A DNA stretch of 64,000 nucleotides from an uncultured Pelagibacteraceae bacterium. Lineage in GTDB: Bacteria > Pseudomonadota > Alphaproteobacteria > Pelagibacterales > Pelagibacteraceae. The notes under the pieces were generated by a model. The model saw only the letters and a program-made list of their open reading frames with translations, made no database searches and was not told the DNA's origin. Position numbers and translations under genes: made by a program. Positions 1 through 64,000 of this stretch are shown here, piece after piece; within the stretch, counting starts at the first letter, position 1, and each line of letters opens with the position of its first letter. The stretch is from the NCBI GenBank assembly GCA_902594705.1, contig CACJNI010000002.1, forward strand, positions 62,001 to 126,000, written 5' to 3'.

Positions 1-577
1 TATACTTTTGAGAGTCTCTTCTATTAATTCCCTTTTTTACTAACCATTCACTCAGAGTTTGTAGTAATTCATAAAATGGTGCCATCATTGATGAAGTTGA
101 CCAAAAATTTAGTGATAGGTTTTCATTTTTTATTTCAACAGATGTGCCAAGCTTATTAAAAAAATTTCTAACTTGTTTATCTGGAGGAAAAATTGGTACC
201 GGTCCTTTTCTAAGAGAAATTGGAGGTAAAGGAATTGCTCTAATAATCTTGGCTTTAACTTTAATATATTTTTTTAATTCAGTCATTTTTATAGTTGATA
301 TAAAACTTATTATCGTTTGACCTTTTTTAAATTTTAATTTTGGAAGAATAATTTTTCCAATCGTTGGTGTTACTGCTAAAAAAACCCAATTTGATTGATT
401 TATAATGTCCTGATTATCAGCAGATATTTTTATCTTTTTACTTTTTCCTCTAAGTTCACTTGAAATTTTTGAATTTCTCTTTGAAACAATTATTTTATTA
501 ATTTTTAATTTTGACCCCAGTATTCCGTTGATTACTGATTTCGAGATATGTCCTGTACCAATAAATCCGATTTTCAT
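1..577 (-). CDS. ProC-family NAD(P)-dependent reductase (pyrroline-5-carboxylate reductase-like), partial
   Basis: The gene starts at the ATG at 577 and runs off the left edge, so only about the first 192 residues are visible. The N-terminus begins MKIGFIGTGHISKSVINGIL, a Rossmann GxGxxxxS/A nucleotide-binding turn typical of ProC-type enzymes. Further on, WVFLAVTP and IISFISTI match the family pattern at the end of the Rossmann domain, and IIRAIPLPPISLRKGP resembles the RxMPN segment of ProC with changes. Classical ProC makes proline from pyrroline-5-carboxylate. The altered RAIPLPP motif (no RxMPNTP) makes a different imine or keto substrate possible. It lies 32 bases downstream of the glutarate hydroxylase gene on the same strand, at the end of the long liv operon, so a role in amino-acid catabolism is an inference. 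The C-terminal dimerisation domain is not visible. Confidence 0.75.
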   Translation of the reverse strand, partial: MKIGFIGTGHISKSVINGILGSKLKINKIIVSKRNSKISSELRGKSKKIKISADNQDIINQSNWVFLAVTPTIGKIILPKLKFKKGQTIISFISTIKMTELKKYIKVKAKIIRAIPLPPISLRKGPVPIFPPDKQVRNFFNKLGTSVEIKNENLSLNFWSTSSMMAPFYELLQTLSEWLVKKGINRRDSQKY

Positions 578-609
578 GATAACTAAGTGATTATTATCAC
601 TAAAATTAA

Positions 610-1530
610 TTAATTAGTAAAAAAAGAACCTCTAATTCTTAGTAATTCTCTTGATAATTTTTTATTTTCTACAAATGGTTTTCTACCATGAAGCCAGAAA
701 TAGTTATTTGCAACTACTGAAAAGCCAACTGGTAAAGGCATTACAATCTTTTTTTGACTTCCTTCTAAAGAGTCTGATAATTTTTGTAGAAATAATCCTT
801 GTTCCATATTTTTGGGCTCAGGAAATTGGTCTATGTAAGAAATTTGTGGTTTTCCATTTTCGTCTTCTGAAAAAACAGGATGTTCCACCTTGTAATCAAC
901 ATTTTTACTTTTAGGAGAACCCCATATAAAGTTTTGTTTTCCAACTTTATCATTAGTTAAGCTATCTAAATGTTCCCAATCATCAAGGTGTAACATTGCA
1001 GTTTCACCTCCTTGAACATTTTCTTCCTCCATTTTTAACATTAATAACCAATCAGTTTTTTCTTTGACGTAAGTTCCATCAGTATGAAGATCCATATTAG
1101 TATATGCTTTTCTAAGATATGAGTCGCTATTATCCTCATGTTTAACATGAAATCTCGCATAATATTTTCCAGCCATTGAATCAAAATTTGGATTACCTAG
1201 TAAGTGTGTTACAGCTGTTGATAGTTTAATAAGAAAATTGTTATCAATTTTTTTGGATTTATTTTTAGGTCCTATAACGAAACAACCTGTGTCTCTATCT
1301 CTTAATATAGAGTTTATAAATTTTCCCAGCTTTCCACCCGTTGAATCATCTAAAGATTTTGCAAGTGTAAATCTAGTAAAAGGTTTATATTCAAGAGCTG
1401 TAATATCAAATTTTTTAAAAGGAAATATTAGTTTATCTATAATTTCATCTTCAATTTTAATATTGATTATTCTTTTGGAATAATCACTAAATGAAATATC
1501 AAACCCTTGAATAGTATCTAAGCTATCCAT
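610..1530 (-). CDS. glaH: Glutarate 2-hydroxylase (CsiD/GlaH family Fe(II)/2-oxoglutarate dioxygenase)
   Basis: The 306-residue protein aligns by eye along its whole length with the CsiD/GlaH family: TIQGFDIS near the N-terminus, ALEYKPFTRF, NFDSMAGKYYARF, DNSDSYLRKAY, LHTDGTY, GGETAMLHLDDWEHLD, SYIDQFPEPK and FWLHGRKPF. The facial triad is visible as H149-x-D151 and H281, with arginines in the C-terminal RELLRIRG segment for 2-oxoglutarate. The family hydroxylates glutarate to L-2-hydroxyglutarate, a step of lysine catabolism. In E. coli it sits with lhgO and gab genes. Here the partners are different: it follows the secreted pentapeptide protein by 5 bases and precedes a ProC-like gene, in line with the liv/azlCD genes. 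No lhgO or gabDT is seen nearby, so the fate of the product is not shown. The start is the ATG at 1530; no clear Shine-Dalgarno was found. Confidence 0.9.
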   Translation of the reverse strand: MDSLDTIQGFDISFSDYSKRIINIKIEDEIIDKLIFPFKKFDITALEYKPFTRFTLAKSLDDSTGGKLGKFINSILRDRDTGCFVIGPKNKSKKIDNNFLIKLSTAVTHLLGNPNFDSMAGKYYARFHVKHEDNSDSYLRKAYTNMDLHTDGTYVKEKTDWLLMLKMEEENVQGGETAMLHLDDWEHLDSLTNDKVGKQNFIWGSPKSKNVDYKVEHPVFSEDENGKPQISYIDQFPEPKNMEQGLFLQKLSDSLEGSQKKIVMPLPVGFSVVANNYFWLHGRKPFVENKKLSRELLRIRGSFFTN

Positions 1531-1535
1531 TATAA

Positions 1536-2042
1536 TTATTTGTTACAAACTCCAATTGAATTTGGTCCACATGTTTCACCATTAGTCCATGTTGCTCCAA
1601 TTAAATTTGCTCCATCAAAATTAGCATTGGTCATATTTGATGAAGTAAAATTAGCTTCCATTAAATTTGCATTTTGAAAATTAGCTTCAATCAATGTTGA
1701 GCCCATAAAATCAACTCTTGTCATATTGGCTCCTGTAAAGTTAGCTTTTTCGAAATTTCCACCAACTAGAGTTGACTCATATAAGTTAGCTCTAACAAAT
1801 GTTGACTCTGGAAAAGTTCCAAATGATAAATTTGAATTCATCATAATGCTTTTATCAAAATTTACTTGTATAAAACTTGCGAATGATAAGTTTGAGTTAG
1901 GCAAATAACTACCTTGCAAATCTTGTCCATCTGAAAATCTACAATTGGTATAATCGACACCATCAGTTAAAGGATCATCACATGCTGCTTGTGAAATACC
2001 TGGTATTAAAATTAAGAACAATAGTAAAATAATTTTTTTCAT
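1536..2042 (-). CDS. Secreted pentapeptide-repeat protein
   Basis: A 168-residue protein with a clear signal peptide (MKKIILLLFLILIPGISQAA, cleavage after SQA likely). It is followed by about 20 consecutive A(N/D)Lxx-type pentapeptides between residues 40 and 150, for example FEKANFTGANMTRVDFMGST. Such repeats fold into a right-handed quadrilateral beta-helix. Four cysteines (two after the signal peptide, two near the C-terminus) suggest disulphides capping the helix ends, consistent with a periplasmic location. The start codon abuts the azlD stop (TAA then ATG), so it is translationally coupled to the amino-acid exporter genes. Its function is unknown. Most characterised pentapeptide-repeat proteins are cytoplasmic (Qnr/MfpA type), and that role cannot be transferred here. 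Confidence 0.85.
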   Translation of the reverse strand: MKKIILLLFLILIPGISQAACDDPLTDGVDYTNCRFSDGQDLQGSYLPNSNLSFASFIQVNFDKSIMMNSNLSFGTFPESTFVRANLYESTLVGGNFEKANFTGANMTRVDFMGSTLIEANFQNANLMEANFTSSNMTNANFDGANLIGATWTNGETCGPNSIGVCNK

Positions 2043-2369
2043 TTATATCGTAAAGCTACTTAATAAAAACATAATGATAGCAGAGAATAAAGTTGGGTAA
2101 ACTAAATTATTTCTAGTTAATTTAAAAATTATTATTGCTAAAAGTACAACAATAAATCTGGAAAAGTAATTACTGTCAGAAAGTGCACCAGCTGGAAATA
2201 TTATCATTCTAGAAATTAGAGCCGCCAATGTCGAATAGGCTAAATAATTAAACCACCTATATATTTTAGTATTTTCATCTATTATTTCAGAAGTAAAAGC
2301 TCCTAAAAACCTTGAGATATAAGTTGCTAAGGATGTAATAACTATTATTAAAACAATATTAGCTGACAT
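2043..2369 (-). CDS. azlD: AzlD-family branched-chain amino acid transport subunit
   Basis: A 108-residue hydrophobic protein with about four membrane segments, matching the small AzlD partner. TSLATYISRFLGAF near the N-terminus fits the family's conserved T-x-x-x-R start, and a central YLAYSTLAALISRMI helix follows. AzlC and AzlD together export branched-chain amino acids and analogues (AzlCD of Bacillus, BrnFE of Corynebacterium). It overlaps the end of azlC by 11 bases, the usual arrangement for this pair. An exporter directly behind an importer operon suggests overflow control or exchange of the same substrate class; this is inference. Confidence 0.85.
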   Translation of the reverse strand: MSANIVLIIVITSLATYISRFLGAFTSEIIDENTKIYRWFNYLAYSTLAALISRMIIFPAGALSDSNYFSRFIVVLLAIIIFKLTRNNLVYPTLFSAIIMFLLSSFTI

Positions 2370-3063
2370 TTTTCTCCCCTATTACAAAAGCAACAGTTCC
2401 AGCTACAAATCCACCAATCAAAACACACCAATCAGGACTAATAAAATAAAATAAAGGTCCTAAGATAGCTCCTAAAATTATTGAAACATTTAATTGTATA
2501 GACTTCATCACTCCTATCATTGTGCAAGTAAAATAAATTGGATTAATTATAGCTAATCCAATCATCATTTCTCTATTTAAGAAATCAGCAGAGTAATAAC
2601 CTAAGATAGTTGAAAAAATTGCTATCAACCAAGTTGCAGTTCCAATTCCTATCCAAAAATCGACTCTATATTTTTTTTCAATATCTTTATAATTATTTTT
2701 AAGAATTAACCACGAAGATACCGCAACAAAATGACAGGATAAATAATACTTCCATCTTGGTTGACTTTGGTGCTTTAACAATGGCATTAAAGATACAGTC
2801 ATCGGATACAATCTTGCATTAACTAACCAAACTGCAAAAAATAAATTAAGTAACGAAACGCCAATCAAAATTGATTCTGCCATCACAAGTGAGCCAGGTA
2901 ATGCATAAGTTAAAAAAGTAGAAAAAATACTTTCTTGAATTGTAAAACCTAAATTTTTTAGTAATGCACCTATTGCTAAAAAGCTTAAACCTAAAGCAAT
3001 TGCAGGGCTATCGAATTCTTTTGCACAAAGAATTCCTTTGAAAAAATATTTTGAATTAATCAT
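2359..3063 (-). CDS. azlC: AzlC-family branched-chain amino acid exporter, large subunit
   Basis: A 234-residue membrane protein with about seven or eight hydrophobic segments. It carries the AzlC signature near the N-terminus: GILCAKEFDSPAIALGLSFL, then a segment ending in TYALPGSLVM, then the family's NARLYPMTVSL motif (compare N-x-R-x-x-L-M-S). Its ATG overlaps the livF stop by 4 bases (ATGA), so it is coupled to the liv ABC operon, and it overlaps azlD by 11 bases. AzlC with AzlD forms an inner-membrane exporter of leucine, isoleucine, valine or analogues. The real substrate is not determined by sequence. Confidence 0.87.
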   Translation of the reverse strand: MINSKYFFKGILCAKEFDSPAIALGLSFLAIGALLKNLGFTIQESIFSTFLTYALPGSLVMAESILIGVSLLNLFFAVWLVNARLYPMTVSLMPLLKHQSQPRWKYYLSCHFVAVSSWLILKNNYKDIEKKYRVDFWIGIGTATWLIAIFSTILGYYSADFLNREMMIGLAIINPIYFTCTMIGVMKSIQLNVSIILGAILGPLFYFISPDWCVLIGGFVAGTVAFVIGEKNVS

Positions 3064-3845
3064 CCGCCTAGAAATAGACGTCCAACATCATCATTTTTAA
3101 GTAAATCATCACCTCTTCCTGCTATAGCAGTTTGGCCAGATACTAATACATATCCAATATCAGAAAACTCTAAACCTTTTTTGGCGTTTTGCTCAACTAG
3201 AATAATTGTTTTTTTTTCATTTTTTTGTAAGTCTCCCAAAATTTCAAATACCATATCAATATATCTCGGCTCTAATCCAATAGAAGGTTCATCAACTAAA
3301 AGAACTGAAGGCTTCATTACTAAAGCTCTAGATATTTCTAATAATCTTCTTTCACCACCTGACAAAACTTTTGCTGGTTGATTTCTTCTGTTCCTTAATC
3401 TTTCATATTTATCTAAAATCTTTTCTGCTTCTTGATATGACTCTTCGGTTTTATCTTTGATAAAACCACCCATTAACAAATTTTCTTCAACAGTCATATC
3501 TGGAAAAACTGAATTATCTTGCAGAATATAAGCTATACCAACTGACTTTAATTTTTCAGCTGGAGTTAAATTTGTTATTTCTTTTCCATCAATTTCAATT
3601 TTACCAGAAAAAATATTTGTAAATCCATATATAGAATGAAGTATTGTTGATTTACCTGCTCCATTAGGACCAATTAAACATAATGATTGTGCTTTGCTTA
3701 CAAATAAATCAAAATTATGTAAAATCTCCATTTTACCATATCCAGCATTCAAATTTTTTATTGTTAAATGAGTATCTTCAGAGGATAAGTTTTTTAGATC
3801 TTCTGCACCAGGTGCTTTTCCTAAAACTTCATATTGATTAGACAT
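3060..3845 (-). CDS. livF: ABC transporter ATP-binding protein, LivF type
   Basis: A 261-residue ATPase with Walker A GPNGAGKST (around residue 59), Q-loop LQDNSVFPDMTVEEN, signature LSGGERR, Walker B VLLVDEPSIGLEP and an H-loop region where VEQN replaces the His, as is normal in LivF proteins. It has an N-terminal extension of about 20 residues (MSNQYEVLGKAPGAEDLKNL) before the ABC core, longer than usual LivF. It forms the heterodimeric motor with LivG on the inner face of the membrane and drives LivHM. Its start overlaps the livG stop by one base (TAATG), and its end overlaps azlC. Confidence 0.92.
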   Translation of the reverse strand: MSNQYEVLGKAPGAEDLKNLSSEDTHLTIKNLNAGYGKMEILHNFDLFVSKAQSLCLIGPNGAGKSTILHSIYGFTNIFSGKIEIDGKEITNLTPAEKLKSVGIAYILQDNSVFPDMTVEENLLMGGFIKDKTEESYQEAEKILDKYERLRNRRNQPAKVLSGGERRLLEISRALVMKPSVLLVDEPSIGLEPRYIDMVFEILGDLQKNEKKTIILVEQNAKKGLEFSDIGYVLVSGQTAIAGRGDDLLKNDDVGRLFLGG

Positions 3846-4585
3846 TATTGAGCCCCCAAATATGCATCTACTACTCTTTTGTCATTTTTAATCTCTTCTG
3901 GAGTGCCATTTGCAAGCATTTTGCCATGAGCAAGACAAAATATGTCTTCAGCTAATTGCATAATTACTCTCATATTATGCTCAATAACAAGTAATGTTAT
4001 TCCAAAATCTTGATTAACTTTGATTAGTCTATCAATAATTCCATTAATTAAAGTAGGATTAATACCTGCTGTTGGCTCATCTAATAGTAGCATTTCTGGT
4101 TCATTCATTAATGCCATTGCAAGTTCTAATAACTTTTGCTGACCAAAAGATAAGTCTCCTGCCCTGAGTTTTCTTTTTTGATACAAGCCAACAAAATTAA
4201 GTAAATTTTCTGCCTTTTCCGTAAGTTCTTTAGGAATTTTTGAGAAAATTTTAAACAAACTCTCATCACTACCTTTGTGACTGATAAGCATATTGTCTAC
4301 ACAATTTAATTTTCCATATATCCTTGTTTGCTGAAATGTTCTTAATAAACCAAGTTTAGCTATTACTGGAACAGGTAACTCTGATACTTCTTTTCCATTA
4401 AACTTAATTGAACCATTATCTATTGGATAGGTACCAACTATTGAATTAAATAAAGTAGTTTTTCCTGATCCATTAGGTCCTATAAGTCCTACTATCTTTC
4501 CTTTTTCAACTGACATCGAAATATCAACATTAGCTTTAACACCACCAAATGATTTACTTACGTTGTTTACTTCTAAAATACTCAT
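3845..4585 (-). CDS. livG: ABC transporter ATP-binding protein, LivG type
   Basis: A 246-residue ATPase with Walker A GPNGSGKTT, the Q-loop in LLRTFQQTRIY, the LivG-typical signature LSFGQQKLLELA, Walker B MLLLDEPTAGINP and H-loop VIEHNM. It ends with the LAHGKMLANGTPEEI segment characteristic of LivG. It pairs with LivF to power uptake of amino acids or related solutes through LivHM. The start overlaps the livM stop by 4 bases (ATGA) and the stop overlaps the livF start, indicating coupled translation. Confidence 0.93.
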   Translation of the reverse strand: MSILEVNNVSKSFGGVKANVDISMSVEKGKIVGLIGPNGSGKTTLFNSIVGTYPIDNGSIKFNGKEVSELPVPVIAKLGLLRTFQQTRIYGKLNCVDNMLISHKGSDESLFKIFSKIPKELTEKAENLLNFVGLYQKRKLRAGDLSFGQQKLLELAMALMNEPEMLLLDEPTAGINPTLINGIIDRLIKVNQDFGITLLVIEHNMRVIMQLAEDIFCLAHGKMLANGTPEEIKNDKRVVDAYLGAQ

Positions 4586-5634
4586 TTTAATTCTACCTGT
4601 GCTTTTCGATCTGCTTCATCAACAACTTCACCAAATCTTTCTGGATATTTTTCTCTTAACCATCCCATTAATCCCTCTGGGAAATAAATTACTATAACTA
4701 CAATTAAAACTCCTAATGCAACATACTGCCAACCAAGGAAGAATGTCCAAAAACCTTCTTTAAAAAAATGGAATAAAGTTGCGCCAATTATTGGCCCCCA
4801 TAAAGTTCCCTTACCACCAAGGATTGCCATTAAAACCATAAAAACACCCATCTCTCTTCCATCAAATGCTACATCTGTTGAGTCTATGTATCCAACTAGA
4901 CCTCCCATTATTCCGCCAGCAAGACCACAAAAGAAAGCTGAGATCATCCATCCAGTTATTTTGTATTTCATAGTCTCGATTCCCATTGCTTCAGCTTTGT
5001 CTTCATTATCTCTGATAGCATTCAGAATTAATCTAAACCTTGTTGTATAAATTGCTCTTACAGCAATGAATGTAAGTACCAATGCACCAAAACTTAAAAA
5101 ATAAAAAAACTCACCTCTTGCCTCAAGACCTCCTATGTTTGGAAAAGGAGGGGTGGTAAAGCCTTGTCCAGCTCCAATAATTTCGATACCACCAGAAATT
5201 TCTCCTGCCGCAACTCCTAAACCTAAGGTACAAATTGCAAAATAATGACCTCTTAATCCTAAAATTGCATAACCAATTAACCCTGCAACAATTGTTGGGA
5301 CTACCGCAGCAACCACAAGTCCAGCTGCCATACCTTGAAAAAATTGTGAAGGAGTATGTACAAAAGTTTTTTCACCACCACTTTCAGTCCATTCAGCTAA
5401 TGGAAAAAACATACCAACTTGAACAGATGCACAGAGATACATTCCCAAACCATAAAAAAGAATATTTCCAAATGTGTTGTAGCCCATTTCACCACCTTGG
5501 ATATTCCAAGTGGTTGCAAGAACAATTAAAATACATAAAATTGATAATTGAACTTTAAAAGCTGGAAAAATAAATGGTGCAACTAAACCAAATACCAAAA
5601 TTCCTATATACAAAATCCAACTATTTTTGTTCAT
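4582..5634 (-). CDS. livM: ABC transporter permease, LivM type
   Basis: A 350-residue inner-membrane permease with about nine or ten membrane segments. Typical LivM landmarks are visible: GYNTFGNILFYGLGMYLCA (the usual GQ-x-S-FG is GYNTFG here), GLRGHYFAICTLGLGVA, then IRDNEDKAEAMGI (the EAA-like ATPase-coupling loop) and FMVLMAILGGKGTLWGPI. A hydrophilic stretch around residues 80-95 lies between early membrane segments. The C-terminus carries a charged tail. It forms the translocation pathway with LivH. The 60-residue small protein overlaps its start by 14 bases, and livG overlaps its stop. Confidence 0.92.
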   Translation of the reverse strand: MNKNSWILYIGILVFGLVAPFIFPAFKVQLSILCILIVLATTWNIQGGEMGYNTFGNILFYGLGMYLCASVQVGMFFPLAEWTESGGEKTFVHTPSQFFQGMAAGLVVAAVVPTIVAGLIGYAILGLRGHYFAICTLGLGVAAGEISGGIEIIGAGQGFTTPPFPNIGGLEARGEFFYFLSFGALVLTFIAVRAIYTTRFRLILNAIRDNEDKAEAMGIETMKYKITGWMISAFFCGLAGGIMGGLVGYIDSTDVAFDGREMGVFMVLMAILGGKGTLWGPIIGATLFHFFKEGFWTFFLGWQYVALGVLIVVIVIYFPEGLMGWLREKYPERFGEVVDEADRKAQVELK

Positions 5635-5803
5635 ATATGCTCTCTATTTTATCTCTAAAATCTTCATCAACTGTAAAATAATGTCCATTTTCCTCATGAA
5701 GACTAGATCCTGTTGAATGATATTCATCTAAATGTTTTTTAAATTTCTCAATATCTATTTCTATCAGTTTGCCATTATCGTCTTTAATTTTAACTTTTCT
5801 CAC
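5621..5803 (-). CDS. Small hypothetical protein (60 aa) encoded between livH and livM
   Basis: A 60-residue, highly charged, soluble protein beginning MRKVKIKDDNGKLIEIDIEK, with no signal peptide or membrane segment. It starts with GTG at 5803, whose last two bases begin the livH stop (GTGA overlap). Its end overlaps the livM start by 14 bases, so it is held in phase with both permease genes, which argues that it is translated. GAGAG lies a few bases upstream as a possible Shine-Dalgarno. The composition (beta-rich start, acidic HEENGHYFTVDEDFRDKIE later) suggests a small alpha/beta fold. I do not recognise the family. A role in assembling or regulating the transporter is inferred from position only. 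Confidence 0.65.
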   Translation of the reverse strand: MRKVKIKDDNGKLIEIDIEKFKKHLDEYHSTGSSLHEENGHYFTVDEDFRDKIESIYEQK

Positions 5804-6693
5804 TTCAAGTACTCTCTTTTTCTTGAAAGTTTAAATCTTCTGTAAACTAAAATTAAAACTAATAATAAGAAGACTGAACCTATTCTAAATTCTGTACCAA
5901 GAATATAATCTGCAAATTCTTCAAATATTCCTAATCCCATACCTGACATTGCTACTCCAGGTAAATTTCCTAATCCTGCAACAATAACAATCATAAATGA
6001 TCTTATAGTGTAAGGTAATCCCATATAAGGGTGGATCGTAAATGTTATTGAAATTAATGCTCCAGCTACACCGCATAATGCAGCATTTATTCCAAATGTT
6101 GCTGCGTAAACCTTTTCAGTATCAACACCTAATATCTTTGCAGCTCTAGCATTTTGAGCTGTTGCCCTAATTGCACGTCCAAGCTTCGATCTTTTCATAT
6201 AAACTACTAAACAAATTGCAAAGATAATACTGATAAAAGCAGAAAATATTTTAGAGTTTGGTAAAACAACATTATTATCAAATAACATTGTGGTTCCATA
6301 TCCTGAGTTAGCCAATACAACATCTGCACCAAATGCAAAGTTCATTAACTGCATAAAAAGAATGCTAATTCCAAAGGTTGCTAATATTGAGATGAAGAGA
6401 TCTCTATCGACAACTTTATTTATAACTAGTTTGTAAATCGCAATTCCAACAAAATACATAATTATAGGAGAGACAATTACTCCCCAGGCTGGATGAATAC
6501 CATAGAGATACATAAAATATGCAATGTAACCACCCAATATAACAAGGTCTCCTTGTGCAATGTTTATTATATTCATCACACCCCATTGCAGTGCCATTCC
6601 ATAAGCAATTAACGCAAATAATATTCCGAGTAAAAGTCCATCAAGACATGCTTGAATGGTTATCATTGGATATTGGAATACTAAAAAATCCAT
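5800..6693 (-). CDS. livH: ABC transporter permease, LivH type
   Basis: A 297-residue permease with about eight membrane segments. Family hallmarks: DGLLLGILFALIAYGMALQW, IINIAQGDLVILGGYIAYF (the LivH NxAHG-like turn reads NIAQGD), RDLFISILATFGISI, and the coupling loop IRATAQNARAAKILGVD. It ends with the RRFKLSRKREYLK basic tail. It pairs with LivM as the transmembrane channel. It starts 62 bases after the substrate-binding gene, past a hairpin that probably lowers its expression relative to livK. Confidence 0.92.
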   Translation of the reverse strand: MDFLVFQYPMITIQACLDGLLLGILFALIAYGMALQWGVMNIINIAQGDLVILGGYIAYFMYLYGIHPAWGVIVSPIIMYFVGIAIYKLVINKVVDRDLFISILATFGISILFMQLMNFAFGADVVLANSGYGTTMLFDNNVVLPNSKIFSAFISIIFAICLVVYMKRSKLGRAIRATAQNARAAKILGVDTEKVYAATFGINAALCGVAGALISITFTIHPYMGLPYTIRSFMIVIVAGLGNLPGVAMSGMGLGIFEEFADYILGTEFRIGSVFLLLVLILVYRRFKLSRKREYLK

Positions 6694-6713
6694 AATTTAA
6701 TTTTGATTTCTAT

Positions 6714-6743
6714 AAAAAAAAGCCCCCTATTTCTAGGGGGCTT
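6714..6743 (-). terminator. Hairpin with T-tract between livK and livH (partial terminator/attenuator)
   Basis: On the minus strand a perfect 10-base-pair stem (arms 6734-6743 and 6720-6729, AAGCCCCCTA and its complement) encloses a TTTC/GAAA tetraloop and is followed by a run of Ts (6719-6714). This is a textbook intrinsic terminator. It is GC-rich in a very AT-rich context and sits 12 bases after the livK stop. As livH and the rest follow with no visible new promoter, it likely lets only part of transcription through and protects the livK message. This would give more binding protein than permease, as is common for ABC operons. Confidence 0.85.
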
Positions 6744-6755
6744 AATTATTTTTTT

Positions 6756-7994
6756 TTATCTTTCAGACCACTTTGGTACTGGGTGTATTAACTCAGCTGA
6801 AGCCCATTTTAATGGAGCAACAACTTTATTTTCACACTTACCAGCATCATCACACATTACTTGGAAAAGTACCATTGGTTTGTCAACATTTTGACCACCA
6901 GGTGCAAATTTAATATTTCCATAGAATGTTTGCATGTTAGTTGCAGCGAGAGCATCTCTTACTTTTTTCTGATCAAAAGTGTTTGCTCTTTCAAAAGCAT
7001 CTTTAAATACTAACAATGCAGCTGAAGACTCTGCAGATTGATATGGCGGATCATAGCCAAATTCTTTCTCAAAATCTGCCGCATATGTCATACCATCTTT
7101 AAAGTAATCATCTTTATAAGTTAATGTTTTATGCCATTGAGAAGCACATAATGCATATTGAGAATTTTTACCATGTTGCTTTGATAATTTTGCAGCATCA
7201 CAGTGTGTCATAGCCAACATAGGAACATCAACTTTCATTTCTGAAATTTGTCTTATAGCTGTTAAAGCTCCTTTTGTATGACCAGAAACAACCAATACGT
7301 CTGGCTTCATTTGTTTTACTTTAACTAATGTAGCAGCCATATCATTAAGCTCTTTTGGAAGTTTATCATCGATTATAATTTCAGATCCAGTTTCTTTAGC
7401 AGCATCTAAAATACCTAATCTTACGTCTTGTGAGAATGCATCTTGCTCGAAAGCTTGTGCAATTCTTACACCTTTACCACCATTTAACTCAACAGCTGTT
7501 CTTATTGCTACATCAAGATATAAGTTTGCTGGTGCTAATACCGCAAATAGATATTTGTAACCTTTTGTAAACAAAGATCTAGAAGCACCGTTAGCCTCAA
7601 CCATTGGAACACCGTATTTTTCTGTTACTGGTGCGATCGCTTTTGTCAAACCTGAACTATATGGCCCAAGCATGAACTCTACTTTATCTTGTGAGATTAA
7701 TCTTTCTGCAAGCTGAGCTGCTCTCTTAGGGTTTGATTCATCATCATAATAAATAATATCAAACTTATAAGTTTTTCCCCCAACTTTTACTCCACCCATG
7801 CTGTTAATTCTATCAACAGCCATGTTATAGCCGTTTTGAGTATGAACACCATTAGATGAATACTTGCCAGTTAAAGAGATTGCAGCACCTAAAATAATCT
7901 TATCTCCAACTACTTTTGCAAACGATACAACTGAAGTTGAAAATAATAATGCTATTGCAGAAACAAATGTAATTAAAATGTTTTTTATTTTCAT
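6756..7994 (-). CDS. livK: ABC transporter periplasmic substrate-binding protein, LivK/Leu-Ile-Val type
   Basis: A 412-residue type I periplasmic binding protein with a signal peptide (about residues 1-26, ending SVVSFA). The family layout is clear: ILGAAISLTGKYSSNGVHTQ, GYNMAVDRINSMGGV, the DIIYYDDESNPKRAAQLAER hinge-lobe segment, FMLGPYSSGLTKAIAPV and the later AYDPPYQSAESSA-like region (GYDPPYQSAE). Two cysteine pairs are visible (around THCDAAK/YALCASQ and MCDDAGKC), which may be disulphides in the periplasm. AAAGGGG lies 6-9 bases ahead of the ATG as a strong Shine-Dalgarno. Members bind leucine-type amino acids, amides, urea or other small solutes. The specificity here is not readable. 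Confidence 0.92.
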   Translation of the reverse strand: MKIKNILITFVSAIALLFSTSVVSFAKVVGDKIILGAAISLTGKYSSNGVHTQNGYNMAVDRINSMGGVKVGGKTYKFDIIYYDDESNPKRAAQLAERLISQDKVEFMLGPYSSGLTKAIAPVTEKYGVPMVEANGASRSLFTKGYKYLFAVLAPANLYLDVAIRTAVELNGGKGVRIAQAFEQDAFSQDVRLGILDAAKETGSEIIIDDKLPKELNDMAATLVKVKQMKPDVLVVSGHTKGALTAIRQISEMKVDVPMLAMTHCDAAKLSKQHGKNSQYALCASQWHKTLTYKDDYFKDGMTYAADFEKEFGYDPPYQSAESSAALLVFKDAFERANTFDQKKVRDALAATNMQTFYGNIKFAPGGQNVDKPMVLFQVMCDDAGKCENKVVAPLKWASAELIHPVPKWSER

Positions 7995-8078
7995 TTATTC
8001 CCCTTTATTTAATTAATAAAGTTTAAATTAATAACAAAAATTATTTAATTGCAAGTGTGAGTAGTAACGCAATATAAC

Positions 8079-8693
8079 CTAGTATTGTTGAGTAAATGCA
8101 ATAATTATAGCTATCAAAATAATTACACAAGCTGAAATTGTATTTATAATTTTTGGATTTGCCTTAATCCAAATAATTAATTTATTAGCTAAGATAGCAT
8201 AACCAACTAAAGATAGAAAATCTAATACAACATAAGTTATAATTAGAATAATAAATTGAACAACATAATTAGAATTAAAATCAATAAATTGTGGAAATAT
8301 AAATGGGAAGAACATCCATGCTTTAGGACTTGTTCCTGCAACTAAAAAACCATCTTTATAAAATGAAAAAAAGCTTTTATCCGAAATATCTTTTGTATTT
8401 ATATCTTTAGGTCTCGATTTATAAATATCATATGCAAGATACGTTAAATAAGCGATACCTAACCATTTTAAAGTATTTAATATTGTTGGATTGTCAGACA
8501 AAAAAGATCCAATAACAAATATCACAAGAGTTGCCTGTATTATATTTGCGGTTACATCTCCTAATGCAGTCCAAACACACTTTTGAACACCATAATTCAT
8601 TGAGTAAGAAATAATTACAATTCTAGGTGTTCCTGGAGTTATAAACATAAAAATGATGATCTGCAAAAAAAGGATAAAATCTAAGGGAAGCAT
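8079..8693 (-). CDS. LysE/RhtB-family amino acid exporter
   Basis: A 204-residue membrane protein with about six membrane segments and the LysE/RhtB start pattern (FLQIIIFMFITPGTPRIVII, equivalent to the family's TPGPxxxxV). GYGVQ-like MNYGVQKCVWTALGDVTANI and LKWLGIAYLTYLAYDIYKS follow in the usual places, and the GTSPKAWMFFPFIFPQFID segment matches the NPKAxxFF block. Such proteins export amino acids or their derivatives by proton exchange. It is read from its own leader, which contains a stem-loop covering the ribosome-binding site. The substrate is unknown. Confidence 0.87.
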   Translation of the reverse strand: MLPLDFILFLQIIIFMFITPGTPRIVIISYSMNYGVQKCVWTALGDVTANIIQATLVIFVIGSFLSDNPTILNTLKWLGIAYLTYLAYDIYKSRPKDINTKDISDKSFFSFYKDGFLVAGTSPKAWMFFPFIFPQFIDFNSNYVVQFIILIITYVVLDFLSLVGYAILANKLIIWIKANPKIINTISACVIILIAIIIAFTQQY

Positions 8694-8760
8694 TTTAAGG
8701 ATAGTCCTAAAAAACCGGGAGCTAAAGATGGCTAGATAGGACTATCTAATAATGATAATA
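8694..8760 (-). promoter_or_regulatory. Leader of the LysE-family gene with a stem-loop masking the ribosome-binding site
   Basis: On the minus strand a perfect 10-base-pair inverted repeat (arms 8737-8746 and 8700-8709, GATAGTCCTA/TAGGACTATC) encloses a 27-base loop containing TAGCCATCTTTAGCTCCCGG. The only plausible Shine-Dalgarno, AGGA, lies inside the downstream arm, 11 bases before the ATG at 8693, so a folded leader would hide it. A TATTAT box at 8755-8760 could be the -10, placing the hairpin at the very 5' end of the message. This may be a cis-acting RNA switch or a protein-binding dyad. It does not match a riboswitch class I know. Confidence 0.5.
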
Positions 8761-8813
8761 TCATAGCATTTAATATTTGCATTAAAATAATTTTAGCAAT
8801 TTGTTGAATTTTG

Positions 8814-9110
8814 ATGAAAAAAAGTCACAGACCTACAACCAGAGTTAAGAAGCCAGAGCCATCTCTTGATAGTCCAGATTGGGTCATCTGGGCAGCATGG
8901 GCAGATAGAATTACTTTTGAGGAAATTGAAAAAAAAACTGGAAAGACTGAAAGTGAAGTTATTAAAATTATGAGGAGATCATTGAAACCATCTTCATTTA
9001 GACTATGGAGAAAAAGGGCAAGCTCGCAAAGTATAAAACATAGAAAAAAATTTGAATATTCAAGAAAGCAGATTAAGTCAAAAATCAATAAAAATGATTA
9101 CTTACTATAG
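8814..9110 (+). CDS. DUF2805 / TIGR03643-family small protein
   Basis: A 98-residue basic protein. The core PDWVIWAAWADRITFEEIEK, then KTGKTESEVIKIMRRSLKP and SSFRLWRKRASSQSIKHRKK, matches the TIGR03643/DUF2805 pattern (an AWxDRxxFExI helix, an EVIxxMR helix and the SFRxWRxRVxGRxTKH tail). It looks like a small helix-turn-helix-like protein, but no function is established. I place the start at the ATG at 8814; a TTG just before it is less likely. The glutaredoxin gene follows after 32 bases on the same strand. Confidence 0.85.
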   Translation: MKKSHRPTTRVKKPEPSLDSPDWVIWAAWADRITFEEIEKKTGKTESEVIKIMRRSLKPSSFRLWRKRASSQSIKHRKKFEYSRKQIKSKINKNDYLL

Positions 9111-9142
9111 TAATTTGTGAAATATAACTTATATATACTTCA

Positions 9143-9397
9143 ATGAAAAATATAACAGTTTACTCTGGTCCAATGTGTAACTTTTGTGATGCAGCAAAAA
9201 GATTATTATCAAGAAATAATCTTAATTATAACGAGATAGACATATCAACAAAAGAAGGTCTAAGAGACGAAATGACAAAAAGAGCTAATGGACGAAGAAC
9301 TATACCTCAAATTTTTTTTGATGACCATCATATTGGAGGCTATCAAGAATTAAGAGAATTAGAAAAAACTGGTAAACTTCTAAGTTTTTTAGAATAA
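9143..9397 (+). CDS. grxC: Glutaredoxin (GrxC type, dithiol)
   Basis: An 84-residue thioredoxin-fold protein with dithiol active site C12-N-F-C15, the cis-proline TIPQIFFDDHHIGGYQEL segment and a terminal helix. Length and motif match bacterial Grx3/GrxC, which uses glutathione to reduce disulphides in the cytoplasm. The usual CPYC is CNFC here, which is less common and may shift redox potential. It is probably co-transcribed with the upstream DUF2805 gene. It converges with msrB, another thiol-repair gene. Confidence 0.92.
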   Translation: MKNITVYSGPMCNFCDAAKRLLSRNNLNYNEIDISTKEGLRDEMTKRANGRRTIPQIFFDDHHIGGYQELRELEKTGKLLSFLE

Positions 9398-9465
9398 TTT
9401 TTAATCAGCGAATGATATTGTCATTCCAGGTTCATTTGCATACATAATTCTAATTTATTCAAGTT

Positions 9466-9834
9466 TTATTTACTAGGTTTAAATACCAAGCAAACACCAT
9501 TGTTACAGTATCTTTTTCCTGTAGGTTGTGGACCATCATCAAATATATGTCCATGATGTCCTCCACACTTCTTACAATGGTACTCTGTCCTAGCATAACC
9601 AATATAATGATCAGTTTTAGTTTCAAAAACATCTGGAAGAGATTTATAAAAAGATGGCCATCCTGATCCACTTTCATATTTTGTTGATGAATTAAATAAT
9701 TTAGTATCACAGTTGGCACAGTGATATGTGCCCTCTCTTTTTTCATTATTTAATTCACTTGAACCAGGAGGTTCAGTTGCTTCATTGAATAAAATATTTT
9801 CTTGTTCTAGACTTAAATTTGAATTTTTTTTCAT
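9466..9834 (-). CDS. msrB: Peptide-methionine (R)-S-oxide reductase MsrB
   Basis: A 122-residue protein covering the whole MsrB fold: GTYHCANC and HCKKCGGHHGHIFDDGP give the two zinc CxxC pairs (C39/C42, C87/C90), SGSGWPSF is the substrate loop, and RYCNNG places the catalytic cysteine at C110. The enzyme reduces methionine-R-sulfoxide in proteins using thioredoxin. An extra cysteine five residues after the catalytic one (RYCNNGVC, C115) replaces the usual NSAAL/NSASL segment and could act as a resolving thiol; that is inference. Its start overlaps the stop of the deacetylase-like gene by one base. Confidence 0.92.
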   Translation of the reverse strand: MKKNSNLSLEQENILFNEATEPPGSSELNNEKREGTYHCANCDTKLFNSSTKYESGSGWPSFYKSLPDVFETKTDHYIGYARTEYHCKKCGGHHGHIFDDGPQPTGKRYCNNGVCLVFKPSK

Positions 9835-10727
9835 TATAAAAATTTAGCACAGGTTTTATGTAAACTGGAATGTAATTCTACTAGTTTGTTAAAATCTTCA
9901 TTGTATCCACCTCCCAATACTCCACATATAGGAATTTTATTTGAGAAGAAATTATCAATAACTAATTCATCTCTTTCAAATATACCATTATCAGAAATTT
10001 TTAGTTTACCCAACCTGTCATTATAGTGAATATCAACTCCAGCGATATAGAAAACAAAATCAAACTCCTCTTCATTCAAATATTTTAGATTATTTTTTAA
10101 AATGTCAATATATTCTCTATCCTCTAAATTTTCCTCTAATTCAATATCAAGATCACTTACTGATTTTTTTGCTGGATAATTAACTTTCGAATGCATGCTA
10201 AATGTAAAGACTTGATTATCATTTTTAAATATTTCAGAGTTGCCGTTACCCTGGTGAACATCTAAATCAACAATTAAAATTTTATTTGCCAATCCTCTTG
10301 AAGTTAAATATTTTGCTGCAACCGCAACATCATTAAAAACACAAAATCCAGCTCCTTCATTAGATGTTGCATGATGACTGCCGCCTGCAGTATTGCATGC
10401 TATACCATAATTTAGTGCTAACTTTGTAGCAAGCACAGTCCCTCCTGTTGCAATAAATGATCTTCTGACAACACTATCAACCAGAGGAAAACCAATTTTT
10501 CTTATTTCATTTTTATCTAAAGTCTTATTTTTTATTTTGTAAATGTACTCTTCTGAATGAGCTTGTTTAAGTGTTTCAATGGAGCAAGGTAATGGTATAT
10601 AAAATTTATCTACAACTTTTTGATTTAATAGATATTTGGCTAGCTCTCCAAATTTTTTTATGGGGAATTTATTATCATCATTTAGTTTAGCCTCATAATC
10701 TTGATGATTAACAATAGGTAACTCCAT
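9834..10727 (-). CDS. Histone deacetylase / acetoin-utilisation superfamily hydrolase
   Basis: A 297-residue protein of the arginase/deacetylase fold. The catalytic His pair is in GGSHHATSNEGAGFC, the zinc ligands are in DLDVHQGNG (Asp-x-His) and the later GVDIHYNDRLGKL carries the third. GGGYNEDFNKLVELH closes the active site as in HDAC-like enzymes. Bacterial relatives remove acyl groups from acetyl-lysine, polyamines or other amides; the substrate here is not clear. It lies 13 bases after aceE and is coupled to msrB. The position behind pyruvate dehydrogenase E1 is suggestive of acetyl-metabolism, but weak. Confidence 0.85.
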   Translation of the reverse strand: MELPIVNHQDYEAKLNDDNKFPIKKFGELAKYLLNQKVVDKFYIPLPCSIETLKQAHSEEYIYKIKNKTLDKNEIRKIGFPLVDSVVRRSFIATGGTVLATKLALNYGIACNTAGGSHHATSNEGAGFCVFNDVAVAAKYLTSRGLANKILIVDLDVHQGNGNSEIFKNDNQVFTFSMHSKVNYPAKKSVSDLDIELEENLEDREYIDILKNNLKYLNEEEFDFVFYIAGVDIHYNDRLGKLKISDNGIFERDELVIDNFFSNKIPICGVLGGGYNEDFNKLVELHSSLHKTCAKFL

Positions 10728-10740
10728 ATTTGTTTGAGTT

Positions 10741-13398
10741 CTATAAATCCCAAGGATTTATTTTGTTATTGTTAAGATTGTATTTTTTTATTGCTTTCTC
10801 TACTTTGTCTAAAGAAATTTTACCATCTTCGTATAATGTGTACAAAGAACTAACAACAATATGCTTGCTATCTACTTCAAAAAAATCTCTAAGATTTTTT
10901 CTTGTATCACTTCTTCCAAATCCATCTGTTCCTAGAGCTAAAAATTTATTATCAGTATAACTTGAAATTAATTGTGAATAAGCTCTCACATAATCAGAAG
11001 TCGCAACAATAGGATCATTATTTGATATTAGTTGTTGAAGATAATTTTGTTTTTTATTTGAAGGTGAAAGTGTGTTTTGTCTTTGTATTGACTTTGCATC
11101 TTTTTCCAATTCTGAATAGCTAGTTATGCTATATAATCTTGATCCAATACCATAATCTTCTTTAAGTATATTTGCCGCTTCAATACACTCTCTAAATATT
11201 GGTCCAGATCCTAATAAATTAATATTTAATTCTTTATTTGATAGATCTTTAAATAAATATCCACCTTTAATTATTCCCTCTTTATTTGATAAATCAATTT
11301 TTGGATGAGTATATTTTTCATTATTAACAGTAACATAATAAAATTCATCCTTACATTCAGTCATCATTCTTCTCATTCCTTCATCAAAAATTACTGCTAG
11401 CTCATTTGCAAAACATGGATCATAGGATTTTAAATTTGGAAAGGTTGAAGCGATTATCTGACTTTGTCCGTCTTGATGTTGCAAGCCCTCTCCTGCTAAT
11501 GTTGTTCGTCCAGCAGTTGCACCAATTAAAAAACCTCTTGGCATTTGATCAGCTGCAGCCCATATCAAATCTCCAATTCTTTGAAAACCAAACATTGAAT
11601 AAAATATATAAAAAGGCATCATTGGAAAATTATGATTACTGTAGGATGTGGCTGCGGCAAGCCAAGATGATATTGCTCCTGCTTCATTTATACCTTCCTC
11701 TAAAAGTTGACCAGATTTAGACTCTTGATATTTCAATATTGAAGTAGCATCCTCAGGTTCATATAATTGACCATCAGGAGAATATATTCCAATTTGTGAA
11801 AATAAATTTGCCATACCAAATGTTCTAGCTTCATCGGCAACAATAGGTACAACTCTTTTTCCAAATTCTTTATCTCTCATTATATTTCCTAATGATCTTA
11901 CAAGACCTGTTGTTGTTGAAAATTCTCTATCACTTTCATTAAATAAAAAATTTGAGTGTTTTTCAATTTTTGGTGTAATTAACTCAACTTTTTTAAAAGT
12001 TCTTTTTGGAAGTGGCCCTCCTAATAATTCTCTTCTCTTTTTAAGATATTTTATCTCCTCTGAATTTTCATCTGGCTTATAAAACTCGAGCTTCTCCAAT
12101 TTATTATCTGGGATATCTAATTGAAAACGATCTCTGAATTCTTTTAGTGCCTCTAGGTTTAGCTCCTTTTGCTGATGGTTAGTCATTTTTGACTCACCTG
12201 CTTTACCCATTCCATAACCTTTTTTAGTTTTTACTAAAATAACTGTTGGCTTGCCCTTGGTTTTAACAGCTGAATTAAAAGCTGCATATAATTTTTTAAA
12301 ATCATGGCCTCCTCTCTTAAGCTTGTCAATTTCATCTTTGCTTAGCGAAGAAACCAATTTTAGAACTTCTGGGTCCTCTGCAAAAAAGTTTTTAAGGTTA
12401 TACTCTCCGTCTCTTGCACCTAATGTTTGATATTTTCCATCTACAGTTTTAGCAAAACGCTTTAACAACAAATGATCTTTATCTTGTTGAAAAATTTTAT
12501 CCCATTCAGATCCCCATAGAACTTTAATTACATTCCATCCATTAGCTTTAAAGATTGTCTCCAATTCCTGAATTATTTGTCCATTACCTCTTACAGGTCC
12601 ATCTAATCTTTGAAGATTACAATTTATAATGAAAGTTAAATTATCTAATTTTTCTCTTGAAGCGATAGATAATCCTGCCAAACTTTCAGGTTCATCCATT
12701 TCACCATCTCCAAATAAACCCCAAACTCTTTTATTAGTTTTTAATAAATTTCTATTTTCTAGATATTTCATGAAACGAGCTTGATAAATAGCATTAACCA
12801 ATCCAATTCCCATTGAGGCTGTGGTGAAAGTCCAATAATCTTTCATTAAATAAGGATGACAATATGAGGATAAACCTTGTTCATTTAATTCTTGTCTATA
12901 GTTTTCTAGATGGTTTTTGCTTAGCCTTCCTTCAAGAAAAGATCTAGCGTAAATTCCCGTAGTACATTGAGATTGATAAAAAATTAAATCTGCTTCTTCT
13001 CCACCTCTAAAGAAATGATTAAATCCAGTTTCAAAAACTTCAGCAAATGAGGCATAGCTTGCAATGTGTCCTCCAAGACCTCCATAATTTTTATTTGCCT
13101 TCATAACCATTGTTAATGCATTCCATCTTAAAATAGCTGTTATTTTTTCTTCGATTGCTAAGTCACCTGGATAGATCCCCTGATCATATTGGGATATGGT
13201 ATTTCTATATGGAGAATATGGAACAGGAGAGTATAAAACTCTTAAATCTTTTGCACGTTGTTCAAGTTTTTCTAAAATTATTTTAGCACCATCTCTACCG
13301 TGATTTTCTACAACTGCGTCTAAAGAATCTAACCAATCATTTAACTCTTGACTATCTAATTTTTGATTTTGATTAGCTTTAAGTTCTTTGCTCATCAT
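10741..13398 (-). CDS. aceE: Pyruvate dehydrogenase E1 component, homodimeric type
   Basis: An 885-residue protein, the normal length for AceE. The thiamine diphosphate motif is visible as GDGEMDEPES followed by INCNLQRLDGPVRGNG. Early landmarks include RWNALTMVMKANK, GLGGHIASYAS and HFFRGG; the C-terminal half has the FGMANLF, GQSQIIAST and GTDGFGRSD blocks. It decarboxylates pyruvate and passes the acetyl group to lipoylated E2 in the cytoplasm. aceF and lpd are not in the window. I choose the ATG at 13398 (ATGATGAGC), because extension further upstream requires a TTG. The gene is probably followed in one transcript by the deacetylase-like gene and msrB. Confidence 0.94.
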   Translation of the reverse strand: MMSKELKANQNQKLDSQELNDWLDSLDAVVENHGRDGAKIILEKLEQRAKDLRVLYSPVPYSPYRNTISQYDQGIYPGDLAIEEKITAILRWNALTMVMKANKNYGGLGGHIASYASFAEVFETGFNHFFRGGEEADLIFYQSQCTTGIYARSFLEGRLSKNHLENYRQELNEQGLSSYCHPYLMKDYWTFTTASMGIGLVNAIYQARFMKYLENRNLLKTNKRVWGLFGDGEMDEPESLAGLSIASREKLDNLTFIINCNLQRLDGPVRGNGQIIQELETIFKANGWNVIKVLWGSEWDKIFQQDKDHLLLKRFAKTVDGKYQTLGARDGEYNLKNFFAEDPEVLKLVSSLSKDEIDKLKRGGHDFKKLYAAFNSAVKTKGKPTVILVKTKKGYGMGKAGESKMTNHQQKELNLEALKEFRDRFQLDIPDNKLEKLEFYKPDENSEEIKYLKKRRELLGGPLPKRTFKKVELITPKIEKHSNFLFNESDREFSTTTGLVRSLGNIMRDKEFGKRVVPIVADEARTFGMANLFSQIGIYSPDGQLYEPEDATSILKYQESKSGQLLEEGINEAGAISSWLAAATSYSNHNFPMMPFYIFYSMFGFQRIGDLIWAAADQMPRGFLIGATAGRTTLAGEGLQHQDGQSQIIASTFPNLKSYDPCFANELAVIFDEGMRRMMTECKDEFYYVTVNNEKYTHPKIDLSNKEGIIKGGYLFKDLSNKELNINLLGSGPIFRECIEAANILKEDYGIGSRLYSITSYSELEKDAKSIQRQNTLSPSNKKQNYLQQLISNNDPIVATSDYVRAYSQLISSYTDNKFLALGTDGFGRSDTRKNLRDFFEVDSKHIVVSSLYTLYEDGKISLDKVEKAIKKYNLNNNKINPWDL

Positions 13399-13454
13399 TA
13401 ATATTATACACAAAAATATAAAATTTTATCTGGTAAAATTGTCTAAGATTTCTA

Positions 13455-14405
13455 TTATTCTATAACTCTTTGAGGTTTGCCTGATGCAAAACTATCAAGA
13501 TTTTCAATCATTTGATTGTAGAAAGTTGCATAATTTTCAGCAGTTACATAACCGATATGAGGAAGTAGAAGAGCATTCTGAACGAATCTAAGCTTATGAC
13601 TTTCGGGTAAAGGTTCTTTTTCATAAACATCTATACCCGCACCTGCAATAATATTTGTTGATAATGCTATAATTAAATCATCTTCATTAACTATTTCACC
13701 TCTTGAGGTGTTTATTAAATAGGAGGTTTTTTTCATCTTCTCAAATTCTTTAATAGTAATGCAGTTTCTATATCTTTCTCCACCTTGAACATGAATTGAC
13801 AGAAAGTCTGAATTTTGGATTAAGTCATCCTTGCTACACGGCAACACATCGAGCTCTTTACATTTATCTAAGTTTAAATTTTCACTCCAAGCCATAATTT
13901 GCATACCAAAAGCTTTGCCAATTTTTGCAACCTGAGATCCAACTCTTCCTAGTCCTAATAAGCCTAGAATTTTACCTTTTAGTTCCACACCAAGAGTTGA
14001 TTGCCAGTATCCTTGATACATATTATCTATTTCAGCTTTAAAATTTCTAGCTAAACCTAAAATTAATGCCCAAGTTAACTCTGGTGTTGGATTGCTATTA
14101 ATTTCAGTGCCGCAAACAACAACTTTATTTTTTTTAGCGGCTTCTAAATTTATTGATTTATTTCTCATGCCACTAGTAACAATTAATTTTAATTTTTTTA
14201 AACTCTCAATAAATTTTTTTGTTATTTTTGTTCTTTCTCTCATTATAAATAGAACTTCAAATTCTTTTAATTGTTCAATTGCATCATCCTCATTTTCAAA
14301 TGTTTCATTAAATATCTGAAATTCATATGTTGAAGATAATTTTTTAAGATCAATAAAATCTTTTGCAATATTTTGATAATCGTCGAGTATGGCTACTTTA
14401 AGCAT
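13455..14405 (-). CDS. D-2-hydroxyacid dehydrogenase (NAD-dependent)
   Basis: A 316-residue protein from the ATG at 14405 (MLKVAILDDYQN); a longer reading from a TTG inside the upstream gene is unlikely. It has the two-lobed hydroxyacid dehydrogenase plan: the NAD motif LGLLGLGRVGSQVAKIG, catalytic Arg in INTSRGEIV, Glu in DVYEKEPLP and His in LLPHIGYVT. The family includes phosphoglycerate, glycerate and lactate-type dehydrogenases. It lacks a C-terminal ACT domain, so it is not a full-length SerA. The substrate cannot be assigned. It overlaps the end of the EamA transporter gene by 8 bases. Confidence 0.88.
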   Translation of the reverse strand: MLKVAILDDYQNIAKDFIDLKKLSSTYEFQIFNETFENEDDAIEQLKEFEVLFIMRERTKITKKFIESLKKLKLIVTSGMRNKSINLEAAKKNKVVVCGTEINSNPTPELTWALILGLARNFKAEIDNMYQGYWQSTLGVELKGKILGLLGLGRVGSQVAKIGKAFGMQIMAWSENLNLDKCKELDVLPCSKDDLIQNSDFLSIHVQGGERYRNCITIKEFEKMKKTSYLINTSRGEIVNEDDLIIALSTNIIAGAGIDVYEKEPLPESHKLRFVQNALLLPHIGYVTAENYATFYNQMIENLDSFASGKPQRVIE

Positions 14406-15303
14406 TTTTTTTGTTTGAAAGTAATATCCCTGAAATAATAAATATTCCACCGATATAATGATAAAATAGTAACACTTCATCAAATATTATCATTGCAAGA
14501 ATTGCTGCAAGAATCGGCATTAAATGTAAATAAATTCCTGCCCTATTAGCGCCTATTAAAGCTACACCTTTTATCCAGAAAAAAAAAGATATGATCCCAG
14601 GCAACAAAACAACGTAAGATAAAACAAGAATGAAATTTGTATTAAGTATAATTCGATTGCCAATGTAAATATAATCTATTGCATACATTGGAATAAGAAA
14701 TATTACCCCAAAACCAATTACAACTTGGAGTAAAGTTATTGGAGACAATCCATAATTTTTTTTCTTTAAAAGCGCTGAATAAAGTGACCAGGATATCATC
14801 GCAAATAATGCAAATAAATCTCCTCTTTCAAAAGCTAAATTTTTAAAAACTTCAAAGTCTGCTTTTGAAATTATAAATAATACACCTAATAAAGAAAATA
14901 TAACTCCCAAAACCTGAAAGGTATTTGTTTTTTCTATTTTTAAAATTATAGAAAATAAAATGATCATAACTGGAACAGTTGAGATCATAAGTACGCCGGT
15001 AATTACTTGTGTAGTTTTCAAAGAATAAAAAAGTGCTGAATTAAAAATACTGACTGCTGTTATCCCTAAAAAACATAAGAGATAAATATTTTTAAAAATT
15101 AATTCTCTTTTTTCAAGCATCTCTTTGTAAGTGAAAGGTAGTAAAATTAGAAACGCCAATGACCATCTTAATATGTTTAAGGATATCGGAGGTATTTCAT
15201 TTAAACCCGCTATCTTTCCAACAATAAAATTTCCGGACCAAAACAAAGCTGCTAAAAAAAGCAAAATAGATGCAATTATTATATTACTTTTATTTTCAAG
15301 CAT
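14398..15303 (-). CDS. EamA/DMT-superfamily transporter
   Basis: A 301-residue protein with about ten membrane segments arranged as two EamA repeats. The first contains LAALFWSGNFIVGK and PISLNILRWSLAFLILLP. The second starts with FALFAMISWSLYSALLKKK and ends near LMPILAAILAMIIFDEVLLF. Such transporters commonly export amino acids or metabolites from the cytoplasm. It is 27 bases from the DadA-like oxidase and overlaps the hydroxyacid dehydrogenase, so the three may handle the same compounds; the substrate is unknown. Confidence 0.9.
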   Translation of the reverse strand: MLENKSNIIIASILLFLAALFWSGNFIVGKIAGLNEIPPISLNILRWSLAFLILLPFTYKEMLEKRELIFKNIYLLCFLGITAVSIFNSALFYSLKTTQVITGVLMISTVPVMIILFSIILKIEKTNTFQVLGVIFSLLGVLFIISKADFEVFKNLAFERGDLFALFAMISWSLYSALLKKKNYGLSPITLLQVVIGFGVIFLIPMYAIDYIYIGNRIILNTNFILVLSYVVLLPGIISFFFWIKGVALIGANRAGIYLHLMPILAAILAMIIFDEVLLFYHYIGGIFIISGILLSNKKNA

Positions 15304-15330
15304 TAAATAGAGTACTATAAAAGATTACTT

Positions 15331-16572
15331 TTAACTAAACCTTATTGAACTGTATGGTTGCAGATCTAAGTTAGTATTCTCACCTGATATCATTTTAGAT
15401 ATAATTTTTCCTGATATTGCACCAAGAGTCCAACCTAAATGATGATGACCAAAGGAATAAAAAACATTTTTATAGTTTTTTGAAGGCCCTAGAACTGGTA
15501 GAAAATCTGGTAATGTAGGTCTAAAACCAAGCCACTCATCTTTATGTTCTGGTAACCCATCTAACATATCTTTTGCATTTAATATCAAGTTTTTTATTCT
15601 CGATTTAGATGGAGAATTTTCTAAACCTCCAAATTCTACTGTTCCAACAACACGCAACCCCTGTTCCATTGGTGTCATTCCGAAACCTCTATTTGCATAA
15701 ACAATGGGTCTTGAAATTAAATGATCATAATCTTTAAAGTGAACGTGATAGCCTCTTTCAGTATCTAAAGGAATATTTTCGTGTAATTTATCAGTTAATC
15801 TTTTTGAAAATGCTCCACATGCAATAACAAGTTTATCAAAAATAAATCTTTGCGTTTCTGTTCTTAAAACAGGTTTTTCTTCATCAAAATCTATATCTTG
15901 AATATTTAATTTTAAAAACTTTCCTCCATTATTTAGAAAATTTTCAAATAATTTTATTAAAATTTTTCTTGGGTTTCTTGCATGCCTTGCATAATCATAA
16001 AATACCCCAGCATGATAAAATGGTTTTAAGTTTGGTTCTAGATCGTGAATTTCTTTTTTATTAACTAACTGTTGTTTTACACCAAGCTGATCTCTAATTC
16101 TAATTTCTAATTCTCTACTTTTCATATTTTGATCATTCCAAACATAGAGAATGCCATTATTTTCAACTAATCCCTCTAAATCAATTTCGTCAAATAATTC
16201 ATCGAATGCTGGTAATGATTGATCTAAAATTTGATGCATATTTTTAGCTGTATGCATCATTTTTTCTTCTCTACAATTTAATATAAATCTTGCAAACCAA
16301 GGAATCATCTTTGGGACATAGTTCCACTTTAAAGCTAATGGTCCTCTTGAACTAATTAACATTGATGGAACATCTGCTATGACATCTGGTCTGTTTAAAG
16401 GAACAGACGCATAAGGAGAAAAGTGACCAGCATTTCCATATGATGCCGCACTTCCAGGCTCCTCTCTATCAAAAAGTGTTACTTGAAAACCTTTTTTTTG
16501 AAGAAACAAAGCATTACAAACACCCTGAATACCCGCACCAATAATACCTATTTTTTGATTTTTTTCACGCAC
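15331..16572 (-). CDS. FAD-dependent D-amino-acid dehydrogenase-like oxidoreductase (DadA family)
   Basis: A 413-residue flavoprotein of the DAO family. The FAD dinucleotide motif is IGIIGAGIQGVCNALFLQKK, followed by VTLFDREEPGSAASYGNAGH (DadA-like) and the closing segment VFYSFGHHHLGWTLGAISGK (compare GHGTLGWTxSxGSG). RRPTLPDFLPVLGPS-type FRPTLPDFLPVLG is present. DadA enzymes oxidise D-amino acids to keto acids at the membrane and feed electrons to quinones. Related members act on proline derivatives or sarcosine, so the substrate stays open. The start is a GTG at 16572, just upstream of the dinucleotide-binding strand; no better start is seen. Confidence 0.85.
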   Translation of the reverse strand: MREKNQKIGIIGAGIQGVCNALFLQKKGFQVTLFDREEPGSAASYGNAGHFSPYASVPLNRPDVIADVPSMLISSRGPLALKWNYVPKMIPWFARFILNCREEKMMHTAKNMHQILDQSLPAFDELFDEIDLEGLVENNGILYVWNDQNMKSRELEIRIRDQLGVKQQLVNKKEIHDLEPNLKPFYHAGVFYDYARHARNPRKILIKLFENFLNNGGKFLKLNIQDIDFDEEKPVLRTETQRFIFDKLVIACGAFSKRLTDKLHENIPLDTERGYHVHFKDYDHLISRPIVYANRGFGMTPMEQGLRVVGTVEFGGLENSPSKSRIKNLILNAKDMLDGLPEHKDEWLGFRPTLPDFLPVLGPSKNYKNVFYSFGHHHLGWTLGAISGKIISKMISGENTNLDLQPYSSIRFS

Positions 16573-16772
16573 ACTGGAAATATATTTTCAAAGAAATTTA
16601 TAATATATATGATATTTGATCGCGGGTATATTTAGCTTAGTTTATTATTTGCCTATAGATATTAGGGTTAAGTAGTCACCTAGCTTTTTATCCCCATCAG
16701 TATGAACTAACGTTTTTGGTATATCTGATAATTATTTGCCAGAATATGCATTAAAATTTTGTTCTATGAATT

Positions 16773-19010
16773 TTAATGTCCGATTCCGATAATAGTTAAA
16801 TCATCGTCTAGTATATCGTTATTTGCTTTTATACCAGTCTCTTTGTAATCTCTTTTTAAACTTTTAAGTCTTATTTCCTCTGTAGAATTTTCAAGTTCTT
16901 TTTGTAAAGAAGAATTTTGATGATTAAGTAAAAGTTTCTTAACTCCATCAATACCTATTTCGTTTTTATTTTCGTCCATACATTCTGAAAAACCATCAGT
17001 AAAACAATAAATTCTTCCTCCGTCTAATTTAAAAGTATCTAGCTTATAAACATTTTCATTTTTATGTTTGACTATTGCAAGAGGAGTAGAAGAAGATGAA
17101 TATTCAACAAAATCCTTTCCTTTTCTCAACAAAGCTGGTTGGTGACCTGCATTTGCAATTTCAATAATATCTGTTTTAATATTATAACATCCAACAATTG
17201 AGGTTATAAAAGTACCTGGCGGATTAGTTTCGTTTAAATCATTGTTCATTTCAAGTAGGATTTCATTCGGCTTAAATTTTAATCTAGAAAAAATTTTAAA
17301 TAAAGTAATTGCCTTTGCCATAACCATACCAGCATTAACTCCTTTGCCAGAAACATCTGATAATGTGAAATAAACAAGATCATCATGTAAATAAAAATCG
17401 TAAAAATCTCCTGAAATTTCTCTGGCTGGAATATTTAGTCCATAAATTGGATAATTAGACAAATCTCTATTTGGCATCAAACGTTTCTGCACATTCATTG
17501 CTAATTTGATTTCAGATGAAACTCTGTTTTTCCATTTATTTTTTTGTTTTTCACTTTGTTCTAATTTTTCCATCAAAAAATTGTATTGGGTACCAATAAT
17601 ACCGCTATCAGTGAATGGATCTTGAGGCGCTCTTAATGAGTAATCCTCAGTTTTTGCTTGATTGGTTAATACTTCAAGTAATTCGTGAGTATCTGTTGAT
17701 GCGTTGTGTTCTGATATATTTAAACCAAGTTCCTCTTGAATTTTACCTACTCGAAGTGGATAAATATAATTTATAGATTTAAAAATTATGTATGAAGCAA
17801 AAAAACAAAATCCACCAATGCTAAATGTTCCTATGATTTGAATTGTTAATTGTTCTAATCTTGTTTTATCTAGTCCCATCATTTCGAAATCACCAAATAT
17901 AGCAACTGATATAGTTCCCCACATACCTCCTACTAGGTGAACAGGTATAGCGCTAACAACATCGTCAATTCTTAATTTCTCTAATAAAATAATTGTTGAG
18001 CCTGATAAAATTCCTCCAATTGCTCCAATATATATTGCCTCCGATGGATTAACATAAGCACAACTTGCAGTAATTGAAACTAAACCAGCCAAAGGACCTG
18101 TAATCATAAATAACGGCTCTGGTTTTTTCATTACGATAATACCCATTGCACTTGAAAAGATTAAACCAAATGATGCTGACAAAAAGGTGTTAATTAATAT
18201 CAATGGAATTTTTAAATCCATTGCTCCATTTGCGCCACCATTAAATCCAAACCAACCGAACCATAAAATTAAAGCGCCAAGGGCAGCAATTGGTGTATTA
18301 CTTCCTTGAAACAATTTTTTATCTTTATCTTTTCTAAATCTACCTGTTCTACTTCCGATAATGAGTAATATTGCTAATGCCACCCAACCTCCAACCGAAT
18401 GGACAACAGAAGCACCTGCAAAATCTAAATAACCCATCTTACCTAGCCAACCAAATTTTACTGTTGGATTCGTAAAATCAAAAGCCCATGCCCAATGACC
18501 TACTATTGGGTACAAAATTCCTGAAGTTATAAATGTTATTATTACATATGAGAAAAATCTAAGTCTTTCAGCAACAGCTCCTGATATGATAGTTGCTGCT
18601 GTTGCAACAAACATTGCCTGAAATACAAAATATGTTTGGTAACCAGCAACTTTGGTTGTGAAAAAATAAAATTTATTTCCGAACAAGCCCATCACACTAG
18701 TTCCATACATCAATGCAAAACCAAAAGCCCAAAAAGTAACAACGGCTATTCCAAAATCTGTAATATTTTTAAGAGCAACGTTAATACTATTCTTGCTTCT
18801 TGATAAACCAGATTCTAAACACATAAATCCAGCCTGCATCAAGAAAACTAAAATAGCGCAAATTAACAACCAAAATGTATCTAAATTCGCTTGTAGTACA
18901 GCTTCTAATCTAAACTCTGTTGCTTTGATTGCTCCTTTACTTGTGAGCTCTAACTGACTTATTTTAGACTGTAGCTTATCAACCAAAATTTGGAGTTCAG
19001 CTACAGTCAT
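16773..19010 (-). CDS. Ammonium transporter fused to SpoIIE/PP2C phosphatase (Amt-SpoIIE, copy 1)
   Basis: A 745-residue fusion. Residues 1-40 form a short helical N-terminus. Residues about 43-420 are an Amt channel with the pore twin histidines H204 and H358, the gate region FQAMFVATAA, VGHWAW and LWFGWFGFNGG, so conduction looks intact. Residues 421-505 are a linker with EELGLNISEHNAS and a coiled coil. Residues about 505-745 are a SpoIIE-type phosphatase with metal-binding aspartates D535 (SGDFYDF), D552 (SDVSGKG), D672 (FTDGFSE) and D736/D737 (DDDLTI). The phosphatase would face the cytoplasm. A sensory role, dephosphorylating a STAS protein when ammonium passes, is inferred from the domains. 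It lies 10 bases behind the HMA gene. Confidence 0.93.
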   Translation of the reverse strand: MTVAELQILVDKLQSKISQLELTSKGAIKATEFRLEAVLQANLDTFWLLICAILVFLMQAGFMCLESGLSRSKNSINVALKNITDFGIAVVTFWAFGFALMYGTSVMGLFGNKFYFFTTKVAGYQTYFVFQAMFVATAATIISGAVAERLRFFSYVIITFITSGILYPIVGHWAWAFDFTNPTVKFGWLGKMGYLDFAGASVVHSVGGWVALAILLIIGSRTGRFRKDKDKKLFQGSNTPIAALGALILWFGWFGFNGGANGAMDLKIPLILINTFLSASFGLIFSSAMGIIVMKKPEPLFMITGPLAGLVSITASCAYVNPSEAIYIGAIGGILSGSTIILLEKLRIDDVVSAIPVHLVGGMWGTISVAIFGDFEMMGLDKTRLEQLTIQIIGTFSIGGFCFFASYIIFKSINYIYPLRVGKIQEELGLNISEHNASTDTHELLEVLTNQAKTEDYSLRAPQDPFTDSGIIGTQYNFLMEKLEQSEKQKNKWKNRVSSEIKLAMNVQKRLMPNRDLSNYPIYGLNIPAREISGDFYDFYLHDDLVYFTLSDVSGKGVNAGMVMAKAITLFKIFSRLKFKPNEILLEMNNDLNETNPPGTFITSIVGCYNIKTDIIEIANAGHQPALLRKGKDFVEYSSSSTPLAIVKHKNENVYKLDTFKLDGGRIYCFTDGFSECMDENKNEIGIDGVKKLLLNHQNSSLQKELENSTEEIRLKSLKRDYKETGIKANNDILDDDLTIIGIGH

Positions 19011-19020
19011 AAAATTTTTT

Positions 19021-19350
19021 TTAATCTATAAGTTTTCTTGCTTCTTCAGCGTCTGTAATTATGCCATCAACACTAATTACTTTAACTACTTCAAATCCGG
19101 TACCTAATATTGCATTTTTATATTCATCCTCAGATAAATTTGATTTATCTGCAAAAGTAGATACCGCAACTCCTTCTGGCCAAGAAACTGTAACTGTAGC
19201 ATCAGGACAAGCCTTTTGTAACGCTTCAGTGACCATTTTTTGACACTTGATACATATCATACCATTTACTTGTGCTATTTGCGTTTGAGCTGCAAATAAA
19301 TTAGTACTAAATAAAAGAAAACCTATAGTTAAGACTATTTTTTTTAACAT
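19021..19350 (-). CDS. Periplasmic heavy-metal-associated (HMA) domain protein
   Basis: A 109-residue protein. I choose the ATG at 19350 because TAAGGAAATT just before it is a good Shine-Dalgarno. A signal peptide (about 20 residues, ending NLFAAQ) precedes one HMA domain with the metal motif GMICIKCQKMV (MxCxxC) and FEVVKV in the last strand. Such domains bind Cu(I) or other soft metals, so a periplasmic metal-binding or chaperone role is likely; it lacks other domains. It is sandwiched between two Amt-SpoIIE genes and precedes copy 1 by 10 bases. No copper transporter is nearby, so the link with ammonium transport is unexplained. Confidence 0.8.
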   Translation of the reverse strand: MLKKIVLTIGFLLFSTNLFAAQTQIAQVNGMICIKCQKMVTEALQKACPDATVTVSWPEGVAVSTFADKSNLSEDEYKNAILGTGFEVVKVISVDGIITDAEEARKLID

Positions 19351-19373
19351 AATTTCCTTATTGTTTTTTATAA

Positions 19374-19402
19374 ATCGTATCATTTATACAGAAAACATAC
19401 AA
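19374..19402 (-). promoter_or_regulatory. Predicted sigma-70-type promoter for HMA gene and Amt-SpoIIE copy 1
   Basis: On the minus strand TTGTAT (19397-19402) and TACGAT (19374-19379) are separated by 17 bases. The likely start of transcription is about 15 bases before the HMA gene's Shine-Dalgarno. It sits in the only gap between the two Amt genes. The boxes are imperfect, and an alternative extended -10 (TGTATAAAT) overlaps them. Confidence 0.35.
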
Positions 19403-19429
19403 AATAAATTAGATCAAAATGGGGAAATG

Positions 19430-21580
19430 TTATTTACCAATTGAAATTAACGTTAAATCATCACTTAATTTATTTTCACCTGCAACTTTCACTACTTCTT
19501 TTGTAATTTCATTTAGTTGTTTTTTTACATCCTGATTGAAGTTTTTCTCAATTATTTGAATTGATCCTTCTATTCCTATTTCCTCACCTGAACTATTTAA
19601 GCTTTCGGATAAACCATCTGTGAAAGCACAAAACCTGTTATTTTCTAGCTTAACTTTGTGAGTTTTATAGACTGACTTATCCTTTTGAAGTATTACACCC
19701 ATTGGTGGAGAATTACTTTCAAATTGCTCATAATTTCCAGAAGATGATCTAATTATAGCTGGCTGATGACCGCCATTTACCCATCTTAATTCATCCGTCC
19801 TCATATTATATTCTCCCAAAATACTAGTAACAAACATGCCACCTGTTTTAGTTAAAAACAGATCATTGTTCATATGAAACATCATTTCATCTGGATCTAC
19901 TTGATCTCTAGACATTATTTCAAAAAGAGTTGATGCTTTTGCCATTACCATTCCAGCATGAATTCCTTTACCCGCAACATCTGCAATAATAAAGTAAACG
20001 CTATCATTGTGAGGATAAAAACTAAAGAAGTCTCCTGAAACTTCTCTAGCTGCAATATTTATTCCGTGTACAGGATAATTTTCCAAGTTTCTTTTTGGTA
20101 GGAAATTTTCTTGGACTTTTACTGCAAGTTTTACTTCATTTGAAATTCTGTCTCTCCATACCTTCTTTTCAGACTCACTGGTTTCTAGTTTGTTCATCAA
20201 CCTATTATAATAAAGACCGATCACACCTCCAGCTGTAAATGGATCTTGAGGTCCTCTGATTGTTAAATCACCCGATTCAGATTGTTTTTCTAAAATTGTA
20301 ATTAAATCATGTTCTACAGAAGTTGCATTATGTTCAGCAATATTAAGACCTAATTCTTCATGCAAAGGACTTACTCTTAAAGGATAAATATAATTTAAAA
20401 TTTTTAATAAGATATATGAACCAAAAAATGAAAATACACCGATTGAAACAATTCCGATAAATTGAGCTTTGATTTGTTCTAGTCTTGTTAATCCTGTTCC
20501 AAGTATTTCAAGATCACTAAATAAACCTACAGCAATAGTTCCCCAAACCCCCGCTGCCAAATGAACAGGCACAGCACCAACAACATCGTCTATTTCAAAT
20601 TTGTTTAAAAATTCATTTACAAAAATTGCTACTACCGCTCCTATAATTCCAACAAATATTGAAGTCACTGATGTCATTGAATTACATCCTGCTGTAATTG
20701 CAACTAATCCTGCAAGTGGTCCAAGTATTACATAATAAGGATCTGGTTTTTTAAATAATGCAAATGAAATTCCAAGACCCGTTAGTAATCCAAAAGAAGC
20801 AGCAAGAAATGTATTTATTAATATTAGAGGAACTGCTTGATCCATTGCGCCATTACTTCCACCATTAAAACCAAACCACCCGAACCATAAAATCAAAGTA
20901 CCTAAAACTGCTAAAGGAAAACTTGAGCCTGTGAACTTTCCTTTATTTGCATCTGAATATTTTCCTATTCTCGGACCTAAAATTAAAACAGCTGATAAAG
21001 CGATCCATCCTCCAACTGAGTGAACTATTGTACTTCCAGCAAAATCTACAAATCCAATATCTGTTAGCCATCCAGTTGTTTTAACTTGGCCTGTAACAGC
21101 AAGTAATTGCCTCGTAGCATCAATATTATTTAAATAACTAGAAGACCATGCCCAATGACCAACAATTGGATAAATAATCCCTGTAGCTATAATTGTGATA
21201 ATTAAGTATCCATTAAATTTCATTCTTTCAGCAACAGCACCTGAAACAATTGTAGCTGCGGTAGCAACAAACATTGCTTGAAAAACAAAGTAAGTCATGT
21301 ATTCAGCCTGATCAGTTTTAAAAAAGAATAAGTCAGTACCAAAATACCCATTAAAACTTTTTCCAAACATTAAGCCGAAACCAAATAACCAGAAAATTAC
21401 AACTGCAAGACCAAAGTCAGCAGCATTTTTAAGAGCAACGTTAATGCTATTTTTGTGCCTAGAAAGACCCGTTTCCATACACATAAAACCTGCTTGCATA
21501 ATGAAAACAAGAATTGCACAATCTATAACCCAAAGGGTATCAACAAATGATTTTACAGACTCCAGATCAACACTCTCCAT
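19430..21580 (-). CDS. Ammonium transporter fused to SpoIIE/PP2C phosphatase (Amt-SpoIIE, copy 2)
   Basis: A 716-residue paralogue of the previous fusion with the same order: Amt channel (about residues 14-400; twin histidines H187 and H340; the FQAMFVATAAT, VGHWAW and LWFGWFGFNGG blocks), linker with EELGLNIAEHNAT, coiled coil (about 455-495) and SpoIIE phosphatase (about 495-716). The metal-binding aspartates are D517 (SGDFFSF), D534 (ADVAGKG), D655 (FTDGLSE) and D707/D708 (SDDLTL). It lacks the longer N-terminal helix of copy 1. GAGGAAAT precedes the ATG closely. The gene follows its own strong-looking promoter. The pair probably arose by duplication of an existing fusion and may cover different ammonium ranges; that is inference. 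Confidence 0.93.
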   Translation of the reverse strand: MESVDLESVKSFVDTLWVIDCAILVFIMQAGFMCMETGLSRHKNSINVALKNAADFGLAVVIFWLFGFGLMFGKSFNGYFGTDLFFFKTDQAEYMTYFVFQAMFVATAATIVSGAVAERMKFNGYLIITIIATGIIYPIVGHWAWSSSYLNNIDATRQLLAVTGQVKTTGWLTDIGFVDFAGSTIVHSVGGWIALSAVLILGPRIGKYSDANKGKFTGSSFPLAVLGTLILWFGWFGFNGGSNGAMDQAVPLILINTFLAASFGLLTGLGISFALFKKPDPYYVILGPLAGLVAITAGCNSMTSVTSIFVGIIGAVVAIFVNEFLNKFEIDDVVGAVPVHLAAGVWGTIAVGLFSDLEILGTGLTRLEQIKAQFIGIVSIGVFSFFGSYILLKILNYIYPLRVSPLHEELGLNIAEHNATSVEHDLITILEKQSESGDLTIRGPQDPFTAGGVIGLYYNRLMNKLETSESEKKVWRDRISNEVKLAVKVQENFLPKRNLENYPVHGINIAAREVSGDFFSFYPHNDSVYFIIADVAGKGIHAGMVMAKASTLFEIMSRDQVDPDEMMFHMNNDLFLTKTGGMFVTSILGEYNMRTDELRWVNGGHQPAIIRSSSGNYEQFESNSPPMGVILQKDKSVYKTHKVKLENNRFCAFTDGLSESLNSSGEEIGIEGSIQIIEKNFNQDVKKQLNEITKEVVKVAGENKLSDDLTLISIGK

Positions 21581-21605
21581 TATTTCCTCTAAATTATTAT
21601 AAAAA

Positions 21606-21634
21606 ATTATACATCATAGATCATTGATGCTCAA
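21606..21634 (-). promoter_or_regulatory. Predicted promoter of Amt-SpoIIE copy 2 with a dyad between -35 and -10
   Basis: On the minus strand TTGAGC (21629-21634) and a perfect TATAAT (21606-21611) are spaced by exactly 17 bases, 26 bases before the start codon, ahead of the AGAGGAAAT ribosome-binding site. The spacer holds an inverted repeat CATCA-N8-TGATG (21612-21629), a possible operator whose occupancy would block polymerase. It is the best promoter match seen in the window. Confidence 0.6.
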
Positions 21635-21643
21635 AATAGGTTA

Positions 21644-21889
21644 TTATTCTTTTTTCTTCCAAATATAATAAAAAATGTAAGGGGATACAGCTGGAACTAC
21701 CCCAAACCAAAACCATTCGTCCCATCTAAAGCTTTTATCTAACATTGGACTTTTTAAACCGTTCCACCATGTTAAATAACCAATAAAAATTATCCATCCT
21801 AAACTAATAGTTAAATAAATTTTAAATTTTTTTGAAATATTGCTTAAAAAGAACGACTTAAGATTTTCAATGGTCTCTTGAAGATTCAT
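21644..21889 (-). CDS. Small hypothetical membrane protein (81 aa)
   Basis: An 81-residue protein with two membrane segments (about residues 23-42, IYLTISLGWIIFIGYLTWW, and 60-77, FWFGVVPAVSPYIFYYIW), a charged N-terminus and a KKKE tail. A WxxG turn and RWDEWFWFG in the loop are tryptophan-rich. The pattern resembles small bacterial inner-membrane proteins that have a DxxxRWDEW loop between two helices, but I do not recognise a function. It lies 6 bases after the second pilin gene, so it is probably carried on the pilin transcript. Confidence 0.7.
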   Translation of the reverse strand: MNLQETIENLKSFFLSNISKKFKIYLTISLGWIIFIGYLTWWNGLKSPMLDKSFRWDEWFWFGVVPAVSPYIFYYIWKKKE

Positions 21890-21895
21890 AAAGTT

Positions 21896-22327
21896 TTAAC
21901 ACTTAGCGGCGTCTTGAAAGCCCTTACCATTTAAACAAAATTTTTTAGGAGAAGAACTTGGTGTAATTTCTTTTGCAATTATTCTATATTTTTCATTATT
22001 CGTATTTATTACGACAGTGCAAATATTATAACCAAGGTCATCAGATATGCTGTCTGTCTCTCCTAAAAGTTCATCCTCAATACTTTTCGATGAAGTTGAA
22101 TCAGGATCACATGTAGTCGATCCACTTTTTGTGCTATAGTATGTTTGTTCGCCTGAATAGTACTCGGTCTGACCAAGCGCTATTTGTTGCATGATATTTT
22201 CAACAGCTTTCTTTTTAGCAGATGCTACATAGCCATTGTAACTAATAATTCCTATTGCTGAAATAATTCCTAAGATTGCAACTACGACTAAGAGCTCTAT
22301 TAAAGTAAAACCAGAACTCTTAGTCAC
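21896..22327 (-). CDS. Type IV pilin-like protein (second pilin)
   Basis: A 143-residue prepilin with the class III leader: a short basic start, then the cleavage site SSG^FTLIELLVVVAILGIISA with Glu at mature position 5. Four cysteines are present (TTCDPD, YNICTVV, KKFCLNG and the C-terminal AAKC), enough for disulphides including a C-terminal D-region loop. It starts with GTG (22327), 12 bases after the stop of the main pilin gene. It is cleaved by the prepilin peptidase encoded at 45897-46661 and assembled by PilBC. It may be a minor or alternative pilin; which one dominates is not certain. Confidence 0.88.
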   Translation of the reverse strand: MTKSSGFTLIELLVVVAILGIISAIGIISYNGYVASAKKKAVENIMQQIALGQTEYYSGEQTYYSTKSGSTTCDPDSTSSKSIEDELLGETDSISDDLGYNICTVVINTNNEKYRIIAKEITPSSSPKKFCLNGKGFQDAAKC

Positions 22328-22339
22328 AGAATTAATTTT

Positions 22340-22822
22340 TTATTCGGCTGTAACTGTACCCGTTACTATATTTGCTCCTGAGCATGGGTTACTTGTGGTA
22401 CCATCCGTAAAACATGTTTTAATTGTAACTACCTGGGAAGCAACTGCTACTGCCGTTTGTCCACTTGTTGGGGTAGCGGCATCTACAACTGCTGCAGAAC
22501 TAGTACTATACGGATTTTTGAAATCTGCTAAACCTGCAACAATAGCTGCTTTAAGTTTAGTGTCGTTTAATCTGTCCGTTGATGCACATGTGTGAGTACT
22601 ATGACCCATTAATTTTGCAGTATCATCTCCGTTAACTACACATTTTTGTAGTTCACTTGCAACAAACTTAACAACCGCTGCATGATTAGATTTTGCAGCT
22701 GATTTTTTTGCACCTGACGTGTAACCTGAATAAGCCACAACACCAACTGCTGCTAATATTCCAATGATTGCTACAACAACCAATAATTCTATAAGTGTAA
22801 AACCTTTATTATTCTTTTTCAT
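22340..22822 (-). CDS. pilA: Type IV major pilin (PilA-like)
   Basis: A 160-residue prepilin with leader MKKNNKG and the mature start FTLIELLVVVAIIGILAAVG, including Glu5. The globular part is Ala/Thr/Ser rich with two likely disulphide pairs (KCVVNGD/HTCASTD and KTCFTDG/NPCSGA), the last pair near the C-terminus as in type IVa pilins. It is the first gene after the divergent gap to the STAS gene, with TAGGATT about 10 bases before the ATG. The position and composition make it the best candidate for the major subunit. Confidence 0.9.
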   Translation of the reverse strand: MKKNNKGFTLIELLVVVAIIGILAAVGVVAYSGYTSGAKKSAAKSNHAAVVKFVASELQKCVVNGDDTAKLMGHSTHTCASTDRLNDTKLKAAIVAGLADFKNPYSTSSAAVVDAATPTSGQTAVAVASQVVTIKTCFTDGTTSNPCSGANIVTGTVTAE

Positions 22823-22963
22823 ATCTAATAATCCTATATTTAATAAAAATAAGTATATACATATAAATTATATCTTTTAAAAGGCAATATCTACACTGTA
22901 ATAGTAATCAAAATGGGTCATTTTTGTTGATTTAGTAAGGAAATTTAATAAATATTAATAATT

Positions 22964-23263
22964 ATGTCATATAAAGTTATCGAGGAAGGCAATGTTGCAA
23001 CAGTTCACCTAGATGGTGAAATAGACATGGATGTAACTGAAAAAGCAAAAGAAATTATTATGCCTCTAATTGAGGCAAAAAAAGAAGTTCATTTAAATTT
23101 AAAGGAAGTTCAGTACATGGACTCTTCAGGAATTTCAGTATTAATCGAAAGCCATCAAAAAGCAACTGAGCTTGGTACAAAAGTAATCCTGAAAGAAATT
23201 AGTAAATCAGTTCTTAAAGTAATTATGATGGCAAAACTAGAGCAAATTTTAAATTTGGATTAA
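22964..23263 (+). CDS. STAS-domain anti-sigma-factor antagonist (SpoIIAA/RsbV-like)
   Basis: A 99-residue single STAS domain. VHLDGEIDMDV gives the first beta/alpha turn and YMDSSGISVLIESHQ carries the phosphorylation motif D53-S-S-G; Ser55, next to Gly, corresponds to the serine phosphorylated in SpoIIAA. In partner switching the unphosphorylated form binds the kinase/anti-sigma factor and frees its target. The kinase-like gene follows 3 bases later, and SpoIIE phosphatases are encoded at 16773-19010, 19430-21580 and 46829-48118. It is divergent from the pilin operon. Confidence 0.92.
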   Translation: MSYKVIEEGNVATVHLDGEIDMDVTEKAKEIIMPLIEAKKEVHLNLKEVQYMDSSGISVLIESHQKATELGTKVILKEISKSVLKVIMMAKLEQILNLD

Positions 23264-23266
23264 TTC

Positions 23267-23698
23267 ATGAATGTGGCATTAAAATCAATTATAGAACAAA
23301 GAGATTTCGTAGTCAGTTCATCGAGTTTAAAAGAAGTAAGATCATTTTCAAGAGAAGTGTTTGAGAAAGTAAATATTGATCAAGATTTAAAAGACGAATT
23401 AGTTTTAGCAATTGCAGAGGCAGCACAAAATATCGTGAAACATGCTTACCAAGGAGAGGATACTGAAGATAAAATGGAGATCAAAATTTCATTAGAACAA
23501 GGTCACCTTGAAATAGGTTTTTTTGATAAAGGCAGACCAGTTGATGAAAAAAATGTCAGACACAGAAAAATTGATGATATCAAACCTGGAGGATTAGGAA
23601 CTTTTTTTATTCAACAAATAATGGATGCAGTAGTATTTAAAGAAGGTGAAAAACCTTGGATCAATCACTTAGTTCTTACGAAAAATTTAAATTCTTAA
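23267..23698 (+). CDS. Anti-sigma-factor-type serine kinase (RsbW/SpoIIAB-like HATPase)
   Basis: A 143-residue GHKL ATPase. The N box is LAIAEAAQNIVKHAY (E51, N55), the G1 box is GFFDKGRPVD (D87-x-G89) and the G2 box is PGGLGTFFIQQIMD. These are complete, so kinase activity is likely. It would phosphorylate the STAS protein encoded 3 bases upstream and hold an unknown target when the STAS protein is phosphorylated. No sigma factor is encoded in the window, so the target may be distant or not a sigma factor. It converges with pilC, the two stops overlapping by 4 bases. Confidence 0.9.
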   Translation: MNVALKSIIEQRDFVVSSSSLKEVRSFSREVFEKVNIDQDLKDELVLAIAEAAQNIVKHAYQGEDTEDKMEIKISLEQGHLEIGFFDKGRPVDEKNVRHRKIDDIKPGGLGTFFIQQIMDAVVFKEGEKPWINHLVLTKNLNS

Positions 23699-24936
23699 CC
23701 GCCAATAATTGCACCAACGTTAAAGATCGGTGAATACATCGCTATCATCAAACCACCGATCATTGTTCCCATAAATACAATCATAATTGGTTCAATCAAA
23801 CTTGACATATTATCTACCGCTGTATCAAATTCTTCTTCATAATAAGCTGAGACTGATGTAAACATCTCATCCAAGTTTCCGGTTTGCTCTCCTACTGAAA
23901 TTAATTGACTGAATGTTGGAGGAAAAACTGGTTCTTTTAAAAATAGTTTAGTTAAAGTATCGCCTGAGAAAACTCCTTTTTTAACATTTTCTAGTGCCTG
24001 AGTTACAACATCATTATTACTCACTTGTTTAGCAATCTCTATACTCTCTAATAAATTAACACCTGCAGAACTAAGATTTCCCATAATTAATGAAATTCTT
24101 GCAATTAAAGATTTTAAAATCATGTCTCCAAAAACTGGCATTTTTAAAACTCGTTGATGCCACTTATATCGAATTGCTGGAATTTTAGTTGTTGTATATT
24201 TAAATATAACAAAACTTACTATTGAAATTATTCCAAGTGTTAATCCACCAGCACCTCTCATAAAATTACTTGCATTTAAAATAACTGCTGTTGGTGTTGG
24301 TAAAGCAACACCCATTCCTTCATACATTTCAGCAAATACCGGGACAACTTTAATCAACATGAATACCATAACTGTTATAGCAACAGTAAACATTACTACT
24401 GGGTAAGTTAATGCACTTTTAATTTTCTTTTTAACTTTTTCTCTTTTTTCAAGTGAATCTACTAATTTTAATAAAAAAACATCTAATTTACCGCTGGCTT
24501 CTCCAGCTTTTATTAAATTTATGTATATATTATCAAATATTTTAGGGTATTTTTCAAAACACTTTGATAAGGTTATACCGCCTTCTAAACTCTTTCTAAT
24601 ATCTTCGATAATTTCTTTCAAAGTTGGGTGTTCAATCTGATCTCTAAGCATAGAAAGGACATTCAAAATTGGTAGACCGGCTTTAACCATTGTTGCAAAC
24701 TGTTTTGAGAAAATCATTACATCTGCAGGAGTAACTTTTTTCTTCCCAAATGAAAAACTACTCTTTTTTCCCTTCTCTTTTTCTGCCTTTTTTTTCTTAA
24801 CTTTTATTAAGTTAGTTATAATGATTTTTTGCTCTTTTAATTTATATGACGCTTCTTCTTGATTTAAAGCTTCTATTTCACCTTCGATATATTTTCCTGC
24901 TGATATTCCTTTATAGGAAAAAGTTTCGGCTGACAT
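23695..24936 (-). CDS. pilC: Type IV pilus inner-membrane platform protein PilC
   Basis: A 413-residue protein of the PilC/GspF family with the duplicated GspF domain. The first repeat starts at about residue 75 (MIFSKQFATMVKAGLPILNVL) and the second at about 275 (ISLIMGNLSSAGVNLLESIE), with three membrane segments including one near residue 180 and one at the C-terminus. KAGEASGKLD and VGEQTGNLDEMF are the family's GE-x-TG-L motifs. An N-terminal segment (SYKGISAGKYIEGEIEAL) matches the usual PilC start. It anchors PilB and PilT to the PilMNOP base. It starts 3 bases after the pilB stop. Confidence 0.94.
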   Translation of the reverse strand: MSAETFSYKGISAGKYIEGEIEALNQEEASYKLKEQKIIITNLIKVKKKKAEKEKGKKSSFSFGKKKVTPADVMIFSKQFATMVKAGLPILNVLSMLRDQIEHPTLKEIIEDIRKSLEGGITLSKCFEKYPKIFDNIYINLIKAGEASGKLDVFLLKLVDSLEKREKVKKKIKSALTYPVVMFTVAITVMVFMLIKVVPVFAEMYEGMGVALPTPTAVILNASNFMRGAGGLTLGIISIVSFVIFKYTTTKIPAIRYKWHQRVLKMPVFGDMILKSLIARISLIMGNLSSAGVNLLESIEIAKQVSNNDVVTQALENVKKGVFSGDTLTKLFLKEPVFPPTFSQLISVGEQTGNLDEMFTSVSAYYEEEFDTAVDNMSSLIEPIMIVFMGTMIGGLMIAMYSPIFNVGAIIGG

Positions 24937-24939
24937 CTA

Positions 24940-26688
24940 TTACTCCGCAGAGAGAACTCTATCGTATTCTCTAAAATTTAAATCTCCTGTAAGAATAAGT
25001 TCTCTACCCATATCTTGCATTGTCCTAAATCCTTCATTTGATGCGATTTCCTTTAACTCTGGTGTTGTTGCTTTTCTCAGGATAGCTTCTTTGATAGGTT
25101 TTGTTACGTTTAAAATTTCATAAATACCCATTCTACCTTTGTAACCTGTATCTTTACATTTCGGACACCCTTTACCTTTTTGTACCTTTGCTCTTGAAGC
25201 TTGTTCAACTGTAAAACCTAAATCTGCTAAAGCTTTAGGTGTAATGTCTTCATCAGGCTCTCTGCAATCTGCGCAGGTTTTTCTTGCTAATCTTTGTGCT
25301 AAAACTAAAGAAACTGCAGCACTTATCAAATAGTCTGGGGTTCCCATATTTTGCAATCTTGTTATTGTACTTGGAGCATCATTTGTGTGCAAAGTACTAA
25401 ACACTAAGTGACCAGTTAAAGCTGCTTTTAGACCTATATCTACAGTTTCTTTATCTCTCATCTCTCCAACTAGAATTATCTCTGGGTCTTGTCTTAAAAA
25501 AGATCTCAGTGCTGTTGAAAAATTAAAACCAATATCATCTTTTATTTGTACTTGTCCTACTCCATCAAGTTCATACTCTACTGGATCTTCTGCGGTAAGA
25601 ATATTTAAGTGAGGTTTAGAAACTTCTTTTAAAATACTATACAAAGTTGTTGTTTTACCTGATCCTGTTGGACCTGTAACTAAAACTAGTCCTTGTGTTC
25701 CGTGAATAGCTTTTCTTAAATTTTTTAAATCATTTTCTTCGAAATTAAGTTGTTCTAAACTGATGTCTCCTGCATCTTTGTTTAAAACCCTCATAACTAT
25801 TCTTTCATTAGTAGCTGTAGGTAAAATTGATAAACGTAAGTCAACGACTTTTCCGTCAATTTTAAACGGTATCGCTCCATCTTGTGGCAATCTTCTTTCT
25901 GCAATATCAAGTTTACCCATAATCTTAAATCTTGTTACAACGGCACCATAGTTCGAATGTAAAAACTTTTTAAAATGTTCTTGTTCTTGTAAAATACCAT
26001 CTAGCCTATACCTCACTCTTGATGTAAATCGATATGGCTCAATATGTATATCTGAAACACCTGATTTAATAGCTTCTGCAACAACGGCAGTGCTGAATTT
26101 TATCACTTCAGACTCGTTTTCTATAGCTTCGATATCTTCTTCGGGTGGTTTCTCTAGTACTTCAGCTTGCTCATCTACATCATAATCAAAAGTTTTAGTC
26201 TTTTCTGCATTTGTTTGTCTAATATCTGATATTGTTCTTTCACCATCTGCTAACAATTTATCTACAAAATTTGAAATATCTGAAACTTTAGCTGCATGTA
26301 GTTCAATATCCATTTTGGTAATAGTTCTGAGATTTCTCATCAAACTTAGTTTTGAAATATCAGAAATAGCAATATGTAAAACTTTGCCTTCAATTTTAAA
26401 TGGAGCTATAAAATTCATATTAATATAATTGGATGGAAGAACAGCTTTCAATTCATCAGTTACAGAGATTGATGACAAATCTACTACATCTAAGGATTGA
26501 TCTTTTACTAAAAGATCTAAAATTTTCTCTTCATCAGTTAGATTTAATTCAAATACTGCATCTAGTTGGGATTTTTCTCCTTCACCTGATATTTTTTTTA
26601 TTTCAGCTAAATCTTTTCCTGAAATGATATCTTGATCGATTAAAATATTTATTAAATTAATCTCAGATTCTCTACTTATATTAATCAT
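24940..26688 (-). CDS. pilB: Type IV pilus extension ATPase PilB
   Basis: A 582-residue GspE-type ATPase. An N-terminal MshEN-like domain (about 1-150) is followed by the ATPase core with Walker A GPTGSGKTTTLYSIL, Asp box LTAEDPVEYELDGVGQ, Walker B ILVGEMRDKETVDI and His box STLHTND. The zinc tetracysteine is present (CADC, then GCPKC) near residue 490-520, as in PilB and GspE. It powers pilin polymerisation at PilC. It overlaps pilQ by one base. Confidence 0.95.
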   Translation of the reverse strand: MINISRESEINLINILIDQDIISGKDLAEIKKISGEGEKSQLDAVFELNLTDEEKILDLLVKDQSLDVVDLSSISVTDELKAVLPSNYINMNFIAPFKIEGKVLHIAISDISKLSLMRNLRTITKMDIELHAAKVSDISNFVDKLLADGERTISDIRQTNAEKTKTFDYDVDEQAEVLEKPPEEDIEAIENESEVIKFSTAVVAEAIKSGVSDIHIEPYRFTSRVRYRLDGILQEQEHFKKFLHSNYGAVVTRFKIMGKLDIAERRLPQDGAIPFKIDGKVVDLRLSILPTATNERIVMRVLNKDAGDISLEQLNFEENDLKNLRKAIHGTQGLVLVTGPTGSGKTTTLYSILKEVSKPHLNILTAEDPVEYELDGVGQVQIKDDIGFNFSTALRSFLRQDPEIILVGEMRDKETVDIGLKAALTGHLVFSTLHTNDAPSTITRLQNMGTPDYLISAAVSLVLAQRLARKTCADCREPDEDITPKALADLGFTVEQASRAKVQKGKGCPKCKDTGYKGRMGIYEILNVTKPIKEAILRKATTPELKEIASNEGFRTMQDMGRELILTGDLNFREYDRVLSAE

Positions 26689-28238
26689 TATAAAATTCTT
26701 GGTGCTATAAACACTAATAATTCATCAAGATTATCAGAATTTGCTTTACCTTTAAAGAGATTACCTATCACAGGCACATTGCCAATTACTGGTGTCTGGC
26801 TTTTTGAGTCTGATAAAACATTCTTTTTAATACCACCAATCACAACAATATCGCCATCAGCTACCAACAATTTGGTTACTATTTCCATTTTATTAATTGG
26901 TGGTTCATCTGAGGAAGCAGTTCGGTTAGGTGTATCATTATTAACTTGAATAGTTAGTAAAACATTTCCATCACCTATTATGCTTGGTGTTACTTCTAAT
27001 TTTAAAGCTGCTTCTTTAAATGATGTAGATGTTGTTCCATCAGAAGTAGTTTGATAAGGAATTTCTTCACCTTGTGTGACTGTTGCAACTTGGTTATCTA
27101 AAGTAAAAACTTTTGGATTTGATATGGTTCTTCCCATACCCATGCTTTCAAGAGCTGTAATTTCTGCTTTTAAAACACCGGAACCCGTTCTTCTTAAGAT
27201 ACCAATTCCACTAGTCGCCCCTGTTGCTGGAAAGTTTGCTATACTATCACTTGCAGTACCAAGAGCTGAAGAAGCTCCCACATCTGTTCCAGCTGCACTT
27301 CCGCTGCTTGACCCAGCAACACCACCTGTAACTTTTCCTGCTCTGTTATAATATCCTCCTAATCTACTTCCTAGCGCTCTTTCAAAATCAGAGTTTGCTT
27401 CTACTATAAAGGCTTCTATTAAAACTTGTTTAGTTCTGATATCAATTTCTTTTATTACCTTGTCTACAACATCAAGGTCTTTTTCTTTTCCTCTCACAAT
27501 AATTGATCTGGTCGTTATCTCTTCTGTAATTTGAATTGGAGTATATGAGCTTTCTCCAGCTGTCGAAGTAAATAGTTCTTCTATTGTAGATTTTGCTTGA
27601 GCTGGAGTAATATAATACAATCTAAAAATTTCTGAGTAAATCGGCTCTACACTGTCTTCTAATTCAACTTTCTTTTTAACTGCTGAAGCTCTTTCTGATT
27701 TATAGGTCTCTTGTTGAGTTAAAGTTTCAGGAGAATGAACTCTAATTAAATTACTAGCTACATCAACATCTGATGCATAATTTTTCATATCCAGTAATGC
27801 CTGAAATGCCTTATCCCACGGCACATCTATTAATTCTGCTGATATTGCTCCAGCAACTTCATCACCTACCAGAACATTTATTTCTCCTATTTTACCCATT
27901 AGCTTCATTGTTTCTTTATAATCTAGGTTCTTAAATTTGAGAGTTACTCTTTGTTTTAATAGAGGATATTCATCAGGAATGATTAGATAATTTCGTTGAG
28001 CTTCAGAAGATATTTTTTTTCTTTTACCAAGTTTTTTTCCATCTCCCTCTATAGGTTTTGGACCCATTTCCAGAGTTTTTGAAACTTCTGATTTACCAGC
28101 ATCAACTATTTTTTTATCTTTTATTAAAGGTGTATTATGCTTAAATGGTTTGTCATATTTTTTTAAATTCTGACAAGCACTTAAAATTAATATTAGAAAT
28201 AACAATCCGATGTAATTTATAAATTTTTTAATAGTCAT
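26688..28238 (-). CDS. pilQ: Type IV pilus secretin PilQ (lipoprotein, short form)
   Basis: A 516-residue secretin. Residues 1-22 end in a lipobox (LILSAC, Cys22), so it is probably lipidated like MshL, and unlike classical PilQ. A secretin/STN domain follows (about 95-180: VTLKFKNLDYKETMKLMGKI), then an N1-like domain with TTRSIIVRGK (about 240-275), and the secretin core to the end, with VLIEAFIVEANSDFERALGS, EIPYQTTSDGT, and VPVIGNLFKG with ELLVFIAPRIL at the C-terminus. AMIN domains seem to be absent. A Gly/Ser/Ala-rich insert lies around 300-345. It forms the outer-membrane pore; it overlaps pilP by 11 bases. Confidence 0.92.
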   Translation of the reverse strand: MTIKKFINYIGLLFLILILSACQNLKKYDKPFKHNTPLIKDKKIVDAGKSEVSKTLEMGPKPIEGDGKKLGKRKKISSEAQRNYLIIPDEYPLLKQRVTLKFKNLDYKETMKLMGKIGEINVLVGDEVAGAISAELIDVPWDKAFQALLDMKNYASDVDVASNLIRVHSPETLTQQETYKSERASAVKKKVELEDSVEPIYSEIFRLYYITPAQAKSTIEELFTSTAGESSYTPIQITEEITTRSIIVRGKEKDLDVVDKVIKEIDIRTKQVLIEAFIVEANSDFERALGSRLGGYYNRAGKVTGGVAGSSSGSAAGTDVGASSALGTASDSIANFPATGATSGIGILRRTGSGVLKAEITALESMGMGRTISNPKVFTLDNQVATVTQGEEIPYQTTSDGTTSTSFKEAALKLEVTPSIIGDGNVLLTIQVNNDTPNRTASSDEPPINKMEIVTKLLVADGDIVVIGGIKKNVLSDSKSQTPVIGNVPVIGNLFKGKANSDNLDELLVFIAPRIL

Positions 28239-28680
28239 CGGTCTCCCTTACTTGATTATTGAAATCAATAATCATAAATTTTCCATCGTCTTTTTTAAAT
28301 ATTGCCTCTGTTAATCTAAGATCAACTAATTGAATTTCTCCTAAATATTGTCCTAAAGTTAATGTGAGGACTTCTCCTCCAGAGTTGACTAAAGATATAT
28401 AACTGTAATCTTTTCCTGAAATTAATCCTGCAAGTTTAAAATTATATAAACTCATTTCATTATCTTGCTCTTCACTTGGAATATTAGACATAGAACTTGT
28501 GCCTTCGTTTCCTGCAAATGGGTCATTTAAAGGAACCTCTTCATCTTCCTCCATATCTTTTACAATTTCTTTTGCTTTTTCGAGGACTTCCTCTTTTTTA
28601 TCATGACTATCTGCAAATGAATTACTGAAGGATAGTAATAAAACCAAAAGTATAATATTCAAAAGTTTAGAAAAATTCAT
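28228..28680 (-). CDS. pilP: Type IV pilus assembly protein PilP-like
   Basis: A 150-residue protein with a signal peptide ending near SFADS, an acidic linker (EEVLEKAKEIVKDMEEDEEV) and a C-terminal PilP-like beta domain that starts near NFKLAGLISG, then ISLVNSGGEVLTLTLGQYLG and ends with MIIDFNNQVRETDDY. Classical PilP has a lipobox; none is seen here, and pilQ carries one instead. It links PilMNO to the secretin. It overlaps pilO by 14 bases and pilQ by 11. Confidence 0.82.
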   Translation of the reverse strand: MNFSKLLNIILLVLLLSFSNSFADSHDKKEEVLEKAKEIVKDMEEDEEVPLNDPFAGNEGTSSMSNIPSEEQDNEMSLYNFKLAGLISGKDYSYISLVNSGGEVLTLTLGQYLGEIQLVDLRLTEAIFKKDDGKFMIIDFNNQVRETDDY

Positions 28681-29305
28681 TTGGTAGTCCTACAATAGTT
28701 AATTCTCCTTGAGCCACTATCGCTCCAGTTGAATCGTTTTGTACTATACTTATAGTCTCTTTGTCAAAATTTAACATTTTGTTTTGTCTAGATACTGCTC
28801 TTTTAAACTTTATGTACCCAAGAAAATTGCCTTTAATCTCATAATCTACAGGTATTTTGTAATATGAGACCATATCTTGTTTAATGTTTTCTTCCGATTG
28901 TGCTGCAACACCTTGTTTAAAAACAGGCTCAGGTTTTTTCTTTTCTATTTTTGAAATTACCAACCCATTGACATCTGCATATTTGCTTAAACTTTCATAT
29001 AGACCTTCAACTTCTGCTTTAGAATGAAACAAAGTAGATGTTTTATCAAAATCAGGTTTCATTTTTTGTATTCGTTTTTTAAAAACTATTATCTCATTTT
29101 GAAATTGTTCTATTTCATTTTGTTTTAATATTTTATCTTCGTATTTTGCTTTTCTTTCTTTAACCATTGGATTTAAAACTACGTAATATATTATTAAAAA
29201 TAAAATAATTGCTACAAAACCTGATCCAAATTTTATTAATGTTTTTTTATCTATGGTATTAAGTTTTTGTTTTAAATCATCCATAGTTATATTTTTAAGA
29301 TCCAT
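28667..29305 (-). CDS. pilO: Type IV pilus assembly protein PilO-like
   Basis: A 212-residue protein from the ATG at 29305, chosen because TTGGAGGTATCTTAATG shows a strong Shine-Dalgarno and its A is shared with the pilMN stop. Residues 25-50 form one membrane helix (GSGFVAIILFLIIYYVVLNP), followed by a coiled coil (about 55-105) and an alpha/beta domain (about 110-212) ending near GELTIVGLPNEFF. Topology and position are those of PilO. It heterodimerises with PilN in the periplasm. Confidence 0.88.
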   Translation of the reverse strand: MDLKNITMDDLKQKLNTIDKKTLIKFGSGFVAIILFLIIYYVVLNPMVKERKAKYEDKILKQNEIEQFQNEIIVFKKRIQKMKPDFDKTSTLFHSKAEVEGLYESLSKYADVNGLVISKIEKKKPEPVFKQGVAAQSEENIKQDMVSYYKIPVDYEIKGNFLGYIKFKRAVSRQNKMLNFDKETISIVQNDSTGAIVAQGELTIVGLPNEFF

Positions 29306-31017
29306 TAAGATACCTCCAATACACAAGCTACTTTAAAGCCTTTCATGTTTTGTGATCCTTGTTGACCTTGTGGTAAAGTCATACTTGCAAGTGAAGCTTG
29401 TGAAATAAGCTTTTTGTTATTTAAATTACTTATCAATTTAAGAATATCTTGATCACTAAATGCCGTTCCTTCTATAACAACTAAATTAGATCCATTATAT
29501 TCTATTGATTTAAATTTAACTCTTTTTGGAACAGCAGATGCAATTTGAGCAAGCACTCTAAAACTTACAGTTTTGTTTGATTTTATAGATTTACTTAGAT
29601 TTAAAGATTTAAGCATCACACCTATTTCTTTAGCAAATTTATTTTTTTCTAAAGTTTTTAGTTCGTGTTGTTGTACAATTTGATCATAACCATCAATTTT
29701 TTTGTTAAGATCTGTTATTTGCCAAAATGCTAAACCAAACAAGACTATATAAATTACTGCAACAACTCCAACCACCCCTTTAAATGCAAAATTTGAGAAG
29801 GCTTTTGCTTTTTTTTGAGCAATCATGTTTTCTCTATTTGGTAGAAGGTTGATATTTTTTACTGCGGTAACAAATTTATAGTAACCAAAAACATCTAGTT
29901 TCCTAAAAGCTAATCCCATAACCGTAGAAAAATAAGATCTATTTTCAATCTTAACATCGTTTTCTAATTGAGCCGGAATTTTTATTCCATCAAAAGGATC
30001 AAATAAATTATAACCCGTATTAACCATATTTTTTCTAAAGCTTGCCAAATAATCTTCTACGTTAGGTAAGTTTGAAGTAACTTTTAAATTTCTAATTCTT
30101 TTTTCATATTTCTGTTCGAAATCTTGAACAGCTTGCTTCACTTGTGTCATATATCTTCTTACAAGCGCTTCCATCTCCTCTTGATTGCTACTTTCCTGTA
30201 AGGTTTTTCTATCTTGGGATCTAATAAAGATGTCAGTTATAATTGGATTGTTATCATAAAGTATCATTACATAATTCTCATCTAATCCAAATTCCAGAAC
30301 TGCAGTTAAATTAGAGTCCTCAATTGAACCAGCTATTTGATTTATTTGGTCTACTGCTGATTTTAATGCAAAACACTTAACATCTATTATTACAGCGTTT
30401 AGACCACCTTTTTTAATTATATCTGTGTAACTGTTTATGTCTGATAGTTTTGATGCAACAAACAATATATCCATTGTATTGCCAGTTTTATCTCTATTAA
30501 TAACCTGATGAAAAATTGAATAATCGGCAAGATTATCAGTCAACTGCACTAGATTTTCCCAAAGTGAATCTGTATCTATGGCTTTTGCTAACTCTTCATC
30601 AGTCATTAAAGGTGCAGTTACAACTCTTATGATTGCGCTTGTAACTGGAATAGCAATTGCAGCATTTGTAGTTGATATTTTAGATTTTTGTAATGCAAGT
30701 TTTAATTCATCTGCAACCTTGTCAGGGTTTTCTAAAACTGTTCCATTCTCTGGAATGCCCTCAAACTTATGAACAAAAAATTTATCTAAAACCCATTGGT
30801 TTGCTTTATTGCTTGAAACTTGAGATAATCTAATTTCGGATGGAGTTAGCTCAACTCCCAAGATTTCTTCACCTTTTATAGATTGTTTTCCCAATCTATT
30901 CTTTAAAAACTTATCAAAAAATCCTTCTTTTTTTGGTTTGTCGCCTGTTGGGGTTGGCGGCTTATCTGCCTCGTCTTTTTTTTTCTTTTTAAAAAGGTTT
31001 GCAAATGGATTTTTCAT
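29305..31017 (-). CDS. PilM-PilN fusion protein of the type IV pilus base
   Basis: A 570-residue protein joining two normally separate pilus proteins. Residues about 1-375 are PilM-like: a basic N-terminus (KNPFANLFKKKKKDEADKP), then ILGVELTPSEIRLSQV, AAIAIPVTSAIIRVV and the cytoplasmic actin-like fold. Residues about 385-570 are PilN-like: INLLPNRENMIAQKK (the PilN NLLP-x-R motif to which PilM binds), one membrane helix (about 412-432, FKGVVGVVAVIYIVLFGLAF), a coiled coil and a small alpha/beta domain. Fusion fixes the usual PilM-PilN contact in one chain. It is the first gene of the minus-strand pilus operon and is divergent from pilT. Confidence 0.88.
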   Translation of the reverse strand: MKNPFANLFKKKKKDEADKPPTPTGDKPKKEGFFDKFLKNRLGKQSIKGEEILGVELTPSEIRLSQVSSNKANQWVLDKFFVHKFEGIPENGTVLENPDKVADELKLALQKSKISTTNAAIAIPVTSAIIRVVTAPLMTDEELAKAIDTDSLWENLVQLTDNLADYSIFHQVINRDKTGNTMDILFVASKLSDINSYTDIIKKGGLNAVIIDVKCFALKSAVDQINQIAGSIEDSNLTAVLEFGLDENYVMILYDNNPIITDIFIRSQDRKTLQESSNQEEMEALVRRYMTQVKQAVQDFEQKYEKRIRNLKVTSNLPNVEDYLASFRKNMVNTGYNLFDPFDGIKIPAQLENDVKIENRSYFSTVMGLAFRKLDVFGYYKFVTAVKNINLLPNRENMIAQKKAKAFSNFAFKGVVGVVAVIYIVLFGLAFWQITDLNKKIDGYDQIVQQHELKTLEKNKFAKEIGVMLKSLNLSKSIKSNKTVSFRVLAQIASAVPKRVKFKSIEYNGSNLVVIEGTAFSDQDILKLISNLNNKKLISQASLASMTLPQGQQGSQNMKGFKVACVLEVS

Positions 31018-31145
31018 AAATTTTTAACTGTAGATTTTAACTATATACTCAACTTTTACTAGAATAAAAACACCAGTTATTCAATTTGGGTTTTTTACAA
31101 AAATTAAATGGTAAAACAAGCTAAATATATAGTACATATATCAAT

Positions 31146-32162
31146 ATGTTTGAAAAACTTGAAGAGCTTGCAAAAAATAACAAAAAAATTTCTGATTTTC
31201 ACATAAGATCTGGATCTCCTTTAGCATATAGACAAACTGGCGAAATTGTCAAAGTGCCAGAAGTAGTTGTGACGGCACAAGATTTAAAAGATTTACTTTC
31301 AATGAATTGTAATGAGGGTGAATTAAATAAATTTGATAAAACTCATGAACTAGATACATCGGTTACATTAAGTGGTTTAAGATTTAGAGCAAATTTTTAT
31401 AAAACGATTAATGGACCTGCGTGCGTCTGTAGAAGAGTGGAAAGCAAAATTCCAGATATGGATCAATTTAATTTACCACAAGCACTTTATGACATTGTCG
31501 ATTTCCACAAAGGACTTGTGTTGGTTACAGGACCAACTGGTTCTGGAAAATCAACAACGTTAGCTGCAATAGTAAATGAAATTAACAAAACAAGAACTGC
31601 AAATATTATTACAGTAGAGGATCCAGTAGAATTTATTCATACAGATAATAAGAGTATTGTCTCACATCGTGAAGTTGGAAAACAAACTGAAACATTTGCT
31701 GCTGCTTTAAAAGCAGCATTGAGAGAAGATCCAGATGTAATTTTAGTTGGAGAGATGAGAGATCTTGAAACTATTAGTTTGGCATTAACTGCAGCAGAAA
31801 CAGGTCACTTAGTATTTGGAACTTTACATACAAGTGGTGCACCAAGTACTATCAATAGAATTATAGACGTTTTCCCTCCTGAACAACAAGAACAAATTAG
31901 AGCTCAGATATCTACTTCTCTTAAAATGGTAGTGACACAAAGATTATTAAAAACAAGAGATGGTTTAGGTAGAGTTGGTGCATTTGAGATTATGAAATGT
32001 ACTGCGCCAATTCAGAACTTAATTCGAGAAGCTAAAATTCACCAAATACCTAGCATTATGCAAACTGCTGTGAGAGATGGTATGATTACAATGGAAAAAT
32101 CTCTTGAAGAATTAGCAAAATCAGGGAAAATAGATCCCGGTGCCGCAAGATCAGAACATTAA
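31146..32162 (+). CDS. pilT: Type IV pilus retraction ATPase PilT
   Basis: A 338-residue hexameric ATPase with Walker A TGPTGSGKSTTLAAIVNEIN, Asp box IITVEDPVEFIHTDNKS, Walker B ILVGEMRDLETISLAL and His box GTLHTSGAPSTINRIIDVFP. It has the short PilT N-terminal domain and the PilT-type end (LRKGAG-like EIMKCTAPIQNLIREAK). Presence of PilT means the pilus can be retracted, so twitching, pulling or DNA uptake is possible. It starts the plus-strand half of the locus. The fimT gene overlaps its end by 23 bases. Confidence 0.94.
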   Translation: MFEKLEELAKNNKKISDFHIRSGSPLAYRQTGEIVKVPEVVVTAQDLKDLLSMNCNEGELNKFDKTHELDTSVTLSGLRFRANFYKTINGPACVCRRVESKIPDMDQFNLPQALYDIVDFHKGLVLVTGPTGSGKSTTLAAIVNEINKTRTANIITVEDPVEFIHTDNKSIVSHREVGKQTETFAAALKAALREDPDVILVGEMRDLETISLALTAAETGHLVFGTLHTSGAPSTINRIIDVFPPEQQEQIRAQISTSLKMVVTQRLLKTRDGLGRVGAFEIMKCTAPIQNLIREAKIHQIPSIMQTAVRDGMITMEKSLEELAKSGKIDPGAARSEH

Positions 32163-32793
32163 AGGTTTTACATTACTTGAACTACTAGTTGTTGTTTCAT
32201 TAATTGCAATTTTATCAGCTATTGGTTTTCCAAATTTTATGGATTGGAGGACAGACAGACTTGTAAGAGTGGCAATGGAAGATGCTGCAAGTTTAATCAG
32301 ATCAGCAAATACACTTCAACAAAGAGGAAATTATCCTTATGTTCAATTTAAAGTATCCCCTTCAGGAAGTGGAGTAATTTTTTCAACTAATGCATTAAAG
32401 TTAAATACATTCGCACAAAGAAAAAGAGGCAACCAAATGGGTAAATTTAAAAATATTGAGTGCAATACTTCTGCATCAGATTATTGGGATTTAAATGGTT
32501 TAGATGAAAAATCTACTACAGATATTATAACACATTTATCTAAAAAAGATGGAGTTTGTTTTTCAAATGATCCATCAAAGTACGATGGCATGAGTAATAT
32601 AAATACTAGAGTTGAGGGTCAATTAACAGACCAATATTTAATAATTTGTCTTAACAAAGACCATAAAAAGAAAGTTAGGACCAATTGTCCTCTTACTTTT
32701 AATAAAAAAGAAAAAGCATATCTCATTCAATGGACAAGATTTGGCACAATAGCAAAATTTAAATGGTCAAGAAATAGTTGGAATAGATTATAA
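32140..32793 (+). CDS. Minor pilin, FimT/GspH-like
   Basis: A 217-residue prepilin with a very short leader: GTG start, then PQDQNIKG^FTLLELLVVVSLIAILSAIGF with Glu5. The mature part has a GspH/FimT-like beginning (FPNFMDWRTDRLVRVAMEDA) and five cysteines. It overlaps the end of pilT by 23 bases; no start nearer to the cleavage site is available except rare codons. FimT-type minor pilins belong to the tip complex and bind DNA in some species. It starts the FimT-PilV-PilW-PilX minor pilin run. Confidence 0.85.
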   Translation: MPQDQNIKGFTLLELLVVVSLIAILSAIGFPNFMDWRTDRLVRVAMEDAASLIRSANTLQQRGNYPYVQFKVSPSGSGVIFSTNALKLNTFAQRKRGNQMGKFKNIECNTSASDYWDLNGLDEKSTTDIITHLSKKDGVCFSNDPSKYDGMSNINTRVEGQLTDQYLIICLNKDHKKKVRTNCPLTFNKKEKAYLIQWTRFGTIAKFKWSRNSWNRL

Positions 32794-32797
32794 TAAA

Positions 32798-33400
32798 ATG
32801 ATGAAATCTGATAAAGGAATGACGTTATTAGAGGCTCTGGTTTCAACTGTTATTATTGGAATTGGCTTTGTTGCTGTTTTTCAAATGGTAAATTACTCTA
32901 TACGTTCAATAGATGTATCTAGCGACAGAACTAAAGCAAATTATTTAGTTTCAATGGTTGCAGAAGACTTAATTTCAGAAAAAAATGCTGACTCTGGTGA
33001 TTCAACAAACCCTAAATTAAAAGATTATTTAGCAGCAAGACAGTCTAAAAGTAATTCTTGGGATAGCACGCAAAATGTTGTCGATGAATGCAAACCTCAG
33101 GCAAAAACTGGTTTAACAAAAATCCCCGATAAAAAGTTTGAGAAATGGAGACAGTATTTTGCGAATAAAAGACTTAAATGTGAAAGTGGAAAGACAACGA
33201 AGGTTTTGAAAGTTTACGATATTTGCAGTTCTCTTGGTGGATCGTCATGCTCATATACAAGTAATTCACTTTACACCAACAGCACGAATAAAAATAAATA
33301 CAGAATTTATGAAAAAAGAATTTATGGAAAAATGCAACTCAAAGTTAGAACAGGCGGAAAAAAGGATAAGACAAAGTATTTGTATTTTCAAATTGATTGA
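32798..33400 (+). CDS. pilV: Minor pilin, PilV/GspI-like
   Basis: A 200-residue prepilin with leader MMKSDKG, mature start MTLLEALVSTVIIGIGFVAV (Met1, Glu5), as in PilV. Several cysteines (DECKPQ, LKCESG, DICSSLGGSSC) may form disulphides. The rest is lysine/serine rich with no recognisable domain. It begins 4 bases after fimT and overlaps the PilW start by one base (TGATG). It is likely a part of the priming complex at the pilus tip, where PilY1 sits. Confidence 0.85.
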   Translation: MMKSDKGMTLLEALVSTVIIGIGFVAVFQMVNYSIRSIDVSSDRTKANYLVSMVAEDLISEKNADSGDSTNPKLKDYLAARQSKSNSWDSTQNVVDECKPQAKTGLTKIPDKKFEKWRQYFANKRLKCESGKTTKVLKVYDICSSLGGSSCSYTSNSLYTNSTNKNKYRIYEKRIYGKMQLKVRTGGKKDKTKYLYFQID

Positions 33401-34221
33401 TGAAAAAATTAAAAAATAATTCTGGTGTTACTTTAATTGAGATACTTATTGGTATTTTAATTTCTGTTATCATGATGGGTGCAATGTTTACATCATATAC
33501 AGTAGTAAATAACTCTTATTCGCAAGTAACAGATAAAGCAGCTATTTCAACAGCGGGCAGGGATATGTTGGGTATGATCATAAGAGATATAAGGAACGCC
33601 GGATTTCAGTATTTTGGAGATACTATAAGAACTACTTCTAAACTTTCACCAATTCTTATTACTAAAGATACTTCTTATAATTCATGTGATAAGATTGAAT
33701 TAGTAAGTGGTGATGTTAACATTACATATCCATCAGGTAAGGACCCAGTTTATGAGTATTCAAGGTATAAAATTACTTATGAATGTAAGGCATCAAATAT
33801 AATTGATAAAGTTACTGGAAATAAAATAGATGCTTTTGCAATATATAAATCTAGAGAAAAATGGAGCCCTTCAAAATTAGATTGGTTGGATACTGCAACA
33901 GATAGTGATGATTCAACTTATGCAAATCAGCTTGTTACCGACTATATTGTTGATTTAGTTTTTATTCCTTATGATGATGAAGGGAAAATAATAAGCCCTC
34001 CACCAACTTCAACAAATTCTACAAAAGATTATTTATATAAAATTAAAACTATTGATATTGCTTTAACAGTAAGATCAAAAAAACAATTTTATAGGAAATC
34101 AAAACCAAGAGAAATTTTGGCTCTTTTGGACCCAAAAAGAAATAAAGGAAAATTAGCTGATAAATATTTAAGAGACATGATTATTGTAACAGCTCATGCC
34201 AGAAATTTAGGAATGCAATGA
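33400..34221 (+). CDS. pilW: Minor pilin, PilW/GspJ-like
   Basis: A 273-residue prepilin from the ATG at 33400 (sharing a base with the PilV stop, TGATG). Leader MKKLKNNSG is followed by VTLIEILIGILISVIMMGAM with Glu5. The PilW pattern is clear after the helix: SQVTDKAAISTAGRDMLGMI then IRDIRNAGFQYFG. The globular domain runs to the C-terminus, with a positively charged end. PilW proteins are long minor pilins of the tip complex. It overlaps pilX by 4 bases. Confidence 0.87.
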   Translation: MKKLKNNSGVTLIEILIGILISVIMMGAMFTSYTVVNNSYSQVTDKAAISTAGRDMLGMIIRDIRNAGFQYFGDTIRTTSKLSPILITKDTSYNSCDKIELVSGDVNITYPSGKDPVYEYSRYKITYECKASNIIDKVTGNKIDAFAIYKSREKWSPSKLDWLDTATDSDDSTYANQLVTDYIVDLVFIPYDDEGKIISPPPTSTNSTKDYLYKIKTIDIALTVRSKKQFYRKSKPREILALLDPKRNKGKLADKYLRDMIIVTAHARNLGMQ

Positions 34222-34886
34222 TGAAAAAAAATGAAAAAGGTTTTGCTTTAGTGCTCTCACTTGTATTAATGCTAGCAATGTCTTTAATGGGTGGTGCACT
34301 GATAGTTATTTCAGCGAGTGATCACCGTAGCAATAATAGTAGTGACGAATATCAACAAACATTTTATGTTGCTGAAGCTGCACTTCTTGAAGGCGAAAGA
34401 TACGTCATTGATCAATTCCTTGGTGCTTGGGATACTGGGACTCATAAAAGAAGTTCTAATCGTGGATTACCAGCAAATGGAACCTCGGCTTGGAATGGAA
34501 CCATGCACACAATAAATTATAATAGAAGTGAATTTGATTCTAAAAAAATATGTTTTCAAAGTTTTTCTCAATTAGATCAAAAAAACACAAAAATAGTTGC
34601 ATCAGAGAGTTGGAATTTTGGAAAACTTTTAAAAGATAACTTTCATGCAACTTCTGAAGAAAAAGCAGACGCAAAAAAACTAGAGAACTACTATTATGAA
34701 TATTTTATTGTACGAGTTGGAGCGGCGCCATACAGAGGTTTTGGATCAAGCGTTAAAAAAGCTGCAACTGATAGCGGGAACGATGGAATGGCATATAGAA
34801 TACATGGATGTGGCCTAAAAGATACAGGGGACGAAGATACTACTTTTATTGTTGCTCTAGAAAGTGTGCTAGTTTTACCAAAATAA
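34218..34886 (+). CDS. pilX: Minor pilin, PilX/GspK-like
   Basis: A 222-residue protein with leader MMKKNEKG^FALVLSLVLMLAMSLMGGAL. Position 5 is Leu, not Glu, which is a GspK-like feature of the tip-most pilin. ISASDHRSNNSSDEYQQ and FYVAEAALLEGERY match the PilX pattern (conserved AEAAL-x-GE). Three cysteines, the last in IHGCGLKDTG, lie in the globular part. The ATG overlaps the pilW stop by 4 bases. It ends the minor pilin run. Confidence 0.86.
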   Translation: MMKKNEKGFALVLSLVLMLAMSLMGGALIVISASDHRSNNSSDEYQQTFYVAEAALLEGERYVIDQFLGAWDTGTHKRSSNRGLPANGTSAWNGTMHTINYNRSEFDSKKICFQSFSQLDQKNTKIVASESWNFGKLLKDNFHATSEEKADAKKLENYYYEYFIVRVGAAPYRGFGSSVKKAATDSGNDGMAYRIHGCGLKDTGDEDTTFIVALESVLVLPK

Positions 34887-34951
34887 TATGAGTTTTATGT
34901 TAAATTTTATAAGGACAAAAAAAACAAGTTGTATTAATATTTAAGTGATTA

Positions 34952-35509
34952 ATGAAAAATTTAATTAAATTGTTTGTAGTTTTTCTCTTAACCACAACAT
35001 ATGCAAATGCAGCTTGTGATTTCATTATTGATATTGGAGATAAAGGACAAAAATTATTTGATAAATTTATGCCACCATTGCCAATGTTTGAAGGTCAATA
35101 TATGTTGCCAATACAATCGACTGAAGTTTGTCCAAACGAACAATCTTTAAATGAAATGATTGCGGTAGAATACGTTTTTTTAGGTGAAAATGAGGAAAGT
35201 TCAAATTTAGCAGCTATTAGAATGATTGCGCTAAATGATGGAAAAAATACTGAGGCTAATAAATTAACACTAATGAATTATGCAAAAAAAGTTTATGGAA
35301 ATTTTGATACTGGTCAAAATCCAAAGATTTTTAATAGTTATAATGTTTGGGAAAAAGGAGACAAAATTATTGTTTACCAAAGATTAATTGATCCTGAAGA
35401 AATGATTAACGAAGAAATATATATTTCAAATAAAGAGTACGATGAGAAACTTGGAATATTTTATAGTAATATTGAGATGATGGAAGCTGAAAAAAATGAT
35501 GAAAATTAA
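34952..35509 (+). CDS. Unknown secreted protein within the pilus operon (185 aa)
   Basis: A 185-residue protein with a signal peptide (MKNLIKLFVVFLLTTTYANA) and a mature soluble domain. Two cysteines (ACDFIIDIG, EVCPNEQ) may form one disulphide. The fold looks alpha/beta (EYVFLGENEESSNLAAIRMI, MNYAKKVYGNFDTG). It sits between PilX and PilY1, overlapping pilY1 by 14 bases, so it belongs to the tip gene set. I do not recognise the family. A role as periplasmic chaperone or partner of PilY1 is a guess from position. Confidence 0.75.
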   Translation: MKNLIKLFVVFLLTTTYANAACDFIIDIGDKGQKLFDKFMPPLPMFEGQYMLPIQSTEVCPNEQSLNEMIAVEYVFLGENEESSNLAAIRMIALNDGKNTEANKLTLMNYAKKVYGNFDTGQNPKIFNSYNVWEKGDKIIVYQRLIDPEEMINEEIYISNKEYDEKLGIFYSNIEMMEAEKNDEN

Positions 35510-38500
35510 AATATTATTTTTAAAATTATTTTTATTCTTTATTATTTTAAGTGGAAATAGTTTTGCTAAAAATATTCCACCTGGTTCAGGGATAGCCGAT
35601 GTTCCCGCTAATGTTTTAATTCTTCTTGATAAATCAGGAAGTATGAACGCAAGGATGATATCTGGAAGTGGTTTTTATTATCCTCAAGGTGTAGCTGCTG
35701 ATAGCAATGGAAACGTTTATGCAGGTCAAATAAGCACTAGAGGAATTAAAAAAATTTTAGACTCAACAAAAAATGCAGATACAAATTGGGCAAACAGGGG
35801 TACTTATTCTGGAAGTGGACAATGTAGAGCTTATTATGTTTATAGTATGGAAGTTCACGGAGACTATCTTTATGCAGTATCTTACTATGGACACAGTGTA
35901 TTTAGAGTGCATACAACAACTGGTGTTTGTGATTACTCAGAGCGAGTAAGATATGCTTACAATTTAGCAATTGGAAATAATAAATTATACGCTTTTGGTC
36001 GCTCTAGAAATTATACAACATGGAATTTAAGTGGTGCCAAACCTTCAAAAATTAGTTGCAGTTTAAGTGTGTACAGCTGGTTGTACTACGAGTCAGGAAG
36101 CGCTGTAGATCCATCTGGAAATTATTACTATGCTGCAAGGGGCACAAACCTCTATAGACACAAAATTAATAGTAATGGATGTATAACTAATTCATATTCT
36201 AGCTTATACATAAATAGTCGTTATTTTTATCGTGCAGCCATACGTTTTCATCCAACAAATGATAATATTTTATATGCCGCAAGCTTGTATAGACATAAAG
36301 TTACAAAAATTACATTAGACTCATCATCGTTTAGAGTTAATTCTTATAAATCTGCAGGAAGATGTTGCAGGGGAAAATCAAACGCAACTAGACAATATTT
36401 TTACTATCCATATGGAATTGCGATTGATAAGACGAACAATCGAGTCTGGGCAACTAGTTATTATACTGGTTCAGCTATAGGATATGATTTAGATTTGAAT
36501 TTTTATAGAGAATATGGTGGAAGTTCTGGCACGAGAATGAGTGGTGCTCACGAAGCTATAAAAGCTGTTGTTACAGACTCATCACTAACAGCTGGAGTAA
36601 ACTTTGGATTTGGGTATTGGGCTTGGAGTGGAAGAGCAGGTTTTAAAAATTGGATTGGTAATATTACAGATGGTAGAGCTGTACCATGTACTTATACAGA
36701 CTGTATTAAAGTAAGAGCTCATAAGCAAGGTGCACAAAGAGTTAATAGAGAAGTTTCAAGAGTTAGTGCAGGCGGAGGAACAAATGCTCTTGATTGGGCA
36801 AAACAAGCTGAAGAGTATTATTTACATAATAGATTTTCTCCCGTCGATAAAGCTTTAACCTGTCAAAATAGTTATGTTCTTGTAATTGGTGATGGACAAT
36901 GGGCTTATCATAACAATGCAAGACAAAAGGTTATTAATCTTTATAATAGACATAATATAAAAACTTTTACGGTAGCTTATGGAGGGGGACTTAGTGGCAG
37001 TGGAATAAATAATTTTAGGAACATGGCAATAGCAGGTGGAACGAAAGATGTAATAATTGCAAATACTACAGCATCCTTAAAATCACAATTAAAGGCAGCT
37101 ATATCTCAAATAATAGCATCAAAGTTATCATTTACAGCTCCTGCAATTACTGCAACTGTTACAGAAGGTGGATCTTTATTCCAAGCTCAGTTTGATTATG
37201 AACAAAATAAAGAATGGAGAGGTACACTAACTAGAACTGCAATAGATAGTAATGGAAACTTAGATACAACAGATAGTAAAAATTGGAGTGCAATAGATAA
37301 ATTGCCTGCGCCTGATAAAAGAAAAATTTGGAGTGCTATACCCGGTACAGACTACAAAACTGATTACAATAATTTCGTTGATACCAATTGGTCAGAAATT
37401 AATTCTATTTTTGGCTATACTGGTAATGAAGTGCCAGCTTACCACAACAAAACTTTTACTGCTGGAACTTCTTCTTATCCATCAAATACAACTAGGTGTG
37501 CAAGTACCAGTGGTGTTGAAAATGATGCAGATGATGATGTGAAAGGCCTTATAAATTTTATTAGAGGAACTGATTATTTTGATTACGATGGTGATTGTAA
37601 TTTAACTGAGACAAGAGTTCACCCGTTAGGAGACATCTATCATTCGGAAATGATAGTCATAGGAAAACCAAGTGCTGAAACTGCATTTACCTCAAGCAAT
37701 CAAGAATCTTATTACAGATCTTTAAAAAATTATGAATCATTTGCACAAACTAACTCTACAAGGAAAGAAGTAATTTATGTTGGAGCAAACGATGGAATGT
37801 TACATGCATTTGATGCTGAAAATGGAAAAGAATTATGGGGATTTGTTCCTCCGTTTGTAGCTACTTCTTTGGCAACTGTTGTGAATGTTAATTTAAATAG
37901 TACCACAGGTGGAGGTTCAAATGCCATTTATGGTGTAGATGGATCTGTAACGGCTCATGATATGTATTTCAAGAGTCCACTTGGAACAACTAAAGCTTGG
38001 CACACTATTTTAATGGTACCTTATGGAAGAGGTGGAAATGGATTTTCAGTCTTAGATGTTACTAAACCAGATAAACCACTCCATTTATATTCCGTATTGA
38101 ATGATACAACTTTGAAAAGAGTTCATGTCATGGATCATAATCAAAATATTAGCTCGTTCGATTATATACCAACTTCTTATCCTCTTTCATCATTACCAGC
38201 TGCAATACAAGCTAAAGATAATGCTGAAGCTGGAACTGGAAGTCAAACTTGTGCAAACAATTCAGCAAACCAATGTTTTAAATCTAAGAGATGGGTTTTA
38301 CCAACCGAACTTACAGGTATATCAGCATCAGATTTAGAAGTAATTATAGATAATAAGTCCGTATCATTTAGTGTTGGAAATTATTCATCTGGTTCTGGAA
38401 CTTATATAGACCTTCCAAAAGATGTTACATACTATGGTTATGATCCAGGAGATATTAGTAAATCTAGTACCAATTTTGGACTTTATATTAAGCCTGGATC

Positions 38501-39611
38501 AAAATTAACAGGAGTTCAATCACAACCATTATATGATTACAGTACACTTGGAGAAACTTGGTCAGCACCTAGAATAATTAGAATACCAAACAATGGTGCT
38601 GGAGATGTAAATATAGAAGATGATAAGTATGTTGCAATTATGGGTGGAGGTTTTGGTGCTCAACACATGGGAACAGGATCAAATTTATTTCTTGTTGATT
38701 TAGAAAATACTACATTGCCAGGGGCTCTTTATAAAATCCTTCCAATCGAAGATCTTAGAACAAATGATATTGTAAATTCAACACCTGGATCAGCAGTTGT
38801 TATAACTCCTGATACTGCAAGAGGAGTTAATTATAGAGGTGCCTTAGTTTATCTAAATGATTTAGAGGGAAAAATTACTAAATTCAATTTGACTAATATG
38901 TCTGAGGATGGTTCTGGAAATAAAATTAAACAATTTGATAGCACAACACTATTTACAGCTGGGTCAACTGCAGCAAATGGAAGATATATGTATCACTCAA
39001 TGGATGCAACAATTGGTCAAACTACAAATTCTTTATGGTTGTATGCAGGTACAGGAGACTATGAAAGAATTGGAGATACAACTTCAACAAATAACAATAT
39101 GATGTTTGGAATTGCTGATCCTGATTATCCATTGTATAGAAATATTGCTACTGCAACTAAAGCTGCTGATCTTTCAAAATGTAAAAATACTACTAAAGAT
39201 GCATCGGGTGCTAGTTGTCCACAATTACCAGGAGATGTGGGATGGTATATTTCATTAGAAAATTCTCAAAAAGTAACAGCTGAACCTACTGTATCAAGCG
39301 GATTGGTTTACTTCCCAATTTATCAACCGTCTTCATCTGTAAACAAATGTAGCTTAGGAGATGCATTTATTTGCGGTGTTGATGATGAATGTGGAACTAA
39401 TTTTTCATATAAACTTGGTGGTCTAAGAAATAAAACAGATGTTTGTAAATATGTAGGTCAAGGTGTTTTATCTCGAATTGTTGTATTTGCTGATAAATTA
39501 TTCGCAAACATTGCTGGACAATCAACTGGTAAGAAAAAAGATTTAGTCACATTAGATGCGGCAGCTGGTGGAACAACTGGATTTAGAAGTTCCTGGAGAC
39601 AGAATTATTAA
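35496..39611 (+). CDS. pilY1: PilY1-like pilus tip adhesin with VWA domain and inserted beta-propeller
   Basis: A 1371-residue secreted protein (signal peptide about 1-24). The VWA domain starts at NVLILLDKSGSM (MIDAS D45, S47, S49) but breaks off at about residue 55. A roughly 290-residue NHL/propeller-like region follows (repeats such as YPQGVAADSNGNVYAG and YPYGIAIDKTNNRVWAT). The VWA resumes at about 345 (MSGAHEAIKAVV), with GGGTNALDW (T429) and VLVIGDGQW (D466) completing the metal site. The C-terminal half is the PilY1 propeller, with DADDDVKGLINFIRG, HPLGDIYHSE and YVGANDGMLHAFDAENGKEL (about 757-775). It acts at the pilus tip and in regulating extension and retraction. It overlaps the preceding gene by 14 bases. 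Confidence 0.92.
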   Translation: MMKIKILFLKLFLFFIILSGNSFAKNIPPGSGIADVPANVLILLDKSGSMNARMISGSGFYYPQGVAADSNGNVYAGQISTRGIKKILDSTKNADTNWANRGTYSGSGQCRAYYVYSMEVHGDYLYAVSYYGHSVFRVHTTTGVCDYSERVRYAYNLAIGNNKLYAFGRSRNYTTWNLSGAKPSKISCSLSVYSWLYYESGSAVDPSGNYYYAARGTNLYRHKINSNGCITNSYSSLYINSRYFYRAAIRFHPTNDNILYAASLYRHKVTKITLDSSSFRVNSYKSAGRCCRGKSNATRQYFYYPYGIAIDKTNNRVWATSYYTGSAIGYDLDLNFYREYGGSSGTRMSGAHEAIKAVVTDSSLTAGVNFGFGYWAWSGRAGFKNWIGNITDGRAVPCTYTDCIKVRAHKQGAQRVNREVSRVSAGGGTNALDWAKQAEEYYLHNRFSPVDKALTCQNSYVLVIGDGQWAYHNNARQKVINLYNRHNIKTFTVAYGGGLSGSGINNFRNMAIAGGTKDVIIANTTASLKSQLKAAISQIIASKLSFTAPAITATVTEGGSLFQAQFDYEQNKEWRGTLTRTAIDSNGNLDTTDSKNWSAIDKLPAPDKRKIWSAIPGTDYKTDYNNFVDTNWSEINSIFGYTGNEVPAYHNKTFTAGTSSYPSNTTRCASTSGVENDADDDVKGLINFIRGTDYFDYDGDCNLTETRVHPLGDIYHSEMIVIGKPSAETAFTSSNQESYYRSLKNYESFAQTNSTRKEVIYVGANDGMLHAFDAENGKELWGFVPPFVATSLATVVNVNLNSTTGGGSNAIYGVDGSVTAHDMYFKSPLGTTKAWHTILMVPYGRGGNGFSVLDVTKPDKPLHLYSVLNDTTLKRVHVMDHNQNISSFDYIPTSYPLSSLPAAIQAKDNAEAGTGSQTCANNSANQCFKSKRWVLPTELTGISASDLEVIIDNKSVSFSVGNYSSGSGTYIDLPKDVTYYGYDPGDISKSSTNFGLYIKPGSKLTGVQSQPLYDYSTLGETWSAPRIIRIPNNGAGDVNIEDDKYVAIMGGGFGAQHMGTGSNLFLVDLENTTLPGALYKILPIEDLRTNDIVNSTPGSAVVITPDTARGVNYRGALVYLNDLEGKITKFNLTNMSEDGSGNKIKQFDSTTLFTAGSTAANGRYMYHSMDATIGQTTNSLWLYAGTGDYERIGDTTSTNNNMMFGIADPDYPLYRNIATATKAADLSKCKNTTKDASGASCPQLPGDVGWYISLENSQKVTAEPTVSSGLVYFPIYQPSSSVNKCSLGDAFICGVDDECGTNFSYKLGGLRNKTDVCKYVGQGVLSRIVVFADKLFANIAGQSTGKKKDLVTLDAAAGGTTGFRSSWRQNY

Positions 39612-39623
39612 TCACCAACATAT

Positions 39624-42221
39624 ATGAAAAAGATTTTACTAAGTATAATCTTTTACTTTTTATTTAGTTCAATAAGTTATGCGGGTCCGTGTTTAACTAC
39701 CATTGCTGCTGCATCAACAAATCAATTAGCTTGTGCAGATGATGATATTTTAAATGTTACTTCTGCTGGTTCAATCACTTACAATGATCATAAAGCTGTT
39801 GATCTCGAAAGTACTAGTGGAGTTCAAATTACTAATGATGGAACAATTCAAACAGAGGATGGAACTAGCAAGCAAAAGGCAATTCATGCTTTATCTTCTC
39901 TTAACACTACAATAACAAATAATGGTACAATTAACTCAGATAATAATGAAGGTATAATCTTAGATTATGCTGAAAATGTTATAATTACTAATAACGCTGG
40001 GGCCACAATAAGTGCTGAAGGAAATAACGCAATCTCAGGAAAAAACGTTGGTAACTGTCATTTTAATGGTGCTAATTGCCATGCCGATTTATCTGGTCAA
40101 TCAAATGGTGTTGGTCTTACCTTGTACAATTATGGGACTATTACTTCTGCTCATGAAACAATTTGGTTAGGTTCAGGAGCCTCAGGTAATCACAGGAGTA
40201 AAGGTCTTAAAATTTATAATTATGACGGTGGAATTATTAAAACAACAGATGTAGGCGATAGTCCAATTAAAGCATTTCATGTAGTTGATTTTGAATTCGT
40301 TAATTACAAAGGAGGAACAATTGAAGGTGCTGACAGACACGCAGTGAATATTGAACAATCTCAAGATATCAATTTTACTAATCATGGAACAATAACTGCA
40401 GCAGATAAAAGTGTACTTTACTGCAAAACGTGCTCGGATGTTACTTTCATTAATACAGGGACAATGTCAGGTGGAAATAACGCTGTAGTAATTTCACATG
40501 GAGATAATACCACTATAACAAATTCTGGAACAATAACTGCTACAGCTGCAAATTCAGGTATGTCAATAAATCAATCGGACGGCACCGTTGTTACTAATAC
40601 AGGTACTATATCTGGGGTTGGTATGGGCATGCAATCTTCAAATGTAGATAATTCTACGATAACAAATCACGGAACCATTTCTGCAAGCAATAATACGGGA
40701 TATGGAATATTGTATGAAAATGATGGAACCAACAGAGTAAATAATACTTTAAACAATTATGGCACGATTAGTGCAACATCAGGTTCTTTAGCAGATGGAA
40801 TTGGTATTGGAAGAAATGCCAACCCAATGTTTAATATTACGATAAATAATCATGGTACAATTTCCGGATCTGATAATTCTATATTTATACTTAACTCTTC
40901 TAGTACAGGTATAAATATTGTTACAAAAGGTGAAGGTACTTATGAAGGTGAGATTGATTTAAAAGATTCAACTTCGACAATGACATTAGATTGTAGTATT
41001 TCAAAAGATCAAAAAATAGAAATCCATAGAAAAACAAATATGGTTGTAACAAATAATCTTTGTGGAAACGATACCTATGAAATATTAGATAGTAACAGTG
41101 ATCCAGATGCTGATAATTCAGAAACTAATGGTTTTTTATATGTTTATGGTGAAGATTTAGATATTGATAGCCATAATAAAAAATATCGATCGGAAATATT
41201 TTTATCTAATTTAAATGATATTTTTAATTCAGTTTCAGAAGAAAAAAAGTCTAGTGTATATTTCTCTAAAAAAAAAAGAGACAATATTTATAAAAATGAA
41301 ATAACAGGTGTTACTGGAGATTTTAAAATTGAAAATAATAATTTTACTCCGTTCTTAAGTTATTCTAGTCAGCAGGCAAAATTTAATAATGGTGAAGCTT
41401 TAGATAGTGAAAATTTGGCAATTGGTTTGAAAAAAGAAATAGATTACGAGAAATTTAAATTTTCAATTGTTTCAATATTTGGTTTAACTCAAAATAAATA
41501 TTTAGATCTCGAAACTGAAACTCAACAAACAATTTTAAAAGAAGACTTTGGACAGTTTGCTGCTGCAAATTACAAAGCATCTAAAGAAATAAAAATTGAT
41601 AATAGTCAAAGTTTGAAAATTGAAGTTGATGGAAAATATGGCCTAAAAAGACTCCCTACCTATTTGTCATCCTTTACAGATGGGGATCTTTCAGTAGATG
41701 ATGCTGTAGATCAAGTATTATCAGGTGGATTTAATGTTGAGTATTCAAAATCATTAGAAAATGGTTTTGTGATTAAACCCTATTCTGGCTTAACTTTAAA
41801 TCACACTTTAAATGATAAAATTGACATCGTTGCAGATAGTGAGAACAAAAATGCAACTCATTTTATGGACAAAGATTTAGCTATAAAAGCAGGTTTAAAT
41901 ATTAGCAAAAATACTGAAAATTTTGGATTAAACTTTAATTTAGAGTTTAGTGATCAAAATAAGCTTAAAGATAATCAAATAAATATTTCTTTATCAAAGA
42001 AAATTCAAAACAATATAAGCAAAAAAATAGAGGGATTGCCAATCGATCCTGAATTAGAAAAGTTGTTTGATCAATTGCAGCTAGCTAAAGAAAATGAAAG
42101 ATTAGCTGAGATATCTGGTAGAGCCGTTGAAGAAAATAGAATAATGAAAGATATGATTATTAAATTGATTAAAGAAAATAATAAACTTAAAACCGAAAGA
42201 AATCTTTTGTTAAAAAACTAG
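39624..42221 (+). CDS. Autotransporter-like surface protein: beta-helix passenger, beta-barrel, C-terminal coiled coil
   Basis: An 865-residue protein with a signal peptide (ends ISYAG). Residues about 60-430 contain 13 imperfect repeats of the form TITNxGTIS (for example ITNNGTINS, FTNHGTITA, LNNYGTISA), predicting a long parallel beta-helix. Residues about 560-800 are alternating amphipathic strands like an autotransporter barrel (FTPFLSYSSQQAKF, LGLKKE-type AIGLKKEIDY, GFVIKPYSGLTLNH). Residues about 803-865 form a charged coiled coil (LAKENERLAEIS, IKENNKLKTERNLLLKN), so the usual aromatic C-terminal barrel residue is not at the end. It begins 12 bases after pilY1 and converges with TgpA (12-base overlap). 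It is probably an adhesin; that is inferred from fold only. Confidence 0.8.
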   Translation: MKKILLSIIFYFLFSSISYAGPCLTTIAAASTNQLACADDDILNVTSAGSITYNDHKAVDLESTSGVQITNDGTIQTEDGTSKQKAIHALSSLNTTITNNGTINSDNNEGIILDYAENVIITNNAGATISAEGNNAISGKNVGNCHFNGANCHADLSGQSNGVGLTLYNYGTITSAHETIWLGSGASGNHRSKGLKIYNYDGGIIKTTDVGDSPIKAFHVVDFEFVNYKGGTIEGADRHAVNIEQSQDINFTNHGTITAADKSVLYCKTCSDVTFINTGTMSGGNNAVVISHGDNTTITNSGTITATAANSGMSINQSDGTVVTNTGTISGVGMGMQSSNVDNSTITNHGTISASNNTGYGILYENDGTNRVNNTLNNYGTISATSGSLADGIGIGRNANPMFNITINNHGTISGSDNSIFILNSSSTGINIVTKGEGTYEGEIDLKDSTSTMTLDCSISKDQKIEIHRKTNMVVTNNLCGNDTYEILDSNSDPDADNSETNGFLYVYGEDLDIDSHNKKYRSEIFLSNLNDIFNSVSEEKKSSVYFSKKKRDNIYKNEITGVTGDFKIENNNFTPFLSYSSQQAKFNNGEALDSENLAIGLKKEIDYEKFKFSIVSIFGLTQNKYLDLETETQQTILKEDFGQFAAANYKASKEIKIDNSQSLKIEVDGKYGLKRLPTYLSSFTDGDLSVDDAVDQVLSGGFNVEYSKSLENGFVIKPYSGLTLNHTLNDKIDIVADSENKNATHFMDKDLAIKAGLNISKNTENFGLNFNLEFSDQNKLKDNQINISLSKKIQNNISKKIEGLPIDPELEKLFDQLQLAKENERLAEISGRAVEENRIMKDMIIKLIKENNKLKTERNLLLKN

Positions 42222-44102
42222 TTTAAATATTTTTATAAAACCTAACTTATTATTAGAATAAACTTCCTCCTCAAAAACTTTGAAAAATAATTTATATTTT
42301 TGTTTATCGTTACTTGAAAGTTTATAATAAACTTGTTGAAGAGTATCAGATTTTAAAATATTTAAGTTTTTTCTTTTTCCAAATAGAATAATAAATAACC
42401 TAAATTTAAGTAAATTAATTGAATTAATACTCAAAATTAACCTTACTAAAATATAAATTAGTAGTGGAGCAAAAATCCAAATAAATATTTTTGAAAATTG
42501 TAAATTTAATACTCTTTCAATAAAATTTTTTCTTTGCTTGTCATCATAAGATAGTAAATGTTGTGTCCATACAAAATCTAAATAATTAAAATAAAAACCT
42601 AGAGTTTTAATAAATTTAGACGAAAATAATCCATTTGAAGAAAAGTCATTAGTAGTAAAAACGTTATTTAAACTATTAATTATATTTTCTTTTGGAATAG
42701 CTTTTGTAGGATCTATTCTCACCCATCCTTTATCATCAAGCCATACTTCTGCCCAAGCATGAGTATCCTTTTGCTTAAAAGAGTAAAAATTTCCAACTTC
42801 ATTTAATTCGCCACCGTAGTAGCCTGTTACAACTCTACTTGGAACGCCAGCTAATCTTGCAAGTAAAACAAATGTGCCAGCATAATATTCGCAGTACCCT
42901 TCTCTGTCATTAAAAAAGAAATTTTCATAGTTATTTATCGATGTTTTTTTTGGACTTAAATTATAAAAATAAGATCCATTAGAAAATCTTTCATAAATTT
43001 TATTTATGAAATCTACTTTGGTAGAATTATTATTTTCACTTACCCATAATTTCAATTTATTAGAAACTGTTTTTGGCAATAAAGTGTAATATTTTAAAAT
43101 CTCTTCATCTAAATTAAGGTTAGTTTTTATACTTTTAAATTTAATATTTTTTTTTCTATCTATAAGATCTTTGCTAATAAACGTCTCATTAAATAAATCT
43201 TTTGTAATTTTAATATTTTCATTTACTAATTGTGAATTTTTTAAACTAGGTATCCACTTTTTTTTATAAGGTTCCAAAATTATTTGATAAGAATTATTAA
43301 GATCAATCTTGTTAGAAATTTTAAAATCATCTTTAAATTTACTGAATAAATAATAACTAGAGGAGGGTCTCCAAGATTGATTTTCCTCCATATAATCAAA
43401 TATTTTTACTCTAAAATATAGATCATCTTGACTGTAACCATTGTTTATTAACATAAATATCTCTTCATCGGAATTTGAGAACTGACTGAATGATCCTAAG
43501 CTTATTGTATCTGGAATACCTAAAGAACTTGCAGAATTATCAAATAATCTAAAGTTAATCTCTGCTCTTGGGAATATTAAATAAAATATAATTATAAATG
43601 GGAATATACTAAGTCCAAAACCCAAATATTTTAAAATATTTTTAAAACTAAATTCTAAGAGTTCTTTCTGTTGTATAAAATACATGTTTATAACTAACAA
43701 AATAATTATTGAAAAAGAAACAATCGAGCTAATAATACCTTGGTCTTTGATCAAACTTGCAACAGCAACAACCATACAAATTAAATTAAATGATAAATTA
43801 TTATTCTTGTCAGACAACTCAGAAAACTTAATGATTAATAAAACCGCCAAAGAATTTAAAAAGAATTCTTCTGACATTACATACTGATCTATAACTAATT
43901 GAATATATAAAGCCGCGATTGCAAATAAACCTATGAATAAAGATTTATATTTAAAAATAATGTTAGAAAAGATGTAACTGATTACAAATAATATTCCCCA
44001 AAATATTATATTATTAAAGTTTAAGTTTTCAGATAAATTAAAAATACATAAAATTAATAAAACATATGTAATTAAAGATATATTCTTATTAATTTTTAGC
44101 AT
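42210..44102 (-). CDS. TgpA-like membrane transglutaminase-fold protein
   Basis: A 630-residue protein from the ATG at 44102. About seven membrane segments occupy the first 200 residues. A periplasmic domain follows with a transglutaminase core: catalytic Cys in EGYCEYYAGTFVLLARLAGV, His in KDTHAWAEVWLDDKG and Asp in VRIDPTKAIP. One more membrane segment lies near residue 550. This is the TgpA layout (DUF3488 plus transglutaminase plus C-terminal DUF4129-like). It overlaps DUF58 by 14 bases. Activity and substrate are unproven. Homologues are often found with MoxR and DUF58, as here. Confidence 0.9.
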   Translation of the reverse strand: MLKINKNISLITYVLLILCIFNLSENLNFNNIIFWGILFVISYIFSNIIFKYKSLFIGLFAIAALYIQLVIDQYVMSEEFFLNSLAVLLIIKFSELSDKNNNLSFNLICMVVAVASLIKDQGIISSIVSFSIIILLVINMYFIQQKELLEFSFKNILKYLGFGLSIFPFIIIFYLIFPRAEINFRLFDNSASSLGIPDTISLGSFSQFSNSDEEIFMLINNGYSQDDLYFRVKIFDYMEENQSWRPSSSYYLFSKFKDDFKISNKIDLNNSYQIILEPYKKKWIPSLKNSQLVNENIKITKDLFNETFISKDLIDRKKNIKFKSIKTNLNLDEEILKYYTLLPKTVSNKLKLWVSENNNSTKVDFINKIYERFSNGSYFYNLSPKKTSINNYENFFFNDREGYCEYYAGTFVLLARLAGVPSRVVTGYYGGELNEVGNFYSFKQKDTHAWAEVWLDDKGWVRIDPTKAIPKENIINSLNNVFTTNDFSSNGLFSSKFIKTLGFYFNYLDFVWTQHLLSYDDKQRKNFIERVLNLQFSKIFIWIFAPLLIYILVRLILSINSINLLKFRLFIILFGKRKNLNILKSDTLQQVYYKLSSNDKQKYKLFFKVFEEEVYSNNKLGFIKIFKLVF

Positions 44103-45006
44103 AAGCAAGATATTTATAAATTTGATTTAAAGATTTTTCGTTTTGATCAAGTAAGAAAGTATTTCCTTGATGTTTTATTATAAGATTTATTTTTTTTTTA
44201 TAAAAGTATTGAATGATATATATAGAATAGCTAAGCAATAATTCGAAATCCAATTCATTATACCTATCTAAATCTAAAATTAATTTCTGTTTTTTTTGTT
44301 TATCTTTAAAAATTTTAATATATTTTTTTTGTATAGTCGATTTTTTCCAAGCAATTTTAGAAAAGCTATCTCCATTTTTAAATTCGTCTATCCCATCAAA
44401 ATCATCAGCTTCAATATAATTATCGATATTAAACTCATTTAATAGTTCTTGGTTTGGCTTTATACTTTTTGGGTAAACAATAATATGACAATCAATTTTA
44501 TAATTAATTTTTGTTTTGATAATACCAAATGGATATATTGAATTTAAAGATATCATATCTAATGGATATATCCCCCTTAATTTCTTATAATAATTTAATT
44601 TAAAGTAACTAATTTTTTTTAAAAAATTAAAATTTCCTAAATTTAGTTTTTGATAATTTATATTTATATTTAGTTTTTTTTCTTTTGATAAATTTTCTAT
44701 TATAAATTTTAAATTTTTATTCTTATTTGCCTCTACATAATATTCATTTAAAGAAACTAACTTTAAATTATTAATATTTTGATGAGATATAAGTATAGAT
44801 ATAAAGAAAATAAAAAAAATAATAATTGATAAAAGTAATCCTGAATTACTTTCATAAAAGACTGAAATTAAGAAACAAAAAAAAACAAATAATGAAAGTC
44901 CAATACCATTGAAATTTGGATAGATATATATTTTTGAATTATTTCTTAATTTTAAGAAATTTCTAAAATTAAGCTGATTATATCTTTTTTGAGATTGGAC
45001 CAACAT
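44089..45006 (-). CDS. DUF58 protein (MoxR-associated, VWA-like)
   Basis: A 305-residue protein with two membrane segments near the N-terminus (about 28-75), then a cytoplasmic region with the DUF58 signature GIDEFKNGDSFSKIAWKKST (family: DxxRxIxWxAxAR, altered here). It is Asn, Lys and Ile rich, in keeping with the local base composition. DUF58 genes follow MoxR ATPases in many bacteria. It overlaps the MoxR stop by one base and TgpA by 14. The DUF58 motif is degenerate (IAWKKST), so its activity may differ. Confidence 0.82.
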   Translation of the reverse strand: MLVQSQKRYNQLNFRNFLKLRNNSKIYIYPNFNGIGLSLFVFFCFLISVFYESNSGLLLSIIIFFIFFISILISHQNINNLKLVSLNEYYVEANKNKNLKFIIENLSKEKKLNININYQKLNLGNFNFLKKISYFKLNYYKKLRGIYPLDMISLNSIYPFGIIKTKINYKIDCHIIVYPKSIKPNQELLNEFNIDNYIEADDFDGIDEFKNGDSFSKIAWKKSTIQKKYIKIFKDKQKKQKLILDLDRYNELDFELLLSYSIYIIQYFYKKKINLIIKHQGNTFLLDQNEKSLNQIYKYLAYAKN

Positions 45007-45884
45007 TAATTGATATCAATCTTCTCAAGAATTTCTTTATTAACGAATTCTATTTTTTCATCTTGATTTAAAAACCTTATTCTATGCCTTAAAATATATG
45101 GGATTGTATCTTTGATATCCTGATGAGTAACATAATCTTTATTATTAATAATTGCCCAACCTTTAGCTAAATTAACTATTTGTTTCAAACATCTGGCAGA
45201 AACATATATTTTTTGATCAAGACTTTGAATTCTTTGTTCAACGCTTAAGACAAATTTGTAAATTTCATCTTTAATAGTGATAGTATTTTTTTTTTCTTTT
45301 AAATTTTGCCAGTCTATATTTTCAGGTTTTTGCTGATCTAAGTTAACTTCTTTCTTCAACATTTCTATTTTATCTTCATCATTTAAATCTGATAATGAAT
45401 AAGAAATCATAAATCTATCTAGTTGAGAATCTGGAAGTGAACTTGTACCAGATGAGTCCATGGGATTTTGTGTTGCGATTACAAAAAATGGTTCTGGAAG
45501 ACTGTGGCTTACTCCATCAATTGAAACATTTTTTTCCTCCATCGCTTCAAGAAAAGCACTTTGAGATTTTGGACTACCTCTATTTAATTCATCAGCCAAA
45601 ACAATATTTGTAAAAATTGGACCTTTTTGAAAATTCAATTTACCATCTAAAAAAATATTAAATCCAAGTATATCACTTGGTAGAAGATCTGAGGTGAATT
45701 GAACTCTTTTAAAATTTAATCCTAAGCTTTGTGTAATTGCTTTTGCAAAAGTTGTTTTGCCTGATCCAGGGTGATCTTCTATAAGTATACTTCCTTCTGA
45801 AATAATTGCAGCTAAAGTTAATTTAATTTTCTCAGAGTTACCAACAACAACTGTAGAAGTATTACTTATTATTTTTTCAAACAT
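45006..45884 (-). CDS. MoxR-family AAA+ ATPase
   Basis: A 292-residue ATPase with Walker A DHPGSGKTTFAKAI, Walker B VLADELNRGSPKSQSAFLEA (the MoxR AExNR motif is ADELNR), sensor 1 FFVIATQNPMDS, and sensor 2 region VSARCLKQIVNLAK. MoxR proteins act as chaperones for assembly of partner complexes; here the partners are probably the DUF58 and TgpA proteins encoded directly behind. It starts 12 bases after the prepilin peptidase stop and may be transcribed with it. Confidence 0.93.
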   Translation of the reverse strand: MFEKIISNTSTVVVGNSEKIKLTLAAIISEGSILIEDHPGSGKTTFAKAITQSLGLNFKRVQFTSDLLPSDILGFNIFLDGKLNFQKGPIFTNIVLADELNRGSPKSQSAFLEAMEEKNVSIDGVSHSLPEPFFVIATQNPMDSSGTSSLPDSQLDRFMISYSLSDLNDEDKIEMLKKEVNLDQQKPENIDWQNLKEKKNTITIKDEIYKFVLSVEQRIQSLDQKIYVSARCLKQIVNLAKGWAIINNKDYVTHQDIKDTIPYILRHRIRFLNQDEKIEFVNKEILEKIDIN

Positions 45885-45896
45885 AAATTTAAATGA

Positions 45897-46661
45897 TTAA
45901 TAAAAAATTATTAATCTAATTTTACTTTCAAATATTAAATATATCAATGTTGCAACAATAATATAAGGACCAAATGGAATTTGAGAAGAAAATTTTCTCG
46001 ATTTATTTATCAAACTTGGAGCAACTGATAATAATGCAATTATTGATGATAAAAAAATAACAAAAGGTATCGAGAACCACCCAAACCAAAATCCAATTGC
46101 AGATAATAATTTTGCATCACCTAAACCCATTCCTTCTTTTTTTCTTACTTGTTTATAAAAAAAAATTATAGACCAAATAATTCCATATCCAAATATTCCT
46201 CCAATTAAAGAATTTAAATAATTTGGAAACATTGGATGTAAATCTGGTATAAAAGATTTTACAAAACCCAAAAACATCATAGAGAAGGTTAAAACGTTTG
46301 GAATTATGTAATGTTTGAAATCGATAAAAAAAATTATTAAAAAATTTAAACTTAAAATTAACAAAAGTAATGTTGTGACACTGATACCATAAAGAAAGTA
46401 AATAATTAAAAAAAATAAAATACTTATAGTTTCTACTAATAGATATTGTGAAGAAATTTTTTTTTTACATTTTCTACATTTCCCATTTAAAAGCAAAAAT
46501 GAAATTACAGGAATATTATCTTTCCATGTAATTAAATTAGTACAATTTGGACAAAATGATCTTCCTGATACAACCCCTTTTTCTAAAGGTAAACGGTAAA
46601 TACAGACATTTGCAAAACTTCCCCAAAGTGCTCCTAGAACAATTACAAAAACGAAGTCCAC
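45897..46661 (-). CDS. pilD: Prepilin peptidase / N-methyltransferase PilD
   Basis: A 254-residue inner-membrane aspartate protease with about eight membrane segments. Landmarks are GSFANVCIYRLP at the N-terminus, two zinc pairs FCPNC and CRKC, and catalytic aspartates in IDFKHYIIPN and GMGLGDAKLLSAIG. It cuts the leaders of the pilins encoded at 21896-22822 and 32140-34886 and methylates Phe1. It starts with GTG and is the first gene after the divergent gap to the GAF-SpoIIE gene. Confidence 0.93.
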   Translation of the reverse strand: MDFVFVIVLGALWGSFANVCIYRLPLEKGVVSGRSFCPNCTNLITWKDNIPVISFLLLNGKCRKCKKKISSQYLLVETISILFFLIIYFLYGISVTTLLLLILSLNFLIIFFIDFKHYIIPNVLTFSMMFLGFVKSFIPDLHPMFPNYLNSLIGGIFGYGIIWSIIFFYKQVRKKEGMGLGDAKLLSAIGFWFGWFSIPFVIFLSSIIALLSVAPSLINKSRKFSSQIPFGPYIIVATLIYLIFESKIRLIIFY

Positions 46662-46785
46662 AAAAATGATTATATTTTTATATTTGATGTAATGTGAATT
46701 AACCCATCAATTACATACTGAACCAATAATACTGCATCCTGAAGATGGATGTATAAATTTGGGGTATTAATTATAATCTCCATTG

Positions 46786-46815
46786 TTGAAAAACTTACCA
46801 AAAATTGCTTAAAAT
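46786..46815 (+). promoter_or_regulatory. Possible promoter of the GAF-SpoIIE gene
   Basis: TTGAAA (46786-46791) and TAAAAT (46810-46815) are spaced by 18 bases, ending 13 bases before the start codon at 46829. This would give a nearly leaderless transcript, which fits the lack of a visible Shine-Dalgarno. The match is moderate and AT-rich sequence makes chance hits common. Confidence 0.3.
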
Positions 46816-46828
46816 ACTAGTTAAATAA

Positions 46829-48118
46829 ATGTTTCTATTTAAATCAAAAAAACCGATCGAACCAAAAAAAGAAGCTGAACAAATAAACGTTGATTTAGAG
46901 CTTGTAACAAAAATGAATCAAGACTTCGCTTTGTCTCTTGATTTAAACGATACTCTAATGAATGCATTAAGAGTTATAATTGCAAGACTAAATGCGGAAG
47001 CTGCAAACATTTTTTTAATAAATGAAGAAAAGAAAAAATTCGAGTGCATAGCCTCTTTGCACCAAGACTACTTAGATGAATATCAACTGGATCTAAAAGA
47101 TGGAGTAATGGGTAAAGCAGTAGAACAAAGAAAATGTATTCGTGTTGGAAACGTTAGAAAAGATGTGAGACAAATAGCAGAATTTTATTTTGATTTAGAT
47201 AACAAAACAAATTTTACAACTTACTCAGTACTCTGTTCACCATTGATAGCAGCAAACGAATGTATAGGAGTTATTCATTGTTTAAATAAAAAAACAGAGG
47301 ATAAACTATTTATTGAAGATGATAGAAAACTTTTAGAGACACTATCAGCCCCTGCTGCTTTAGCAATTAGAAATGCAAAGATGGCTAAAGAAATGGTTGA
47401 AAAAAATAAAATACAAAAGGAAGTAGAAATTGTTGGTGAAATTCAAAGATCTTTATTATCGAAAAATATAGAAAAAGACTTTCCAATTTCAGGAATCAAT
47501 ATTCCTGCTAAAGTTGTTTCTGGAGATTTTTATAATTTTTCAGATTTGGGTGATGGAAAATATGGATTTGGGGTAGCAGATGTATCTGGTAAAGGTATTA
47601 AATCATCTCTGTTGATGTCAAAGGCATCTAGTTTATATAGATGCTTAAGTAAAACCAATTTTTCTGCCTCGGATCTATTATTTCAACTAAATAATGAAAT
47701 ATGTGAAACAATTTCTAGAGGAATGTTTGTTACGATGTTAATTGGAATATACGACTCAAACAAAAAAGAATTACTCTTATCGAGCGCAGGTCATGAACCA
47801 CCATTAATATTATCAGCTGATGGAACTTTTTCTAATTTCTCTGAGGCTGGACCACCTTTAGGAATAATGCCAAAAACAAAATATCCTGAACATACTATAC
47901 CATTTGAAAAGAGCTCAATGTATATTTTTACCGATGGAATTACTGAAATAAAAAATCCAAGTGGTGAAATGTTGGGATCTGAAGGTTTTGAAAATTATAT
48001 TAAAAAATATCAACCAACACCAATTAACGAAAGACTTAAAACAATGATAGATGATATTCTGGGTGCAGGTCATATACAAAAGGATGATTTAACAATTGTT
48101 GCAATAGACGGAAAGTAG
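46829..48118 (+). CDS. GAF-domain SpoIIE/PP2C phosphatase
   Basis: A 429-residue soluble protein. Residues about 25-185 are a GAF domain (LIAANECIGVIHCLNKKTED near its end), a linker coiled coil follows (about 185-205), and residues about 205-429 are a SpoIIE phosphatase. The metal aspartates are D233 (SGDFYNF), D251 (DVSGKG), D369 (FTDGITE) and D419/D420 (KDDLTIV). It has no membrane segment. RsbU-like enzymes with GAF domains activate STAS proteins. It is next to the prepilin peptidase gene (divergent) and converges with rodA with no gap. The GAF ligand is unknown. Confidence 0.92.
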   Translation: MFLFKSKKPIEPKKEAEQINVDLELVTKMNQDFALSLDLNDTLMNALRVIIARLNAEAANIFLINEEKKKFECIASLHQDYLDEYQLDLKDGVMGKAVEQRKCIRVGNVRKDVRQIAEFYFDLDNKTNFTTYSVLCSPLIAANECIGVIHCLNKKTEDKLFIEDDRKLLETLSAPAALAIRNAKMAKEMVEKNKIQKEVEIVGEIQRSLLSKNIEKDFPISGINIPAKVVSGDFYNFSDLGDGKYGFGVADVSGKGIKSSLLMSKASSLYRCLSKTNFSASDLLFQLNNEICETISRGMFVTMLIGIYDSNKKELLLSSAGHEPPLILSADGTFSNFSEAGPPLGIMPKTKYPEHTIPFEKSSMYIFTDGITEIKNPSGEMLGSEGFENYIKKYQPTPINERLKTMIDDILGAGHIQKDDLTIVAIDGK

Positions 48119-49249
48119 CTAGTAAACTGATATTTGTTCCTGATTATAAATTTTACAACTCATAACAATACTTAATCCTAACATAATAGATAATAAAGAA
48201 GATCCACCGTAAGACATTATCGGTAATGGTGCACCAACAATTGGTAGCATCCCTAAAACCATAGCTATATTAACAAATACGTACAAGAAAATTGCTGTGG
48301 CGAAACCAAAGCAATATAATTTTGCAAAGAAGCTCCTTGAGACTAAGCCAACATTTATTATTCTATAAATTAACAGTATATACAGTAGCAATAATATAAT
48401 TGACCCAAGAAACCCAAACTCTTCTGAAAAAAGTGTAAATATAAAGTCAGTGTGTTTTTCTGGTAAAAATTCTAAATAACTTTGAGTCCCTTTTAAGTAT
48501 CCTTTTCCAAAAAAACCACCAGATCCAATAGCTATCTTTGATTGAATTATTTGATATCCAGCACCTAAAGGATCTCTATCAGGATTAAAGAAAGTTAATA
48601 TTCTGGATTTTTGATAAGGTTTTAAAATGGATATAACAAAAGGTAATGAGACCAATAACAATAATCCTGAATAAACAAAGTATTTAATATTTAATCCTGC
48701 CAACCAAATTATAGCAATACCACTTCCTGCAATTAAAATAGAAGTTCCTAAATCAGGTTGCTGTATTACAAGATAACAAGGAATTATTAAAAGTATAATT
48801 GGTTGAATTAAAAACTTATAGCTTTGAATATCTGAGCTTTGAATTCTATGATAATATCTTGCAAAACAAATTATTACAGCAATCTTCATTAATTCTGAAG
48901 GTTGTAAATTTAAAAAGTATAAGTTTATCCATCTTGTTGCTCCAGATGCTGAAATTCCGAAAAATAAAACTGTTATTAATAAAACTAATCCAACAAAATA
49001 AAATAAGTAAGCATTTTTATACCATGTTGAAACTCTCACAAAAGATAAAACTAAAAATAAGCTAAAAAAAACGGATAATCTAATGATATGATTTTTTGTG
49101 TAAAAAGAAAACTTCCCTCCCTCTGTAGAATAAATTGCAAAAACACTAATTGATCCTATGGCAATTATTAATAAGATTAATAAGTAATCAATAGATCTTA
49201 ATTTATCTAAAAAGCTGTAATTACTTGCTTGTATTCTTTCCCTCAACAT
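48119..49249 (-). CDS. rodA: Peptidoglycan glycosyltransferase RodA (SEDS)
   Basis: A 376-residue SEDS-family membrane protein with about ten membrane segments. The family landmarks are FGISASGATRWINLYFLNLQ, then PSELMKIAVII, QPDLGTSILI, GFFGKGYLKGTQ and FLPEKHTDFIFTLFSEEFGF. It polymerises glycan strands together with the transpeptidase encoded just upstream (PBP2), under MreB control. Its start overlaps the mrdA stop by one base. It is the last gene of the long minus-strand run. Confidence 0.94.
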   Translation of the reverse strand: MLRERIQASNYSFLDKLRSIDYLLILLIIAIGSISVFAIYSTEGGKFSFYTKNHIIRLSVFFSLFLVLSFVRVSTWYKNAYLFYFVGLVLLITVLFFGISASGATRWINLYFLNLQPSELMKIAVIICFARYYHRIQSSDIQSYKFLIQPIILLIIPCYLVIQQPDLGTSILIAGSGIAIIWLAGLNIKYFVYSGLLLLVSLPFVISILKPYQKSRILTFFNPDRDPLGAGYQIIQSKIAIGSGGFFGKGYLKGTQSYLEFLPEKHTDFIFTLFSEEFGFLGSIILLLLYILLIYRIINVGLVSRSFFAKLYCFGFATAIFLYVFVNIAMVLGMLPIVGAPLPIMSYGGSSLLSIMLGLSIVMSCKIYNQEQISVY

Positions 49250-51198
49250 TATGCTAAACTAGTATTTCCATTATTAAATTGTTCTCGTAATTTATGTCTA
49301 TCAATAATTCTTTTAATTAATTTACTTGCAAGCGGAGCTGCAGCTTTACTACCAGATCCTCCATGTTCAATAATTACACTTATTGCATATCTTGGATCCT
49401 TATATGGTGCGAAAGCTATATATAATGCATGATCTCTTTTTTTGTATTCAATTTGTTCAGTATCTAAATCTAATTCTCTATCGAGATCAGTAATTCTTCT
49501 AACCTGCGAGGTTCCAGTTTTTCCTGCAAATTGGTACTTGAGATCGTCGTAACGAGATTTGTATGAAGTTCCATATTGTTCATTTGTAGAACCAAACATT
49601 GCATCTAATACAAAGTTAATATTAGACTTTTTGTGATACATTCTTTGATAATATTCAACATTTATATCGTCTAGATAATTTCTTTCATGCAAGGGAAAAT
49701 TGGATTGATCCAATTTAATTTTATTAATTACATTCTTATAATTAATAGAGTCATCTTTTATGATATGAGGTTTTATTTTATATCCTCCATTTGCAATTTG
49801 TGCAGTCATTAGACAAAGTTGAAGAGGTGTGGTCTGTATATAGCCTTGTCCTATGCCATTAATTACAGTTTCACCTAAATACCAACTTTGTTCCAACGCA
49901 CGTCTCTTCCATTTAGTATCTGGAACCAATCCATTTTTTTCATCTTTATAAAGATCTCCGAGCACATTAGTCCCAAGCCCATATCTCTTTGCAATTATTG
50001 ATAATTTATCAACACCAAGTAATCTTGCCATTTCGTAAAAGTATATATCGCAAGATTGTTTGATAGCATTTCTCAGTCTCATGTACCCATGCCCTTCTTT
50101 TTTCCAGCAATGATATTTTACTCCATATAGTTCATATGGATGCTTATGACCTTTACATCTTATTGTTTTATTCGGATCTAATATGCCATATTCTAAAGCT
50201 GCTAAAGCAACTAATGGCTTAAAAGTTGAACCAGGAGAATAAAGTCCTGCAATAGACTTATTTATCAAAGGTTTTAAAGGATTATTTCTGATTTCTTGCC
50301 AATCTTTCTGATTAATTCCGTGGGTAAATTTGTTTGGATCATATGTGGGTGATGATGCCATTGCAACTATCTCACCAGTATAAATATCCATTGCACATAT
50401 TGAACCTGCCTTTCCTTTAAGTAGCTCTTGTGAATATTTTTGAATTTCAATGTCTATAGTTAAGTTTACTTTGTTACCTTGTTTTTCTTTAATGTAATCT
50501 ATTTGACTTATTCTTTTTCCAGAAGCATTAACTTCATATCTTTTAATACCGTAGTTACCTATTAACATTTTCTCTTGTGAATTTTCTATTCCATATTTTC
50601 CAACTTTAAGACCTGGAACAAAATTTTCTTTTATCTCTGGTTTTTCAAGATCTTTTGGACTAGCATCACCAACATAACCAACAATATGTACTAAATCATT
50701 TGCATAAGGATAAAATCTAGATGTTGATAATACAGGTTTCGCACCTTCTAATTCATGTAAATATAAATTAATTTTTGAGAATTGTTCCCAAGTTAAATTG
50801 TCTGAGACCACCAAGGTATCCCACGGTTTTAGTCTTTCCTTTTTTTTGTAAAGTTTTTTTAGTTGAAATTTATCTAATCCTATTAAATTTTTGATCTTAA
50901 AAACTGTTAAATCGAAATCATTAATTTCGTCTAATATTAAATGCAACTGAAATACTCTGTCGTTGCTTGCTAGAACTTTATTAAAGTTATCTACAATTAT
51001 GCCTCTCTGAGGAGGAGTTTTCCATTCTCGTATTCTATTTTTATCTGATAAAATTTCGTATTTTTCTCTATCAGAAATTTGTAAGTTGTATAGTCTTGAT
51101 GAAATACCAGCAAAAAGTAAAACTTTTGCTGCCGCAAGTATAAACATCCTCCTAGTTATTACTCTGCCCTTTTCTATGTTTCTTCCTCTATTCAACAT
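49249..51198 (-). CDS. mrdA: Penicillin-binding protein 2 (MrdA), elongasome transpeptidase
   Basis: A 649-residue protein with one N-terminal membrane segment, a PBP dimerisation domain and a transpeptidase domain. The active-site motifs are SxxK in GLYSPGSTFKPLVAL, SxD in IKQSCDIYFYEMA and KTG in FAGKTGTSQVR. It cross-links new wall in the elongasome with RodA and MreBCD. The end (GGSGSKAAAPLASKLIKRI) is typical. It overlaps mreD by 11 bases. Confidence 0.95.
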   Translation of the reverse strand: MLNRGRNIEKGRVITRRMFILAAAKVLLFAGISSRLYNLQISDREKYEILSDKNRIREWKTPPQRGIIVDNFNKVLASNDRVFQLHLILDEINDFDLTVFKIKNLIGLDKFQLKKLYKKKERLKPWDTLVVSDNLTWEQFSKINLYLHELEGAKPVLSTSRFYPYANDLVHIVGYVGDASPKDLEKPEIKENFVPGLKVGKYGIENSQEKMLIGNYGIKRYEVNASGKRISQIDYIKEKQGNKVNLTIDIEIQKYSQELLKGKAGSICAMDIYTGEIVAMASSPTYDPNKFTHGINQKDWQEIRNNPLKPLINKSIAGLYSPGSTFKPLVALAALEYGILDPNKTIRCKGHKHPYELYGVKYHCWKKEGHGYMRLRNAIKQSCDIYFYEMARLLGVDKLSIIAKRYGLGTNVLGDLYKDEKNGLVPDTKWKRRALEQSWYLGETVINGIGQGYIQTTPLQLCLMTAQIANGGYKIKPHIIKDDSINYKNVINKIKLDQSNFPLHERNYLDDINVEYYQRMYHKKSNINFVLDAMFGSTNEQYGTSYKSRYDDLKYQFAGKTGTSQVRRITDLDRELDLDTEQIEYKKRDHALYIAFAPYKDPRYAISVIIEHGGSGSKAAAPLASKLIKRIIDRHKLREQFNNGNTSLA

Positions 51199-51709
51199 TT
51201 TCTTGTCTTAAACCTAATAAATAAATTTGATTAAATAATTTTGCTACTGCTGGATAAATTAAAAATGAAAAAAAAGCAGTCGACATTAAAGTTCCATAAC
51301 TTATAATTCCATCAAAAAAAGTAGCTAAAACCGTAAAATGAATTGAGCTAATAATTAATATTGCAATAAAGAATAATATCCAATCATAAATTAAATTAGG
51401 AACTAAAGTTCTGGCTCTAAAAAAAGATGCTATTACACAAAGCAGAAGATAGTTAATTGATGAAACTCCAATCGGTAAGTTTTGTACTACATCATTGATA
51501 ATACCTGCAAAAAAAATAAGTCCATAACCAAGCATTTCGGGTTTTCTTAAAACCCAATAAAAAATAATTAAGTGAATGAAATTAAAAGAAACATTAATAG
51601 CGAAAACTTTAAATGATAGTGAATAACCTGTCAGAGCAAAGAAAAATAACAGAATAAATGGAAAACCATTTAATAAAAATTGATAAAATTTTACATCTCC
51701 TCTAGCCAT
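51188..51709 (-). CDS. mreD: Rod shape-determining protein MreD
   Basis: A 173-residue membrane protein with about five to six hydrophobic segments, in the classical MreBCD order. FAGIINDVVQNLPIGVSS matches the MreD G-x-x-x-D-x-L-x-G-x-P-x-G pattern. GGAGATG precedes the start. It starts one base from the mreC stop and overlaps mrdA by 11 bases. Confidence 0.88.
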   Translation of the reverse strand: MARGDVKFYQFLLNGFPFILLFFFALTGYSLSFKVFAINVSFNFIHLIIFYWVLRKPEMLGYGLIFFAGIINDVVQNLPIGVSSINYLLLCVIASFFRARTLVPNLIYDWILFFIAILIISSIHFTVLATFFDGIISYGTLMSTAFFSFLIYPAVAKLFNQIYLLGLRQENVE

Positions 51710-51710
51710 T

Positions 51711-52547
51711 CTACTTATTTACCTGCACATAATTTAGTTGATTTAAGTTACTAAAAAACTTTACATACTTTTTGCTATCCTGAATAATTATTTTTCCGAC
51801 AGGAATCGAAGCTGGAATTGTTCCATCTGACCCAGAAGTATAGACTATTTCGTTTTCTTTTATTTCATTGTCTTTAGGTAAATATTCTAGCTCTGCATAC
51901 TCGTCATTTCCATTTCCTGACAGTATTGCATTGATACCGCTTGGCTCAATAATGATGGGGATTTTACTATTAAGATCATTAGCAAGTAATACCCTTGAGC
52001 TCAAAAAGTTAACATTTACAACTTTTCCGATATAATATAATCGATCTTTTACAGCAGATCCTAGTTTTACACCATTTTTTTGACCTTTGTTAATTATTAA
52101 AGACTTCAAATAGGGACTTTGTTTATCCAATAAAATTTTAGTTAACATATATTCTTTAGAGTACAAATCTCTTTCTTCAATTAACTTTTTCAAAAGAGCA
52201 TTCTCAGATTTATAAAAATCAACTTCTTTTCTAAGTGAATCTAAATCAAGATCTTTATCCCTTAAAACTGAAAACTCTTCATACATACTCATATGATCTT
52301 GAAAGAGATAATATTTTTCTTTCACATATTTGAATGGACTTGATACAACATGTGATCCTCTAAAAATTATATCTTTTGTGATAGACCTAAATTGGTTAAC
52401 TGGACCAGTTTTAAAATACTCTAAAAATAAAACTAAAATAGATATAATTAATAATGTAAATAAAGAAAATTTTTGTCTATTTCCTTTTTTTAGAAATGCT
52501 GAACGAATAGCAATAATAAAATCATCTCTACTCGATTCTGTTGACAT
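51711..52547 (-). CDS. mreC: Rod shape-determining protein MreC
   Basis: A 278-residue protein with a cytoplasmic N-terminus, one membrane helix (about 25-45), a coiled coil (about 85-120) and the MreC beta-domain with GQKNGVKLGSAVKDRLYYIGKV and VYTSGSDGTIPASIPVGKI. It forms a periplasmic scaffold that activates PBP2. It lies 5 bases after mreB. Confidence 0.92.
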   Translation of the reverse strand: MSTESSRDDFIIAIRSAFLKKGNRQKFSLFTLLIISILVLFLEYFKTGPVNQFRSITKDIIFRGSHVVSSPFKYVKEKYYLFQDHMSMYEEFSVLRDKDLDLDSLRKEVDFYKSENALLKKLIEERDLYSKEYMLTKILLDKQSPYLKSLIINKGQKNGVKLGSAVKDRLYYIGKVVNVNFLSSRVLLANDLNSKIPIIIEPSGINAILSGNGNDEYAELEYLPKDNEIKENEIVYTSGSDGTIPASIPVGKIIIQDSKKYVKFFSNLNQLNYVQVNK

Positions 52548-52552
52548 AATAT

Positions 52553-53584
<1,032 letters not shown>

Positions 53585-53588
53585 TTAA

Positions 53589-55163
53589 CTATATTCCTTT
53601 CACTTTTTGATGTTTAATATTTTGAGATGGTGCTTTTTTTTCACGTTTTATAAGCATTTTATTCAATGCATTTAAATATGCATTTGCTGATGCAACTAAA
53701 GTGTCTGTATCAGCAGATTGGCCTACGGTGGTTCTATCATTTTCCTCAATTTTAACGCTCACAGTTGCCTGGGCATCTGTTCCCTCTGTTACTGCATGCA
53801 CTTGGTATAGAGATAATTTTACATCATGAGGGTATAATTTTTTTATGCATTTAAATATTGCATCAACTGGTCCATCACCTGTTTCAACAGTTTTTTTAAT
53901 ATCACCGTAAACATCAAGAGTCATTTCTGCTCTTTGAGGCTCACCAGTCCCAGCAAAAACTTTTAAAGATTTTAAATTTATTGCATTGATTTTATTATCC
54001 ACAATTAAGCTATCGTCAACTAAAGCAACTATATCTTCATCGAAAATATGTTTTTTTTTATCAGCCAAGACTTTAAATTTTCCAAAAGCAGCTTGAATTA
54101 TATCATCTGTAATATCTGAATATCCTAAGTCTGATAATTTATCTTTGAAAGCATGTCTTCCAGAATGTTTACCCATTACTAAAGATGTTTTTTTTACACC
54201 AACACTTTCTGGTGTCATAATTTCATAAGTTTCTCTATTTTTTAACATTCCATCTTGATGAATTCCCGACTCATGGGCAAAAGCGTTTTTTCCAACAATT
54301 GCTTTATTAAACTGAACTGGGAAACCAGTTGCATTTGAAACAATTTTAGAAGCTTTACTTATTAATTCTGTTTTAATTCCAGTATTATAAGGCATTAAAT
54401 CATTTCTAGTTTTAATTGCCATTACCACTTCTTCTAATGCAGCATTGCCTGCTCTTTCGCCTATTCCATTTATTGTACACTCTATTTGCCTTACACCTTC
54501 TGATACTCCAGCTAACGCATTGGCTACTGCTAGTCCAAGGTCGTTATGACAGTGTGCAGATAATATTGCTTTATCAATATTTGGAACATTATTCTTTAAA
54601 TGTTTAATTGTTTTTGCAAATTCTTCAGGAATTGAATACCCAACCGTATCTGGAATATTAATAGTTTTAGCCCCACATTTAATTGCAAGCTCAACAGTTT
54701 TACACATAAAATCCATATCAGTTCTAGTTCCATCTTCACATGACCATTCAACATCATCGGTAAAGTTTCTTGCGTAGGTAACACTTTCTTTAATCGCATC
54801 TAAAACCTGCTCATTTGTCATTTCTAGTTTGTGTTTCATATGCAATGGGCTTGTAGAAATGAAAGTATGAATTCTAAATCTTGGAGCATGCTTCAATGAC
54901 TCGTGACAAGCATCTATATCTTTTTTTAAAGCTCTTGAAAGACCACAAGGTATCGAGTTTTTCATTATTTTGCTAATTTCAGAGACTGCCTCAAAATCTC
55001 CTGGTGATGCAATTGGGAAGCCCGCTTCCACGATATCTATTCCCATTTCGTCAAATACTCTTGAAATCTGTATTTTTTCCTCAACACTCATAGACGCGCC
55101 TGGCGATTGTTCGCCGTCACGCATAGTGGTATCAAATATGTATAGTCTTTCTTTGTCTGACAT
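53589..55163 (-). CDS. leuA: 2-isopropylmalate synthase
   Basis: A 524-residue enzyme, normal for LeuA. The catalytic TIM barrel has DTTMRDGEQSPGASM, the metal-binding SAHCHNDLGLAVANAL and ECTINGIGERAGNAALEEV. The C-terminal leucine-sensing domain is present (about 390-505). It condenses acetyl-CoA with 2-oxoisovalerate as the first step of leucine synthesis. It follows ilvC after 85 bases and has its own likely promoter. mreB starts 4 bases after its stop. Confidence 0.95.
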   Translation of the reverse strand: MSDKERLYIFDTTMRDGEQSPGASMSVEEKIQISRVFDEMGIDIVEAGFPIASPGDFEAVSEISKIMKNSIPCGLSRALKKDIDACHESLKHAPRFRIHTFISTSPLHMKHKLEMTNEQVLDAIKESVTYARNFTDDVEWSCEDGTRTDMDFMCKTVELAIKCGAKTINIPDTVGYSIPEEFAKTIKHLKNNVPNIDKAILSAHCHNDLGLAVANALAGVSEGVRQIECTINGIGERAGNAALEEVVMAIKTRNDLMPYNTGIKTELISKASKIVSNATGFPVQFNKAIVGKNAFAHESGIHQDGMLKNRETYEIMTPESVGVKKTSLVMGKHSGRHAFKDKLSDLGYSDITDDIIQAAFGKFKVLADKKKHIFDEDIVALVDDSLIVDNKINAINLKSLKVFAGTGEPQRAEMTLDVYGDIKKTVETGDGPVDAIFKCIKKLYPHDVKLSLYQVHAVTEGTDAQATVSVKIEENDRTTVGQSADTDTLVASANAYLNALNKMLIKREKKAPSQNIKHQKVKGI

Positions 55164-55183
55164 TGTAATTTTTTAGCTCGAGC

Positions 55184-55211
55184 ATAATACATGCTCCCGC
55201 TCAGATTGCAA
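55184..55211 (-). promoter_or_regulatory. Predicted promoter of leuA (and mre operon) with overlapping dyad
   Basis: On the minus strand TTGCAA (55206-55211) and TATTAT (55184-55189) are spaced by 16 bases, about 20 bases upstream of leuA. A 6-base inverted repeat GAGCAT-N5-ATGCTC (55180-55196) overlaps the -10 box and could be an operator; a T-run does not follow it, so it is not a terminator. It is the only gap above 60 bases in the miaA-to-rodA run. Confidence 0.45.
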
Positions 55212-55248
55212 AATAAATTGGAAAATTTAACCCAAATTTATCGTCAAA

Positions 55249-56280
<1,032 letters not shown>

Positions 56281-56288
56281 CTAATTAA

Positions 56289-56837
56289 TTATTTAAATAT
56301 ATCTGCTCCTCTTGTCATAGCTACAGCTCCAGTCCTTGAAACACTCACTAATCCAAATTTTTTTAAATCGTTTGACATTTTGTCTATTTCTCGTCTTAAA
56401 GCTGTTATTTGAATAACATTCGATTTTTTAGTTTTGTCCAGTAATATAGGATTATATTTTTTACAAGCCTTCATTGCGCCTTCTAATTTATTATTGGATC
56501 CAACTATCTTAAACAACGCCATTTCTTTAAAAATAACTGCTTTATCTTCTCTTTTAAAATCTGCAACTTTATGTACAGGAACAAGTTTTCTTAATTGAAG
56601 TTTGATTTGATTAACAACTTGTGGTGTTCCTGTAGTTACAATTGTTATTCTTGATATTTTTAACTTTTCATCAACTTGGGCAACTGCTAAAGACTCAATA
56701 TTATAACCTCTGCCAGAAAATAAACCAACTACTCTCGCCAATACACCTGCTTCATTATCTACCCAAACAACTATTATATGAGTATCGAGTTTCTCTTTTT
56801 TATTTGAAAAACTATAAGCTGATTTTGATTTAGGCAT
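56289..56837 (-). CDS. ilvH: Acetolactate synthase small (regulatory) subunit
   Basis: A 182-residue ACT-domain protein. VWVDNEAGVLARVVGLFSGR is the ACT ligand loop, followed by GYNIESLAVAQ. The C-terminal ALS_SS_C domain continues to the end. It gives valine feedback control to IlvB. The ATG overlaps the ilvB stop by one base. Confidence 0.94.
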   Translation of the reverse strand: MPKSKSAYSFSNKKEKLDTHIIVVWVDNEAGVLARVVGLFSGRGYNIESLAVAQVDEKLKISRITIVTTGTPQVVNQIKLQLRKLVPVHKVADFKREDKAVIFKEMALFKIVGSNNKLEGAMKACKKYNPILLDKTKKSNVIQITALRREIDKMSNDLKKFGLVSVSRTGAVAMTRGADIFK

Positions 56838-58603
56838 TAAACTAGTGACTTGCCTTTTCCAGTAATTCTCTTATTTTCTTGATCTTTGGGCCCTAAAATC
56901 ATCTGATTGTGAGGCTTTCCTGATGGTATCATTGGAAAGCAATTTTCAACTTTATCAACCATACAATCAAATATTACAGGTTTATCTGTATTTAACATTT
57001 CAATAATTTTATCATCTAACTCTTCTGGAGATTTTGCTCTTATACCAACACAATTATATGCCTCTGCTAATTTAACAAAATCTGGTAGAGCTGCAGTATA
57101 ACTTTCTGAATAGTTTTTATCATGTAAAAGTTCTTGCCATTGTCTTACCATACCCATGTATTGATTATTCAATATAAATATTTTAATTGGAAGTTTATAT
57201 TGCACAGCTGTGGACATTTCCTGAATTGTCATTAATACTGAAGCCTCTCCCGCAATATCAATAACTAATTTTTTTGGATGAGCGACTTGTACACCCACTG
57301 CTGCTGGTAATCCATATCCCATAGTACCTAAACCGCCAGATGTCATCCAACGATTTGGTTTATTAAATTTATAATGTTGCGCAGCCCACATCTGATGCTG
57401 TCCTACTTCAGTTGTGATATAAGAATCTTTATCTTTAGTTAATTCATATAATCTTTCAATTGCGTATTGCGGTTTTATAGTCTCTTCACTTCCAATATAA
57501 TCTAAAGATCTAACCGACCTCCATTTTTGAATTTTTTCCCACCATTTGGAAGTTTTTTGTTTATTTGATTTTAAAAATTTTGATTTTTTTTGTTTTAAAC
57601 TTTTTAAAGTAGATGAAAGAACAGTTTTTACATCTCCTACAATAGCTAAATCAACTTTAACATTTTTATTAATTGATGATGGATCTATATCAATATGAAC
57701 TTTTTTTGATTTTGGTGAAAATTCATCTATTTTTCCAGTTATCCTATCATCGAAACGAGCTCCAATGTTAATCATTAAATCACAATCGTGCATTGCATTA
57801 TTTGCCTCATAAGTTCCATGCATACCCAACATTCCTAAAAATTGATTATCATCACCTGGGAAAGATCCTAATCCCTGTAAAGTTGATGTAATAGGAAAAC
57901 CAGTTGCATAAACAAGTTCTCTTAAAAGTTCACTAGCCTTAGGTCCAGAATTAATCACCCCACCACCTGTATAAAAAATAGGTTTTGAAGATTTGCTCAT
58001 CAAATCAATTAATTCATCTATGCTATTTTGATTAAAATGATTATGAGATTTACCGTTTAATTTTTTTTCTTTTTTGGGTTTTTTATATTTTGTTTTTTGA
58101 AATTGTATATCTTTTGGTATATCCACTAAAACTGGTCCTGGTCTACCAGTAGTTGCTACCTCAAATGCCTTATGAATTGTTTCAGCTAAATCATTTATAT
58201 CTTTGACTAACCAATTATGTTTAGTGCACGGTCTGGTTATTCCTGTTGTATCACATTCTTGAAATGCATCTGTTCCAATTAAATGGGTTGGAACTTGTCC
58301 AGAAATACAAACTAATGGAATTGAATCCATGTACGCATCGGTCAAAGCTGTAACCACATTTGTTGCACCTGGTCCTGAGGTTACTAAAATAACACCTGGT
58401 TTACCGGATGATCTTGCGTATCCCTCTGCTGCATGGCCAGCACCTTGTTCATGTCTAACTAAAATATGTTTTATTGATTTAAAATTTTGTAATTCGTCAT
58501 AAATTGGAAGCACTGCACCACCCGGATAACCAAAAATGTGATCAACATTTTGATCCTCCATACACTTAAATACTATTTCAGCTCCAGAGTATAATTTTGA
58601 CAT
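56837..58603 (-). CDS. ilvB: Acetolactate synthase large subunit
   Basis: A 588-residue thiamine diphosphate enzyme. The catalytic Glu is in HEQGAGHAAEGYARSSGKPG; the FAD and central domain follow; the C-terminal cofactor site includes GLGTMGYGLPAAVG and IDIAGEASVLM with ILNNQYMGMVRQWQ. The first cofactor-metal position of the usual GD motif reads GE here, a conservative change that some alphaproteobacterial sequences share as far as I recall. It makes acetolactate or acetohydroxybutyrate. It is 41 bases after miaA and runs directly into ilvH. Confidence 0.95.
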   Translation of the reverse strand: MSKLYSGAEIVFKCMEDQNVDHIFGYPGGAVLPIYDELQNFKSIKHILVRHEQGAGHAAEGYARSSGKPGVILVTSGPGATNVVTALTDAYMDSIPLVCISGQVPTHLIGTDAFQECDTTGITRPCTKHNWLVKDINDLAETIHKAFEVATTGRPGPVLVDIPKDIQFQKTKYKKPKKEKKLNGKSHNHFNQNSIDELIDLMSKSSKPIFYTGGGVINSGPKASELLRELVYATGFPITSTLQGLGSFPGDDNQFLGMLGMHGTYEANNAMHDCDLMINIGARFDDRITGKIDEFSPKSKKVHIDIDPSSINKNVKVDLAIVGDVKTVLSSTLKSLKQKKSKFLKSNKQKTSKWWEKIQKWRSVRSLDYIGSEETIKPQYAIERLYELTKDKDSYITTEVGQHQMWAAQHYKFNKPNRWMTSGGLGTMGYGLPAAVGVQVAHPKKLVIDIAGEASVLMTIQEMSTAVQYKLPIKIFILNNQYMGMVRQWQELLHDKNYSESYTAALPDFVKLAEAYNCVGIRAKSPEELDDKIIEMLNTDKPVIFDCMVDKVENCFPMIPSGKPHNQMILGPKDQENKRITGKGKSLV

Positions 58604-58644
58604 TCAGACAATCTAGCTGAAGTTGTGCTTATAGGTCAAGCAAT

Positions 58645-59565
58645 CTATGCTGATTTAGGAAATTTTTTTATAAATGATTTAATTCTATTAAATTTTATTT
58701 TTTGCCAATCAGACATTTGTCCTCTTGCCCAAGTAGACTGTCTTTTAGCATATTGTCTTGTTTTTATTGATATTTTTTCTTTCAGTTCATTAATATTTAT
58801 TCTTTTGTCTAAGTATTCTTTAATTTCACTGAGACCGATAACTTTATTAGACGATAAATCTTTCTTTATTCGTAATTTATAATACCTTTTAGCCTCTTTT
58901 ATTGCCCCATCTTTCAACATTTCATTAGTCCTTAAGGAAATTTTTTCCAATAACTTATCTCTGGGATAATCGATATGTAATTTTATGAAACTGTCTTGAG
59001 TAAAATCAGAATATGTTTCATTATACCAATCAAACAAAGATTTATTTGTAAACTTTTTTACTTCATAGGCTCTTATTGATCTTTGCGTATCATTTTTATT
59101 AATTTTTTTTTTGCAGAGCGGGTCTAGCTTAATAAGCTCAGAGTAAAATTTAATTTGTCCTATTTTTGATTGTTTTTTTCTTATTTTATTTCTAATATAT
59201 TGAGGCACTTCGGGGATTTTAACTATTCCATCAATTAATGCTTTAAAATATAATCCGGTACCACCAACAAGAATTGGAATTTTATTCTTTTTCTTAATAT
59301 TATTAATTTTTTTCTTGGCATCCTTAAGCCAATTTCCTGTAGAATAATTATCCTTTACGCTTTTAAATCCATATAAATGATGTTTTATATTTTTTAAATC
59401 ATTTCGCTGAGGTCTTGCTGTAAGAATTTTTAATTCTTTAAATATTTGCATACTATCGGCATTTATTAACTCTCCATTTATTTTTTTTGCAAGCTGTATA
59501 GCAAATTTTGATTTTCCAGATGCTGTGGGTCCTGAAATAAGAATTATTTTGGACTTTAAGTCCAT
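58645..59565 (-). CDS. miaA: tRNA dimethylallyltransferase
   Basis: A 306-residue MiaA. P-loop SGPTASGKSKFAIQLA, the DSMQIF and TARPQ motifs, VGGTGLYFKALIDGI, RDTQRSIRAYEV-like region (NDTQRSIRAYEVKKF) and the C-terminal RQYAKRQSTWARGQ are all seen. It prenylates adenosine 37 of tRNAs that read U-starting codons. It overlaps the degP stop by one base. Confidence 0.94.
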   Translation of the reverse strand: MDLKSKIILISGPTASGKSKFAIQLAKKINGELINADSMQIFKELKILTARPQRNDLKNIKHHLYGFKSVKDNYSTGNWLKDAKKKINNIKKKNKIPILVGGTGLYFKALIDGIVKIPEVPQYIRNKIRKKQSKIGQIKFYSELIKLDPLCKKKINKNDTQRSIRAYEVKKFTNKSLFDWYNETYSDFTQDSFIKLHIDYPRDKLLEKISLRTNEMLKDGAIKEAKRYYKLRIKKDLSSNKVIGLSEIKEYLDKRININELKEKISIKTRQYAKRQSTWARGQMSDWQKIKFNRIKSFIKKFPKSA

Positions 59566-60968
59566 TAATTTAGTTTAACACCAATGTATCTTCTTTGGTT
59601 ATTGTTATTATAAATTGCGATTAGTAAACTTTTATCTTTACCTTTAAGCGCTAGTTTTACAATGTTATCTAAATCTCCAATGGTGTTGATCTTTTTCTTT
59701 TGCGCTTCAACAATAATATTATTTACTTGAAGATAATTAACTGGGCTATCTTTATCGATTTCTGTGATAACTAATCCTGTTGTATTTTTTGGTAAATTTC
59801 TTTCTTTAATATCATCTTTATTTAGCAACCTCACTTTTATTTTCAAACCATCTATTTTATCTTCTTTAGGTTTTTCTGTTACCAAACCTTGAGATTTAAA
59901 ATCTTCAGATGTTTCTAGTCTTCCAAGTATAATTTCTTTTGTTATTTCACGTTTATTTCTCCACACTTTAAGTTTTACTTTTTTTCCAACTTCAGTTTCT
60001 GCAACTATCCTCGGAAGCTCACTCATTTCATTAATTTTTTTACCATCAAATTCTAAAATTATATCTCCGGCTTTAATTCCTCCCTTGTCTGATGGACTAT
60101 TTTCAGCAACACTTGCAACAAGTGCTCCTCTTGGTTCATCTAATTTTTCAACATCTGCAATGTCTTTTGTTACAGTTTGGATTCTTACACCTAGCCATCC
60201 TCTTTTAGTTTCTCCAAATTCAATTAATTGATTAATTACTTTTTGAGCACTATTAGAAGGAATTGCAAAACCAATTCCAATTGAACCTGATTGACCTAAT
60301 ATTGCAGTATTAATTCCAACTACATCACCATCCATGTTAAACAATGGACCTCCTGAATTACCTTGGTTTATAGATGCATCAGTTTGAATGTAATCTTCAT
60401 ATCTAGAAAGACCAATACTTCTGTTTCTTGCTGAGATTATTCCAGCAGTAACTGTTCCACCTAAGCCAAATGGATTCCCAATTGCAATAACCCAATCACC
60501 AATTCTTGCAGTATCAGAGTCTCCAAATTTAACCGGGGTAAATTTCTGATCTGATTCTATTTGGAGAACTGCCAAATCCATACCAGGATCAGCTCCAATT
60601 ACTTTTGCCTTTATATTTTTTTCACCATTAACTCTAACAAAAACATCTTCCGCACCTTGTATGACGTGATTATTTGTAATTACAATTCCTTTTTCATCTA
60701 TTATGAAGCCAGATCCAAGCGCACTTGTCTGTCTCTTTTGTGGAGTTCCATAATCTTTGAACATATCTTCAAAAGGAGACCCTGGGGGAAATTCGAACGG
60801 GAATGGATTAGACCTTGTGGTTACTGTTGTTGTAGTAGAGATATTTACTACTGACGGCATTAATTTTTCAGCTAGATCTGCAAAAGACGCAGGCATATTT
60901 GCTGCGTTACTAGTATTTTGAATATTAATTGAAAATAATATTACTAATAAAATCTTTATGAATCTCAT
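59565..60968 (-). CDS. degP: Periplasmic serine protease DegP/HtrA (Do family)
   Basis: A 467-residue secreted protease from the ATG at 60968, chosen because it overlaps the preceding stop as ATGA. The signal peptide ends near NTSNAA. The protease domain carries the triad H101 (TNNHV), D131 (PGMDLAVLQ) and S205 (GNSGGPLF). A first PDZ domain (about 235-340) and a weaker second PDZ (about 390-467) follow. The loop PFPFEFPPGSPFEDMFKDYG is typical of DegP/DegQ. It degrades or refolds damaged envelope proteins. It is a partner of the hflKC gene set. Confidence 0.94.
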   Translation of the reverse strand: MRFIKILLVILFSINIQNTSNAANMPASFADLAEKLMPSVVNISTTTTVTTRSNPFPFEFPPGSPFEDMFKDYGTPQKRQTSALGSGFIIDEKGIVITNNHVIQGAEDVFVRVNGEKNIKAKVIGADPGMDLAVLQIESDQKFTPVKFGDSDTARIGDWVIAIGNPFGLGGTVTAGIISARNRSIGLSRYEDYIQTDASINQGNSGGPLFNMDGDVVGINTAILGQSGSIGIGFAIPSNSAQKVINQLIEFGETKRGWLGVRIQTVTKDIADVEKLDEPRGALVASVAENSPSDKGGIKAGDIILEFDGKKINEMSELPRIVAETEVGKKVKLKVWRNKREITKEIILGRLETSEDFKSQGLVTEKPKEDKIDGLKIKVRLLNKDDIKERNLPKNTTGLVITEIDKDSPVNYLQVNNIIVEAQKKKINTIGDLDNIVKLALKGKDKSLLIAIYNNNNQRRYIGVKLN

Positions 60969-61150
60969 CTTTTTAAATACCAAATAATAAAAAAACCAAT
61001 TACTGCAAATATTAATCCACCAGTTCTTAGTTGATTATCAGTGGCTTCTTTCAATTTCATTATCATATTTTTCATTTTTGATGGAAATATGGCGTAAAGA
61101 ATACCTTCAATAAAAAGAAATAGACCAAATGCAATGATCAATTCTCTCAT
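60965..61150 (-). CDS. DUF2065 small membrane protein
   Basis: A 61-residue protein with two membrane segments: IAFGLFLFIEGILYAIFP (about 5-23) and GGLIFAVIGFFIIWYL (about 44-59). EGILYAIFPSKMKNM and LRTGGLIFAVIGFFIIW match the DUF2065 pattern (E-G-xx-x-x-x-P, GxxxxxxGxxxxW). DUF2065 genes are often found beside hflC, as here, but the function is unknown. It overlaps degP by 4 bases and lies 5 bases after hflC. Confidence 0.85.
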   Translation of the reverse strand: MRELIIAFGLFLFIEGILYAIFPSKMKNMIMKLKEATDNQLRTGGLIFAVIGFFIIWYLKR

Positions 61151-61155
61151 TAAAA

Positions 61156-62025
61156 TTACTCTACTTTTTGATCAATATTTCCGAAAAATTTAAAAAATTC
61201 ACTGTCAGGTGAAAGTATCATTGAAGTTTCACCGCCAATTAAAGCTTTTTGGTATGCCTGCATAGCTCTGTAGAATGCAAAAAATTCAGGATCTTGTCCA
61301 AAGGCGTCAGCAAAAATCTTGTTTTTCAAACCATCACCTTCTCCTTTCATGATCTCAGATTTTTTCTGTGCATCAGCAAGTATTACGGTTACTTCTTTAT
61401 CAGCAGTTGACGTAATTGTAACTGCCATCTCTGCACCTTTTGCTCTGAATTCTTTTGCTTCTCTTTCCCTTTCGGTTTGCATTCTTCTAAAAATTGCATC
61501 ACTGTTTGCTTGAGGAAGATCTGCTCTTTTAATTCTTACATCTACAATACTAATACCAAAATTTTCTGCTTCATTATTTACACCTTCTTGAATCAGAGAC
61601 ATTTGTTTTGTTCTATCTTCAGATAAAAGTGTTTGAAGCTCTTGCTGACCAAGGACATTCCTTATTCTTGAATTTATAATTGTAGCTAATCTTGACCTTG
61701 CTACTCTTTCATTTCCAACCGATATATAGAATTTAAGAGGATCAATTATCTGAAATCTTGCAAAGGCATCGACAATAAGTCTTTTTTGATCTGATGCAAT
61801 TACTTCTTCTGGTGGTGTATCGAGATTTAAAATTCTTTTATCTAAAAATACTACGTTTTGTATAAATGGAATTTTAAAATTAATACCAGGTTTTGATATT
61901 ATTCTTTTAGGATCACCAAACTGAAGAACAATAGCTTGATTAACTTCTTTTACAATAAAAACTGAAAAGTATATTGTTGCTGCAATAAGAATTATTATTG
62001 GTAGTAAAAATTTTCCAGCTTTCAT
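61156..62025 (-). CDS. hflC: HflC protein, FtsH-modulating band-7 membrane protein
   Basis: A 289-residue SPFH/band-7 protein. One N-terminal membrane segment (about 5-25) precedes the band-7 domain with VNQAIVLQFGDPKRIISKPG and DKRILNLDTPPEEVIASDQK, VDAFARFQI and RSRLATIINSRIRNVLG. A helical coiled-coil region and the SDSEFFKFF-like SPDSEFFKFFGN end follow. It complexes with HflK around FtsH. It starts 1 base after hflK. Confidence 0.94.
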   Translation of the reverse strand: MKAGKFLLPIIILIAATIYFSVFIVKEVNQAIVLQFGDPKRIISKPGINFKIPFIQNVVFLDKRILNLDTPPEEVIASDQKRLIVDAFARFQIIDPLKFYISVGNERVARSRLATIINSRIRNVLGQQELQTLLSEDRTKQMSLIQEGVNNEAENFGISIVDVRIKRADLPQANSDAIFRRMQTEREREAKEFRAKGAEMAVTITSTADKEVTVILADAQKKSEIMKGEGDGLKNKIFADAFGQDPEFFAFYRAMQAYQKALIGGETSMILSPDSEFFKFFGNIDQKVE

Positions 62026-62026
62026 T

Positions 62027-63118
62027 TTAATTTGTCCCTGTTTTTAACTCTTGCAAAGGTAAATATGGTACTACTCCTTCACCTGAATTTTTGTCAATTA
62101 TTATTTTATTAATATCAGCCAATACTTCTTCCATAGTCTCAAGATACATCCTTTCTTGAGTTACTTTTTTAGCTTTTGCATACTCATTATAAATTGATAA
62201 AAATCTACTTGCTTCTCCTTCTGCCTTAGCAACAACTTCTTTTTTATAAGCTTCTGCTGCTTGTAAAATTTTTGCGGCCTCTCCTCGTGCTCTTGGAATT
62301 ACATCATTAGCATATGCTTCTGCTTCGTTCTTAGATCTTTCCATATCTGCCCTAGCTGCTTGGACATCTCTAAATGCATCAATAACTTGGTCTGGCGGAT
62401 CGGCTTTTTGAGTTTGTACTTGTGTAATTTGAATTCCACTTGTGTATTCATCTAAAATTTCTTGAATTATTTCTTGAGTATCAGCTTCAATAAGAGATCT
62501 TCCTTCTGTAAGAATTGGCTGTATATCAGATCGAGCAATAACCTCTCTCATTGCTGTTTCTGCAGCAGCCTTCACAGTTCCTTCTGGATCTTGAATCTTA
62601 AATAAAAAATTGCCTGCATCTTTTATTACCCAAAATACTGAAAAATCTATATTAACGATGTTTTCATCACCTGTTAACATCAGACTTTCTTCTGGAACAT
62701 CCGCAACCCCACCTGAAGAAAATCCACTATCTCTTTCTGACCTAAATCCAATATCCATTCGATTAACTTTTGTAACTTTGGGGGTTAATACACTTTCAAT
62801 TGGAAAAGGAAGATGATAATTTAATCCAGGTTGTGTAGTTTTGACAAATTTTCCAAATCTTAAAACAACTCCTTGTTCATCCGGTAAAACTCTATAAAGA
62901 CCACTTAAAGTCCAAACGATTAAAAGGATTATTAGACCAATTATTATTGGCTTAGCACCACCTTTACCGCCGCCTAAAAATCTATTTATTATTGATTGTA
63001 ATTTACTTATAACTTCATCAATATTTGGTGGAGTAGGACCTTTTCTAAATCCACCATTTCCACTACCACCTCCACCTGGAGGTGTTCCCCATGGGCTTTG
63101 ATTTCTAAAATCACTCAT
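62027..63118 (-). CDS. hflK: HflK protein, FtsH-modulating band-7 membrane protein
   Basis: A 363-residue SPFH protein. The Gly/Pro-rich N-terminus (MSDFRNQSPWGTPPGGGG) is diagnostic of HflK. The membrane helix (about 58-75) precedes the band-7 domain (YRVLPDEQGVVLRFGKFVKT). The end has the coiled-coil and RMYLETMEEVLADINKII. It forms a large ring with HflC around FtsH. It heads the minus-strand operon, divergent from mrp. Confidence 0.95.
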   Translation of the reverse strand: MSDFRNQSPWGTPPGGGGSGNGGFRKGPTPPNIDEVISKLQSIINRFLGGGKGGAKPIIIGLIILLIVWTLSGLYRVLPDEQGVVLRFGKFVKTTQPGLNYHLPFPIESVLTPKVTKVNRMDIGFRSERDSGFSSGGVADVPEESLMLTGDENIVNIDFSVFWVIKDAGNFLFKIQDPEGTVKAAAETAMREVIARSDIQPILTEGRSLIEADTQEIIQEILDEYTSGIQITQVQTQKADPPDQVIDAFRDVQAARADMERSKNEAEAYANDVIPRARGEAAKILQAAEAYKKEVVAKAEGEASRFLSIYNEYAKAKKVTQERMYLETMEEVLADINKIIIDKNSGEGVVPYLPLQELKTGTN

Positions 63119-63123
63119 AATAC

Positions 63124-63141
63124 GACACTCTATATAGTGTC
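63124..63141. repeat. 18-bp inverted repeat between hflK and mrp
   Basis: GACACT-CTATAT-AGTGTC is a perfect 6-base dyad centred in the 54-base divergent gap, beginning 5 bases upstream of the hflK start codon. Its centre is AT-rich, as in many repressor or activator operators. If it is an operator it could control both hflK and mrp. If instead it is transcribed, it would form a hairpin in the hflK leader. Confidence 0.5.
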
Positions 63142-63172
63142 TTTATTAGTAAAAACAAGATAATGGTAAATT

Positions 63173-64000
63173 ATGGACGAAAAAAAAGTAGGTTTAAGTG
63201 ACACAACAAAGGCAAAAACTGAGCCAAAAACCTTTAGACGGAACCCAATTGTTGGAACAAAGTTTACAATTGCGATATCAAGTGCAAAAGGAGGGGTAGG
63301 AAAGTCAACATTTGCTTCGAATCTTGCTTTGGCATTAAAAAAAATGGACTTAAGTGTAGGTTTGCTTGACGCAGATATATACGGACCATCATTGCCAAAA
63401 TTATTTTCAATAAATGAAAAGCCTGAAAGTGACGGGCAAAAATTGAAGCCAATTTTAAAATATGGAATTCAATGTATGTCCATAGGATTTTTAACTGAAG
63501 AGCAAACACCAATGATTTGGAGGGGTCCAATGGTAATTTCTGCGATAAAAACTTTTACACAAAAAGTTTTGTGGAAAGATTTAGATTTTTTAATTGTTGA
63601 TATGCCACCAGGGACAGGAGATACACAATTGACTTTTGCTCAAGAAATTAACATGGATGGAGTAATTATTATATCTACACCACAAGAAATAGCCTTACAA
63701 GATGTAAAACGTGGAATAAGGATGTTTGATAAACTTAAAGTAAAAATATTAGGACTTATAGATAATATGAGTCATTTCATTGGAGATGATGGAAAAAAAT
63801 ACGCAATATTTGGTGAGGGTGGCGTAAAAAAGACCGCAGAGGAATTTAAAAAAGATTTTATGGGAGAAATACCAATTGATCCTGAAGTTGGAAAGCAAGG
63901 AGATTTAGGTTCACCAATAGTAGAAAGCAAGCCAGACCACGAGATATCAAAAAAATATTTTAAGTTTGCCGAAAAAATTAAATCAATTTATCTTTTAGAT
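63173..64000 (+). CDS. mrp: Mrp/ApbC-family Fe-S cluster carrier ATPase, partial at right edge
   Basis: The gene starts at the ATG at 63173 and continues beyond the window, with 276 codons visible. The deviant Walker A is ISSAKGGVGKSTFASNLALA, then LLDADIYGPSLPKLF, WRGPMVISAIKTFTQ, VDMPPGTGDTQL and the final FGEGGVKKTAEEF. The N-terminus has no MIP18-like domain (only about 35 residues precede the P-loop), so it is a short form. The CxxC motif common in related proteins is not seen (DNMSHFIGDDG in its place), so bridging Fe-S clusters may use other residues or another partner. It is divergent from hflK. Confidence 0.92.
   Translation, partial: MDEKKVGLSDTTKAKTEPKTFRRNPIVGTKFTIAISSAKGGVGKSTFASNLALALKKMDLSVGLLDADIYGPSLPKLFSINEKPESDGQKLKPILKYGIQCMSIGFLTEEQTPMIWRGPMVISAIKTFTQKVLWKDLDFLIVDMPPGTGDTQLTFAQEINMDGVIIISTPQEIALQDVKRGIRMFDKLKVKILGLIDNMSHFIGDDGKKYAIFGEGGVKKTAEEFKKDFMGEIPIDPEVGKQGDLGSPIVESKPDHEISKKYFKFAEKIKSIYLLD

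Follow-up and report, generated by a model that had tools for sequence, protein, structure and literature searches.

Known partner switches

The SpoIIAA/SpoIIAB/SpoIIE and RsbV/RsbW/RsbU switches of Bacillus share three protein families, their motifs and the fold of the kinase with the locus that we describe here from SAR11, a group which is among the commonest of ocean bacteria. RsbW/SpoIIAB kinases act specifically on STAS partners. The SAR11 switch differs from its Bacillus counterparts in that no sigma-F or sigma-B client was found for it, in that several phosphatases, with different sensors, go with one pair of kinase and STAS protein, and in its location within a pilus cluster. A non-sigma output is known from the SiaA/B/C/D system of Pseudomonas, made of a PP2C phosphatase, a STAS protein and a kinase, where it is a diguanylate cyclase.

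Other systems also come close. In Nostoc punctiforme, HmpU, HmpV and HmpW are the phosphatase, STAS protein and kinase of a locus for hormogonium motility and polysaccharide, the target of HmpV being given as unknown (PMC8256260). They resemble the SAR11 switch in these components, while being cyanobacterial and, in the part of the report at hand, described with no mention of an Amt fusion (PMC8256260). RbaV, RbaW and RbaY of Rhodobacter capsulatus form an alphaproteobacterial partner switch for which, according to the sections consulted, no sigma factor was found, the STAS protein being the likely output (PMC3999984). This system differs in controlling the production of a gene transfer agent, and the same sections link it neither to pili nor to ammonium (PMC3999984). 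On the input side, Ks-Amt5, an Amt-histidine kinase, is reported to bind ammonium, and its kinase to respond (PMC5764959). In sensor Amt proteins (Ks-Amt5, and those of PDB entries 8qj3/8qpf) the Amt module is an ammonium receptor, as it likewise would be in SAR11, where by contrast the output domain is a SpoIIE/PP2C phosphatase. A search of the literature, mostly of openly available papers, gave among the matches listed nothing in titles or abstracts about Amt-SpoIIE fusions or about a pilus switch in SAR11.

A single STAS-HATPase pair

The window, by which we mean the whole stretch of 64,000 nucleotides analysed, belongs to a source genome of 1.32 Mb that is 94% complete, and the absences reported below for this genome hold within that completeness. 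The pair consists of two genes, 3 nt apart by their ORF coordinates:

22964..23263, + strand: STAS antagonist with D-S-S-G phosphorylation motif, 99 aa (Pfam STAS 6.7e-16; alignment)
23267..23698, + strand: RsbW/SpoIIAB-type HATPase, predicted Ser kinase, 143 aa (Pfam HATPase_c_2 4e-21; alignment; SpoIIAB/RsbW fold match)

The STAS protein scores over the cut-off of NCBIfam TIGR00377, and the NCBIfam RsbW and SpoIIAB models match the HATPase, below their equivalog cut-offs. Modelled with AlphaFold2 (mean pLDDT 81, residues 98-109 below 50), the HATPase has its best fold matches in SpoIIAB and RsbW; a chain of the SiaB-SiaC complex is matched weakly (E 2.6e-3). The original prediction held that the STAS protein keeps its D-S-S-G site and the kinase its N, G1 and G2 boxes, and the alignments, made of chosen rows, bear this out: D53-S54-S55-G56 is invariant in 21 of 21 rows of the STAS protein, and E51, N55, D87, G89, G108, G109 and G111 in 24 of 24 rows of the HATPase. 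The features by which a partner switch is recognized, a phosphorylatable Ser in the D-S-S-G of a STAS protein and a GHKL kinase with its N, G1 and G2 boxes, are present.

Genome-wide, the HATPase is the sole family match above cut-off, next to two weak matches in frames of 426 and 591 aa, and a profile search gave a single STAS match. The pair is the only one of its kind found in the source genome. Elsewhere the STAS gene may be doubled, as in 7 of the best 80 named loci; in some lineages (L069:7491-8071 and others) one HATPase is preceded by STAS proteins in tandem, of 94 and 99 aa, each with D-S-S-G.

A type IV pilus cluster around the pair

In the window the pair is flanked by two pilins on one side and by pilC on the other, inside a type IV pilus cluster:

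21896..22327, - strand: pilin-like protein (Pfam N_methyl 1.8e-08)
22340..22822, - strand: pilin, pilA-like (Pfam N_methyl 1.1e-10)
22823..22963, no strand: 141-bp divergent intergenic region from pilA to the STAS gene (coordinates)
23695..24936, - strand: PilC platform protein, with a 4-nt overlap with the end of the HATPase gene (Pfam T2SSF 2e-61)
24940..26688, - strand: PilB extension ATPase with MshEN domain (Pfam T2SSE 2.8e-124, MshEN 7.6e-14)
26688..28238, - strand: PilQ secretin (Pfam Secretin 2e-41)
28228..28680, - strand: PilP-like protein, by position only (no Pfam family; same position in relatives)
28667..29326, - strand: PilO-like (Pfam PilO 2.6e-4, below cut-off)
29305..31017, - strand: PilM-PilN fusion (Pfam PilM_2 4.7e-19, PilN 1.5e-09)
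31146..32162, + strand: PilT/PilU-type retraction ATPase (NCBIfam TIGR01420, over cut-off)
32140..34886, + strand: minor pilins, four ORFs (Pfam N_methyl in three, PilX_N in one)
35496..39611, + strand: PilY1-like protein (Pfam T4P_PilY1 4.1e-15)
45897..46661, - strand: PilD prepilin peptidase (Pfam A24_N_bact, Peptidase_A24)

A DNA-uptake (competence) pilus was considered and rejected: ComEC (PF03772) has a match in 0 of 147 genomes of the order, the control being positive in 10 of 14. MshEN is often a c-di-GMP-binding fold; PilB (24940-26688) bears it in a genome that gave no GGDEF match.

The best 80 named loci (78 Pelagibacteraceae, one Candidatus Pelagibacter ubique and one MAG labelled Rhizobiales) place the source genome in SAR11. 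They are the nearest relatives by construction, with a HATPase identity of 68-98%, so that conservation of gene order is partly expected among them. Beyond the HATPase, the first recognized gene is pilC in all 80, at a distance of 371-374 nt in eight of these, and pilA stands on the other flank in all 76 whose contig continues. In these 76 named relatives the region between pilA and the STAS gene has a median of 141 bp (range 63-241).

A wider view comes from a sample of 147 genomes of the SAR11 order, scored by profile matches per genome. SpoIIE is found in 48, HATPase_c_2 in 46, STAS in 47 and the secretin in 51. Of the HATPase_c_2 genomes 44 are taken as RsbW-type by a frame length of 132-163 aa, leaving out G109 and G029 (frames of 534 and 433 aa), while the STAS set comprises the 44 of 47 genomes with short proteins, leaving out G024, G006 and G077, which have long frames only. 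The HATPase adjoins pilC in 37 of the 44 pair genomes, an extra pilin intervening in G101. Six others are rearranged (G001, G005, G007, G020, G026 and G034), and there parts of the switch still lie beside pilus genes: the HATPase is near pilT in the first five; in all four rearranged loci that were fetched (G001, G005, G020, G026) the STAS gene lies upstream of pilD at 0-6 nt; G001 has a HisKA-receiver-SpoIIE gene at 25 nt from one for a pilin; and G034 has the pair, pilD, an Amt-SpoIIE and pilA all within 6 kb.

The secretin is present in 42 of the 44 pair genomes, the exceptions, G060 and G082, having their pair about 2 kb or less from a contig end. Within family f1, secretin and HATPase are concordant except in these two (HATPase only), in G099 (secretin only) and in G110; the discordances of G060, G082 and G099 coincide with contig ends. 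G110 (L127) is a true exception: the pilus cluster is present, pilA lying next to pilC at 92 nt, and no match to STAS, HATPase or SpoIIE was obtained anywhere in the genome. Since this genome has the cluster and no match to the switch, pili are possible without the latter, and G110 lends itself to comparisons aimed at what the switch does. Seven genomes of another family, f2, match the Secretin profile and lack the pair; such a match does not by itself imply a type of pilus. Part of the synteny and of the co-occurrence is due to common descent and to the genes forming a single physical island, and the counts, with the Fisher tests on them, treat related genomes as independent.

Phosphatases and their company

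An Amt-SpoIIE protein is an ammonium-transporter module joined to a PP2C-type phosphatase domain. The window encodes two of these, and a third SpoIIE protein further on:

16773..19010, - strand: Amt-SpoIIE fusion 2, 745 aa (Pfam Ammonium_transp 3e-106, SpoIIE 8.7e-27; metal Asp residues and His pair kept)
19021..19383, - strand: HMA-like CxxC protein, probably secreted, with a signal-like start by eye (weak NCBIfam MerP/CopZ-type matches below cut-off; no Pfam family)
19430..21580, - strand: Amt-SpoIIE fusion 1, 716 aa (Pfam Ammonium_transp 4e-111, SpoIIE 3.3e-36; PDB similarity to sensor-type Amt into the linker)
46829..48118, + strand: GAF-SpoIIE phosphatase, divergent from pilD (Pfam SpoIIE 5.2e-42, GAF_2 4.7e-11)

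That three SpoIIE phosphatases lie at most 25 kb from the pair had been claimed at the outset and is correct (16773-19010, 19430-21580 and 46829-48118); a genome-wide profile search adds that these are the only SpoIIE matches of the source genome. The Asp residues that we take to be metal-binding are kept in 86 of 86 SpoIIE rows compared, namely the three of the window and 83 complete frames of at least 420 aa out of 91 found, with eight dropped as incomplete or shorter than 420 aa and at least one G062 gene counted twice. The HMA-like CxxC gene (19021-19383) sits between both Amt-SpoIIE genes, and in many relatives, G034 included, it adjoins an Amt-SpoIIE gene. Truncated-globin genes are also found beside SpoIIE genes, either sensorless (G011; L144:1386-2693) or of the Amt type (G034; L126:5693-8220), perhaps as an input for oxygen or NO.

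The five kinds of gene were expected to occur together in related genomes, and across the 147 genomes they do. All 44 genomes with the RsbW-type HATPase have a short STAS protein (44 of 44) and SpoIIE (44 of 44), so that a pair without SpoIIE is seen in 0 of 44. Amt-SpoIIE is found in 31 of these 44, counting G058, where a piece of it lies at a contig edge, and in 0 of the other 103, hence without the pair in 0 of 31. SpoIIE without the HATPase occurs in four genomes (G068, G099, G136 and G141), never as an Amt fusion, and each time the contig breaks off inside the pilus cluster or a few kb at most from SpoIIE.

Thirteen of the 44 have the pair without Amt-SpoIIE: G001, G005, G007, G020, G026, G028, G040, G062, G084, G105, G111, G115 and G128. 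The first five are single-contig, while a contig break could hide the fusion in some of the multi-contig ones. Their SpoIIE sensors are CHASE2, GAF or HisKA-receiver, as called by Pfam scan in G001, G026, G028, G084 and G105 and by length and blastp class in the other eight. Because of these 13 genomes, ammonium has to be regarded as a frequent but optional input. The link to ammonium put forward in the original prediction is supported in so far as neither the pair without SpoIIE nor Amt-SpoIIE without the pair was seen, and falls short as a general rule.

Some SpoIIE genes lie far from the pair. G011 has a fourth, sensorless one about 210 kb away if the contig is circular, which adjoins a globin gene and is 3 nt upstream of a pilin gene. 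In G013, which has the pair, a copy of Amt-SpoIIE is about 0.4 Mb away if the contig is circular; no pilus gene was recognized within 5-6 kb of it, nor of the distant long SpoIIE genes of G015 and G001.

The Amt module as a probable sensor

With the roles of residues in the Amt module taken from Ks-Amt5 (PMC5764959), the His pair, the Phe gate and the Trp of the filter are kept in 38 of 38 Amt-fusion rows (two from the window and 36 complete relatives). Together with the Amt fold and the fused output domain, these are the features by which an ammonium-sensor Amt is recognized. The structures nearest to Amt-SpoIIE 1 are 8qj3/8qpf and 6eu6 (phmmer 2.6e-118 to 8qj3, 3.4e-84 to 6eu6), and similarity to 8qj3 extends into the linker, up to residue 481. 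We take 8qj3/8qpf to be an Amt-diguanylate cyclase, the PDB title reading Ammonium transporter, and 6eu6 to be Ks-Amt5. The SpoIIE part has by sequence two weak response-regulator matches only in the PDB, 3eq2 (3.5e-08) and 3es2. In the AlphaFold2 model of Amt-SpoIIE (mean pLDDT 72) residues 414-462 are mostly below 50, a linker too weak to show coupling. Among the matches listed from 398 genomes of the phylum, only those of the source genome itself go past query residue 600, the others ending at or before 500; as this search used E 1e-70 and scored two candidates per genome, diverged fusions could escape it. Two matches outside the source genome were judged by eye to be Amt-PAS and Amt-histidine kinase.

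It could be that the Amt-SpoIIE proteins do not report ammonium to this pair, the Amt module only transporting or the SpoIIE domain having another substrate. Besides the 13 pair genomes of 44 in which no fusion was detected, the pore itself lends some weight to this reading. Among the bulky helix-I residues that close the pore of Ks-Amt5, the first Phe is kept (F32), while Tyr is replaced by M, L or V at position 35 and the second Phe by L at position 39. As the Phe that is kept is also present in both unfused Amt proteins of the source genome, pore closure cannot be deduced from it. Further, the Ser position of the filter holds Ser in 26 of the 38 rows, with Ala in 11 and Thr in one. Against this, Amt-SpoIIE is never without the pair (0 of 31), even where, as in G013, a copy is far away; the source genome has four Amt proteins, two of which are without SpoIIE; and the resemblance to sensor-type Amt proteins reaches into the linker, to residue 481. 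We consider it unlikely that these proteins fail to report ammonium to the pair, and retain the reading that the switch is probably set, to judge from its genes, by phosphatases fused to ammonium transporters.

Sigma factors, lipid transport or pili

Few sigma factors, and none in the window, were foreseen for this genome. Indeed only two Sigma70_r2 proteins were found genome-wide, in frames of 617 and 299 aa whose sizes fit RpoD and RpoH, both outside the window, so that no sigma-B-like client is evident. An output of the sigma-B or sigma-F type was rejected, its cognate alternative sigma factor not being found in this genome (94% complete). Rejected too was a diguanylate cyclase output of the c-di-GMP or SiaABCD type, with 0 GGDEF matches in the source genome and a control positive in 8 of 14. 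A further candidate, an anti-phage system, had no PADLOC match for the three proteins tested. The unconventional output that had been suspected is supported in so far as no alternative sigma factor was found; the location amid pilus genes had been missed.

With so few sigma factors, the HATPase might instead be the anti-sigma of the housekeeping sigma factor (or of RpoH), throttling general transcription, its place among pilus genes being incidental. The RsbW of Chlamydia trachomatis is reported to bind the primary sigma factor (PMC4552016), and RpoD and RpoH are reported as phosphorylated in the SAR11 strain HTCC1062 (PMC13198564). However, 103 of the 147 genomes, which presumably still have a primary sigma factor, are without a match to an RsbW-type HATPase, and presence of the pair tracks the pilus cluster, which makes an anti-sigma role improbable to our mind.

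The specificity of RsbW/SpoIIAB kinases for STAS partners, together with the many genomes of the order that have no RsbW-type match, makes it still harder to believe that this enzyme has broad specificity and serves, as a Ser/Thr kinase, much of the SAR11 phosphoproteome, with the SpoIIE proteins as general phosphatases, a proposal that we regard as very improbable. It would draw on the report that 555 phosphoproteins were seen in HTCC1062, where RsbW (SAR11_0057) is the sole Ser/Thr kinase listed (PMC13198564).

Other Alphaproteobacteria give a different context to the same core. The HATPase profile matches 27 of 289 genomes of the class at E 1e-12, the source genome and G001 included. Outside SAR11, the best 11 of 27 places were examined with wider flanks (L286-L296). 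GAF-SpoIIE is adjacent to or fused with the HATPase in 10 of these 11 (not in L287), a single GAF-SpoIIE-HATPase protein being confirmed by Pfam in L286 and L295; STAS is downstream, and D-S-S-G is found in 11 of the 12 STAS genes. Such adjacency and fusion outside SAR11 support the view that GAF-SpoIIE, HATPase and STAS make one system. MlaE is the next gene after STAS in 10 of the 11, L291 being the exception; MlaF is present in nine and MlaD in eight, counts that are limited by contig ends in L288 and L293, and all three switch genes occur together with MlaE in 9 of the 11. The 16 weaker places, seen with flanks of 1.5 kb only, gave one MlaE match, in L277. In loci L286-L296 the system is possibly a phosphorylation-controlled, MlaB-like regulator of lipid transport.

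As the HATPase-STAS genes adjoin mla genes and not pilus genes outside SAR11, position alone cannot prove the output. The STAS protein of SAR11 could itself be an MlaB-like regulator of MlaFED lipid transport that the switch phosphorylates, its genes having merely been moved beside those of pili. The succession of STAS and MlaE in those loci goes in this direction, as does a weak match of the window STAS to the NCBIfam mlaB model, at 25.5 bits where the cut-off is 90. Yet a search at E 1e-4 gave no MlaE or MlaD in the window or in the stretches of SAR11 genomes fetched, so that we find this account quite improbable, more so than an anti-sigma role. The same core may control lipid transport in those loci and pili in SAR11. 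There, to judge from the genes, the likeliest output is the type IV pilus, because the pair sits inside the pilus cluster and co-occurs with it.

A possible mechanism

On balance, and with moderate confidence, we favour a partner switch without a sigma factor, acting on type IV pili and taking ammonium as one optional signal. The named families suggest how it would operate. The HATPase would phosphorylate the STAS protein on its D-S-S-G motif, and the SpoIIE phosphatases would strip the phosphate off. Most of the latter carry a sensor: Amt, predicted to sense external ammonium, or GAF, for a ligand in the cytosol, to which the relatives add CHASE2 and receiver domains. The phosphorylation state of the STAS protein, or the HATPase freed by it, would then act on a component of the pilus or on pilus gene expression, and use of the pilus would thereby follow the nutrient state of the cell. 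Gene content and conservation lend good support to the view that the genes form a partner switch, sigma-free and with ammonium as a frequent input; which component it acts on directly, and in which direction, is pure inference. A more precise scheme is offered tentatively, being rather doubtful in its entirety: occupancy of the pore of an Amt transceptor would gate the fused PP2C domain, and phospho-STAS would directly switch the motor or platform of the pilus, free of sigma factor and c-di-GMP, with interchangeable sensors (Amt, GAF, CHASE2, receiver).

Consequences for SAR11

SAR11 bacteria are reported to have few transcriptional regulators (PMC13198564). A phosphoproteome of HTCC1062 published in 2025 names one Ser/Thr kinase, RsbW, detected in the proteome, and, in the portion of the paper at hand, no known protein phosphatase (PMC13198564). 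The conditions given there are light, temperature, carbon and sulfur, nitrogen limitation not being named in that portion (PMC13198564). Genome G011 of the sample is very probably that of HTCC1062: its HATPase is gene 56-58 from the start, by the ORF cut-off used. Besides the HATPase, two STAS genes and four SpoIIE genes are found in it, the latter being two Amt-SpoIIE, one of the GAF-SpoIIE class and one without a sensor. The RsbW kinase of SAR11 is now placed in a pilus cluster, with SpoIIE-type phosphatases, two of them fused to Amt, identified alongside. These SpoIIE proteins are candidates, by sequence, for the protein phosphatases reported missing, and two open questions, how SAR11 dephosphorylates its proteins and what RsbW is for, become directly testable.

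As to the pili, the accessible part of one account of the SAR11 family has it that adhesion was not observed and that only filaments believed to be pili were seen (PMC12636525). The switch offers a candidate route from ammonium to pili, and ammonium may help to decide when SAR11 cells use them. If true, this would be nutrient-gated control of pili in a streamlined ocean bacterium, with interchangeable sensors feeding one switch.
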